Assembly (NCBI GenBank): GCA_021613335.1
Contig: JAJTWR010000159.1
Coordinates: 3,770,001 to 3,834,000 of the forward strand
Length of the DNA: 64,000 bases
Reading direction: 5' to 3'
From: Whitmania pigra
Lineage: Eukaryota > Annelida > Clitellata > Hirudinida > Haemopidae
Shown here: one piece after another, positions 1-64,000 of the stretch
How positions within the stretch are numbered: the stretch's first letter is position 1
How the letters are laid out: each line of letters begins with the position of its first letter
Made by a program: the position numbers and the translations under genes
Notes under the pieces: model-generated
Seen by the model: only the letters and a program-made list of their open reading frames with translations
What the model was told of the DNA's origin: nothing
Database searches by the model: none

Positions 1-339
1 GAAATACATTTTAACCGTTAATAATTTTAAAGACATTTTATGGGTTTTTACTTTTGCTCCTCTATTATTATAATTGGAGGATATAATTGCTAAGAATAAA
101 AATACATTACATCAAAATACACTAGTGTGCTTTATTAACTATCAATTAAGAATTCGACAAATCAGGTGCGTTTCAGTTCTCACTGAATAACCAATTCAGG
201 TAAGACACGACGGAAGAAGACAACATGGATCATAAATTTGAGGCAATAGCTGTCGAAAGATTGATGGCATCGTCCGCAGGAATTTCATTCAAATCAGTGG
301 GTGACTTTTTTTTGGTAACCAGACGATTGCTCAAACGCC

Positions 340-487
340 TTTTAGCTCACATGGCTTTTGCTCACATGGCAGTTGCGCTCATAGGCCGTCGTTCACATAT
401 ATTATTGCGCTCATGGGCAATTGCTCACACTGACAGTTGCCTACGTAGACTCTTGCGCACATAGTCTATTGCGCAAACGACATTTGC
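340..487. repeat. degenerate short tandem repeat (about 20-28 bp units)
   Basis: The stretch is built from imperfect copies of a unit of the form TTGCGCTCATGGGC / TTGCTCACATGGC, spaced roughly 20 to 28 bases apart. At least six copies can be recognised by eye before the pattern fades near 487. No convincing protein runs through it; the open frame covering it from 225 is arginine- and leucine-rich because of the repeat. It looks like a decayed minisatellite. Confidence 0.5.
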
Positions 488-613
488 GACATTTAAAATT
501 TATGACGTTTAAATGAAAATTAATTAAAATGTTTTTGAATTCGTTTAAAATAACATTTCTTTTGTGAACAAGTAAGCATAAAATATTTTTAAAAATTTAT
601 TTTAATTGTTTAC

Positions 614-1164
614 CTTAGTGCACAGGGCCGTATTTAGAAATTGATCTCGGGTGGGTTCAAATCATGGCCGCCGAGAGAAAAAAACAACTGGCAGAGACTT
701 TTTCTGGACCCTTTTCCATCACTAATCATATCTAGATTTAATTTTCATCTCAGCTCTGCATCGGAACCTAGAAAAGTGGGGGCTTATGAACATAGGAGCT
801 CAAAACTGAAATGGGCAATTACGCATGAAATTTTTATTGTTACTTTAATGCTGAAAGGGATGAAAGTGAAATTCCACCTCAACCTCTTCCAGGGAGGCCC
901 ACCCAATTTTTCCAAATCAAGAGTTTTTTATGAGGTGGTATAATAATTTTAGAGATCTGTATATTTTTTTATAATTTTCTTTGTCTTTATATTTTATTAA
1001 GTTTGAGCAACTTCATATCATTCTATTGTTTTATGCCTTCGGCTGTCCAACTGAATCATCTAGATATGACTAGCAATGGAAAGAGGGCCCCAGAAAAAGT
1101 CTCTAACCGGCCCTGATTTGGACCCATACGAAATCAATTTCTAAATACGGTCCTGTGCACTAAG
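614..1164. mobile_element. MITE with about 120-bp terminal inverted repeats
   Basis: The left end CTTAGTGCACAGGGCCGTAT (614 onward) is repeated inverted at the right end (CCTGTGCACTAAG, ending at 1164). The inverted similarity continues for roughly 120 bases on each side with scattered mismatches. The centre carries no transposase-like frame, so this is a non-autonomous fold-back or MITE element. The outermost TA may be the target duplication (TA either side of GTGCACAGG), which would fit a Tc1/mariner-type origin, but an 8-bp direct repeat is absent. The family assignment is therefore open. Confidence 0.7.
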
Positions 1165-1291
1165 GAGAACATAAAAATAGATTTAATTTTTTTTTTTTAT
1201 TGCTGAATAGTTTACAAAGAAGTGATATTTAAACGAACTTAAAAACATTTCAATTAAACGCTTCCATGTATTACTTGCATCGGTGCTGCAG

Positions 1292-1450
1292 TCAATGGAC
1301 AGTGACCTTAATAAGGCCAAGACTGCTGTTGATCACATGACAAAGTTGGATGCAGTGCTGAAGATACTACAGGTCACATGTGAAATAATAAAACGAGTAA
1401 TGAACCTCATAACAAAAAATTACACCCCAAAGATTTTTCAGATCTACTAA
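1292..1450 (+). CDS. possible terminal exon of an unrecognised gene
   Basis: After an acceptor-like TGCAG at 1291 a frame runs SMDSDLNKAKTAVDHM, then KLDAVLKILQVT, to a stop at 1450. It has the helical, Lys/Leu-rich look of TFIIS-N/LEDGF-type bundles, but the similarity is only by eye. A Met-initiated frame at 225 (MDHKFEAIAVERLM) ends near a possible donor at about 296 and could be joined in phase across an intron holding the MITE. A poly(A)-like AATAAA lies near 1675. No homologous gene was recognised; this could equally be a relic or a chance frame. Confidence 0.2.
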   Translation, partial: SMDSDLNKAKTAVDHMTKLDAVLKILQVTCEIIKRVMNLITKNYTPKIFQIY

Positions 1451-2287
1451 AAAGCACAAACGAGATTTAAGGAGATCACTATTAAAACCGACAAAGGCAG
1501 AACAGGACAGAATATTGGAAACTCTGGGGGCAACGTAGAAATAATATCAACAAAACCCTCAACTGATCACGATTATGGAGCAGGAGGAAAAAATTTTGCA
1601 CGATAGTATTCCCCTGAGACAAGTATTTTTAATCTTTTGTTAAAATATGTTTTGTTTTTGTTTATTTGTTGAAAAAATAAAACACCTTCCTGAATTTTTG
1701 GGACCCATGAGTTTGTTTGATTAAAAGGCCTGTGCTGTCAGCGAACTCCTTATGTCATTAATACTAAATCGGTAGATCGGTGGCGGTGCATGCTGATTGG
1801 CTGACAGTTTGTTTACAAATTAATATTCAAATTTCTGATAGTTGATTGGTTTGCACACTTTTTCGATTAAGCTCCTTGTACGTGCTTGTTAATAAGCACA
1901 AGTCTGGTCACCGAACGTGTTATGTTAACGAACGACTTATCCTCCCTCATCAAGTATTAAACTATTCTAGTCATTGCAGTAGGGTAAAACTCTATTTTTA
2001 AATTACGAATTATTTCATTTGTTACCTTTTAAAAAAAATAAAAACCTGTCAAAACTATTAGGCTTGCTTCAAAACAACGTCCAATAGATTTGATACGAAC
2101 AACTTGTCCTATTAAATTATATTTTCAAAATTAATAGTATTAATTGTTAAATTATTAGCGTAAAATTATTTAATTGACAAAATTAAGAAAAATTAATTGT
2201 GATGAAGACTAGACTTTAGTGGTTGTCAATAGAAACAATCCAACCACATTCTGTTTGTACTTTTTAATTAACGGCTTTTGAGGCGAA

Positions 2288-3210
2288 ATGGACTGTGGTG
2301 CGGATATTTTAAAACTAGCAGAATTATTGAAAACGAACAATGATTCTGATTCAGAAGACGATTGTGTAAGTTCTCATTGACGATAAAACGGTCCATAATT
2401 GTGTGATCATAACCATTCGAATTACCTTTGAAGCCTAAGAACACTTTGAGTTCTGTAGGACCAGGTCATGTGGGACCCAAAACAGGCGCTAAATCATCTG
2501 GTATGGGATGATAATTTTTACCATAACATTCGAAATTAAAATATACATAAGGAAATTGTGTCAAGAGGTAATCATCTTTATTTTTATCTATACTATTTTA
2601 ATTATTCATACAGCTAAACCTCATCTAACAACAATCAAAAAACAGACAAAAGACATCTGGGATGAGGAAGAGCTTGCGCAGGGTACAGAATTTAATGATG
2701 AAGATGATCCTAGGCCAGAACCAAAGTATTTCAATTAAGTTCTAGGATTTTATTTTTTGAAAGTTATTAACTTTATTTTTGCAAGGTATGAAATGATTTA
2801 CAAACAAGCTATCACTACAGAAGATATGTTTTTACAACTTGGAAATAAAACAAATGCTTCAGCAAGTTGTGAGAATTTGGTGGTAAGTCACATTTATTTG
2901 ATAAGGTGGCACTCCTAAACTCAAGAATTCATCTCAGGTGCATATTTTCCTCCCTGGTTGTCAATGCTCAGAAATTACCCTGGATGTTAAGGAAAATTAT
3001 TTGGACTGCAGATCTCCAAAATAGTATCTATTACTAATGCAATCTTAAATATTGTTATAGTAACATTCATAATTTAATTCCAGCAAACTTGGCTTGTATC
3101 TCCCCCATCAAAATGATCCAAATTTGGCCAAGGCTGTCTGGAATCCAAAAGATGAATCACTGAGTATTACATTGTTTTTGAAAAGGGATTTTGATGATTT
3201 CAACTTCTAA
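2288..3210 (+). CDS. DNAAF6: dynein axonemal assembly factor 6 (PIH1D3 type)
   Basis: Six exons (2288-2365, 2434-2500, 2614-2725, 2786-2882, 2938-3023, 3084-3210) join in phase to a 188-residue protein, close to the usual size of about 210. The family landmarks are visible: an acidic N-terminus, a VGPGHVGP motif matching the vertebrate GPGNIGP, the KDIWDEEELAQGTEF segment matching DIWNSEEIPEGAEY, then a PIH1-C/CS-like beta domain (FLPGCQCSEITLDV, RSPKYKLGLYLP, LSITLFLKRDFDD). DNAAF6 helps HSP90/HSP70 and R2TP-like complexes pre-assemble outer and inner dynein arms in the cytoplasm of ciliated cells. All junctions are GT-AG. The start is the first Met after the upstream non-coding sequence. 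It implies motile cilia in this organism and fits with the AGBL2/3 gene nearby. Confidence 0.9.
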
Positions 3211-3984
3211 AGGCTTTTAAACTTCATAATTTTACTGACAGAAATGTGAAAAAAAAATATTTAAATGCAAAATTTTTGTTCATTAGATCAATTCTTACTT
3301 TTCACACATTAGAATATTGAACTGGCTAGTTTTGTTTTGTATTTTAATATAATTTTTTGCAAAATTTGTTCTATCCATAATTTTCTTACTCTATCCCATT
3401 TATGAGCTTTCTGATTAGTAAGCCTCTCAGCCGTAAAAGTGAGCAGGATGCAGGTTTTTAAAATCAGGCAATATGCAATAAATCAGTGAAGATTAAATTT
3501 AAAAATGGATTGACCTAATCATAAGCCATTGAGGGGATGCTCACCCAGGGTTGGAGTGCACCTTTCACTTGGCTGCAGACTTGACCATGAACATGATGAT
3601 GACCTTTTTTACTCTTCAAAGTCAAATTGAACTTACTCGGTTGCTTAACATTGTATGTTTTTGGGGAAAGCAGCTGCTAAAGAAATGTCCTTAAAATTTT
3701 GATGAATAAACTTTGTCTTTGTTTCCACTCAGAGAAATTTTTACATATACAGAAATGCACTTAGTTTTACCCAAAAAAGCAAAAAATATTAAAGATTTGT
3801 TTATGTATTCATTTGTGCTCATGTATATTCATATGTGTGCCAAAGTGCTCATAAAAACATAATTTTGGCCATGACCACATCTATAGATAAGCGTCTGTTT
3901 ACTCTTTGCTTGTAACTTTATCAGCATTCAATGATCACAGAAACAAAGTTCACATATCGGGTTAGCCAAGAATTAGTAGAAGCC

Positions 3985-4260
3985 GAGTACGTCATTTCAG
4001 CTTTTCCAAGGTTTAAATGGAGATGACTTTTTTTGCCTTTAGTCTAAAGTCAGAATAACATTTCTGGTAGGAGCCCCTACAGTGGCAAACCCCGACCACC
4101 CTTGAATCCGGGCTAGTCTAATCAAGAATGTCATTTCAGCCTTTTTATGAAAGATGCAAATCCTCGTGATGGGAGAACCATTTTTGTTTGAAGCATAGAA
4201 CGAGAATGGCAGGCCACCTAGCATATGTCAAAAAGAGCGGCGCACCCATCGGAGAAATTT
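3985..4260 (+). mobile_element. degenerate copy of the CAGGGACGT MITE family
   Basis: GTACGTCATTTCAGCTTTTCC at about 3988 and a second, partial ATGTCATTTCAGCC at about 4130 match the head of the family seen intact at 24,083. The interior landmarks GATGACTTTTTTTGCC and TAGTCTAAAGTCAG are also present. The copy appears to contain two overlapping partial heads and no clean terminal inverted repeat, so it is old or rearranged. It has no coding capacity. Confidence 0.5.
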
Positions 4261-4307
4261 TGAATACCTTCTATTCTTTTCAGAGATGATTTTTCTAATG
4301 CTATCGG

Positions 4308-4420
4308 ACTTGTTTTATTAACGTCCGTTGCATAGCTAGATGATTAAGTCGGTGCTCCCGCAGCGGGGTTCGAATCCGCGCTGCCGTCGTGAGAGGCGCA
4401 GCCTTAGCCATTAAGCTAAT
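4308..4420 (+). repeat. tRNA-related SINE-like repeat
   Basis: The segment contains a B-box match GGTTCGAATCC at about 4367 inside GCGGGGTTCGAATCCGCGC, and an A-box-like TAGCTAGATGATTAAG about 30 bases before it. Its leading part (GTCCGTTGCATAGCTAGATGATT) recurs at 33,640 and 59,010 (+) and, inverted, at about 8,470 and 49,150, so it is a dispersed family. The cloverleaf does not close well enough to call a functional tRNA. Its Pol III promoter-like boxes suggest a tRNA-derived SINE. Confidence 0.5.
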
Positions 4421-4934
4421 ATTTGTTAAACTGAGATATCGAAAATTAAAACCGTTTAATAAAATAAATTTATCTAATGATTATTTTATGTAATGATTAA
4501 TACAGACATTTAGGTTATTAATACAACCAAACAGGTTTTTTAAAGTATATAATTTCCTTAAAAGATATAAAAAAAAAACGCAGTACTTTTGAAGATATGA
4601 TACTCCATGAAATTTTTGATTTACTAACATTTTATTTTTTATCTTGTTCACTCGTTACATTACTATTACATTAGAATATTGTTGAACCAAAATATCTCGA
4701 TTAATTTACAATACGAGTACCTTTTAAAAGTGGACTTAAAAAATGTAAACAAATCTCTAATATCTGCGCGTTGAGGTTGCACTTGACACAGGAGATGGTT
4801 GAAGTTTTAGATTCTAATATACAATTAATTTGATTGTAAGGATTACATTATCATCGAATTCAAATATCCTTCACATGCAGATAATTAGTCAGATTTATTT
4901 GAAGTATGTTTTGCAGAATAAAGACCGGGCTAAT

Positions 4935-5903
4935 ATGTCACTTGCAGTTTGTCCACCAGGATTGGAAGCGTTGTTAGATATTGGTCAATTAGTTGTTCAC
5001 ATGGGCCACTTTCGCCATGACCTAAGTTGGTTTTGTTAAAAATCTTGTTAATTATTTTGAAATACCTACTGTCTACTTTGCAGTTTTTAATGCTCGTAAC
5101 ATGAAAAGAATGGAAGTCATTGACGAGATGAGGCATGTGTTATTTTACATAGAACAAGGTAGTAGCGATATTATAGTGGATGCTTCTTGTATTAATTAGG
5201 TTCATTTATATTCAGAAATATCTCATATTTCTGAAGGCTCCAGATTTTTCAAAATGTATAATAACCAGAAGGAGGTAAAATTTAGGCTTCACAAAATTAA
5301 TGCCAATTATTTGAAATTCATAATTTTATTAGGAGATAGCTCATGTTTATATTCCTCCCTTCAATGTCTGTTTGTGCTGGGGTCTCAGCTGGCATTGGTT
5401 CAGAAAATGTCATTTTCAAGCAATTGTCTACGCTCCGCTAGGAGTGATTATTGGTTTTATTAGAAGAAAGTCAGTTAAATATATTTTAACTTCTATTACT
5501 AAAAATAAGAATCGATAATTCTGTTACAGGTGGACAGCTCTAATCCAAGAGTTTGAGATTTTATCTCCTCAAGAGGAGGTTCTTTTGAGGTTGAGAGGAT
5601 CTTTGCAGGATCTTGAGGTAATGCAATTGCATCATTTGCTTCTTATTTCAGGTAAGATTTCAACTTTTTAATATTTTGATCAGATTTATTCCAAAAATTT
5701 GGAGTTAGGAATAGGAAGACTCAGTGTTCACAACTGGGTAGGAATAATGCATGAAGTCAGAAGGAATCCTGAAGACATCGGATTAACATGTTGGTATTTC
5801 TGACATTAGATCATTAAATACATAAAGTAACTTCTGTTTTTCAGTCCCCATTGATTTAGATGTTCGTTTGAAATGTCTGCTTTTGGCTGCCACTTTCGTC
5901 ATT
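4935..5903 (+). CDS. divergent phospholipid scramblase family protein
   Basis: Seven exons (4935-5025, 5084-5158, 5216-5274, 5333-5469, 5530-5617, 5684-5789, 5845-5903) join in phase to about 205 residues. Scramblase signatures appear in order: CPPGLEALLDIGQLVVHM (family PPGLEYLxQIDQ), the R(V/H)xFYIE strand, a cysteine-poor counterpart of the Cys-rich loop (CLCWGLSWHWFRKC), APLGVIIGFIRRKW (family APPGxxIGYVxQ.W), HNWVGIMHEV and FPIDLDVRLKCLLLAATFVI. The last is the C-terminal hydrophobic helix. Scramblases are Ca2+-linked membrane proteins that bind DNA or lipid; activity varies between paralogues. The proline-rich N-terminus is missing and the Ca2+-binding stretch is not conserved by eye. 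The residues after FVI could not be placed confidently: an acceptor near 5998 would add about 26 residues. Confidence 0.8.
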
Positions 5904-6970
5904 GTAAGTATTTATTAGTTCCCAAATATTACTGAGTTATTATTTGTATTCTTGTTTTTTTAATGATTTATGCTCTCAACATGATTAATATTTTTAGGAA
6001 CAACTGTATTCAAAGCAAAAGAGAGAAAAGTAATAATCCAAAAGTTAAATCCTTTGTTTATTATTTCTTGATTAGGCTTAAAACAGTCTTTCTCATTGAT
6101 TTTATGGAAGGCATTTTGAATTTATTGCTTAACACATTTTTCCCAATACTTTTATCTGTATTATAAATGCCACCATATTTTTCATTGCCTTAAATGATTG
6201 CAAGGTCTTGGATAAGCGGCATTAGATATTAAAAAAATACCTGCGCGAGGATAAATAGCCAAGACATGATTAGGCCCTTCTTTTACGTGTGATTTAGGGC
6301 AAACCTAACATGAATCCTATACTGTTTTTATTGAACAAAAGCAAATTACATGGTACAATTATACCTAATTGGCTCAAAGCAAATTATTTCATGCTTGAAA
6401 TGGTATCGAGAGGTATTTCGGTTAGATTCATAAGCCAAGACATTGCGTGGAACTAAATGTGGCATTACTTCCGGCCAAGGGCAGTTCTAGAACACTTTGG
6501 AGGGATGGGCCACGTGATGGAGCCAGCGGGCGGATTTAGTTGTGGGGGCACAGCTACTAAAAGTTTTTTCAATAATTTTTTTAAATTTTGATGGTCCCCC
6601 TCCAAATCCTCCCTGCTTCCAGTCTGTTCCGTCTAGCAATCGACCAGGGTCACAATAAACACGTTTAGATACGAAACTTTGAAGCGTGATTTTCTGTTTT
6701 TCTTAAACTTTTTAAATTCATTGATGAATGAAATTATTTGGTTGTAATTTTAAGACTCATTCGCACATATAAAATTTGTGTTTACTGTACCTTCATTAGC
6801 TATCTTTGGTTACCAAAGTCTCTAGAGAAATTCAGACATTTTTTGCTCACTTGACTTCAGGATAGAAGAAAGAAGGTCATCTCTTAAAGTTTTACGAGGG
6901 TTTTCCACCCTTGGACGATTTTGTTTATTATGATGAGTCGTTATGAGTTATCATGACTCGTTAACACCAG

Positions 6971-7035
6971 GTGTCGATAGACGAGTGATTAAGACTTTGA
7001 CTTTGGTGCGACTCCATTAGATCAAATCCCAGTCT
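6971..7035 (+). pseudogene. tRNA-Ser-like relic (tRNA pseudogene or SINE head)
   Basis: GTCGATAGACGAGTGATTAAG resembles the 5' half of eukaryotic tRNA-Ser (GTCG-TGGCCGAGTGGTTAAGG), followed by ACTTTGACTT in the anticodon-arm position. The T-arm equivalent reads GATCAAATCCC instead of GGTTCGAATCC. The acceptor stem does not pair. It is therefore a degraded tRNA copy or the head of a tRNA-derived SINE, not a working tRNA. Confidence 0.4.
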
Positions 7036-7224
7036 CCCAAGTTCTTTTACGAAAAATACCTGACGATTTTATTCCATCAAATGAAAGATAACTTGGGCTC
7101 AAACGTGAAACAGACGTTCGCATTTTAAAGTGTCAAAATTTTATTTACATGATTTACAACACTCCCCGGCTAAAACCCGGCAAATTTTTAAAAAACGTCG
7201 GTTCGTAATTCCGACCTGAATTTA

Positions 7225-7310
7225 CAGGGACATCATTTCAGCTTTTTCAGGAGGGGCAAACACTCGCAGATGACCTTTTTTTGCGTCTAGTCTAAAATCA
7301 GTCAATGGGA
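7225..7310 (+). mobile_element. truncated CAGGGACGT MITE copy
   Basis: CAGGGACATCATTTCAGC at 7225 is followed by the family interior (GCAAACACTCGCAGATGACC, TTTTTTGCGTCTAGTC). The right terminal repeat is not recognisable, so the copy is truncated or decayed. The same family is intact at 24,083-24,207. Confidence 0.6.
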
Positions 7311-8454
7311 GAGAGCATGTCGGACCTATACTATTTGATAATTAATCCTTAGATTCTAAAGATAGAACAACTGCCTGGTACTTGCGTCATCTGGCAGACA
7401 CAATACACATCGAACCCGGTTATGTTTCCGACTTAGGAGTTTGCAAATGGCGTCGACAACCTAAAATCAATATGGCGGCATTGTATTAACAAGATCTTGA
7501 AATTTCTTTATGTACATTTATTTTAAATAATATTTCTAACAATATAAATAATCTTATATATCTCAAAAATAAGAATGCACGTGTTTTTGGTTTCTTTACA
7601 CAATAGCGATCGATATTTTATGTTAATAAGCAGCAATATGTATTTACATGTTTGCTAACAACACAAGGCATTTTTTGCTTAAATTCGTATTAACAGCAAC
7701 TAGCACTTTAAGTCGGTCCTTCGACATTTTTTCCAACGTGGCAAGCCTCGCATAGTCGTTTCTGGAAGGCTTATCAAAAATCTCAGTTTCACCATTTTAG
7801 CATTAAAAATGCTGACTCTCATATGTGTCCATAATAGTGCGCATTTGAGTGTTCAACCATGAATTCACCTGCTCCTGTTGAACCGCATCGCTCTCCATAA
7901 AATGATTTGCAGGCAATGTTGTGCCTCTTTTTGAAACGATCCAGCTATCCCTGACTTGCTTTAAAGTCAGGATGTCTTGGCAGCAGGGATGTCAGCCTTC
8001 TCCATCGGCAAGGGACCATTGACAGGAAGTTGTTGCTCGCGAATTTGTGAACCATTGAAACACTGCGTCGTTAGCATCTTTATTGTCAGCCATTCTACGT
8101 TTTTTTTTCTTGCTGGATCAAAGACAGAATATTTACAGCATTTACAGAATTTTTTTCTTGGTGTCAGAGAGTAAGTAAGTAAGCTTTAAACAGGGGGATT
8201 TGCATGCTGGGCATGACCAGAACACAGATGGCATTATGACTGTTATTTCCTAAGCCTATAACAATCGCAGATAGAAATCTTAGCATCTACATTTGGGCGA
8301 TTCTACATTGAACAATTTTAATTTACATAGCCTGAAGTCAAGCCCCTATTTAGGGGTTGAACTTGTAACAGAACCGTTTTAAAATTTGTTTACGGAATGT
8401 AGCTCATCCCACTTCCGAGACAGATATTAGTGGCTTTAAGTCCCAACCAAATGT

Positions 8455-8560
8455 TTAAGTCCATATCATCTCAGTTATGCAACGGACTAAAATCAAATAA
8501 ATAAATATAAATTAACTAAATGTCTTAATTATCTAGTTATGAAATGGACGTTAATAAAAT
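8455..8560 (-). repeat. two inverted fragments of the GTCCGTTGCATAAC repeat
   Basis: ATCTCAGTTATGCAACGGAC near 8467 is the reverse complement of the repeat head found at 33,640 and 59,010. About 60 bases on, ATCTAGTTATGAAATGGACG is a second, diverged copy. A similar diverged copy (ATCTAGTTATGAAATGGACT) lies at about 49,143. These are fragments of one dispersed AT-rich repeat family, probably the edge of the SINE-like element at 4308. Confidence 0.5.
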
Positions 8561-9261
8561 ACACATACACTCAACAGAATAGCATACATGTTTTTTGTTT
8601 TTTTATTCTTCCACATTGGCTCTTAAAGTTTAGCTAGATTTAATTTTTATTAAAAGTTTTTATTAAAGTGTTAAAAGTTTAAAATTTATTTTATCTTGCT
8701 CAGTTTGAAGAACATCATCAAACTTCTTTGGATAGTCGATGTTCCACAAAGCAGCAGTAGTAAATATTGCTGTTATAATTGGATATTATTGCCGCTGAAG
8801 GTAATCGATTAAGATTTAGTAGCCTAGAATGTGAAGCGTGTGCATAATATAATGTAAAACTAGCAATTCCTAATCCAGCAACTACCGTTAAAAGAATACC
8901 CATATTAGCAGATTCAGGAATAAAAATAAAATATTTTGCGAATTAATGTAATCAAAATTTAAGAAAATTTTCTAAGTGTTAAATGTCATGCTTTCCTCAC
9001 ATTACAATAATTGTAAAGTTTACACGAGTTAGGCAGGATTGTTATATTCGTAATTTAAATTTTAAAAACGTATCTTTTAGTTGGTGAAGTTTCGGCTAGT
9101 TGTCTGTAAATGTTTCACAATTTACATAATGTAATCCTAGGTCTGTGTATGTAAAGAGTATCACATGAATAAAAATATTCCTCTACATAGCTAAAAATAA
9201 GGATTGCCTCTAATAGAAAATACTAAAATCTTTTCATTAATCTGTCAGGCAAAAATAAGTG

Positions 9262-10231
9262 ATGCCAAAAAAGTTCAAGGAAAACACCAAGGCTGCTGAG
9301 GCTAAGGCTAGAAAAAATGCTGTAAAGGAAGAGCAAGAACACAGAAAGCAGCAGGCATTAGAAGACGAACTTTGGAAAGAAGATGACAAGCATGTTTTGA
9401 AAAAGATTCAGAGAAAGGTATGGTTAAATACAACTGAACTGAAATGGTGTTTTGGAAACATAAATGCATGTTATTAAAAAGAATTAATGTATTATCCACT
9501 CTTAACAAAATCATTCTTCAAAAATTAGAATTACATGTCAATTGGTTTATATGTTAATATCAAACCGTTATTAAACTCTTAAAGGAAGACAAAGATAAGA
9601 AGAAAGTAGACCAACTTGAGAAGAAAAAGGAACTTCAGAAACTGGCAGATGAGGAAATGGCCCAACTTTCAAAAACATCTGCTAAATGCCCCCCTGTGAA
9701 AGTAACTCGAGCTCAAATTGAAGTCAACAAGCAGGCAGTTACAAAGGGTGCTTTGGCATTTATTGGAATTATTTTGATTTTATAATTTATGCATGTAAAC
9801 ATGCTTTACATACTTTCTATAAAAACTGGGTTTGTCTGGTAATTTCAGAGGCACCTCCCAAAAAATGCGAAACTCCTGAAGAACCGATTGAAGAAAACCT
9901 CAACAGGATTATGTTTGAAGGAGCGGTTGCTTCTAACATTGATGAAGCTATCAATATACTGAATGGATCCAAGTAAGAAGTGATAATATTTACAATTAAT
10001 GCTTCTTTAATCTGAATCAACATGAAATTCCACAGCGATGAAGTTGATAAGCATCCAGAAAAAAGAATGAAGGCTGCTTATTTGGCATTTGAGGAAAAGA
10101 TGTTGCCACAGTTGAAGGCTGAATATCCTACTCATCGACTCTCGCAACTGAAACAAATGCTTCACAAGGAATGGTTAAAATCACCAGAAAATCCTGTCAA
10201 TCAGGCTTTAAGGTCTTCAGTGAAAAGATGA
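9262..10231 (+). CDS. CCDC124: CCDC124, ribosome-associated coiled-coil protein
   Basis: Four exons (9262-9417, 9585-9747, 9849-9972, 10036-10231) give a 212-residue protein, near the vertebrate length of about 223. It begins MPKKFKENTKAAEAKARK and continues with the charged coiled coil (ELWKEDDKHVLKKIQRK, VDQLEKKKELQKLADEE). It ends with the HMG-like segment HPEKRMKAAYLAFEEKMLPQ, followed by RLSQLKQMLHKEWLKSPENP, all typical of CCDC124. Family members (Lso2 in yeast) bind idle ribosomes near the A site and intersubunit bridge and help them restart; CCDC124 also localises to the midbody in vertebrate cells. The start lies in the conserved MPKKF context. Two related frames follow downstream, so this is the intact parent of a small local family. 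Confidence 0.92.
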
Positions 10232-10663
10232 ATTTAAAGGAGTTCTGCACATATGTGTTTTTTGTTTCGAAATTGTTGTAATAAAATGACATTGAGATGG
10301 TAACTATTATTTTCTGAGTTTATTTTTTAAGATGTGTTTAAGATTAGCTTTAAAATATTCAGAAACAACCCAAAGGAATAAATTATTAGTTTAGAACAGG
10401 AGATTCCACTAAATAAATCAAAATTAAATTATTATGAAAATTACCGCAAGGCTATAAAATTAAATAGTAATACAATTTTAATTAATATTTTTAACAGATT
10501 CCTATAAATGCCTATTCAGCATCTTTTGTCAATTCATACGCGGTCGGGTGGCGCTGTCATCCTACTAATCAATACAGAACCAGCTCGCTATCTCAAATTC
10601 CCTTTAAACAAACTCTACTTTTTTCATATCTAGCTTCTGATACGCAAATACAGAATCATTAAA

Positions 10664-10942
10664 ATGCCAAGAAAATCGCGTGAAGCATTCAAACTCGAAG
10701 AATCAATGAAGAGTACAGAGGTGAAACCACAGAATCCACTTGTACCCTCCGCAACAAAAAGTAAGTCTTCGCTCAAGAAAAAGAAATTACCAAAAGATTT
10801 TATAGAGCCCAATTTAAACAGGGTACTACCTATGGGAGAACCCAAAAGCCTATCTGAGTTGACAAGGGAAGAAAAATTACATCGAAAACTCATCGATATT
10901 TCGAATCGAAAATGCCTGCCCAAGCAGTGGTTGAAACTCTAA
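10664..10942 (+). CDS. short CCDC124-derived frame (92 residues)
   Basis: A single-exon frame starts MPRKSREAFKLEESM, is strongly basic (KSKSSLKKKKLPKDF), and then reads DFIEPNLNRVLPMGEPKS and a short C-terminus ending LPKQWLKL. The EPNLNRV piece matches EENLNRI of CCDC124 at 9262 and the ending resembles its HKEWLK motif, but most of the coiled coil and of the HMG-like helix pair is gone. It shares its start (M-S/P-R-x-SRxxFK) and the xIEPNxNR segment with the next frame at 11,944. It may be a new short basic protein or a truncated duplicate; expression is unknown. Confidence 0.4.
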   Translation: MPRKSREAFKLEESMKSTEVKPQNPLVPSATKSKSSLKKKKLPKDFIEPNLNRVLPMGEPKSLSELTREEKLHRKLIDISNRKCLPKQWLKL

Positions 10943-11234
10943 GCAATGTTTACTGGCTCAGCTTGCGTAAATAAGCGACATCAAAATTTTTCAAATATTA
11001 TTAAATACTTATTACTTATCATATCATTATATAATTTGACATAATAAAAGTCTCGCAATACTATTAAGCATTGAATGTTATGATTTAGATATTCAGAACT
11101 GGGTAAAATACTGGCCACTGAGTTTAAGATATACAAAATACTAAATTAATCTTGAAAATTAATTGAATTACTTTTATACAAAATACCAATACAATGCAGT
11201 TGACGCTAAGAAGTCTCGCAATATTGCTAAAATT

Positions 11235-11275
11235 ACCGCGTTTCCCCGAAAATAAGCCCTGGTAACTAGAGCCTA
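11235..11275 (+). repeat. fragment of the CCCCGAAAATAAGCCCT repeat family
   Basis: ACCGCGTTTCCCCGAAAATAAG at about 11,237 has related copies next to the MITE at 24,055 (inverted), at 31,226 and at 31,950-32,030. It looks like the terminal part of a small DNA-transposon family. No full-length copy is seen here. Confidence 0.45.
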
Positions 11276-11943
11276 GTTAATATCATTAAGACTCATTTGC
11301 GGTATGTTACACTATAATAAGTTGGATTGTAACCATTAATTTAGAATAAATCATACATGTTCGATCGTCAAATAATTATAAATCAGCTTTTGCTAAATCT
11401 GCCCCTCGCTCTCCCAGTATTGTTCGCATGAGACCCAAGATTTACTCTATCGTTACACGTAATATCACCAACCTTTCTAACCTTTACGCTTTTAAGAAGT
11501 TATTTTTAGTATTTCTGACATTACTGTGACATTAAAACGCAACTATATTTATCAATGGCAATAGGACGACTGCCAGCGGGAGTGTTTCCATTATGACGTT
11601 CCTTTTTTGTCTTTTCGGTTCCAACTTGTAATGGTTTTGTGTTTCAATAAAATATAAAAAGTGAAAAAAACATCCTTAAAAAGTCATCACGATACAATGA
11701 TTAATAGTCTTGCAATTACTTCAAACTACATTTATTACAAAAATTGTGCATTTGCTACCGCAATCACATCCCTTACTTCAATTCTACGAACATTACAAAA
11801 TTTTATAGTTATATTTTAACAATTAATAAACATAAAAATCCATTTTTGAAAATTGTTCACTGTTTTCTGCACTACCCATCAGCCCAATCGATCCTAAACT
11901 TTGGATCACCATATTCAGCTTCTATTATCACAAAGTTTTCAAG

Positions 11944-12406
11944 ATGTCGAGAAACTCTCGTGGAACATTCAAAGTCAATGAAAAGAATAAGAAAAAGGAG
12001 GCTGCAAGAGACTGCTTTGAGGATTGCACTTCAAATGTCATTGTATGGAGAACTGAAGACAAGCAACTACTTAAGAAGATGCAGAAAAATAATGGTAAAA
12101 GAATTAATCAACCAGAAGTTAGAAAGGACGAGCTGACACAAGTCCAACAGTCTCCAATTAAAAAACAAGAAAGATACCCTGTCAAGAAAAGAGAACCATC
12201 TGAAAACTATATAGAGCCCAACAAAAACAGAACACAGCCTGTGAGAGGAAAAGACAGAAAAGATATGACACCCCAGCAAAAAAAAAGAAAGAAACCTTTA
12301 CGGAGTTTATGTAAAAAGACGCATGCCTGAAATTAGGCAAGAGAATCCCTATCTTAAAGTATATGGGATATCAGAAATCCTCATGAAGGAGTGGTTAAAT
12401 CTCTAA
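11944..12406 (+). pseudogene. CCDC124-like duplicate with a homopolymer frameshift
   Basis: The first frame (MSRNSRGTFKVNEKNKKKEA, VWRTEDKQLLKKMQKN, YIEPNKNR) runs to a stop at 12,330. The HMG-like C-terminus (MPEIRQENPYLKV, ISEILMKEWLNL, stop at 12,406) is in a different frame. The shift can be placed at the run of nine A near 12,277: eight A would restore one continuous frame. WRTEDKQLLKKMQKN aligns with WKEDDKHVLKKIQRK of CCDC124, and ILMKEWL with MLHKEWL, so the locus is a second, strongly diverged intron-less copy. It is either a decayed pseudogene or a gene hit by a homopolymer sequencing error; both fit. Confidence 0.55.
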
Positions 12407-12544
12407 ATAAACTTGTTAACAAAAACTGAAAAAATTGCTAGAATAAATTTATATAAATGGTGTTAAACAAAACAAGTAAAAGTATCTTAATTAAGTCATG
12501 ATAACAGATTTATTTCTACATTTTGAGACTAGGCATGCATTCAT

Positions 12545-15500
12545 TCATGAAGTTTTCAATTCTGATAACATAGGCATAGTACACTGTTCAAGAGGTTTGA
12601 TGTCCTTTTCCTGAGAAACTGTGGATTTGACCCCTTTAAGTGATACACTGTCATTGTTTTGGAGCTCAGAGGAATCATCTGTATCACTAGCTAACCGTTT
12701 GGAGCCTTGACAATTGTCGTCTGCCTCCTCACTCTTGACGTTCCCATTATCAATCTCAGGAAGTCTCTTCAGACGAACACGGGCAGAGTTTATGAATTTC
12801 ATGCATTCGTTTTTTAATTCAACCTCTTTCTCATAATTGATTTCATTTTCTGGTGTCGCCTCATCATCTTCGTCCTCATCGGAGTTGTAACTAGGCTTTT
12901 TTCCCTCGTCACTTCCGCTTTTGACATCGTAATCACTCATAAATTCCTCACTGTCGTCAGTGTCCTCGATAATACGAAGCCTTTTCTTGTGCCTTGTTCT
13001 TGTCTTCCTTCTCGTCCTCTTTCTAAGATTTTTCAGGAGTGAATTCTTTGGCGTGAAATCGTCATCCTCCGTTTTCTTGGATCGAACTGGACCAGCTTTC
13101 TGTGCATGTTTAACATTTTCGTTGGAACCAACAAAATTCCTGTTCAATCCCGAATTAAAGTTGTGACTGTTCATCAAGACCTTGCACTTTCTGAACCGCC
13201 TCAAGATCGGGTCGAAAGACCACCCCGCGTCTGCCATTACCGACAGCATAGCAGGTTTCATAATGGCATCCCACTGCCAAGGCCTCATGTTGTTAAACCT
13301 GTCAACCATGGTGGATATGAGCTGGTACAATGCTTTTTCGAGCGGAGAGTTGATGAATGCAGTTTTAACGTTTTCCAGCTGTGCATTTTCATCACATGTT
13401 TCGGTGCTAAACTGAGATTGAAGCTCCAAGCAGGTCTTCTCCACAGCAAAATATTTGGCATCGCATGGCATGAGGACCATATTCGATATCTGGCAATACT
13501 GAAATGTACAAGAGTGTCATAAAATCTAAACAACTTATTGATTTATGTACAAGCATATAAAAAGGCACAAACCACTCTTATGAGCGTATTTTCGCAATAC
13601 AACTTTTCAAGCAAATGCAGTAGGGCCAGCATGCATCGAAAGGCAGCCTGGTTGGTGAATGAATCAACAAGGTATAGCCTAGCACAGTCGTAGGCATGTC
13701 TAGACATGGTGAGGGCTTTCATGATGAGCTTCGTGCAGAGAGTGACATGGGCTTTCTGGTACTTGAGGAGCATGCGTTGTTGATCAAACTGATAATTAAT
13801 GGGTCCAGTTGGTAAAACATCAGACAAGATGACTCACTTCTTGGTGAAGGATTTCTATCAGGTTGATGATGAACTTTGGCTCTGCAACGTTCTGAGCGAG
13901 ATCTGAGATGCGACATTCGAACGTTTCCTTAGTGTTCTGTGAGTGCTGGTGTTCCGTCTTTACCCACTGTTTGATGATTTCCTATGGCAATAAAACAATC
14001 GACTGAAAACTGCGTGCAGGTTATGGGTTACGTGTCTGCACAGCCACAAGCACCCTTGGGAAGGAGCGCCATAAAAATGAAGTACAATTGCAAAACATAA
14101 CTCGATTATGTGTTGCAACAAATTAATAAAATAAAATTAAGGAAGTACTTTGTTGCAAAAGTATTCGTTGTTCAGCACAGTCATTGTAACCAAAGTCCTG
14201 GATAGAAGCAGAGGCATAAGGGGAGATGAGAAGCAGTGATGTGGATGCACCATGACGTTTGTCATCACTCGAGATGCTGTCGTGCACGGTAATTTGTTGC
14301 ACTGAAATAAAAAATAACACAATCAATTTAACAACAACTGATGTGCAATAATAATATATTCAATAATACATTTATTTATTTAATAATATATTTTTAGCAT
14401 CTTGGAAAATAACAATTTATTAAATTTTTTAAATGTTACTCTAAGAAGTCTAGAATTACTCTTGAAAAAAACTCTTGAAATTGGCCTGTGATAAATAGAT
14501 AGGAAAGATGGAGATAGATTAAGTAATGATCATCTCCAGTGTCCTGAAACCGCAGCAACCATGACAGGAAGTTAGCAGCATGTTCACAGCAGCCATGGCT
14601 CATTAACAAATCAAGTCTCAACTTGAGAAAATTTGGATGTTCTTGACATTTCAAATAAGAAAGGCCTGAAGAAAATTTTAAATATAATATTTCAATATGT
14701 GGTGACTGGCAACTGAATTACATATGTTAAACTAAGATTAACCAGCCAATAAACCAGTAAATAACTCAATGCTCACCAATTTCCTCATCAATTTCAGCAC
14801 CGGTTATGAGTTTAACAAGCACAGGATGATCCCAGCCATTGATGATGACATGCTCCAAAGCCTCCATCAATCTGCTTTCGTGGGGCATCGACTGCAAGGT
14901 TTTCTTTAACTTGGACACGGTGCTTAACAGACCATCTTTTGTTGGACTGCCAGTGGCAAGCGTTGTATATTCGTAACTCAAAACAAGCCTTCCGGTTTCC
15001 CTGAATTAAATTAGAGTTAATTATGAAGGCACAAGAAATTAATTAGCATTTAAGCAGTGTCTCACACAGCTAAATTTGTGAGGTAATTTGTAGCTATTAC
15101 AAGATTCTTTCTTTCACTTTGTTGAATTCTCATTTTTCCATAAATGATGAAGGCAGCAATTAAGCCTTGTAGTTTTTCCACAAAATTTACTTTATGACTG
15201 GTAATAAACTTCATGGTCAGCTTTAAAAAAACAAACATATGTTAATATGCAAATAAACTGCAAAGATCCTTCACAGTTACAAAATAAAATCTGAGTTATA
15301 TACCATTAATGCTATTAAACAATCTTTCTCTAATAAATAGTCCATGGCTACCACTAAATTTTGTCACATCAAAGCAACCAGTTTCTCTAGATTTTATATT
15401 GAACAACTTATCTAAGTCTTTAATGGTTAGTTATTAAATTTTGCATTACTGCTTTTCATTGTTCTATCTACATTTGTCATCTGCTGTGTAGCTGCTTATT

Positions 15501-15832
15501 CTTCTACTTGTTTTGAATATATCAACAAACAACAATCAGTTAATAATTCATCAAACAACATATACTCCATAACATAGCAACATTACTACATGCCAAAAAT
15601 TATCTCGCCAATAAAATCATAAATGCAATTCGCATTTTAACCACAATATCATACAGTTAGCAGTGGCAAGCCATAGCTACATTGGAGCGATGCAGCAGTA
15701 AAATATGAATAAAATGCATGGAAAACGCACTGTATTGCACAAATGATAAAAATTCATTTTATCCGTTTCAGAACTTTTGATAGCAGTCTTAAAATTATTT
15801 CCCAATTTCTGTAGAAAACCCGTGAGATCCAT
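12545..15832 (-). CDS. 716-residue helical nuclear-type protein, possibly RLF/ZNF292-like N-domain
   Basis: Eight exons join in phase on the minus strand: 15832-15731, 15220-15066, 15000-14777, 14665-14460, 14301-14149, 13981-13838, 13788-13576 and 13498-12545. The first 450 or so residues are a helical, Leu-rich array (EALEHVIINGWDHPVLVKLI, LDLLMSHGCCEHAANFLSWL, LYLVDSFTNQAAFRCMLALL). The final exon has NNMRPWQWDAIMKPAMLSVM, then GWSFDPILRRF. A basic stretch follows (RKRTRRKTRTRHKKR, a likely bipartite nuclear signal), then long acidic Ser/Asp/Glu tracts. The WSFDP/helical arrangement loosely recalls the zinc-finger-preceding domain of RLF/ZNF292/ZNF654, but no C2H2 finger is present. The family name is therefore tentative; the exon model is firm. 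Confidence 0.7.
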
Positions 15833-16306
15833 CTTTAGTCTGAAAACAAACACAAAGACTTCAAACACTATGCATTGCTGGCTTGGTACTAGTACTCATC
15901 TTAACTTATAAAATTAATTAGTAATAAAACTTGTGAAAGAATAATTGTTTTAAGTTATATTGTTAGACCAAAATGCACAAAATAATTCTCCATATTTTAA
16001 TGTGCAATAAAATATATTCCATTGGAAACTTGGTTCAAAGTAGGTTGTTAAAGAATACCCTATAATATTATAATAGGTTTAATTGTTAAAATTTGAAAGC
16101 ATTACTAAAACACTGCCGTTGCCCCTGTTTTAATTTTAAAAACTTAATTAAAAACAAAATATTTTATTTATAAATTACAAAATTAATTTTAATAATAAAC
16201 TTTAATATGTAGACTAGATCGTCTAGGTTTTAATGATAATCTCGCCGAATTTTCTAAAGTTTCCATAGCGTCGATTTAGTTCGTTGGGTACGAAGCATTA
16301 GTCACG
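15833..16306. promoter_or_regulatory. shared head-to-head promoter region
   Basis: Only 474 bases separate the start codons of the minus-strand helical protein gene and plus-strand CCT3. Both 5' UTRs and promoters must lie here, or the first exons extend into it. The region is AT-rich with no clear TATA box or CpG cluster. The bidirectional role is inferred from geometry. Confidence 0.5.
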
Positions 16307-19300
16307 ATGTTCGGCGGCGGTCCAGTCCTTGTTCTTAGTAAGATCTCATTTTCTGTCATTTTTATGAGCATCACTATTCATTCAAGCATTTTGTAAATTT
16401 AGGCTCTAATACGAAGAGAGATCATGGCCCAAAAGTTCAGTTGGGCAACATTACTGCTGCTAAAGTGAGTGATAATTGAGTTCATTGCTCCGGTAAAAAT
16501 TGTTGCATTGGGCGATCAAACTATGCTAAATATTTAGTCAACAATTGTATTAATATGATCAATGAGATGTCCATGAGCAAATGAAGTCAGGAACACGTTG
16601 CACATACTTAATACGACAGAGATGTTCACAAGTTTTCTAAGACCGCTCTAGTGACAAATTAAATATAAATTTCTTGGTCTTACACCAAATATTGTATCCA
16701 AGATGGGGACAATAAGTCTTATGAGAATTATTTTGGAAAATGATCTGGGAAAGAAGCTAAAAGAAATAGTTAATAAGTCTATTAAGCATAATTGTACTTT
16801 GACAATGATGATATTAACATGATATTATTAAAATGGTGGTATTACAATGATAATAAAATGCCTGATGTAATTCTGTTAACTGTGACATATATGTAATTTA
16901 TGTATATTCTGACTGCTTGCAGTTTGAAATGAAATATAAGTTGAATTTATTTATAATCATAAAAAATCAAATGAACCCATACATTTTTTATTTATGCCAG
17001 TTATGGATGTTTCAAATAAGGTGTCATTTTTTAATTTCAGAACATATCTGATGTTATTAGAACATGCCTCGGTCCAAGAGCTATGCTTAAAGTAAGTGGT
17101 GTAAAATAAATTTTAAAATCCATTTGATATCCTAATATTTATCAGAGGTCCTGGGATTATAAAAATAAAATGTTAGCAATAATTATGACATAAAGAAGAA
17201 CATGACATGTTTTATTCTATGTAGATGCTGATGGATCCTATGGGAGGTATTGTTATGACAAACGATGGAAATGCTATTTTGAGAGAGGTTAATATTTTTC
17301 TTCATTTCAAACCATAACGCAAGCTTAAACAAACTCTATGAGACCTGAAATGCCTTCCAGATCACGGTTGAGCATCCAGCTGCAAAAACAATGATTGAAA
17401 TTGCAAGAACTCAGGATGAGGAAGTTGGAGATGGAACAACTTCCGTTGTCATTCTCGGTCGGAAAATTGTTACAATTCTTGAATCTCTGATGATATAGGC
17501 ATACTAATTTATCATTATTGTTTTTATTATTGCTATTACTTTTATATAATTTTAGTTGATGGCTGCTATTTGGTAAATGTTTTTATGATATTATGTTAAT
17601 AAGAATTTTTTATTAACAGCCGGTGAGATGTTGTCAGTTGCTTCTCAATTCCTTGAGGAGCAGATGCACTCCAGTATCATCATTGGAGCTTACAGACAGG
17701 CCTTGGAAGATATTTTGGAGATTCTGAAGAATCAGGTGACTTGTTGAAGAGTTGTTGATAATTTTGTTATCAGGAGCTTGACAGGTTTTTGAAAATGCAG
17801 GTAAGCATGTCTGTCAACATCAACGATAGAGCTGAGATGAAGAAGATTATCAACAGCTGCATTGGCACCAAATTCATCAAGAAGTGGTTAGTCTTACCTT
17901 TAATGTTAATGTGGCAATAGTATCAGTAGTAATAGCATGTGCAAATAATCGCAACATTCATTTTCAAAATTTATTGTTGAGTAAGTAAGTGCTTTTTTCA
18001 AATGCCATTAATTGCATTTCAGGGCAGACCTTGCTTGTGACATTGCTTTGGATGCCACTTACACTGTCATGTTGGAAGATCGTGGAAGGAAGGAGATTGA
18101 CATAAAACGATATGCTAAAGTTGAGAAAGTAGGTCTCCTTGTAGAATTAATGAATCAATGCATGTTGACTAATTATTGTTCTTTTTCGCAGGTGCCCGGT
18201 GGTTCTATTGAGGATTCGCAGGTGTTGAAGGGAGTGATGGTCAATAAGGACATTGTGCACCCCAAGATGAGGAGGTAAGCAAACATCTAAAAATATTTAG
18301 CAACTTTGAATCGATCTTAAATTGTGCATTTTAATGAGGAATGGCTTTATATGTTAACCTCCAAAAACAATGTTTTCAGGCGAATCGAAAATCCAAGAGT
18401 ACTTCTCCTTGATTGCTCTCTAGAATACAAGAAAGGAGAAAGCCAGGTGGGTTTAGAGAATAGTTAACCTTCTCAATATTGCATGCATAATGCTTGTTAT
18501 TAAACCATGATATTTGTGATATCATTGATATAATGATAGCTAAATAGTGTTTGATTGCTATTGCAGACAAACATTGAAATTATCAAAGAAGAAGACTTCT
18601 CGTAAGATATTTCTTAATCTTTTAGGGATGATGCATTATTGGTTATTATTAGAGAAGGATTATTAAAAATTTGTTTGATTTGCAGACGCCTCTTGGAACT
18701 TGAAGAGGAAATGATCCAGACGATGTGTGCTGATATCGTAAGAGTGAAGCCTGATGTTGTGGTTACAGAGAAGGGTGTTTCTGATCTTGCCCAGCACTTC
18801 TTGGTCAAGGCCGGAATCTCGGTCATTAGGCGCGTTAGGAAGACTGACAACAACAGAATTGCCAGGTTAGAAACTTGCCATCGTCTAAATTGTCTTAAGC
18901 AGGGATTCATAGTCTTACTTCCATTGTTGTTATTTAGGGCTACTGGAGCCATAATTGTCAACCAAACAAGTGAAATCAAGGAAGAAGATATCGGTACTAA
19001 ATGTGGTCTCTTTGAGGTGTCAAAGATTGGAGATGAGTTAGTATTGTTTTGTTTCGTTTTTTATTTATTTTTTTAGCAGAATGGAATTTGCCAGCTAATA
19101 ACTTTCAATTATTCAAGAGAATAAATTAATATTTTCTTCTTATCTTAAAGGTACTTCACCTACTTTGTTGATTGCAAAGATCCAAAGGCATGCACCATCC
19201 TTTTGAGAGGTGCAAGCAAAGAAATTCTTAGCGAAGTAGAAAGGAATCTTCAGGATGCCATGTGTGTGGCAAGGAATGTGATGATTGATGGAAGGCTGGT

Positions 19301-19983
19301 TCCAGGAGGTGGAGCTGTGGAGATGTCACTTGCACAGGTTGGTTTTATGGACTGAGATTGAGCAAGATAGCTGATGGATGAATGATGGCAGTTTGAATAA
19401 TGATTCTCAATGAACAAAGCATTCAATATGCATGTATCAAATTCATGAACATAGGCACTCAATGAGAAGGCCAAACTGATCACTGGACCACATCAACGAC
19501 CTTACAGAGCAGTTGCAAAGGCTCTGGAGATCATTCCTAAGACACTCATCCAGAACTGCGGTGCTCAGCCTATCAGAGTTCTTACAGCTTTGAGGGTAAG
19601 TTGTTCGATGACATTATTTACCCTATGACCTTTATTTTAAATTTTTAAATGTTTCTCTATCAAGGCCAAGCATGCTGTTGAAGGCAATCAGAACTGGGGA
19701 ATTGATGGAGACACAGGCAACATTGTGGACATGAAGGAGTTTGGTGTCTGGGAGCCTTACTCTGTTAAAGCTCAGATCTACAAAACTGCAATCGAGGTAA
19801 CAAACCGTGACCAGGATGTTGTTATAAATTACCCCTCTGATGTTTTGATCTAATTTATTAAAATTTTCATTTAAGACTGCAAGACTACTTTTGAGGATAG
19901 ATGACATTGTTTCTGGTTCCAAGAAGAAGAGGGGTCAGGAAAATGAACAAGCACCGCCATCTGGCATGGGACCTGAGAACTAA
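16307..19983 (+). CDS. CCT3: T-complex protein 1 subunit gamma (CCT3)
   Basis: A multi-exon gene begins [11 protein letters not shown] at 16307 and ends [12 protein letters not shown] at 19983. It follows CCT3 throughout: TRTCLGP-type [34 protein letters not shown], the ATPase motif [154 protein letters not shown] and [17 protein letters not shown]. The G-D-G-T-T-S loop and the VPGGGA motif that bind nucleotide are intact. CCT3 is one of eight subunits of the cytosolic TRiC chaperonin that folds actin and tubulin. All exon joins checked are GT-AG. The duplicated block begins about 215 bases after its stop, inside or just beyond its 3' UTR. Confidence 0.97.
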
Positions 19984-20199
19984 GTCCACTTGTGAAGGAG
20001 TGCATTTTTAAGAAGTCCTTTTTGTTCTTTGAAGGAACTTGTCTGTTTAATTAAATGTTTCTTATGTTGCTTCTAAGTTTGTGTTGCAATGTTGAATTTT
20101 TTGTCCAAAAACTCAATCTTGCTCTGGAATGTGTTTTTTATGCCAAGAAAAAAAATCTCAAAATTTGGTTTACCAGTCTTGTTTCATTTGTACAAGGCA

Positions 20200-20815
20200 T
20201 TGAAGATGCCATCACCAAGCATATTATATACCTTCCCAATGACAGCTATTGGCACTATGACATATCCGTCCATCTTTTTATTCAGCTATTCAACCGCTAA
20301 ATATGGGATTCACGAACAAGTTGCATCTGAATTTTGTTATGGATATATTTTTTTAAACTGTCGAGGATTCTGTAAGACTTGTCCATAAGGAATGATTGTG
20401 GTTGCTGCCATTTTCTAAATTATGGGGCAACTTCAAGTCAGTGAGTGCTCACTAGCTGGAAGATAAATGACAATTGGTTGAATATGGCAATTATGCTGGA
20501 AATGAATATGTATTGATTATTATGTATATTTGATATGTACCTTTTTGGCTCTCTCATGCAATCTTTCTTGTACAAATCATGGTATGCCTCCATTGCTTCT
20601 ATCTTTGTATTTATGGACTGGTGTCTTAATTTCCATTGACTTTTGAACATTTTGGTAAGGAGGTAAATATTAGTTGGCTTCCTTAAAGCAAGAAATTCTA
20701 TGTTAACCTGTTTTCTGGGTGGCTTGAAGATTCTTATATCTTTATCAATGCTGTCTTGTCTAATGGATTTTGTGCTTTTAAGCTTGCAATTAATTTTTGG
20801 CAAAAGTTCTGTATT
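20200..20815 (-). pseudogene. duplicated 3' end of the AGBL2/3 gene
   Basis: On the minus strand this matches, with few differences, the last two exons and 3' flank of the carboxypeptidase gene at about 29,195-29,717. It keeps an open frame ([20 protein letters not shown], then the [14 protein letters not shown] segment). It has no upstream exons and no catalytic part. At 20,815/20,816 it is fused directly to tropomyosin sequence, so the 172-residue open frame crossing the join is chimeric and not a real protein. Homology ends at about 20,200, matching about 29,717 in the source. Confidence 0.85.
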
Positions 20816-21475
20816 GGAGAAGGAATTAGAGGAAACCATCATGGCTGGAGAGGATTCCGATAGAAGATTCGAAGAGGTAAACAAAATAAAATATTTTATC
20901 GAGAATAATACTTGGTTAAATAAGGTTAAAACTTTCATTAACGAATTCAATAACATTTGAGCTTTAATGGCATAAAATGACCGTTAGACTCTTATCGACT
21001 CGCTTTTTTACAGACATTCAAAAAACTGGCATTCACTGATATGGAACTCACACGCGCCGAAGCGTCCTACGAAGCAGCAGACGCGTGCGTGTTTTTTTTT
21101 TATTCGTACGGGAATTTATTTTCAAAACACGTTTTCATGAAATTGAAACAATTTTCAGGAAGGTTCTCGAGCTCGAAGAAGAACTTCACGTAGATCTCTC
21201 GAAATATCTGAACAAGAAGTAACTGTTGCTTGTCTGAACTAATTAATTAATTCATTCATTTCTCAAATAAAACGTAGCCTTTTTATAATGCTTATAAAGT
21301 ATAATTAGCTTCAGGTTTATCTTTATGATTTTAGTTCCTTGAAACATTTATTAATTTTAATGTTTATTTACTTCTATCAATGAATAGCATTATTATACTC
21401 TTAGTTTTATCAAAGAGAAGAAAAATATGAGGAGAGGATTGCCGCTCTAACTGAAGGCCTTAAAAATGTGAGCTG
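20816..21475 (+). pseudogene. tropomyosin pseudogene fragment (exons 4-7)
   Basis: The segment copies, inverted, the region 39,150-38,480 of the tropomyosin gene: part of exon 4 ([19 protein letters not shown]), exon 5 ([20 protein letters not shown]), exon 6 and exon 7 ([13 protein letters not shown]). In exon 6, sixteen bases present in the intact gene (between CACGTA and AATCTC) are missing, which shifts the frame and gives [10 protein letters not shown] and a stop. Exons 1-3, 8 and 9 are absent. It is clearly non-functional as tropomyosin. Confidence 0.88.
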
Positions 21476-21799
21476 ATTAAAACATTTCTCTTTTATTTTG
21501 ATTCATTAGACTTCATTGTATTAAAGAGTGAAGGTTTGGAATCTCAATTTGTAGTTTTGATCAGCCTTGAAACTCTGGTTCACAAAAACAAAATGCTTAA
21601 CTCCAAGTGCAGTTCTCTATCTAAATAAATATCAGATTCTTTGAACTTAGTAGATTAGACAACACAAGATATACAAAGTATAAAATATTTGATTTAGTAT
21701 TTGAGTTTTATGTGCTTGTATAGATGGCAGCACAAAAACAAAACTAGATGAGAAACATATTAAAAACAAGTCCATATAAAAAGAAGATTTGATTGCAGA

Positions 21800-23176
21800 T
21801 TATCTGAGTTGGTGCTGTGGGTTCAGGTTTTGAGTGAGACGTTTCAACTGGTCCCAGAAGACCAAAGTCAGCACCGTGTGGGGACCAGATCTGAACCAAG
21901 AAGCCCCCCATCCTTTGTAGAGGCCCCACAATCCTTCGGTTTTTAAGACTTTCCTAAAACAGTCCACAACTCCCGAGTAGATCATCCCCTTTCCTTGTGA
22001 GCAGACGCCTTGATTGTAGATCCGTGTGGAAACAACATCAAATGGAGTCATGACGAAAACCACTGCGACTCCGCTGACCATACTGGCCAAAAATCCATTT
22101 TTCCAATCCCTGCTTGAACTAAATAGCTGCAAGACATTATGCACAATTAAAACTGGCGACACTTAGTTGTTAAAAATTGTATTCTAGATTATAATAATAA
22201 GTATTATACTTATTAATAAAGTTTATTATACATATTAATGAAAAATGTAATCATTCTTAAAATTTAGAATATCGTTTTGAAAACATATTAACAATTCATT
22301 AAATATTAACTTTGTCATAGGTCAAACCTTGGCATCAACAATCTTCTGCTTACACCAAGAGAAGGTTGTTAGCTGAGCAGCTGAACCAATCATGACTCTG
22401 GTCATGGCAGACGGTGCACCCCTCCACATCCCGAGAACTCCATGTTGTGAATAAACGGAATTAAAGGCCTGCCGAAAACTGAGATGTGCGTGTTGGTGTC
22501 CTACGGCAATCTCTTTTGCAGCCATGGATTGGAACTGAATCTTCATCTATTGAAATGTTACTTAATTAATGAATATTTAATGTTCTGTAAAGTGACATAA
22601 ATCCATTAGTAGGCTGCAAGACTGAGTGATATTTAATGTCACTCACAACTCATTGAACACAAGCTCAATAGCATAATTCTTTTTACTTTAAAAAATGAAC
22701 ATCACTTTTTAGAAAACTGACCATGTAAAAGGGACTCCCAACCAAAGCACCAACACAGCCTGAGAACCCAGCAGCTGCTATCGACTTCAGAGGTGATACT
22801 TGTTCTCCATTGACTCTTATGAAGCCTAGATCGTCAATGGTCTCATAGACTCCTAATCTAATTCCGTTCATAAATAGTTGATACCACAAGGCAGGAACGA
22901 GACCTTTCTGCAAGGCCCAGATGCCATCAGTACTGGCAATTTTATAAAAGGCATGAAAAACGTTTTTGTAGTGCACTGTATATTTTCCTGGAAGTTGAAA
23001 TAATGTACTCATGTAGACATGTCAAGTGTATTTGTTGTGATTATTGGGTAACCTTTTGACATCAATTCTCCTTGTAGTTGCATTCGTGTTTTTACGACCT
23101 CTAACGGATTGGTAAACAACCCAGCACCGCAGGCGGCCGTTCCGCCAACAGCAAACTCTAAAACTCCAGCTACCAT
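21800..23176 (-). CDS. SLC25A35: SLC25A35-type mitochondrial carrier, duplicate copy
   Basis: Four exons are intact on the minus strand: start at 23,176 ([18 protein letters not shown]), then [40 protein letters not shown] and the last exon ending NPQHQLR at 21,800. The product is about 311 residues, matching the copy at 35,476-36,851, with about 13 residue differences, nine of them in the last exon. The three carrier signatures survive ([34 protein letters not shown]). SLC25A35 is an inner-mitochondrial-membrane carrier with six transmembrane helices; the substrate is not firmly established (oxaloacetate or other dicarboxylates are suggested by its yeast relative OAC1). It is the only gene that remains complete in the duplicated block. 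Confidence 0.9.
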
Positions 23177-23510
23177 TGGCACACTAATTATTTTTTTAAA
23201 GCAAGTCTTAATTCTTAAGTTCTGGTTTTCCGAACGGAAAAAACACCTGAGCGACCCAACCTACTATCGCCCATGCTCATGGTTATTAACCTCTTTCAAA
23301 GTTCCAAGGTAATTTTAATACAATTCGTTACTCAATCAGAATTTTATGTCGGTTGTTTTAAATTACACAATCTGAAGACATAACATAATGCAACCTCATA
23401 ACACAATATATTCGGTATAGTGATCGGTATAGCAGGGCGAGAGCCCATTGTTAAAAGCCCATATTGCACATTTACATATAGTTATAAATGAAAGTTAACG
23501 AATTTTTCAG

Positions 23511-24045
23511 AATTCAAATAATTGAAAATGGAGACACAATCATCTTGTTGATATCGTCGTTCAGTGCCGACCAATCAGGAACTTATACCTGTGCTGCCCA
23601 AGATCCCTCCAACAAAGTCTGGATTCTCAAAACCTTGGAACTTACTGCTGATGGTAATACTTTTATCCAGTGTTAAACATTTTTGGTATTATCGAAACTT
23701 CTGAATCTATGTCAAATGTGTCTAATTTGTATTAACACAGATCCGTCAAAAGTTGAAATAATTGAAAGAAGTTCCGATAAAGAGGACTCACAATCAATTC
23801 CACCTCTTGTCGCTTATTCCACCAAGTTGGACTCTATCGAGAAAGACTCCACTAGGAAACATTCGGGCAACTCTTTTCCAGCATCCCAGCAAGACATCGC
23901 AGTCCATCTCACATGCACGGCTGTCCTACCAGATAAACTTTCTTATTTGAATTCAGTTTATTTCAACAAGTCGACATCGTCTGAAAATATGTTTCCATCC
24001 ACTGTGTCTGAAAACTGTAGACATATAATACGAGCATCTTGAAAA
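23511..24045 (+). pseudogene. Ig-domain membrane protein pseudogene (middle exons only)
   Basis: Two exons match the middle of the minus-strand Ig gene at 32,441-34,541: the second half of the Ig domain (ISSFSADQSGTYTCAAQD) and the Ser/Thr-rich stalk (SFPASQQDIAVHLT). The signal-peptide exon (source 33,873-34,541) and the transmembrane/cytoplasmic exon (source 32,441-32,735) are missing. The stalk exon ends in foreign sequence and a stop after ENCRHIIRAS. Without signal peptide or membrane anchor it cannot make the original product. Confidence 0.85.
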
Positions 24046-24082
24046 ATCATGCTAGGGCTTATTTTCGGGAAAACACGATATT

Positions 24083-24207
24083 CAGGGACGTTATTTCAGC
24101 TTTTTCCAAGGGCGGGGGAAGCAAACCCTTGCGCAACTTGAGGAGATGACCCATTTTTGCGTCTGGTCTGACGTCAGGGGGAAACGAACCCCCAAATTAC
24201 GTCCCTG
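24083..24207 (+). mobile_element. 125-bp MITE with CAGGGACGT termini (intact copy)
   Basis: The element starts CAGGGACGTTATTTCAGC and ends AAATTACGTCCCTG, giving imperfect terminal inverted repeats (CAGGGACGT outermost). Flanks ACGATATT and ATAATATT agree at six of eight positions, compatible with an 8-bp hAT-type target duplication. It has no coding capacity. The same insertion is present in the right block (29,926-31,221), where a 1.16-kb hAT element has landed inside it, so this copy predates the duplication. Relatives lie at about 3985, 7225 and 60,970. Confidence 0.75.
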
Positions 24208-24861
24208 ATAATATTACTTCCACAGATAAAGTATCTGACACATTTAATAATATTTTTGAGTTATGTCAATTACACAGGAATGGATGGGTCGAATAAATGA
24301 AACCCAGACTGAAAATTTATTTCAAAGAACTTTATGATTTTTTTGGTTTTCGCTTGGTTGATAACGAGATGGGATGCTCTAAAGTTAATTTTTTTAATGA
24401 ACCATTGTGCTGTATCGCTTAATAATTCATAATTCATAACATTATGATAACGAATAGAATATAGCGCGGCTTTGAACATGTGGTTTTGTGCCAAGGAGGC
24501 AACTTCTTCACTAGTGATATGAAGATAGTTGACTAACAGAACAAATTTAATAATAAAAATGCGACATTGCACCAATTCTATAAATAAATAACATGAATGT
24601 CATGTAGTTGGACCGTTTAAACCTGTAATTAAATCGTGTGCCTTCTTAAATCGCCTTTAGTCGCTCATGGGTCAGAAAGTTTTGTTGCTATGGTAAATAG
24701 AAGCAAGTAGTTGTATAGCACTTTCTCGCGTTGAACAGAAGGAGTCTAGTAAGACGATGATACATTCGAATTTATCGATAATATTATCTAATTTAATAAT
24801 ATCAACTAATTTATTGAAAGGACTCTCTCAAATATCATTGATGAAGTTTTGGTAATGAGGC

Positions 24862-27800
24862 ATGGATAGCGATAATATAGCTTTAACAAAACATTTTCCT
24901 AACAGTTTTAAAAGGAATGGACAGAAGCAAGGTAAGTGACAGATGAAAAGAAACAGTTTTTCTCTTCATGAGTTCAAGGTGAAATATGTTTTCAGAACCC
25001 TACCGCAATCCTACCCCAAGAGAACTAAGAACACAACTTGAAAATGAACTAAACGAGCAGGTTCACAGGATTTTGAGTGAACAGTTTCCAACTTTGTTAA
25101 TATCCACAAAGCCAGTGCAAAAATCATCCACTTTATCCAGTGCCTTTGGACAAAATCAAATTAATAAACAATTTAAAAAGTCAAAACATGAAAAAAACAT
25201 CTCCATTAATATGTTAGATGAGGGAATGCAGAAATGCATTGATGATTCAAAAACACACAAGATAAAGAAAGCAGTATCATTCTCCAATGATGAAAATTCA
25301 TTTGGAAGAGAGTATATCATTAATTCTTTCCCACTACCCAATGATTTTGACAAAAAAGATTTAAAAATGCATAGTCCAGAAGTAAAATTTAAAACAAGGC
25401 AATATTATTCTGAGATGATGCAGCTGGCCCACAATGATTTTGGATCAATGTCTAAAATTCAGAAAAAATCCTATTATTACATTCACACTGTTCAGGGCTT
25501 CACCGAATCATTGACTCTGGGTAAATTGCCTGACGGAACAAATTTGCAGGAAGTGGAACCGGGAAAATTTACAGATTATTTTGGTTTTGTTCGATGGCTA
25601 AATGGACCTTTCTGGCCTTCGGACTATGGACCTTTGCATCCTGCACCGATTCTAAAACGCAATAATTCAGTTAATTTCCCAGAACCTTTGCTCAATGGAG
25701 GTTCAAATGAATTTAATGTTTTTTCTTATTTTAAGATAAGGAATTAATTTATTAACTATCACTTGCTATTAAGAATTATGTTCACACAATTTTACATTTA
25801 TGTAAATAATTATATAATAATAATAAATAATTTTAATTTTTTAGATCAATTTGGTGTGGATGACAAGATGAAGACTGAATCTCCATCAATATTTGATAGC
25901 AAATGGATAGCTCCAAAAGTTGTTTACAATGCAGAAACATTTGCCAAGAATTACCAAACCACCTCTCAGGGACCAAATTTCTGTCCAAGTCTTGAGTTTG
26001 AATCAAGATTTGAGTCTGGAAACCTATTTTCTGCAAATCAAGTGTGAGTTCCTAAATCTTTAAAGTGCAAACTGAACCAAAAGTGTGAATTCAAAAAAGA
26101 TCACTATGCACCATTTTCCGTCATCGTCCTCTATCATCATGTCAGCCCCTATTCATCAGCCATAATAATCTTAATATCCACCAACTAAATGTATTTCATA
26201 TAGGCCTATTCATTTACCAATATTCACAAAGCATGCTGCCTTCTTTTTTTGATGGTTATTTCGAGTTGATAAATAATTGCCATTCTAATAATTTGCACAA
26301 AGCCCACCAGTTTCGGTCCTACCTGGCCAGATCAACCTTGAAATTGTTCTCCATAAAATGCTCCGGTTCTCTAATTTACTTTAACATACCAACAATATTA
26401 AATCGTCCACCTCATTATCAATATTCAAAAGTTTATATAAGTCGTACTTACTTCGTTCGAATACTATTAACTTGTATTCGCATGAACCGCCAAAATTAAT
26501 CTAAACTCATATTTGGTTCACGGTCGATTTAATTCTGCACATTTAAATAGGTTGCAGTCTTAGCAGGTACATTCACCCTTTGGGCATCCTTTGGCAGTCA
26601 TTCATTGTTGGTTTTGTTTTATCATGTTGATGTAAATTCTGATGATGCCAAGAAGAAAAAATAAATTCAATTAAAAAAAAACAGTTCCAGTTTTTAACAT
26701 CAGGCCACTTTGCTGATTTTATAAAGTTGTAAACAAAATTAAATAATAAAATAATTAGGGGCCAGACAGAGTATGAATTGGTCTTGAGAACTGATCTTCA
26801 CACTTCTGGTCATACTCAGTGGTTTTATTTTCGAATGAAGAACATGTTCAAGGGTCTGAGATACCACATCAAAATTGTCAACTTGACAAAAAAAAGCAAC
26901 CTCTATATCCAAGGTTAATTAATAATATGCACCATTACGTTCCCTACTACATTTTTTTCTTTTTATGCCATTAAAAATTTAATTATTACAAAAACACGAA
27001 ATGATTAAATTCTCAATATATAAAATGTTCTTCAATCAGGCATGCAACCACTTTTGTATTCAGAATATTTGGCAACAACAAAAAACATTGACTGGCATAG
27101 GTGTGGCTATGGAGTCAAATATTCAACTACTACTCAGAAATCATATTATCAGGCAATGGATCAGAATCAGACTTATTACACCTTAGAGTGGTTCATGGTT
27201 GTTTATTTTCTTACATTGCATTTATTTTAATATTTTTTTTGTTCCATGTAATAAATACAATATATATATATTAAAAATAAAGGAGTTTCCTCAAGACAAT
27301 GACACCTGCTACATGGCTCACTGCTACCCATACACATATTCTGATCTGCAGCGTGACCTAACCAGCATGATGAAGAAAGGTGGTAATCTTTTAAAGCTGG
27401 ATAGTCTCTGTGTTACAAGAGCTGGTAACACATGTTTTCTTGTGACCATTGATGATCCAGGTTAAACTTTTGCATTTAATGTTTATTTTTGTAATTGTTT
27501 ATTTGATTTTTAAGTACCATCTTGTTAATAAATATACAGAGTTTTTGTCTAATGACAAGAGGGTAATAGTTTTCTCAGCCAGAATACATCCAGGAGAGAC
27601 CAATAGTAGTTTCATTATGAAGGGATTATTAGAATTTCTCACTGGGTCTTCTGAATTTGCACAGGTTCATGTTTCCTTAAATTTTTAATTACTTTTTTAT
27701 TTGTTAGAGCTCCAAGCCCTTATTGAATGTTTCATAATAATTTGAATTGAATTTTAGGAGCTTAGAAAAAATTTTATTTTCAAAATAATTCCAATGTTGA

Positions 27801-29627
27801 ATCCCGATGGAGTCATCATTGGAAACTACAGGTGTTCCTTGGTTGGAAGAGATTTGAACAGAAATTTCACCAAACCCCATAAATCCTTTTTTCCCACAGT
27901 CTATCACTTGAAGCAGCTCATAAGCAACTTTCAGGAGAGAGTAAGATTATTCTTTTAATTTGCAATTCAATCAAATTTAAATAAATATTTATTGTTAATA
28001 TTCCAAAACAGATAATTCTTTATTGTGATTTACATGGACACAATCAAAAGCAGAATGTTTTCATGTATGGATGTCCACCCAATATCTCAACCAATGCCTT
28101 CAAACCAGAAGACTATCTCAAAACAAGGATCATTCCCTGGTTAATGTCTAAACAGGTTATTCATTATTTTTATTTTATCAAAACTTAGTTTCACTTAAAT
28201 CGTTAGTTAATTAATTAGTTCATGTGACAAATACAATTTGAGGCTAGATATAATATTTATGTTTTAATGAATTTTCATGATATTTAACAAAAATAACACT
28301 TCAGTCTCCTGACAAATTTGCTTTCAATGGATGCTGCTTTCATGTTTCAAAAAGCAAAGAATCGACAGCAAGAGTTGTGATGTTCCGACAATTCAATATA
28401 ATCAATAGCTTCACTCTGGAGGCAACATTTTGCGGCACAACAGTTCTCAGGTCACCTCAGTCAAGAAAAATGATACACAAATCATAAAAATTCAATAATT
28501 CTGTTTCAAAACAATCATTTCAGATATTGATAACGAATGTTACAATAATTTTCAAATGACAATTGCATTGTTTCTGATCATCATTAATAATATTGTTTTT
28601 AATATTAACTCCAGGCAACAGTTCAACATGGAGGACTTTGAGGATATTGGAAGGTCACTGTGCAGGGTAATGAGTCAGTACAATAGACTCACTTCTGACA
28701 AAGAGTTAAGGCTCATTGAAATTTATTCATAAGCAAGTCCAACTGCTCCTTTACTACAATCTCTTTCAGATATGAAAGAAATATTATCTGCAACTTGGCT
28801 CATGAATTCCACAAAATTACCTTGAGTAATGCAGGACTCAAAAATGACACAAAATTAAAACCATTAGGAACAACTCGGGAAGAATATCAAGGTTAATTGG
28901 TGAAATTAAAATCGACATGAAATTTAATTTAAAACTCTTTGCTGCCAGATGAGATTCAAGAGACAGACTTATTGAAAATTGTTCAACATATTTCTGCCAA
29001 CGATGCTTCAAAAGAATTAGAGTGAGTTCCAATAGATCTTCAAAAACTTAATTTAATGAACATGACCAATGAATATTACTAAATATAGACATGAAATGGA
29101 TTCTGACACTGAATCAGAACCAGAAAACTATGAAACGTGTCAATCCAAAAGACATAAAAGACCAAAGTATCTCCAGAAAAAAAATCCAGAACTTCTGCCA
29201 AAAATTAATTGCAAGCTTAAAAGCACAAAATCCATCAGACAAGACAGCATTGATAAAGATATAAGAATCTTCAAGCCACCCAGAAAACAGGTTAACATAG
29301 AATTTCTTGCTTTAAGGAAGCCAACTAATATTTACCTCCTTACCAAAATGTTCAAAAGTCAATGGAAATTAAGACACCAGTCCATAAATATAAAGACAGA
29401 AGCAATGGAGGCATACCATGCTTTGTACAAGAAAGATTGCAAGAGAGAGCCAAAAAGGTATATGTCAAATTTCAGTCAATACATATTCATTTCCAGCATA
29501 ATTGCCATATTCAACCAACTGCCATTTATCTTCCAGAAAGCTAGTGAGCAAGACAAGACTCATTGACTTGAAGTTGCCCTGTAATTTAGAAAATGGCAGC
29601 AACCATGCACATTTAGTGTTAATTTAG
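24862..29627 (+). CDS. cytosolic carboxypeptidase AGBL2/AGBL3 type (tubulin deglutamylase)
   Basis: Fifteen exons run from [17 protein letters not shown] at 24,862 to the stop at 29,627 (for example 24996-25700, 27540-27664, 27758-27940, 28012-28155, 28305-28450, 29089-29457, 29537-29627). The product is M14B-subfamily: [19 protein letters not shown], zinc ligands in [12 protein letters not shown] (HxxE) and [16 protein letters not shown] (third His), the substrate-carboxylate motif [16 protein letters not shown], and the catalytic Glu in [12 protein letters not shown]. These arrangements fit CCP2/CCP3, which trim glutamates from tubulin tails in cilia and centrioles. The C-terminal tail is basic and lineage-specific. 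Joining exon 5 (ends 27,190, LEW) to exon 6 (27,283, EFPQDND) by GT-AG leaves the frame one base short; every other junction is in phase. The 3' two exons are duplicated at 20,200-20,815. Confidence 0.9.
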
Positions 29628-29925
29628 TGGTTGAATAGCTAAATAATAAGATGGACAGATATGTTGTAATGTCAATAGCTATGTCATTGGGAAGGTATAT
29701 AATACGCTTGGCAACAGCAATGGTTTAATGGTTCATTAAAAAAATTAACTTTAGAGCATCCTAGCTAGGTATCAACCAAACGAAAATCAAAAAAATCAAA
29801 AAGTTCTTTGAAAAAACATTTCAGTCTGGGTTTCATTTATTCGACCCATCTCTTCCTGTGTAATTGACATAACTCAAAAATATCATTAAATGTGTCAGAT
29901 ACTTGATCTGTGGAAGTAATATTAT

Positions 29926-31221
29926 CAGGGACGTAATTTGGGGGTTCGTTTCCCCCCTGACGTCAGACCAGACGCAAAAATGGGTTATCTCCTCAAGTTG
30001 TGCAAGGTTTTGCCTAGACCTCCTAGCCGCCGCCATTTAGCCAAATCCGCCGAACATTTCAATTATGCCAAAAATCCGCCGAAACTTTTTCGGCTAGCCC
30101 AAATCGCCGCCATAAAGTGCGATTCGATCCAGCCGCCGAATTCTTTCACAGCGCCAAATAAATTCAAATTTAATTTAAAAATTTGTTCATAGACATAGAA
30201 TAGTATAGAAATAAATGTTTTAAATATAAAATATTTAATTAACTATTCTAAATATTTACTGATATTTAGCAATATTTACCTATAAAACCGCATTATAAGG
30301 GATCGCTATAATTGTGTCAGCTCTAAAAAAATGTTTACTTTTGATCGCATTTGGGTTTTTTATTCGCCATTTTCTTTTGTCACGTTTTCGTGTGTATATT
30401 ACTGTCAATTGTTGTATTAAAGGTTGTGAAAAGTCTAAATATTCGTAAATCTCTTTAATATTTCAATATTCAATTTCAAGCACAGCTATTTATCGAGATG
30501 GGGGAAAATTTCAGTAAGAAGGTACTCATCAAGGGAATGATTTGAATTCTTTGGTTAGTATAGAAATCTTGTTAATAGTATTTGAGCAAGAATAAGAAAA
30601 ATATTATATATAAACATAATAAAAATGCACTTGCCATAAATTATTATCAAATAATTATTTGTGTGTTGAAATGTAAAAATTGCTGTTAATATTCTGTATC
30701 GCAGGTAGCAGTAGAAGTCGCAAGCTACTTGACATCAAAGAGATGTGATAATGGCGAGGAAGTATTGACCTTTTGGAAGAAAGCAGTGGTTTCTTTCCCA
30801 CTTTTATCACAATTGGCCAAAATGCAATTACCAGCATCAGCAACATCAGTTCCAGTGGAATGCATGTTTTCGACTACTGGCCTGGTTGCTAACAGCAAGC
30901 GATCTGGTTTGTCTGCAGAAAGATTGCACCGTGTGACATTTATTCATGACATTTTGACATTATAGTGCAATAATTTTATATTATTAATGTTACTGAAAAA
31001 CCCTTAGTTGATAAACTTATTTCGTTCAATTTTTAAAACTCAGCCACATTTTAGCCGAATTATTCCTATTTTCAGCCGGAATTTTTAATAATCACGTGAA
31101 TTCGGCTAAGCCGGATATCAGCCAGATTTTTTGCTCAGCCAGCCATAGTTTAAAATAAATTCGGCTAGGGGGTCTAGTTTTGCCTTCCCCACCCTTGGAA
31201 AAAGTTGAAATAACGTCCCTG
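29926..31221 (+). mobile_element. CAGGGACGT MITE split by a nested hAT element
   Basis: Read inverted relative to 24,083-24,207, this is the same MITE insertion. Its outer ends are CAGGGACGTAATTTGG at 29,926 and TAACGTCCCTG at 31,221. The hAT element at 30,015-31,176 interrupts it. Removing that element and one 8-bp repeat leaves a sequence colinear with the left-block copy. Confidence 0.8.
30015..31176 (+). mobile_element. non-autonomous hAT transposon, 1162 bp, 8-bp TSD
   Basis: The target duplication GTTTTGCC flanks the element at 30,007-30,014 and 31,177-31,184. The termini TAGACCTCCTAGCCG and CGGCTAGGGGGTCTA are inverted repeats with one mismatch, and sub-terminal copies of GCCGA/GGCTAAGCCGG motifs crowd both ends. 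The only coding remnant is the hAT C-terminal dimerisation domain at 30,729-30,965 (QLPASATSVPVECMFSTTG, RSGLSAERLHRVTFIHDIL); zinc finger and catalytic core are absent. It must depend on a transposase in trans. The left block lacks it and keeps the empty site near 24,119-24,127. Confidence 0.92.
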
Positions 31222-31285
31222 AATATCGTGTTTTCCCGAAAATAAGCCTTAGCATGATTTCTCAAGTGTTTGTATTCATAATTCA

Positions 31286-32440
31286 GTGCCTCGAATATAT
31301 AACAGATTTATTATAACCATTAATAGTTATTTTGACATTACCTTATTTCGACAAGATGAGCACAAAAAAAAAGCTATTCCGTTGAAGACAGAAATCGCGG
31401 AAGACTCACTGGACAAGAATCCTACAGATTTCTGTAAAGAAAATAATTTGAATATTCAAATGATCTCAAATGGCGAGCATAGTATGATGACCTCAGTCAA
31501 CAGTTAGACGAGGGAAATGCTAAGAAGTACAAGTGTGGTTCAAAAACTCTATGAAGCCTAACCTGCGAGATGTTGTGAGTTGGGTTAATAATTCACTGTC
31601 AAATCACTGGCAGTTGTGTGGCCAATGAGGCATGGTACATGAACACGAAGTTCTCTTGGTCAACGTGAGAGATTGAGACCAATAGTTCTGTAGGAAATGG
31701 ATTCGCAAGAAATTCAGGCAAGGCTTCAGAGTTTGGAGATCTTTATTGATGCTCCAGAAAAAATTGATATAAACTTATTCGACTAATTTTTAAAAATACT
31801 CTAATTGAGGGTTTTTCTAACATTCTTGTAAAATATTAATTTTTAAATAAGTGTTTAAAACCATACTCCTTGTCTCCTGTAGCTTAATAACTTGTGTAAT
31901 ATGAAAAAATGTTCTGATGGGTCGTTGATTTTGAAAATATAAGAAACCCCCGAAATTAAGCCCTAGAGCGTCTTTTGGAGCAAAAATTAATATAAGAAAC
32001 TGTCTTTTTTTCGGAGAAACACGGTATTATTAATCGTGACAGCGTTGAGTGGGTTCAATTAATTTGTTTATTATATTATTATACCCCTTTAATGCTTATT
32101 TACAGAGATGTGTTTAGATTTTTTTTTATTAAAATGCTTTTGTTACATACCGAACGTTGTTTGTGTTTCATACAGCACTTCGTTCAAAAAGCATCACGAA
32201 TTTTTCGAAGAGTACTTGACTTTGCCATATCTAGGATGTCTGGTATAACTGACATGCAAGTACGAACATTGAAAATAACTGAAATATTAACAACCGATCG
32301 AGCAATAAAATCGTTTGCAGACGGATTACGGTGAACAGGTGAACAAGCCCAAAGTACATTCGTCGAAGCTGGAATAATTTACGGCGCGAAGCAGCAGAGC
32401 TCGTGCAGCCTCGCCACAAAACCCGATATTGACATCTGCC
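31286..32440. other. non-coding stretch with transposon-end fragments
   Basis: No gene is recognised. Positions 31,940-32,030 carry CCCCCGAAATTAAGCCCTAG and an inverted GGAGAAACACGGTATT, a degenerate copy of the repeat noted at 11,235. The frames at 31,286 and 32,092 show no known domain. The stretch is missing from the left block, so it was lost there or gained here. Confidence 0.5.
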
Positions 32441-34541
32441 TCAGGCGAGGACTGTGTAACCATTTGAAGATAATGTCAGTGGACTGTCCAATCCATAATC
32501 ATTGGCCGGAAGATTTTCCCGACTGTAGCTTGGATTTCCGAAAGTGATGTATGTGCTTTTTTTGCCATTCCTACGGTGCCTGTACAGAACCAGAGTGGTT
32601 GCAACTGCCGTGAGAACGATAGCCAGCGCCACCCCGATGGCCACTCCACTAGCGTTGTTTTCTTTTTCCACTTGAAGGGCTTTCTGTTCTTCCATCTTTG
32701 CTGGCTCTTCTGCCATTTGTCTTTCGATGGCTTTTAAATTTTAATTTAAAATTAGTTAATTAGAAGAAATTGGTACACATTTTTGACCTACCGTTTGTTG
32801 CAGTCGTCAGATCATTAGTAACCAGAGAAGTCTTCGGCGTCTGAACTTGGTCGTCTTCTTCTTTGTTGGAGTTGGTGTAAAGTGGACCGGTCGATGGCAA
32901 GAAGTCTACAGTTTCAGACACAGTGGATGGAAACATATTTTCAGATGATGTCGACTTGTTGAAATAAACTGAATTCAAATAAGAAAGTTTATCCGGTAGG
33001 ACTGCTGTGCTTGTGAGATGAACTGCGATGTCTTGCTGGGATGCTGGAAAAGAGTTGCCCGAATGTTCCCTAGTGGAATCTTCCTCGATAGAGTCCAACT
33101 TGGTGGAATAAGCGGCAGGAGGTGGAATTGATTGTGAGTCCTCTTTATCAGAACTTCTTTCAATCATTCCAACTTTTGACGGATCTGTGTTAATACAAAT
33201 TAGACACATTTGACATAGATTCAGAAGTTTCGATAATACCAAAAATGTTTAACACTGGATAAAAGTATTACCATCAGCAGTAAGTTCCAAGGTTTTGAGA
33301 ATCCAGACTTTGTTGGAGGGATCTTGGGCAGCACAGGTATAAGTTCCTGATTGGTCGGCACTGAACGACGATATCAACAAGATGATTGTGTCTCCACTTT
33401 CAATTATTTGAATTCTGAAAAATTCGTTAACTTTCATTTATATGTATGTAAATGTGCAAATTCATGCAACTTCACCGTTGTATTTGTAAGGTAACAATAA
33501 TGAGAGATATACAGCATAATTACGAATTTGTCGTCTCCCGAAATAAAGGACTTATTTGTTTTAAGTGCGTCGCAAATATCGGTGAATTCGTCACAAAATT
33601 TATATCACAATTTTGAACCTTCTTATTTATTTATTTATTTGATTAGAGTCCGTTGCATAACTAAGATGATTTGGACTTCATTGAACATTCTTTCTTATGT
33701 AAAAAGAGTTCTTTTATTGCTGGGTTAACTCAGTGGCATGGCTAGGAACGGTGGTTTAGGTTACCCGGGACTAAAGTGAGGGGGAAAACCTGAATATGTT
33801 AAGCGAGCACAAAATTATCAAAATTGGATACCAAATTAATAATGTTAAGAGGACGCCCTCTTAGCGAAAGCCTTAGTTGCACTTTGGGATTAAATATATC
33901 GGTGGGTGAATATTTTTATATTCTAGAAAATCTAACCCGTCTGCTCCTTTGTCGCTTGAGTGATTGAGCCAAAGTACTTTCCATTGCCAACTCATGTTCG
34001 CGATGGAAAAATTTTTTCCAAAGTTTGTTTCAACAAGCCTAGTTATATCGTTTGGGCCACATGTCAAATTCACCAGTTTCCCTGGCTTGACTTCCATCGT
34101 TATGTTCTCCGCAGCATATTCTTCATTGTTCGATGGAACTGATGGCTTGGCAAATATGTCATCTCTTTCGGTATTTTGTGGTAGAGCTTCTGTTGGATTT
34201 ACTTCTCCGAAGTTTGTCTTTGTCAAATTTTGTGTCATAACGGGAATAAAAACATCTTGACGATCTTCATGAGCTTCCAGGGGTTCTTCTGCTGTCGTAT
34301 GGAAGTATTCTGTCGTATTAGGAGATACCGAAAATTTATTCAGAATGTCATTATCCGGATAGGGACTGAAGAGGTTGACCCGAGAGACATTTTCGGTTCG
34401 ATTGACAAGCTCACTAGATGTTCCAGAAGGTAAGATGTTGTTCGGATTTTTAGCAATGAATTCCGGGTTCAAATCCGATGCGTATGTGAATAAATCACAT
34501 GTTGAGTGCAGAACAACAAAGATTACTATCAAACCTTTCAT
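32441..34541 (-). CDS. single-Ig-domain type I membrane protein with Ser/Thr-rich stalk
   Basis: Four exons on the minus strand: 34541 to about 33,930 (signal peptide MKGLIVIFVVLHSTCDLF, an N-glycosylation-rich leader region and the first half of an Ig domain, VNLTCGPND and MSWQWKVLW), about 33,420-33,270 (second half, DQSGTYTCAAQD with the partner Cys), about 33,190-32,795 (Ser/Thr/Asp-rich stalk) and about 32,735-32,441. The last encodes a membrane helix (SGVAIGVALAIVLTAVATTL), the stop-transfer YRHRRNGKK and a 45-residue tail with an NPSY motif (endocytosis or PTB-docking type) and further tyrosines. It looks like a cell-surface adhesion or recognition protein. No orthologue was recognised. 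Exon 1 splits the Ig fold in phase at GADG/IQII. Confidence 0.75.
33625..33680 (+). repeat. copy of the GTCCGTTGCATAAC dispersed repeat
   Basis: TTTATTTGATTAGAGTCCG, then TTGCATAACTAAGATGATTT, matches the copies at 4315 and 59,000. It lies upstream of the Ig gene's second exon, in the first intron, and is absent from the left block. Confidence 0.5.
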
Positions 34542-35475
34542 TGTTAGAAAGCTAACAAATAGATTTTATGGAAATGATTAATTTTGAGTTCCAAATTCCG
34601 AGATACGACACTTTATACTTTATAGTACTCAATACTTTGTTGTCTTATCAAAAGGAATGAATAGCACAGAATAGATTACTTTATCTCTAGAGAATAAACA
34701 GTGGAAAATCACGAGCAAAGAATCCGTCCTCTAGTTGCAACGATGTAAATTAGGATCAATCCTGCTGCTGTTGCTGCCAAGAAATGCAAGAGAAGGCGAC
34801 GCTTGTGCATCTATACGATGTCATACATCCACAGAAAGAGATGAGATTACGTCACTTTATTAGTGAGTAAAATACTATAAATTGTTTATGCAATATAATT
34901 TGAATGTATCATCGTAAAAGTAGTTTCGATACCGCTTGAATATTATTCCGAATAAATGTAACTATCTCACGCATTAAGTATTGCAAGTAATTAATATTGT
35001 ATTTCTTTGGAAAATCGTAGCAAATGTTATTTCCTGGAAGAAGGCTGGGTAAGTTAGTAGCAGAAGAGGTTTTTCCTTGAATTGCTAACATTACTTTATT
35101 ATCGGGTACATCATTCCATCCATTTTCAAGTGGAATGGAAAATAATAACACAACCTTCAAAATAATGCCGAAAAGGCTGGGAGCCTTTTAGTTCTATATT
35201 TACGATGATTAATATTAATCTTTATTGATCACTACACCGAATACATTGTGTTATGAGGTTGCATTATGTTCTGTTTTCAGATTGTGTAATTAAAAACAAC
35301 CGATATAAAATTCTGATTGAGTAACGAATTTTATTAAAATTACCTTTGAACTTTGAAAGTGGCTAATAAGCATGAGCATGGGCGATAGTAGGTTGGGTCG
35401 CTCAGGTGTTTTTTCCATTCGGAAAACCAGAACTTAAGAATTAAGACTTGCTTTAAAAAAATAATTAGTGTGCCA

Positions 35476-36851
35476 ATGGTAGCTGGAGTTTTAGAGTTTG
35501 CTGTTGGCGGAACGGCCGCCTGCGGTGCTGTGTTGTTTACCAATCCGTTAGAGGTCGTAAAAACACGAATGCAACTACAAGGAGAATTGATGTCAAAAGG
35601 TTACCCAATAATCACAACAAATACACTTGACATGTCTACATGAGTACATTATTTCAACTTCCAGGAAAATATACAGTGCACTACAAAAACGTTTTTCATG
35701 CCTTTTATAAAATTGCCAGTACTGATGGCATCTGGGCCTTGCAGAAAGGTCTCGTTCCTGCCTTGTGGTATCAACTCTTTATGAACGGGATTAGGTTAGG
35801 AATCTATGGGACCATTGACGATCTAGGCTTCATAAGAGTCAATGGAGAACAAGTATCACCTCTGAAGTCGATAGCAGCTGCTGGGTTCTCAGGCTGTGTT
35901 GGTGCTTTGGTTGGGAGTCCCTTTTACATGGTCAGTTTTCTAAAAAGTGATGTTCATTTTTTAAAGTAAAAAGAATTATGCTATTGAGCTTGTGTTCAAT
36001 GAGTTGTGAGTGACATTAAATATCACTCAGTCTTGCAGCCTACTAATGGATTTATGTCACTTTACAGAACATTAAATATTCATTAATTAAGTAACATTTC
36101 AATAGATGAAGATTCAGTTCCAATCCATGGCTGCAAAAGAGATTGCCGTAGGACACCAACACGCACATCTCAGTTTTCGGCAGGCCTTTAATTCCGTTTA
36201 TTCACAACATGGAGTTCTCGGGTTGTGGAGGGGTGCACCGTCTGCCATGACCAGAGTCATGATTGGTTCAGCTGCTCAGCTAACAACCTTCTCTTGGTGT
36301 AAGCAGAAGATTGTTGATGCCAAGGTTTGACCTATGACAAAGTTAATATTTAATGAATTGTTAATATGTTTTCAAAACGATATTCTAAATTTTAAGAATG
36401 ATTACATTTTTCATTAATAAGTATAATAAACTTTATTAATAAGCATAATATTTATTATTATAATCTAGAATACAGTTTTTAACAACTAAGTGTCGCAAGT
36501 TTTAATTTTGCAAATGTCTTGCAGCTATTTAGGTCAAGCAGTGATTGGAAGAATGGATTTTTGGCCGGTATGGCCAGCGGAGTCGCAGTTGTTTTCGTCG
36601 TGACTCCATTTGATGTTGTTACCACACGGGTCTACAATCAAGGCGTCTGCTCACAAGGAAAGGGGATGACCTACTCGGGAGTTTTGGACTGTTTTAGGAA
36701 AGTCTTAAAAACCGAAGGATTGTGGGGCCTCTACAAAGGATGGGGGGCTTCTTGGTTCAGATCTGGTCCCCACACGGTGCTGACTTTGGTCTTCTGGGAC
36801 CAATTAAAACGTCTCACTCAAAACCTGAACCCACAGCACCAACTCAGATAA
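35476..36851 (+). CDS. SLC25A35: SLC25A35-type mitochondrial carrier, source copy
   Basis: Four exons (35476-35599, 35665-35930, 36106-36324, 36525-36851) give 311 residues, near the family's 300. Three tandem carrier repeats are present: [36 protein letters not shown] and [29 protein letters not shown] with [19 protein letters not shown] and FWDQLKRL. The order [14 protein letters not shown], GSPxYM, TPFDV.xTRxYNQ is diagnostic for SLC25A35/34. It should sit in the inner mitochondrial membrane; the transported substrate is not firmly known. The hAT element at 36,954 lies just 102 bases after the stop, in the 3' UTR. A near-identical, intact inverted copy lies at 21,800-23,176. Confidence 0.95.
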
Positions 36852-36953
36852 TCTGCAATCAAATCTTCTTTATATACGGACTTGGTTTAATCTGTTTCTC
36901 ATCTAGTTTTATTTTTGTGCTGCCACCTATACAAGCACATAAAACTCAAATAC

Positions 36954-37778
36954 CAGTGAAGGGCAAATCAAATCACGATTTCAGCAAGGTTACGATTCGA
37001 TTTGAACATTGTTGTATTCGATTTTGTCCTCTGAGATTTTGATTTTATTCGATTCGCATTTTTTCGATTCGATTTGAAAAGTAAATCGAATCTCGAGATA
37101 TGTGGAGCAGCCGTTCATTTGAACCAATTATAGGAGTGAAATTCCACTACTTTGATGAAGGCTTTCAACTGATAACAAAGACGGCTGCATACAGACACTT
37201 TGGGTCAAAACACACAGGAAAAAATATTTGTGCAGCTTTTGAGGAAATACTGTCAGAGTATGGAATGCAAAGCATTGACATTGGATATGTTGTTACTGAC
37301 AATGCCAGAAACATGCTTAAAGCCTTCACAATATTTTCAGAGGAAGCTGCCAGGTTTGCATTTGATTGTACGGAAGATAAAGGTGAAATGAAGGAACGTG
37401 ATGAGGCTTCAGAGCTTTCCGAAACTACATCGACTTGCTCGTAGACTTCTAAGCATCCCCGCATCATCTGGAAGTGTGGAGAGACTGTTTTCAATTTCAG
37501 GTGCTTTTGTCTCCGCAAGAAGAAATTGATTGTCAGCGTCAACTGTGGAATTACTGTTGCTGTTGAGGGAACATAGAACTGACTCAAACTGGGTTTAAAT
37601 GATATTTTTTTTAAATGGTAATAAAACTGTCATAAATGAATGTTGGCTGTTGATTTCATTGTGTTGTTTTTCACGAAAAAATTTGTGAAGCTAAGGCAGC
37701 AATCAATTTTTGAAGGTTTGATTTGAAATTTTGAGATTTGATTCATTTGACAAATGATTTGAGATTTGCACATCACTG
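36954..37778 (+). mobile_element. non-autonomous hAT transposon, 825 bp, 8-bp TSD
   Basis: TCAAATAC is directly repeated at 36,946-36,953 and 37,779-37,786. The termini are CAGTGAAGGGCAAATC and GATTTGCACATCACTG, inverted repeats matching at 14 of 16 positions. Subterminal GATTTGA/TTCGATTCGATT motifs recur at both ends. Inside, 37,100-37,370 encodes a piece of the RNase-H-like transposase core (DIGYVVTDNARNMLKAF) and 37,400-37,530 a piece of the dimerisation domain (IPASSGSVERLFS), separated by deletion and frame changes. The left block has the uninterrupted single TCAAATAC at 21,697-21,704 (inverted). Confidence 0.92.
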
Positions 37779-38162
37779 TCAAATACCAAATCAAATATTT
37801 TATACTTTGTTAATAAATCTTGTGTTGCCTAATCACAGAAAGTTTTGAATTTGTTTATTTTATCTTCACTTTCAGCACTACTAAGTTCAAAGAATCTGAT
37901 ATTTATTTAGATAGAGAACTGCGCTTGGACTTAAGCATTTTGTTTTTGTGAACCAGAGTGCAAGGCTGATCAAAAGTACAAATTGAGATTCCAAACCTTC
38001 ACTCTTTAATACAATAAAGTCTAATTAATCAAAATAAAACAAATTTCGATCCTCTAATAACCGTGACAGTAATCTGATTACTTTAACACAAAACATAACA
38101 AAATAATCCCGAAAGTGTGGACGGTAGTTGAGTCCATGTCGATGATGTTGAGACACAGCCTC

Positions 38163-40992
38163 TCAGAATCCAGTAAGTTCGGCAAAAGTAGCGTTGAGTT
38201 CGCTGTCGATGGTCTTGTATTTCTCTTTTTCGGCAGCCAACTCGTCTGCAATTTTGAGTAATTATTAATAATTACTAGTTTATCTTATTTATTAGATTTT
38301 GTTCTTCCAAACTTTCAGTGTGATACACGACATCAGAGGCCAAAATGTACACCCACCTTCAAGTTTGTCCACTTCCTTCTGGAGCAACTGGACGTAGTTT
38401 TCTGCATCTGCACATCGCTGTTCAGCCTGGAAATAGAAGTAAAATGTAAACAGCTGGTCCGCAACGAGCCAGAGAAATGTTTTAATCAGCTCACATTTTT
38501 AAGGCCTTCGGTTAGCGCGGCAATCCTCTCCTCATATTCTTCTTCTCTTTGATAGAACTAAGAGTATAATAATTCATTGATAGAAGTAAAAAACATTAAA
38601 ATTAATATATGTCCCAAGGAACTAAAATCATAAAGATAAACCTGAAGCTAATGTATGCATTATAAAAAGGCTGCGTTTTATTTGAGAAATGAATAAATTA
38701 ATTAATTAGTTCAGACAAGCAACAGTTACTTCTTGTTCAGATATTTCGAGAGATTTCATGTTGTTCGTCACTACGTGAAGTTCTTCTTCGAGCTCGAGAA
38801 CCTTCCTGAAAATTGTTTCAATTTCATGAAAACGTGTCTTGAAAATAAATTCCCGTACGAAGCAAAAATAAAACACGCACGCGTCTGCTGCTTCGTAGGA
38901 CGCTTCGGCGCGTGTGAGTTCCATATCAGTGGATGCCAGTTTTTTGAATGTCTGTAAAAAAGCGAGTCGATAAAAGTCTAACGGTCATTTTATGCCATTA
39001 AAGCTCAAATGTTATTGAATTCGTTAATGAAAGTTTTAACCTTATTTAACCAAGTATTATTCTCGATAAAATATTTTATTTTGTTTACCTCTTCGAATCT
39101 TCTATCGGAATCCTCTCCAGCCATGATGGTTTCCTCTAATTCCTTCTCCAATTGTTGGATTCTTTCTTCTTCGGTGACCATCTTGTTTTCTAAGACTTTA
39201 ATGCCTCTGTCAAAGTTGGATCGTCGGTTATGTTTGTATTACGCTTTGTTTTATGGAAATGTTTGCAAGCGAGAGCTTAGCATTATTTATTATGGCTTAA
39301 TTAACGCAACAAATAGGCAATAGAAAAAACTGTTAGCCTTAGCCTAAATAATAAATAAAACATAAATAATAAAAACATAAAATCGCAAATATACAAAAGC
39401 AGAATTATTTGCACAATTGATTCAGTTATTAACTAAGCCAGCTTCTGATATGTAAGCAGTGGTCACTGACCGCATAAATTAAAAAAACTTCTAAATCTGT
39501 CTAACCTCTCGCTCTCATCAGCGGCTTTACTGGCTTGTTCAAGCTTCTCTGATGTTGCTTTTAACTTGCCTTCAGTTGTTTCAAATTCCTCTTCCAACTG
39601 CCTGACCTTTTTCGTCAAATTCTGGACCTCAGCCTCTGCCTAGAATTCAAATTTAAAATGATTATGAGTTCAAGAGTGTCACAGAGTGGAAGTATCTCAG
39701 TATTAATTTACAGAATTAATTTTAACTTCGAGGCAATTAATTTGTCTAAGATCAAAATTATTTAGAAAGAAACAAAAGATATAAGAGAATTTACATGTGT
39801 ATATAAAACATAAAAAGCATAAATGCGCTGTTTCCGCCCTTGTGTTTATTGGAGCTAATATAACTGAGTCATCGTTCGGGTTACTTTAATCCGTTATCAT
39901 CCTATTGCACAACGTTCTTATGGATCGGAACATCTCGCAAATTATCGAGTTCTAAAGGATGGCTTTATAAGGCGTTATCGCATCCAGACATCCATTCTTA
40001 CTGATATTGTTATTAATATTCCAAATTAAATCAAACTTAAATAATGTCCTTCAAAATATGCATTATTTTGTTGAGGGATAAAGCTGGTGGCCTGGGGACG
40101 ACTATTTCTTAATTAATTAATAATGGATTTAATACCGCTGCGAGTTCTTGTGTGATTGCTTCTACTTTCTGATTCTGTTCTTCTAGACTTGCTTTAGCGG
40201 CTTCAGTGTCTGCTTCCAACTGAACTATTCGTTTTTGAAGGTTGCTGATTTCCTCAGCTGACTAAAAAAAATATATGTAAAAAACATAAAAACATCTTTC
40301 ATGACAAAATAGTATTTCAAAAATTTGTAGTTAATTATCGCAAAAAGTTTGTTGGAATCTTGGGACAGCGATATGAGCTCGAAAAATATCTTGGGCGTGA
40401 ACTCGCTGCAGCAGAACAGCTTCGAGTGAGTTTGGAAAAGATGAAGTTCCAGGAGCATAAATCATGCTCATGCGCCTTTGTTTTGGATCTAAGCAGCTGT
40501 TACGAACTTTTTGAGTGTTTTGATCTTTTTTACTTGCCGAGGAACTTGTCATGGCTAAGAAATTCGCGTTTAAATAAAAAAAATGTAAAGGAGAATATTT
40601 AAAAGGACTAGTCACATACTAAATTCCATATATACTAAATAGTCATGCTAAAAATTAAAAAAAAACAAGTGTATTTTTTTATTTGTAATGCAATGGTTTA
40701 AATTTTTAATTTTTTTTAATTAAAAAAAAATGGTATAGCTGATTTTTGTATCTCCCCATCATGAATCGTCACTAAATCTTGCCCCCTCCCCCTCTCCTGG
40801 CTTTCGATTTATATTTGCATTTGTACAGCTTGCGATTCAAAATTGGGAAAAATTTCATACCTTTTCAAAAACGACTTTTTGTTCTGCAAGTTTTTGTTCG
40901 AGCTGGTCACATTTGTCAAAGGCTGTTTCTTTTTCCAGCTTCATTGCCTGCATCTTCTTTTTGATAGCATCCATAGTAGCGTTGGAACCCAT
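38163..40992 (-). CDS. TPM: tropomyosin
   Basis: Nine exons on the minus strand (40992-40861, 40261-40136, 39639-39506, 39206-39089, 38951-38881, 38805-38730, 38557-38495, 38426-38357, 38245-38163) encode 290 residues, an unbroken heptad coiled coil. Landmarks are [64 protein letters not shown] and the C-terminus [19 protein letters not shown] [14 protein letters not shown]. Exons 2-8 have the vertebrate TPM lengths (126, 134, 118, 71, 76, 63, 70). Tropomyosin dimers polymerise along actin and gate myosin binding. Six extra residues (MGSNAT) precede the usual MDAIKKK start at 40,974; either Met could be used. The stretch 38,480-39,150 is the source of the pseudogene at 20,816. Confidence 0.97.
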
Positions 40993-42344
40993 CTTGTCTG
41001 TTTTGTTATTGCCTTGCTAAACTACAAATTAATTTTACAAATATTTTCAAAATAATATCACTTGTTTTACGTTCCTTGTTCAAACGTCACAAGATTAGTC
41101 AAATATATTTATTTAATAGCAACACTAAAAATTCACGCCACTTGATGAACAAATAAATTTACAAAAATAACTTTAATCTCTACCAAAATATTATCCGATG
41201 ACAGCGGAACTTGAAAGTAGCCAACTACAAAAACTCTGAAACAATAGCGCTCTCAGAAAACAGCCCTACAAATGGAAGAGTGAATTTACCGAAAAGACTT
41301 GAGATTAGGATCTTATGAGATCTCCGGTGTATCCTGCTCGTCAGATGCTGCTTTGAGCACAAGCACTACAGAGCAAGGCAAATGAGAAGAGCTTTCTAGA
41401 TGAGCGGAGTTGCAGTTGAGTAGTTATGCTTGTGGTCAGGCTTTACTGGGAAGCTTCTCAGCGGCGCCTCTAAGCGATGCGAGGGGGAGACTGGGCTTCT
41501 AGATAGTGCTGCTGGGATTCTAGGCAATTAATCTCAGGTGTAGATAATCGAGCTTTCAATCAGACTAGTGCAAAGAATAGAATCAGCTTGTTAATGACAG
41601 GTAATGAGCAACAATTATATGATGCACGCTAATCCCCTCATGCTCCCCAATCGATAGCGCCACTGAAAAAATGTTTTTGCCGACCTAGTGTAAAACAAAA
41701 CTTTTAAGTCTGCTCAGGCTCTGGAGTTGTGTTAGGATGCAGTAATAACAGCAATACAGATTAATTTTGACATTTGCGAGGCCCACGTGGAGCCTACATC
41801 CTTCCTACTGAGTGAACTTTGACTGGCGAAATACTTTTCAAAAAACTAAAAACGACTGAGAGGTGAAAATTCCTAAGCCGAAAAATTCAAGCAGAAGCAA
41901 ATAGGCGGGATTTATCTCCGGCATACAGTCTAAATTTTTAGCATTTTATTTGATAAAATTTGAACTTCGAAACAAACGCTCCCAAGTCGAGGTGTGTGAT
42001 AACTAATCAGATCTGAATTCGAGATATCAGAAGTTGAGCAATGTATTTTAATACAATCATAAGGCTCGACATAAATAAATAATTCTTAATTGTACTCAGA
42101 AGGCTTAAATAAGTGCAAGAAAATATCTATCGTGAACATCCATTATCATAACAAAAATAAGTAAAAACTCGTGGACAAAATCAAAATCTATCATATAAAC
42201 CACGACATTATAAAATAATTTTTTTGAACAAAATCAATTCTAAAACGCGCCTAATAATACATAACGCCAGTCAGCTCCTGCGATTCACGCTTTGAGTAAG
42301 GGGTTTGGGAGTTTCTAAGACGAGATATTAATAATTACAAGTAT
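40993..42344. other. tropomyosin upstream region, no gene seen
   Basis: The stretch lies between the tropomyosin start and the end of the minus-strand DAPK-like gene. It should contain the tropomyosin promoter and 5' UTR exons, and the 3' UTR of the downstream gene. I could not identify a TATA box or an E-box/MEF2 cluster with confidence, and no protein-coding exon is visible. Confidence 0.5.
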
Positions 42345-45300
42345 TTAGAATAAATAGTCGGCACTTGCAAAGCTGCTGTCGAAGCCGTTAGTGTCGCAAA
42401 ACTGCTTGTACAAACCGTTATTGGCATACTGGTCATTTCCAATGTCATGACTACAATCAGAAATGTAGTCGGACTTTGAGTCTGCTTTTTCAATCACAAA
42501 AATTGATCCATAGGACATTAAAATGTCTACAGCGTCGACACGATTCAGGTCTTTCAATTTTGAAATCAAAATGCCAATCAGTGATCTCGACTTGTCTTTA
42601 TCCTCATTTGTCCAAACTGCCAGCACTCTGTCTGTTTTGCTAAGGGAAGATGATCCCTCATCCTTTGAGTCCAATGATGGCATTTGTTCTGAAAGTCCTA
42701 GCAAAATAGCCAGCATGCACCAATCGCAGCCAGTAACATCAACAGGATCGAGCAAAGAGGCTAATTTGCGTCTTACGTTAAGCGTTAATGAAGACACATT
42801 GAGGTTTGGGCTTGGCACAAGCCTGTTGTAGACCACCTCACTTCCCAGAGCCAAAAGATCAAGCAACGATTCATAACATTCTTCTCCATTACACTCTGTA
42901 AATTTAACAACAAAATCACCATCTGAATCCATGAAAGACTCAATGATTTCCTTTTGTGTGTAAGATTTGATTTGTTTTCTATGGTCTGACAAATGCAAAG
43001 CACTGAGTATCTCTTGCTTGTAGTCGAGAGATGGACAACACAATTGGATAGTACTTTTTATGACTTCTCTAATGCTCTCAGCGAACTCAAACAGTTCTGT
43101 GGCCATGTCTGAAGGACCTCTGTATTTAAGTTCAATGAATCCTCGACCGCAGGAACATTTCGCATCATCGCTCGCATCACATCGACCTGCAGAAGACTCG
43201 TACGTAACTAAAACTTCCAGGAGCCCCCTGCAGTATTTGGAGCCCCAATGCCACTGATACAAATCTATTTCTGAGTTTGATTTATCTGGTAGATAGTGCC
43301 TCCTCAACATTACCTGAATCCGTGGAAATAGGTGAGCCAAATGGTTGTGTTGTTGCCCTCCTTTAGAGAGAAGAAAAGGGGAAGTTGGCGGTGCAATTAG
43401 TGTTGGCGATTCAACAGTTTGGCTGTTATTTTGTTTTGCCGACACCGATAAGTTTTCCAAGCTTGCCGACAAAAACGAAAATTTTCTAGACGAGCTCCTA
43501 CTAAATGAGCCGCTCGGTGTAAAACACAAGTTGGATTTCAGTTGGTTCCCCGGAGGTTGATCTTGGCAGCTGACGCAAACTTGGACGTATCTTGATCCTG
43601 CATAAATTGTATTAACTGCCAGTCTGACGTCGTTACGATCCCACAAACCACCGAGTGTTTCGACAAAGTTCAGACACGGGATTTCATATTCTGTTGTGAA
43701 GCATTCCTGATTGTATTGCATGGATGCAAATACATTGTTGTTAATGGGAAGAATGTCGTCGTGAGCGGGAGTTTCAAATGCTTTGCTATAGGTTTTGTCA
43801 CTCAAGACATCACTGTCCTCTTCATCGCTGAGATCACATCTCGTGCAGAATGCCAAAGCTTGAAGCAGTTGAAGTAATTCGACAGCCTCACAGTCTGAAA
43901 AGAGAATTTGGAAGTCATCAGATCCAAAGCATCCGGTTGGTCTGCACTTGGAAGTAATTTCGTAAGACAGCAGCCTTCCAAGAACTCCATTACATAGCCA
44001 TTTTACATCTAAAATGACCAAGTCCTCTTCTCCAGGAATTGTTGTTTCCATAAAGGTTACCTAGAGATTTGAAAATCAACTTTTTATTCAGAATTTGGTA
44101 ATTATTTCCAAACCAATAACAATAACAATGGTTCATTGAAATCAAGCAAGACAATCTTTATGGTGGTATAAGTTCGAATCATTTTGCAACATGGGTTGGA
44201 TGTAATTAGAGTGCAATAGGTGATCAAGGGATTTTAAAGTTGATGCAAAGGTATATAGGCAAACAGTCCGGTTGCATCAGGCATTCATGACCAACTAAAG
44301 CATAAAAATTTTTTTTAAACATTGTTTAAACACTCACCTCTCCCATCAGTTGAAGCTTATAGATGAGTTCCTTCATGTGTTCCTCACTGGCAAGAAGGTT
44401 CACAGTAGATCTGAGGTACTCGATGAAATTAGACCATGTCACAACGGGATAGGAACTCAGTACCCTCCTCCAACCAGGCAACACTGCCACAGTTGATTCC
44501 AGGAAGCCATTGGAACATGGCAAATTCTGCAAGTATAGCAAGTTATTGTGGCCTATAAAATTATAGTTTTTTTTTAAATTATAAAGATTACAAAGATTCT
44601 TCAAAACATACCTTGCAGATATCACTCTTCATGTCAGCAATAAGAGCTCTGAAAGCTTTCATTTGAACAGATGTTGGATAATCAGGATCAATGGCAAACA
44701 CAGTGGAACTGATTTCCAAATCCATTGAATAGATGCCTTTAATGATCCCTAAACATTCCAAAAGTTTCTTCCAGTTGTCTGTTTCTTCTTCAAATGAGCC
44801 AGATGCTTTTCCATAATTAAGTAGAATCCCTACCAACACTACCTTCGCTCTCTTTTGCAACACTCCACCAAAACCTAGAAGAGTGATTTAAAAAATCATC
44901 CATTACGAATTTAACATCCTTGGAACCTGGGAATGATGGGAATGCAAAACAACAAACCTATGGGTTCCGATGGTGGAATACATGACTTGATGAAATTCAA
45001 CCATGAATTGATTTCGTTCAACTGCATCTCAAGCGGTTGGAGGAGATTAAAGCACACCGCATGAATGCAGTTCACGTCACCAATAAAAATGTCATAGAAC
45101 TGGTAATAGGTCTCGTAACCCGAAAACTCCCAGATGCTAAGATCACCGGCACCTCCTAGTTTGAAAGATCAGTTAATAACGAATTCATGACTCACTAAAC
45201 TATGTGTTTAATAATAACAGTAGGCGTGCAAATTAACTCTGAGGGTCGTCTTCCTGCAGCAATAATGCCAACAGTTGTAACATATCATGTCAAAAACCTA

Positions 45301-47749
45301 GCTAGTGTTATATAAATGAACTACAAGCAAAACAATCCTAACAAATTTTTAAAAAACGCTTGGCCTACCTGGAATTGCAAATGTCTGTACATCTATTCCT
45401 TGCGTGTAGTGCTCATGGCAAGGGGCAATACTGGTAGACCGCTTTTTTTGACTCGTATCTGAATTAATTTATTACCCGATAAGGACGTCTTCATCGTGCA
45501 CTTCCATGAAAATCTTTGAACCCACCAGTGACTAGTTGAGCAAGACTTTTACCTGGATGGATTGGAGAACTTGGAGATGCCAGCACTTGTCCACTCCTGA
45601 TGCCTGCCCTCTTGAGAATACTCCCCAAAAAGCCACATTTGAGCGAATTTATGAAGCGGGTTTTGCCCACCCCACTCTCTCCGAAGACCTTGAGTTTGAT
45701 CTTGTTGAGGTAGTTGCCGGTAGGATGGAGTTGTCTTATTAGAACTTCCTGGCGATCCCGCTCCTTGGAGTAAAACGACCGATAAAAATCATTCCAACAA
45801 TTTGTTAACATTCAAAGATTTTGCAATCATTAATGGGCACTAACTGCACTGAGCTTTGAAAGAAGTTCTGATGTGTCATTTTTTCCTCTGGCTAGAGCCA
45901 TCATCTCAGCTGTGATATTGTTCTACAAGAAATGTCATCAGGTCAGAAAATATTATAATCAATGGGAAACCATTTTTTCTGACTTTGCTAGGCAAATCAA
46001 TTGTGGCTCCTGCTAACAACAGGCATCTCACAATCTCTGTGTGACCAAGTTTGGCTGATATGTGGAGAGGAGACCTGCCCATCTTTAAAGTACAAGCAAA
46101 GTTTTAAAATAAATAATTAATATGTATCAGATATCACCAATACCTTGTTCATCATGTTGACATTACAACCATAGGAACAGAGTAACTGGACAATAGGCAA
46201 GTTTGCTGAATGACAAACGATATGTAGAGCAGTGTCCCTGTTTTGATCAACAGCATCCGCATTGCACCCACTCGACAACAATGCTCTGACAACTGGTAAA
46301 TGTTGGCAGTGGCAAGCAAGATGTAATGGCGTGCTTCCTCTCTGGAGATGCCAATGGTATGAAATTAAAAATTATAATTATGAAAAATAAGGATTGTATT
46401 TTTTTTTATTTGCATAGGAATGAGTTGTTAATGAATACTAATTAGCACTGACAACCACAGGTGAATATCTAATTCATTGCCCACCTTATCGATCGCATTG
46501 ATATTGGCTCCATGAGCCACAAGGGACTGGAGGCATTCCACGCTTCCTCTTCCAGCTGAGATATGCAGAGCTGTTTCTTCATTCTAGAGCAGTGAACGTA
46601 AACATTGATGATTCAATTCTTTTGAAAGATGAGCAACTAATAGTATTTGACCTTGTTTTTGATGTTGAGGTCAGAACAATTGCTTGCCAGGACATCACAC
46701 AGGACTCTAGGAGATGCTAGCCATGCCAACATATGCAATACAGTTTCTCCATTCTGTAAATTTAACGAGATCTTTAAAAATAATTCCTTGTCTGCATTAA
46801 TTAACATTGAAGGCAAATGAAAGTGAATTACACAGAAGATTTGTTGATTTTGAAACATCTTCAGATGTCCCTCAAAGGTTTTTCCAGTTTGTTAGCATCA
46901 ATTATAATTTTGTATGATAAAGTAACTTATTATTTGTAAAGAAAAAAATCATTAATAATGTTTATTGAATGAGTTCTTGGGCAAAAGTAATTATGATATC
47001 ATGCTAAATCAAACAAAAGCAGTAAATTTTGCTCTAATGTTTACAGGAGGCACTTACAGTATCTTGTATGTTGATGTTGGCTCCGACAGAACACAAGTAC
47101 TTAATCACTTCCATTTGAGAATATCTGGCAGCTGCATGGATGGCTGTCCTTCCCATCTGTGGAAGTTACCAAAACTAATTTACCAAGATAGTTATTTTAT
47201 TAGGTATTAGGAAATTCCTGTTGGGTATGAAAATTCTTGCACTGATTAAATTCTTTCAATGGCCTATGGATTGGCAGTCATTAAGCATTCTTGAGAATGA
47301 AGTTTGCCAAAGAAAACAATAAAGATAAAAGTAAAGATAAGTTAGAAAAAGATCTGAGTGATCCAAGTTATTGAAATGAGTGGATCACCTGATACCAATG
47401 TTAAGAAGTCTAATGTTAAGAAGTCGTTTGATGTGATTTCAAATTTATAAACAGAATTACTTTGAAACGAGACAAAGGAAGGCGTATTAAAAATCGTAAA
47501 GTTAGAAACATGCACAAAGAAAAGTAAATTTCTCTGAAATGAATGAATCTAAGTCTCAATAGAAATTGATTTGACTTTGTTGGAGGCATTGATATCTGCT
47601 CCAGCCTTCTTCAAGCATTCAATCACTTTTAGGTGCCCCTGTCTCGCTGCCCAGTAGAGAGGTGAATCCAAGTGCTAAAGGTAATTACATAAAAATCTCA
47701 TTTAAAAAAATTAAATTAAAATAATAATAATAACAACAACAACAACAAT

Positions 47750-47827
<78 letters not shown>

Positions 47828-50312
47828 AATAATAATAAGCTTAAATATAATGCACTTTCTGGCAAAATAATTCACAAAATCAAAATTCACAAAAGCTGCA
47901 GTAGGATTTAGTTTGTTGCTATAAATTTATTTATTTATTTGCAGTTGCCATAAACAAGGCAAACATGGCAGGAACATTTGGCAATTATGTTTGCTTTGGC
48001 TTCAAGGGACTCACAGCAATTATAATCATTTCTTCCTTTATAAAATTAGATTTTTAAATAGAAAGCTAGCAACAAGTCAATGTTCATTCTTGAACACATT
48101 AAGAAAAACAAAAATTATAACACAACATAAATAATTTAACAGTATTGAATGACATTGATATGATTATATATGATGGATATTTCCAACGAAACCACTTCAA
48201 ATGATGCTTTATCATCAAGCTGACATCATCTCATGAGCTACCAAATTGATAAGTGATATCTAATTGAAGAACATTGTAAAAGAGACTCTGATATCGAATA
48301 ACTCAGGTGCAAACTAATGCCTAGAAATGTATTACCACGTAGATCCTATTGGATAACGTAAATTAACATTCAACTTTATTTAACCATGCTAACAAATATT
48401 TTAATTGTAAATAAGCTAACCATGGAAATTGTGTTCAAGAAAGTGAAACAAATGAAATAGCAAGAGGAATAATTATTCAATATATGGTCCTACATCGACC
48501 TACATAGAGTTGAAGCAAAATTGAGAAGATGTTAAACCTTATCTTGGCAATGGACATTTGCTCCATTTGTGAGCAGCAACTGAACGATTTCATGGTGGCC
48601 AGAAGCCGAGGCAAAATGTAGAGCTGTTTCAAGATGCTAAAAACATTTAGGAAACAAATCAATTCGAGGAGAAGTAAACAATGCTGTAATTTATATCAAT
48701 TTTTTAGGATGATGATGATGATGATGACGATGATAAAAATCAAATAACAGCCAGTTCCATTCTAGTTACTTACGTGTTTATTATTCTAAATAATATTTAA
48801 TATTTACTTATTTTCCACTAAAAACAAGCATTTCAATAGTAAAACTACTTCAACAAGCAAAAAACTAGAAATTTATAACAAATACAATTTGATAAAAAAT
48901 TTCACCTTACTCTAGAGTTAAAGTACTAAAATTAAATGTAAAAATATTTGTTGCAAACTTTATTATGGACGTTGAGGTTTATGTTTGGCAGATCTTGTAA
49001 AAGATCTTTTATTTCTTGAATGTTCCCCTCATCAGCTGCCTCCAACAATGTGTTCAACACAAAACTCTCTTCTTCTTCCTCCTAAAATGGTTTTTACTTT
49101 TAGGTTAAAATTCATTGTTATTGTTATAATTCCATCCTAATCATCTAGTTATGAAATGGACTTTAATAAAATACGCAGGCACACACTAGGTTATAATTCA
49201 TTGTTTTTACATGAAATAAGTCTTTTTCACTGCTTTTAAAATTCACTCTGAATTTATTGTGTCACACAATGCAAGAAGTATGTCAATTAATGGAGTTAAT
49301 GCTGCTATTAATTATTTATAGTCAATAAACACCGAAATGTTGGAAATGCTGTTAGCCTAGAAAGAAATAATTACAAAATCATGTTATCACAAAAATATGT
49401 ATTCATTATTTTTATGTAAAATTTGCATAAGAATTGTAATTTTGTCTATGGCAACACTCAACTGATATTGACATTTAGTCTGTTCATGGTAACACTCAAA
49501 TGACATTTTGCATTGTTTGGGGAGTCCAAAGTTCTACCACAAAAACCCCTGACGTGAACAGACATGTGCTTCCTCATTTTTATACCGTAACATTCAATAT
49601 AACTTTAGTATTAAGACTGAATTACTTATTTCAATTTATTTACAAAAGTATCAGGTTAATTTTAAAAAAAGCTAATAGTAAGTTATTTTATAGTAAGCTG
49701 AGAAGGAATGGACTTGGGACATAAATAGAATTTCACAAGAGCTGATCTAACCAACCTGAATTATGTTCAGTTGGCTGAATGAAGACATCCCAGTTTGATA
49801 ATTTTTATACCATTTCAGAATTATTACAAAATTAGTTTAAAACAAATTGTCCTGGATAGTAATCATATCACCTAGGTCTATCAAAGTTGAATAGCGAGAG
49901 AAAAACAGAATGCTGATTGGTTAAAGGTTTGTCATGCATGTTAATACTATGAAAGTGCATAGCCAGCATACTTTCCTGTCGCTAGCACAGGCACCTATTG
50001 AAAGTACCTACTCATTGATATGCTCATGCATATTTAATGAAACATAAGCACGCATGAAACAATTGAAATTCTCATCAACAACAATATTCTTTTATTTTGT
50101 CATTCAGGTTGTGTCGTTCTTGATCGTCAAAACAAGAAAACTTGGTATCCAACGCTCAGAAGTTATGATTTCAATATAGTTCACGAATAAAAGTTTTATT
50201 TGTAGAAAAAGTCTTAACAATATTTCCTTACTTTATGCTCTTCTGTTGATTCAACGACACCGTTACAAATTTTAGTCAAATCCTCGTAAGTACCATACCG
50301 ACAACTCGCCAT
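42345..50312 (-). CDS. DAPK-like protein: ankyrin repeats, ROC-COR, death domain, no kinase
   Basis: A multi-exon minus-strand gene starts at 50,312 (MASCRYGTYEDLTKICNG; exon 1 50312-50232, exon 2 49081-48959). At least eight ankyrin repeats follow (for example ETALHFASASGHHEIVQLLL, RTAIHAAARYSQMEVIKYLC, STPLHLACHCQHLPVVRALL, RSPLHISAKLGHTEIVRCLL). A ROC GTPase-like segment comes next, with the P-loop FGESGVGKTRFINSL (about 45,690), then COR-like exons and a 1.7-kb final exon (44051-42345). That exon begins with VILDVKWLCNGVLGRLLS (DAPK1 VVLEPRWLCTNVLGKLLS) and ends with a death-domain match (LNVRRKLASLLDP, GCDWCMLAILLGLS, LISKLKDLNRVDAVDILM). Death-associated protein kinase 1 has the same C-terminal order behind a Ca2+/calmodulin kinase. 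Here the first exon encodes only 27 residues and no kinase exon lies before ALKBH3. Confidence 0.88.
47721..47838 (+). repeat. (AAC)n/(AAT)n microsatellite in a DAPK-like intron
   Basis: About 118 bases of trinucleotide repeat: AAT units at both edges and an almost uninterrupted run of about 27 AAC units in the middle. It lies in the intron between two ankyrin exons. Such a run is expected to be length-polymorphic. Confidence 0.95.
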
Positions 50313-51084
50313 TTCGTGACGGCATCACTAAGAGGGTTGAAACTTTGAAAATTATAGATGACAATCTAATTGCAATCGTTTTAAATCAATAAGAATCATT
50401 CGGAGTCAATCAGCTGGCTTTTCAGGCCTACCTGCTCATACGCCGCAAGGATGCAAGAGCTTGGATGCTTTAAAGGCGAAGGCAGGAGTAAAAGAACCCA
50501 TGAAATTCAGTCTCGACATTTTATTCAGTTGTGATGTAGACATGTAATTCATCTCTTCAAAAGGAGAACAGACACTGCCGGACAGTCACTTTAGTATTTA
50601 AATACTGCAAGACTCTTTAAATACAAATCCCGGAAGACCTTTTATACCTCATATAATAATAATAACGAAATGAACCATTTTAAATCCAGAGAGCTTCAGA
50701 GATTCACAACACTTATGCAATCAGCACTGCATGATTATGAGTCCGATTATGAATTAACTCAGGAGACGCTGGATATGTTCACAAAAATAAGTACATTGCA
50801 TCAATCCTTAAAACATTTGCAACATTAATCCTCAGATCTTGCGAAAGAAACCTTAGCTCAAAGTATTCGCGACTTCGTTCTTCAATATCTAACACAAACT
50901 GAAATATGTTTTAATGCACTAATGTTTGAAAATAAGTTTTAAAAATGAAAGTATTTACTATGCATTTGATAAGATAATCGAACAAGTACTACAGCATTAC
51001 TCTCAAAACATTGTATTTTCTTAAATATTAATTAAGTTTAGGTTTGGTTTACTTTTTACATCAAGCATAAACAGATTGCGTTAA
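50313..51084. promoter_or_regulatory. head-to-head promoter interval (DAPK-like / ALKBH3)
   Basis: The start codons of the minus-strand DAPK-like gene and plus-strand ALKBH3 are 772 bases apart. Both promoters must lie here. A search by eye for kinase exons on the minus strand in this interval found none. Confidence 0.45.
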
Positions 51085-52447
51085 ATGGCCGATAAGCCTG
51101 CTAGAAGTAAGGTCCAGGGGGGATGGGCCAAGTCTAACCATTCTCATCGTGAGGCATTTAAGATTAGTTCTAAGGACCATAAATTTGAATCCAATAAACC
51201 TGATGACCATGTCGACAGATTTGCGTTTCAGAATGTGGTATGAATCTCCACGACATCTGAATCAACAAATTATTTAATTTACGATTTGTGTTTATTTTAG
51301 GTGTTAGCCAAAGAACCGACGCAACGTCAGATAATGTATCTCTTGATGTTTTATTAGTATCTGTTTATAATACAAATTTCAACCAGTATTATTTCTAAAG
51401 CTCTTCAGGGGAATTTCTCATCAGTAGTGAGCCTAACGGACCCTCAAGGTAATGTCTAGACTTTAGGTTCCCGTAACGAATGTGATAAACATATTCAATT
51501 TACTGATTTCATGTACTTATCCTACAACTAATCAAGGTTTCAGAATACATACTTATTGTGTTTATAGGCTGATCCTACAGACAGACTTTATAGACCAAGA
51601 TAATTGTGAGTGGATTTTTCAACAATTGCTGGATGAGCTTCAGTGGCACCAACATGAAGTCAAGAGAAAAGGAGGCAGTTATTTGCAACCAAGAATGACT
51701 GCATGGATAGGAGATGTTCCATATTCATATTCTGGAATAACTCACAATCGCTCATCTGAGGTGAATTAAATAGTCGTTATATTTTACCAAATTATTAAAC
51801 TCTTGTTAATCCAATCCCAGTGGAGTCCTCTTCTCTCGATGTTGAAGGATACGATCGAAAGTCGGACAGGCAGAACTTACAATTCTGTACTCGCTAATCT
51901 GTACAGAGATGGCCATGACCACGTTCCCTGGCATTGCGACGACGAGCCAGAATTTGGAAGCCATCCCTCCATCGCCTCTCTTTCTTTTGGTGAAAGTAGA
52001 ATATTCGAATTGAGGAGAAAACCATTTGGAGTGAGTATATTGTATCTTAATAATGGTTTGAAACTTAGAGGTGAAGGTAAAAAATTGCAACTGATCCTTA
52101 GGAACAACTTGTTTCTGGTACAGATGAAATAAAAGATTCTGATTACCTTGAATACATAAAAGTCCCATTGAAAGCTGGAACTTTGGTCCTCATGGAAGGA
52201 GCCACTCAGTTGGATTGGCAGGTAATTATAACTTATTCTGTATTGTCATTACATCATTTACATTAAATTTAAATCAATCAATCAAGAACTTTTGAGTGCT
52301 TTCATTTTTGTAAACCTTGCATTACAGTATTTGTAGTACAAAACTAATCAATGATCTTTATCACAGCATAGGGTTCCAAGAGAATATCATGATAGAAAGC
52401 CAAGGATCAATTTAACATTTAGACTTCTGACTGCAGAACAGAAATAA
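51085..52447 (+). CDS. ALKBH3: alpha-ketoglutarate-dependent dioxygenase ALKBH3
   Basis: Seven exons (51085-51237, 51301-51325, 51409-51448, 51568-51760, 51821-52030, 52102-52221, 52367-52447) join in phase to 273 residues; human ALKBH3 has 286. Conserved features in order: EFLISSEPNGPSR, YLQPRMTAWIGDVPYSYS, TYNSVLANLYRDGHDHVPWH with the iron-binding H-x-D in WHCDDEP, SIASLSFGESRIFELRRK, GTLVLMEGATQLDWQHRVP with the second iron His, and RKPRINLTFR, whose Arg residues bind 2-oxoglutarate. The enzyme oxidatively removes 1-methyladenine and 3-methylcytosine from single-stranded DNA and RNA in the nucleus and cytoplasm. All catalytic residues are intact. The 25-base exon 2 is unusually small. Its end faces the stop of the convergent PDZ gene 180 bases away. 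Confidence 0.95.
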
Positions 52448-52626
52448 CTCAAGTGACAGATTTTATGTTCAAATTAGAAATAAAAATGCATGTGGGAAAA
52501 AAAGTTTAGCATCACATTTTGCTTAACATTCAAAAAATCAAAATAAAATGAAATTCATTTCAAATTCTTGAAACAATAACATCCTAGCTGAGATTCAATC
52601 GGAAATAACGCTTGTTCCTTTCTTAA

Positions 52627-54154
52627 TTACTTGTCGCTCAGATTGTTGTTCGTGTCGAGACCAACAACTTTTCGTAAGACAACAGCTCTGATGGTGCAAC
52701 CCAAAGGCAGGGATTCAAAGAGAGCTAAAATGGCACTCTTGTTCATTTGAATCACGACAAGTCCGTTCAACTCCAGGAACCTGTCCCCCTCTCTCAGCAT
52801 TTTATGGGAGCCAACGTTAAGGATGAATGGTTGGTCGAATTCGTCTGAAGCTAAGACGAAAGGCTCCAGGCAATCCAAATGGAGGAATTTCAGTGGGACT
52901 ACTGTCCATGCTTGATGATTGGTTGTATCGACGGAACTGAATATGTCAAAGAAGTGGGTGGGCTTGTACAGATGATTCCTTGGAGTTCCCTCGACAAAGT
53001 CTGTTACTCGACGTAATTCCTTTTCATCGGCCAAACCTCTGGAATCGGCCACAATTGTTGAGCTGAGAACAAAGCTCTCTTCAGTGCTATTGAATGCATA
53101 CTTGCTTGTGTTGTTCAAATCATTTGAACTGAGGCCTGCTTTTAGACTCATACTTTCGGTTAAGGAAGAGCATTTCAGAGATTCTGGAGTGAAACATTGA
53201 CTTGTGTAATCTAGATTTTGTGAGAAATCCTTTGAACGATTTTTGAAGTAGGTTTTGTCATGGGGCCTTGGACCAATATGACAGCAGGTTTGTGGTGAAG
53301 TTTGATCATCAACAATGAAGGTTGAGGCAAAAGATCTCCTATTTGAAATACTCTTCCTGCTCTTTGAAGCTCTTGGTAACGGCACAGGATGATCCAAATC
53401 ATATTCTCGATGGTCACCATACTTCTCAGCCTTAAGATTTTCATACATCAGCTGCGAAGCATCTGCCATCTGCTGGTTGCAATTTTTTCATCATAAGCTT
53501 GAAATATGGCTTATTCTTAAGGCAATCAACATGTTATTATAAAAGTAATTTAATAGTAACCTTAGTACAGAAGCAATCACAGATAAGAATTCTTTTAGAA
53601 AATAAATGTAGAAAAATTGAATTAATGAAATTCCAAAATAGCTAGGTTATGTAACCTCATTGTTTTGTTGGACGAGCCTTTTAAAATCAGCACTTTTCTT
53701 GCCAGTACTACATAAATGAGGAGAATCGAACCTGAGTCCCACTTTATATTCATCAGCCAAGTTTGTCAGATCCAGATTATTTGCAGATTCATCATCTTCG
53801 TTACCAGCATCTTTTGGATTCGTTTAAAATTTAAGACACGTATCCAACAAATTCAGGAGAATATAAAAAGTAACCTTTTGTTGCTCCGAGAACAAAAAAA
53901 TCATCGTCGCGACGATTTTGAGTTCGCTTTTCATTTTTGCACGAATTTACTAGGTTATCGAGACTTGCTGACCATTTTAGTAAAGGGGTTCTGCGAGCAG
54001 AGGTTTCGTCCCATTCATCGTCATGTTCTAATTGTAGAGATTTCTTGTCGTTATTTAACTTTTCAAATTTAACATCCTTGCTGGTCGAACAGAGCTGCTC
54101 TCCATTATCGGCCTTTTTACCCTTTTTGATGCTTCTCATAAGGTTTTTAAGCAT
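52627..54154 (-). CDS. PDZ-domain scaffold-like protein, unrecognised family
   Basis: Three exons on the minus strand: 54154 to about 53,876 (MLKNLMRSIKKGKKADNGEQ, basic then acidic), about 53,805-53,656 (NLADEYKVGLRFDSPHLC) and about 53,469-52,627. The first and second thirds look disordered, rich in Ser, Asp and Lys. The C-terminal 90 residues form a PDZ-like fold: EPFVLASDEFDQPFILNVG, then GDRFLELNGLVVIQM and a final strand CTIRAVVLRKV. The usual GLGF carboxylate loop is not recognisable, so peptide binding is uncertain. Total length is about 420 residues. The basic N-terminus could bind membrane lipids. I found no named orthologue. Confidence 0.7.
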
Positions 54155-55322
54155 TTTCGAAATTATGTTTTGTTAGCCTGAACTACAAACCGATATAGGC
54201 CGAAAGCACATCTATTGCATATAATCAAATACACCGTGAGCGAACTTTAAATGTCGCGCAACAAAGACACAATATAGACTTTTACATTTTCGGAAGGCAA
54301 TTTTTGCCTCATATACATTGCAGATTTAATTGTTTATAATTTTAACGACGTTACAACAAAATGCTCTGACTAAAGAAAATAAAGTTTGCCTAAAGTTTTA
54401 TTTAACTGACTTCGTTACAAAAGCATAATCGAAAAAGCCTGCATATCACCATCTGTACTGACGAATCCCACCAAATAATGGTATTATCTCACGGATTTTA
54501 CGAAAAATGGAAACTAATTCCCAAATATATACACCCTCCAGGCGATTCACAAACAATTTCCCCAACATGTAATTTAATCATTCAAATTAAACACCAAATG
54601 ATTCTCAAGTTTATTAAACTCCTTTAGCAACAAATTATTTATATAATAATATATGAATATTGAACGATTTCTCAGTTGCCATTATATACACCTAAAAAAG
54701 AGAAAAGAATAATACATCTATCCAAGTATGTCCATACAGTGGAAAGTGCAGTTTGGAGATAAATTCATAAAATATGCCAAATGACCCACAATAAAGCTGT
54801 AAAAAGCATAAAAACTTAAATCACAAATGAAAACGGAAATGATAAAGAGTAATTACCCAAACCAAGGCAACTCTTAAATTTAACATTCCTCTTAATCTTG
54901 GATGATCCTTTGGTTAACTGGAAAATGGATCAAATTGATGGTTAATATGTGCACCAAAGGTCTAAATTGAAAAGAAAAGATTTCTTTGTATGTATGTAAA
55001 TTAAAAATTGTCTTTTAGGCAATAAGGAACATTTTGAATGAGATCTTCAGAAGCATTGTTTAAGGCCTTTGTTAATTAAGTAATTAAATAGGGAAGCTAT
55101 GGAGGTACTGGCCACTGAAGCAGAAACACAATCAACTAAAATGTAATGTTCTTAAGGATGTAAATCTCAATAAATATAAAATATCTCAATAAAATTAAAG
55201 TCTAGAGGAAGGCACAGGGAACTATTTCTTCTTGCAAAATTAAGCCTCAAACAAGAAATACGATCTTAAACAATAAAAAAGAAAGCCAAAAGTGTTGCCA
55301 AATGAAAATCTAAAGAGCTCCA
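54155..55322. other. intergenic region and WASF 3' UTR, no gene seen
   Basis: The 1.17-kb interval between the PDZ gene start and the WASF stop is very AT-rich with no plausible exon. It must contain the PDZ gene's promoter and the WASF 3' UTR (minus strand). Confidence 0.5.
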
Positions 55323-58131
55323 TCAAGCTTCCTCCTCACTCCAACCACCATCATCTTCTTCATCATCTTCTTCAGAATCATTCCCCTCCATGGCTTTTCT
55401 CCTCAATTCAACAGCTGCCTCCATTATCGACTGCACATCAAACCTTGCTGTAGTTCTTCTTTCAGTTATAATTCTTCTTTCTTCAACCTTTCTCAGTTGA
55501 ATGCCTGAGGTGTTCAAAATAAATCCTTAAAAAATATGGATTACAAGCAATATCGAAAACCACCTTTCCTTATGGCCTCCAACAGGTCCGATCTGGTATC
55601 TCTGATAATTCTCTGGTGACTCGTGTTCAAGTGCTCCGGAGACATTTCTCTGTTGAAGCTGGCACTTCCTTTCACCAGCGATTTGGAGGATGGAGTGGAC
55701 GTGGCATACTTTGGAGATCTCAAAGGAGCTGGAATGTCAGCAGGGAATGTGGGAGATTTCTCATTGTTGTAATTTTCCACCGGAACGGGATTTCCATTTA
55801 CCGCATCTACGTTCCTCGGCGGGGTTCCCTCGATCAAGTCGAGCAAGTCCTGAACGCCATCAGAAAAATGAAACGCTTGGCCCTCTTCGTTGTAGTTCTG
55901 AGGGGGCATCTCGGCAAGATTCTGAGGCGGAGGTGGAAAGTAGTTGGAATCATTCATGAGTTCATTTGAGTTCGAGAGAAAGTTAGGTGGAGATGGGAAG
56001 GAAGAACTGAGAATGTGTTGCTGATGAATGCTGCTGTTATGTGGATCACCATCTTGAACTTCATGTTGCAATGCAGGATCTGCAGAAAAATTTAGGATAA
56101 GAAACAACTAAAAGAATATTATTTTGATGATTTCAGGAACACTTCAAAAGAATCGCACCAATCTGAGAATAGTTGAGGTTGTAGCCATCGTGTTGCAGCG
56201 AGCCTTGCTGAGGTCTGTAGACTTGTTCTTGGGTTCCCGTCGCATCCTTGTGACCCATCGATGAAGGTGATTGGAACTGCAAAGTGAAACTTGTTTTGTT
56301 ACTTCATGTTAAATCAGGAGCCCATTTAAAAACATTACAAGCAAAAAATAACCTCTTCATATCCTGAGCATCCAACGTAATTGTTGTTCACGATGCTGTT
56401 CATGCCAGAAGCTACCGTTGGCTGCTGATATAGCATCCCTCCCAAGTGGTCTGACCTGTTATGAAACAAAAGGTTCTGCATCCCTAATTAATTTAAAATT
56501 TTCATTAATTGTGAAATGAACATTAAATAAACGTAAGGACAAAAGTGCATCGTAATTTCCAATAGCTAATTCTAATTAATTTATAAAATTTTAATCGATT
56601 AACCACCTTGAGGTTTTCAAAGAGTTGAATAAAAATTAATTAAGAAAGTTTTCCACAAACTGATTGTTTTTTCATAATTGTTTACAAATTAATAACATAT
56701 CATCATCACATGTATAGCAAAAATAAATTCTGTCAAAACTTGTAATTGATTACTAGCCCCTGTTCGGCAAGTACTCGACCGATCATTCGACTATTCTGAA
56801 TGTTCATTGATTCTTCTGGATTTGATGTCTGGAAATCGTAGGATGTTCTGCTGTCGTCTGCATTTTGTCTGCTCACATTTGAAGGCTGATCAAGATCTTT
56901 TGTAGGTCGCTGTAAATTTAGGTCAAGTCCTACTTTAATAATTAATTGTAACCAATTTTAAAGACTTGACTAACAAACATTTGGTGCTAAAGGTTTAAGT
57001 AATTATATATTACATGGAATTATTTCACTTCCCACAGAAGAGTCTTGCACTGATAATAGAACTTGTTAAACCTCTACTTAAAACCTGTCCATTCAGTCAG
57101 TCATCTTGAATTAATTTTGACCTTTCTCGCAACATTTTTTATTTGTTTGATTATTTTTACTATGCCTATTCCATGCGTGAATGTCAACTAAGTTTGTTAT
57201 AGTGCCTGCATATCCCTTTGGGAAAATTTTAGCACTTAAAAAATGGGATAAATATAAAAACAAATATATTCCAAAGAGTCACTGCTATTAATAAAATAAT
57301 AAAATGTAGCTAACAATGTAGAAACAATGTGTAAATAAAAGGTTAAACAATTTACTCTTTTCAGCTTCTTTTGCTTCTTAATTTGATTCTTTGCATCCTT
57401 TGCCACTTCCTGTTTCCAGAGTTCAAAGAAATAACCAGGATCTGTATAGAATTTCATGCTCTCCTTTCCATCTTCCCTGATTTAAATATTTAGAAACCAT
57501 AGACACCATCATTTGGTTGATGAAATCGTGATTGATTCTTAACTGGGATTAATTTAAAAATGATGCAAAGGAAACCAATTGCCTACTTATATTATTTCAA
57601 TTGTGACATACTAAATAAGGATAATATTCTATTATCTTGTAATAAACTACCTATAGGAGTCCAATAGATACAGTGTTGGAGGAGGATCAATACAGTCATA
57701 AACCTCTTTGATGGCATTGGGTCTTGTCATTGTAGTAATGATCTCTTGGTCTTTTATAATCATGCTTCTGAATGGCTTGTGTTGATTGATGTCTTGCAAG
57801 GAAACTGAATACCAAGATATTTACCCTAAATTTGAAAAAGTTGATAATAATAAAGCTGCTAACCCTCCTCTGCTGTAGGGTTCAGGCCAATAATTTGATT
57901 TTTGAGCAGTTCGACATGATGAGTGACTTTGCAAGTTCTCTCAAACAACTGACATGTCTCCAGATGAAGCTCAGAAAAAAGATCTTCGGCTAGTTTACTT
58001 AAAGAACTCAATTGTCGCACAATGTGCACCATGGTATTGTTACTGACGCATTCCAATTCGTCTGTGACACCCTTTAGGACCTCTGTTCGACTAATATTAA
58101 CAGGTTCTATAGACCTCTTGCAAATTGGCAT
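55323..58131 (-). CDS. WASF: WAVE/SCAR actin nucleation-promoting factor (WASF)
   Basis: Eight exons on the minus strand. The WAVE homology domain comes first (58131-57864 MPICKRSIEPVNISR, DELECVSNNTMVHIVRQLSS; 57806-57651 VSLQDINQHKPFRSMIIKDQ, DCIDPPPTLYLLDSYR; 57476-57356 EDGKESMKFYTDPGYFFELW and the basic KNQIKKQKKLKR). Less conserved Gln/Ser/Pro-rich exons follow, including a proline-rich stretch (NYFPPPPQNLAEMPPQ). The C-terminal VCA module has the WH2 motif SDLLEAIRKG split by an intron from IQLRKVEERR, then the central helix and the acidic tail ending DDGGWSEEEA with its conserved Trp. WAVE, in its five-subunit complex, activates Arp2/3 downstream of Rac at the leading edge. The proline-rich region is short compared with vertebrate WASF. 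Confidence 0.95.
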
Positions 58132-58984
58132 TGTCGGAGTATTGATTGCAAAGTTTTTTTTAACCCTTATTTATATATAAGTTAGATTCTTAAGATTATT
58201 TGTAATTTCAGGAAAATTCACCGACTTGCGCCATAAACCATTTTATTTGTTTTGCTTTCCCAATTCATTCGAGTAGCATTTTACGCTTGACGGGTCATAT
58301 TTTAAAGCAGATATTTAACAGTTTATGTTTTTTCCTAAAACAATAATTTTATTCAATTTAATAAATATAGTAATTTAATAATTTTAACGTCATATAATTG
58401 TGGATCAACTTACCCAATCAAGGTGATACTTGAAAATATTGCATCATTAAGCTGCTATTAATGAAATTTTAAAAAATTACAAAATTCAAAAAATGACGAT
58501 AATTTTAGATAATTGCAGAAACCCCATTTGATATCGCGGTATTGAGAGCGGGGTGCCGACTTAAAAATGAATTGATTATCCTATTTATTTTTCTAAAGCT
58601 ACTTTAAATTTCGTAAGCTTTGCATTTACCACAGACATAGGGATGCTTGTAGTCGAGTAGCTATTTCAGGTACTTAAGTACAATTGTACTAGTACTTGGA
58701 CTTGGGACCTATACTTTTACCTCAGTAGGTATTTGGTCTCATGACTGATTTTGGACTAAAAGCTTAAATAGACTTAAATGCTAACATTCTAAACATTGCA
58801 ATTGTATCCAACTAAATTTTCCTGAAATTAACGGTCTAATTTTGTTCTCATTCCATGTAGCATAGCACATTATTAATTAATATTAATTTATAGCGGTTTG
58901 AGAAGCCTCATGCCTGTATTTATATTTGTATTTAGCCGATTTTTTGAGTGCCTTTCCTTTATCCTGTGAATAGGATGTGAAGGC

Positions 58985-59170
58985 TCTTCTTATTTATTTA
59001 TTTAATTTATTTGATTAAAGTCCGTTGCATAACAAGGCGTTTCTTAATCGATCCACCATTTATATAGCGCCCTTACCCGAGGGTAATGCTCCCTGGCATT
59101 TCGAGCTGGGTTGCGAACACGACACTTGCTTTCACCACCGCTAGCAGGCAAGCAATCCTCTGAGCCAACT
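58985..59170 (+). repeat. SINE-like repeat with GTCCGTTGCATAAC head
   Basis: TTTATTTGATTAAAGTCCG and TTGCATAACAAGGCG match the heads at 4315 and 33,630. Downstream GAGCTGGGTTGCGAACACGAC is a diverged B-box-like segment, followed by GAGCCAACTCGCACGCC. It supports a tRNA-related family with a composite body of about 150-180 bases. Confidence 0.5.
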
Positions 59171-59578
59171 CGCACGCCAAACCACTCCATGATATACCAC
59201 TCCACGTATTGACCATATTATAAGCTTCCGAGTCATTTCTTCACTCATATCAACTTTATTATTTATCCCTTTCGAAATGTCGATACTTTTTATTCCAATG
59301 GAAAAGGTATTCCCTTGCCACTTTCGAACTACTGCATTTCAATAACCTCATATAGAGAACAAAAGCGTATTTATAGAAACATTTCAAAATTATTATGCTT
59401 GATGTAAAAAAAAAGTGAAATAGTGAAAAGTAGTGAAATGAAAAACAAAATAGTGAAATCCAAACAAATTACGTTCTAAAAAGCAAAAGTTTTTAATATT
59501 GCTTTTTGTAAAGCTTAAATAACGTATAAATAAGAAAGAAAGTATAATCTTTAAAATATATACAAAAGGTGAAATAGT

Positions 59579-62187
59579 TCAATGGGCAAAAGCTGTGTTG
59601 CAGATAGGCTCGTATTCATAGGGAATATTGTCAGCACTAGCAGGCTGTTCAATCTGGAACATGAAGTTCACGTCGGTGACAGGGTGATGGTATAACATGG
59701 GTGAAGGGAGGATTCCCGGACTGGAAAGGGGCGTGAGCGGAGCAGACCCCTGTAATGGCATGTGTCCGTGGAAAATTGGTCCACTAGCAACAAAAATCGG
59801 AGGTGGGTTCGATGGTGACAGAAACATGGATGGTGGCGGTGACATTAAAACTCCTTGACCAGAATCTGAAATGTAGCCTAAAACCACTGCATCTATGAAA
59901 ACTCAAACCTTGTTCAAAACTTTTAAGTTTCAACATACCTGCGGATTTGGCCCAAATATTTCCAGCCATTCCTCTATACGTTCCATTCAACATGGCTAAT
60001 TCCGTCAATTGACGTTTCTTCAATTCATCTTCATTTTCGGGCTGTTAAAAATGTTATTACTTTGTTATTAATGTTATTAAGAATGTTTACCTAACATCTG
60101 AATTACTGTTTTGTTTGACATGTGAATGTAAATTCCTGATGTTTACAACGATATGGGGAACTAACTGCGCATGTCTAAAGTCAAAGCCAGAAGTTTTATT
60201 GTTCTGTCGTCAGATTGCTTTCGCTTTGCCTACTCGTCTACTGCGCTAGGGCAGAGCACTTGTTAATAAATCTTTTATTATTACTTAATGCAATTCCTCA
60301 AAATCTCCAAACATGACATTGTGGAGTTCATTTTATCGCAATCGATTTCCAGCATTTGGATCACTTGAGATAAATCTTTTAAACGCGGAAATTGTAGCTG
60401 AACAGAAAATGTATGTGAATGTGACGTTCACGTTCATTGGATGCGAACAAAAGTTCTATTGAAATGGGTGATTGGCGTAGGAATGTTTCGAAGAAGAATG
60501 TAAGAATGCCTTCTTCGCCGCCTTAGCACGAGCCTAGTTTATATTGGGACTACTTCTTGAATGATTTCAATTCCAACTAACCACCGGTTTGAGCAATTTG
60601 TTGACTTCTTCGACTGCTTTTTTCATCTTTATAGTGGCTCTGTTTTTCGTATCTTCCACTGTAACCAGGACGTGTAAATCTTCGTTCAAATGCTCCCATT
60701 TGGCTTTGCCTTTCATTTGCATTTCCTGAAATGAAGTATAAATCTAAATTTGCTAATGAAACCTCATTTTTGGCATTTTTCATTAGTTGTAAAGTGGCAG
60801 CAATTTGCAATTACACATACTTCAAAGCATAACAATCTACGTAAATATAAAAAATGTGTTGTCGCTGTTTTTAGGTTGAAAGAAAAATGTCCTAACGCAT
60901 TGCGAAAGTTGCTTATTACATTAAAGATGGAGAAATCGAGAATGCTTTGAAGATGCTGATAAATGTTTCCAGGGACGTCACTTCAGCTTTTTCGAAGGGG
61001 GCAAACCCTTGCACAACTTGAGAAGACGACCTTTTTTTGCTTCTAGCCAAAATTCAGGAAGATGCAAACCCATATAAAACTTAAGGAGATAATCTTTTTT
61101 TGGATCTGGTCTAAAGTCAGGGTGGAGAGCCGCTGCTCTGCCCTGCCCCAAATTACGTGTGTTTCTTAATTCTGGTGAAAAGTTGTTTGGTTTATTAAGT
61201 TGTTGAGGAAGTCGGTTAATTATAATTCAGGAAACGATATATTCAGAGGAAGTTCCTAATTGTTGCCTTACATAATATTAAGCATATAAATCGCATTAAC
61301 AATAAAATGGATAATATTCGTGTTGTTGAAGACCTAATTAAAAAAGAGTACGAATAATTTGTATAATTAAAAATGTTTTCGTGATTTAAAAAGTTAGGTA
61401 TTCCGCAATAATTGACCGAAATTTCGCTGATGGAGCATAAAGGTGGCGGCTCATTTCTAAGGAATTGTGGTTGAATCTGAGTAATGCTCTTGTCAAAAAC
61501 AACAGAAATTAGCTATTGTAGCAAAAATAAGCTACACATAATAAAATTGATTATTTTAATTATATTAAAGGCTATTTAAATAGCCTGGTAACATCTGAGA
61601 TCTTAGGGGCCCGATATTATGATCAGGATTTGAAATAATATTGTTTAAGTGGTAATTCTTTAAAAACCTTCTGCTTGTCTCTCATGGATCCCTGACCTCT
61701 GATGAGTATTTTACACCCAGTATCCAATTCTAACTGCTTCGTCGTTAAACCCCGTGGACCGAGCAGTCGCCCAACAAAGTTAAACTGAAGCACAAAATGG
61801 ATGTAATAATTTATTACTTTTATTATTATATGTTGTCGCAAACGATTTCCCAAGTTAAAATCCATAAGTTCAACAAAACTTACATCGGGGTGTTCCTTAA
61901 TGGGTACGACAATTTTTTCCATTAGAGTAACAGTTGGTCCATGAGGCTCAGGCAGCTGAAGGGGTCCTGTACCTAAACCGATGTAAAACGCATTGTTCCT
62001 GACGCGAGTTATTTCTGCAATTCAAAGTCACAATGTATTTCAGACGTCAGGGGAAGGTGCCGTTAAATCACACATTTTTAATCGAACCTGCATCCAAAAG
62101 TCGTCCTATGTGGAGGAACGTGTTTGGAAAAACTGATAGTTGTTGTCTGTCTTTGAGAAGCTGAATCAGGTACTCTGACGAATTCAT
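59579..62187 (-). CDS. QKI: Quaking/How-type STAR RNA-binding protein
   Basis: Six exons on the minus strand from 62,187 ([20 protein letters not shown]) to 59,579. The order is a shortened QUA1 ([18 protein letters not shown]), the linker [20 protein letters not shown], the maxi-KH domain ([39 protein letters not shown]; the GPRG loop is intact), QUA2 ([42 protein letters not shown]) and a proline-rich tail ending [15 protein letters not shown]. Quaking/How proteins bind ACUAAY-type sites and control splicing, stability and translation of target mRNAs, notably in muscle and glia. The tail has no RRHDMRVHPYQR-type nuclear signal of the vertebrate QKI-5 isoform. The QUA1 part lacks a few N-terminal residues compared with vertebrates. 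A MITE lies in the intron at 60,970. Confidence 0.93.
60970..61158 (+). mobile_element. CAGGGACGT MITE copy in a QKI intron
   Basis: CAGGGACGTCACTTCAGC at 60,970 and CCCAAATTACGT at 61,158 are the family ends; the final CCCTG is missing. The interior is longer than at 24,083 because GCAAACCC...GAGAAGACGACC is repeated in diverged form as GCAAACCCATATAAAACTTA. Flanks share TGTTTC, a possible target duplication. Confidence 0.65.
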
Positions 62188-63838
62188 TGCAGTGACAAAA
62201 TTTCTCCGAATTTTGCAGGTTTCCAGTTACTGAGGATCAAAGCTATATTTACTTAATCTGAGGATTACATTATCGTTCGACAATTCGAAGTGTGTAGAAT
62301 TCACACTTGAGATTAATTATCAACATCAACTTTGAAATCCGCAGCTGAGTTTCTTTGCCTCACCAAATCTGGTCGAGCTCCTGAATGAAATTTATACTTG
62401 CAAGCATTCAACTTTTGTTAAATAGAATGCTGTGCATTGTATAGCAAAACGTACATTTGTTAACGATAACATTTTAAAGAACTTTCAACTAAGACAGTTC
62501 TCCAGTTAGGATTCAAGCAACACTTCATTGTCACATATTCTAGGAAATTATTTAAATAATAATTTGGAAAAGATTTTAATTTTAATTATTAAAAGAGATT
62601 TCTATATTTTGTCAAATGGCTCATATGCATTTATTCTACTATTTTTTTTACAGCTGTCCTGATTTTTCAAGTCACACTCGCCTATTTCTATCCTGGTGTC
62701 TGGTTTGTCATTGAGAGCTCTTCTCAAAATGGTTAAAATATTGTTAGTTACCTGTCTACAAAATCAGTCAAGGAAGTAAGACATTTTAAATGCGCAGTGA
62801 GAATTCAAATAGTCGATTCATTCATACTTGCCCATTTTAAATAGTTTTAATAGCAATATGATAATAACGTCTTAAAACGTGCGCCCAAAGCAATTATACA
62901 ACAAGAAATTTTGCCTCAAATCAAGAATTATTTAATGAATAAGTCGCGTCGCACAAAATGTTATTGAAGAGGGTTTATTTCATTTCAATAATACATGATT
63001 GGGGTTAAAGAGTAGCTATGCTTGAGGCTAAATGACGAAAGCCTCACAAAGCGTTATGTTGAGGCACAAACTATTTATTGAGACAGAAATATTTGCTTGT
63101 TTTTTTATTAACTTTTTATTAAGAGTCACAACATCTTAATTTTTGGCAGCAGTTAGGAACCGTTTAGCTTGTTCAGCTCTTCATTGTCTCAGATAATTGT
63201 TGAACTTGATAATCAAAAAAAAAAAAAAAATACGCCTGAGAAAATGTGATTAAAGTGAACAAGGTATAATCAAGTTATGTGACCTTACCTTTTAAATGGG
63301 CTAAACTATAATTCTAAAATTTTCCTGACAACATGATGGAGTCAAAGGTTATTGATTCTTGTCCCTCGAGAATAGAAGTATTACATTATTACAAGGGATT
63401 AGTCTTCAGTGGTGGGCTGTTTCATTAATTTCTTGAATACCCATGCTCCAAGAAATTGACTTATTCTAATGGTCAATAGATACGACGATGAGATTTTCTA
63501 TCGTTTTCGGCGAATACTCGTCATATTTCATCACGCACTATCAAACCCTCAACGAAAATGATATTCACCATTTAAAATTTATTTCAGACATTTAGAGAAT
63601 CGTTGTTTTGCGATGCGTTTCAAACAATTCTCTTCTGACCCAAGTTTCAACCTTAAAGTGTCGTGTTTTTTGTATGGATGGCTCCTTTTTTGGGGATAAT
63701 TAATAAAGCAAAAATGATTAATGTAGTAACAGAAGAAATTTTAATTTTAGTTTCATTTATTTTAATTTAGGTAATCATAAACCACACAACTTATTATCCT
63801 CTTCATTATTAATTCGCAATCTTTTCGCTGACATCTCA
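62188..63838. other. non-coding, no gene seen
   Basis: No exon or domain is visible on either strand. The first few hundred bases should include the QKI promoter and 5' UTR. A 16-base A run lies near 63,216. The rest is AT-rich unique sequence. Confidence 0.5.
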
Positions 63839-63954
63839 GCCCTCAGGAAGACGAAAGTGTGCAGCATTTCCTCATGGAATGTCCGGCCCAGTCTGCCCTG
63901 AGGAGAGAAATCAGATTGAATACAAATCTATCCGACATGACAATTGATGCTTAG
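63839..63954 (+). mobile_element. C-terminal scrap of a non-LTR (LINE) reverse transcriptase ORF
   Basis: The frame reads SPQEDESVQHFLMECPAQ, then SALRREIRLNTNLSDMTIDA, ending in a stop at 63,954. The E(D/E)ES-x-x-H-x-L-x-x-CP pattern is the zinc-knuckle-like tail found after the RT domain of many Jockey/R1-type LINEs. The upstream cysteines of the knuckle are not preserved, and no RT core precedes it within the window. It is a 5'-truncated relic. Confidence 0.55.
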
Positions 63955-64000
63955 CAATCCAGCAAGTGTGGACATCATTTATCAGCTTCAGAGCTGAAAA

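Follow-up and report, generated by a model that had tools for sequence, protein, structure and literature searches.

Inverted, circularly permuted duplication beside CCT3 in the annelid Whitmania pigra, probably formed through a DNA circle

How does an inverted duplication come to carry its parts in an order that inversion does not produce? The question is raised by a stretch of 64,000 nucleotides of the Whitmania pigra genome (assembly GCA_021613335.1, contig JAJTWR010000159.1, positions 3,770,001 to 3,834,000 of the forward strand), referred to here as the window, whose own numbering is used throughout. A left block of 4,192 bp (20,215-24,406, minus strand) repeats material from a right block that spans 9,970 bp today (29,183-39,152, plus strand), and 4.8 kb separates the left block from the near end of the right one. 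The initial annotation had read the left block as an inverted and circularly permuted copy of the right, and comparison of 19,500-25,500 with 28,000-41,000 by blastn bears this out: there are nine matches, all nine are inverted, their identities range from 84 to 97% per piece, and they stand in the permuted order that had been claimed. Positions 20,215-20,815 correspond to 29,711-29,183 of the right block, and 20,813-24,406 then correspond to 39,152-29,727. An order A-B/C-D in the donor has thus become B-A/D-C in the copy, with the ends of the donor fused within it, an arrangement by which, according to passages of PMC7450558, a circular intermediate is recognised. Simple inversion would be expected to give a copy that runs unbroken from 39,152 to 29,183; the matches instead jump from 29,183 to 39,152, so that simple inverted duplication is rejected, as the annotation had argued, and simple direct duplication is likewise ruled out by the block order.

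The closing junction of the putative circle lies at 20,813-20,815, where sequence comparison finds donor positions 29,183 and 39,152 fused with a 3-bp overlap, ATT, common to both donor ends. The annotation had set the join at 20,815/20,816, with the donor's outer ends fused inside the copy and only a few bases of microhomology (ATT) between them; the position was right to within 3 bp, and the rest agrees with what is found. Within 500 bp on either side, nothing longer than words of 10-14 bp is common to the closing ends (E 0.19 or worse). It is therefore unlikely that they recombined homologously, and circle closure by that route was rejected, no homology being detected there. An open reading frame across the junction is without match in the protein database, where the donor's own carrier exon is likewise absent, so that this negative carries no weight.

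The outer edges of the copy are as informative as its internal junction. The left edge (20,215) corresponds to donor position 29,711 and the right edge (24,406) to 29,727, and the 15 bp between them (29,712-29,726), absent from both edges on comparison, would be the opening point of the circle. The annotation had placed the edges near 29,717 and 29,727, some 10 bases apart; their adjacency holds, and their position and spacing have been revised, blastn putting them not far apart in the source but 15 bp from one another. This adjacency bears on template switching (FoSTeS/MMBIR), a reading that dispenses with the circle: replication would have entered at 29,711, run to 29,183, jumped to 39,152, continued to 29,727 and switched back to the acceptor. 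Such a path suits the 3-bp microhomology at the single internal junction, and the closeness of donor and acceptor fits replication-based repair, but the return would have to fall within 16 bp of the entry by chance. Among 200,000 random edge pairs drawn from a source of 9,970 bp, 0.34% lay 16 bp or less apart, and 0.42% did so in an equal number of trials with a source of 7,990 bp. A coincidence of about 0.3-0.4% favours the circle, and template switching is considered very unlikely.

Transposon-mediated movement of the block was also considered. Among the matches scored, no repeat family reaches 20,215, 24,406, 29,183 or 39,152, and movement of this kind was rejected, element termini with a target duplication being absent from the block edges among those matches. 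The MITE that the annotation had placed at the outer edge of the left copy corresponds to short multi-copy repeat pieces found by genome search at about 24,022-24,232. These sit roughly 170-200 bp inside the edge at 24,406 rather than on it, so that the placement was mistaken and movement by the MITE was dismissed; the donor counterpart of this repeat is interrupted by a hAT element.

Which block is the original is indicated by continuity of coding sequence across the donor ends. At the far end, a putative tropomyosin exon (39,217-39,089, minus strand) spans the closing point. In a phmmer search of PDB (E up to 1), 18 of the 21 sequences matched by this exon are named tropomyosin, the best of them, at E 0.00016, covering residues 3-43 of 43; SD21996p heads the list (E 4.7e-05), and MBD2 accounts for two of the 21. 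The tropomyosin alignment passes straight over the breakpoint at 39,152. Six tropomyosin-like exons, placed by eye, follow in order from 40,974 to 38,492, and the Pfam match of one of them lies below the curated cut-off (E 7.9e-06; 25.9 vs 38.6 bits). In the copy, part of this gene recurs at 20,813-21,715 (plus strand) as an exon cut by the junction, a next exon with a 16-bp deletion and then a further exon.

The near end of the donor falls within an open frame of 166 codons (29,066-29,566, plus strand) that is continuous over 29,183. No Pfam family was found within this frame, and the exons upstream of it, two of which were typed as one query, match the zinc carboxypeptidases (PF00246, E 9.9e-06). 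The gene is putatively AGBL, a name that comes from the annotation and from motifs; a PDB search with one of its exons returned designed proteins only and was judged meaningless. Its 3' end, donor 29,711-29,183, is found by blastn in the copy at 20,215-20,815 (minus strand), within which about 96 bp (20,303-20,398) stand opposite only some 16 unmatched bases of the donor. Since neither the tropomyosin exon at 39,152 nor the open frame at 29,183 is interrupted, the right block is assigned as the donor on the continuity of exon and frame across its ends. The reverse polarity, with the left block as donor, was rejected because both cross those ends unbroken.

The donor has since received transposons, which date the duplication relative to them and affect the size of the circle. 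A hAT-type element occupies 30,015-31,176 (plus strand) between 8-bp target duplications at 30,007-30,014 and 31,177-31,184, and a second, hAT-like element occupies 36,954-37,778 (plus strand) between 8-bp target duplications at 36,946-36,953 and 37,779-37,786. In both cases the two target duplications are identical, and short imperfect terminal inverted repeats can be discerned by eye. The first belongs to a multi-copy family with a copy 99.7% identical on contig C339 and contains a hAT dimerisation domain (PF05699, E 5.8e-09); the second is also multi-copy, with near-full-length copies at 82-87% identity. The copy carries empty sites for both, so both insertions are later than the duplication. 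The annotation's circularised segment of about 10 kb is therefore correct for the source as it stands today (9,970 bp), while the circle itself would have measured about 8.0 kb (7,967 bp by subtraction). A third repeat in the donor, at about 31,275-32,034, adjoins a gap in the copy.

Taken together, order, junction, edges and polarity make it probable that the duplication was circle-mediated. A segment of about 8 kb from one chromatid, today 29,183-39,152, would have been closed into a circle by end joining with a 3-bp overlap; the circle would have lost 15 bp on opening at about 29,711-29,727, and the opened molecule would have entered the interval immediately 3' of CCT3 in inverted orientation, the donor locus presumably retaining its sequence. 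The arrangement that is left leads us to infer that a physical circle existed, how it was joined and that one event was enough. The permuted order, the adjacent edges and the fused ends support the circularisation and reinsertion that the annotation had proposed, and its single step, while not proven, is the most parsimonious reading.

The same junctions would result if 29,183-39,152 had first been duplicated head to tail and homologous recombination had then released one unit as a circle that reinserted to the left. Judged from the block order, permutation would be automatic by this route, and it accounts for the donor having kept one copy. It modifies the circle model and does not oppose it, but it adds one step and left no tandem remnant in the donor, where neither comparison of the whole window with itself nor the genome searches found a leftover tandem unit; we regard it as distinctly unlikely. 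The genome search with the left block covered the whole 178-Mb assembly and scored 40 of its 440 first-look candidates. It gave 44 matches among those scored, nine in the two blocks of the window and 35 elsewhere, all of the latter short and inside the repeat at 24,022-24,232. A third copy of the unique parts was thus not found in the assembly among the matches scored, and 28,700-29,700 used as query against the assembly recovered only donor and copy.

At the acceptor, the gene whose frame, as judged by eye, closes at 19,983 is presumably CCT3, the name being that of the annotation; a chaperonin domain is found in an upstream exon (E 2.9e-18). The copy begins about 230 bp past the stop codon, in keeping with the earlier placement of the reinsertion near the 3' end of this gene. 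By eye, no target duplication is seen in the joined flanks of the copy. To the right of the insertion lies a minus-strand open frame (24,411-24,536) that has no PDB match up to E 10, and the frame around it has a chance-level Pfam match only (E 0.094).

An error of assembly, or a divergent haplotype set beside itself, would also yield two similar blocks in one sequence. Both blocks lie within a single 4.15-Mb contig, and they are set apart by two transposon insertions that carry target duplications, by several longer gaps and by differences at 129 of 4,007 aligned columns (3.2%, the 3 overlap columns being counted twice and the stretches that adjoin large gaps left out). This divergence, unevenly spread, counts against a recent chimera, and an artefact is judged very improbable. 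The longest identical run, 413 bp (22,430-22,842, introns included), exceeds the maximum of 353 in 2,000 shuffles, and in bins of 100 columns the differences have a variance-to-mean ratio of 2.47, where the shuffles reach 1.85 at most. This clustering is most simply read as exchange between the inverted copies, and gene conversion between them around the carrier gene has probably occurred, to judge from the distribution of differences; varying constraint may be an alternative cause in the exonic parts only.

Three large stretches of the donor are missing from the copy: 32,035-32,903, 33,460-35,226 and 38,040-38,470. Over most of their length no genome-wide repeat is seen among the matches scored, and the first two contain long open frames; the best reading is therefore loss from the copy, which would later have shed about 3.1-3.9 kb comprising stretches of the Ig-like and tropomyosin genes. 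What the copy keeps of the Ig gene of the annotation is a fragment at 23,464-24,022 (plus strand), the neighbouring donor stretches 33,460-35,226 and 32,035-32,903 being absent. The label itself is weakly supported. Ig families match the copy of an exon at 23,512-23,652 below Pfam cut-offs only, the best being I-set (E 0.0018), while the larger frame of the gene (33,876-34,565) has no Pfam family at E up to 0.001 and a chance-level match at E 0.16, which gives the label no convincing backing there.

Of the genes carried along, the mitochondrial carrier was duplicated whole. The donor gene (35,476-36,851, plus strand) has four exons and 309 codons by open frame and splice sites. Its copy (21,800-23,176, minus strand; exons 23,176-23,053, 22,987-22,722, 22,540-22,328 and 22,126-21,800) has 309 codons without an internal stop and GT-AG borders at all three introns, the splice sites having been chosen by eye. 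Both proteins contain three Mito_carr stretches. Among 41 relatives of the last donor exon five are named, three of these as solute carrier family 25 member 34/35 or 35-like, which points to the SLC25A34/35 type. Both genes have stayed open, and the copy is not simply dead. It differs from the donor at 13 amino acids; the nucleotide differences comprise 7 synonymous and 13 nonsynonymous changes (pS 0.033, pN 0.018).

Comparison with relatives places some of these changes in the donor. At the 37 conserved columns of the last exon (at least 90% of relatives alike, with no fewer than 20 sequences), deviation is confined to the donor at three (216, 227 and 234), confined to the copy at none and shared by both at three. 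At position 168, in exon 3, the copy differs from all four relatives that cover the site; positions 19, 88, 90 and 204 have no relatives for comparison. The donor carrier gene may therefore be relaxed, the numbers being small. Polarity stands, yet deviation of the donor alone at three of 37 columns is not what an intact donor and a dying copy would predict. The transposon at 36,954-37,778 begins about 100 bp past the stop codon of the donor gene. It is conceivable, though unlikely, that re-entry of the circle beside its origin made a living gene whose product may be taking over the function while the donor drifts.

Duplication through a circular intermediate has precedents. Chicote et al. (2020), in passages of PMC7450558, report 24 human cluster pairs in permuted order, 16 of which were characterised (cSDP1-16). 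The Whitmania pigra duplication resembles these in its permuted order, in the joining of donor ends within the copy, in the lack of homology between those ends and in the genes carried along; microhomology or short indels at the closing point amount to 1-2 bp there and 3 bp here. The differences described in the same passages lie in size (22-3,918 kb, against about 8-10 kb here), in distance (0.09-58 Mb or other chromosomes, against 4.8 kb) and in orientation, since the human screen required blocks in the same orientation and the copy described here is inverted (PMC7450558). Takahashi and Innan (2020) describe, in passages of PMC7188851, three strong human cases of duplication mediated by eccDNA, at 95-97% identity, in which swapped blocks were likewise taken to reflect a circle that was cut at another point before it reintegrated. 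Those cases span about 20-130 kb and the donor is unclear in two of the three, whereas here it could be assigned through the exons and the later transposons; a leftover tandem copy in the donor is listed there as a known false positive (PMC7188851).

Circular intermediates have also been invoked, according to passages of PMC7450558, for the KIT translocations of cattle colour-sidedness (segments of 492 and 575 kb), for tilapia vasa (28 kb) and for five-gene clusters in yeast, hosts that are vertebrates or yeast, unlike the present one. In C. elegans chromoanasynthesis, as recounted in the same source (PMC7450558), a retained chromatid fragment reintegrates, so that a related process is already documented in an invertebrate. 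Where these passages state sizes, circle-mediated duplications measure about 20 kb or more and are those of vertebrates (PMC7450558, PMC7188851). No invertebrate permuted duplication of this form was found in the open literature among the matches listed, as judged by titles and the beginnings of abstracts. What is new is a small, short-range and inverted example in another animal; the mechanism itself had been put forward earlier, in human, cattle, tilapia and yeast.

The present case suggests that the circle route also makes small gene duplications, which ordinary surveys would file as inverted repeats. Its closing point can be read to 3 bp and its opening point to 15 bp, with the direction fixed by coding sequence, and it offers a simple screen, namely for duplicates whose paired edges lie side by side in the source. 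Over 264 kb of the contig that holds the window, megablast matches of at least 200 bp (11 rows, five of them belonging to the left/right pair) contained no further permuted duplication. The sole other duplication longer than 1 kb in that scan is direct.

The derived copy 3' of CCT3 and its donor, which lie in inverted orientation and each hold a mitochondrial-carrier gene, are nearly identical in sequence, introns included, over one tract (window 22,233-23,120 against 36,419-35,532), whereas on either side of it they diverge by roughly 4-9%. Near-identity that extends through introns and is flanked by such divergence suggests that the tract is likely the product of gene conversion. Further along the copy, at the place where donor sequence 33,460-35,226 dropped out, lies a filler of 38 bp (window 23,426-23,463), within which the word GGGCT occurs twice.

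Where the insertion stops on its right side, an open frame of coding-like appearance on the minus strand (window 24,411-24,536) comes to an end, and it possibly represents a gene that the insertion cut. A PDB search with this frame found no match, and the surrounding frame matched Pfam at chance level only.

Elsewhere on the same contig there is a direct duplication (copies at contig positions 3,570,001-3,574,489 and 3,584,349-3,586,935), which aligns in two pieces at 93-94% identity. Some 1.9 kb of extra sequence splits the first of these copies; at each end it has a direct repeat of about 309 bp, the two repeats being 96% alike, an arrangement like that of a small LTR-type element. Within the window, a long AAC/AATAAC simple repeat of about 116 bp occupies 47,720-47,835.
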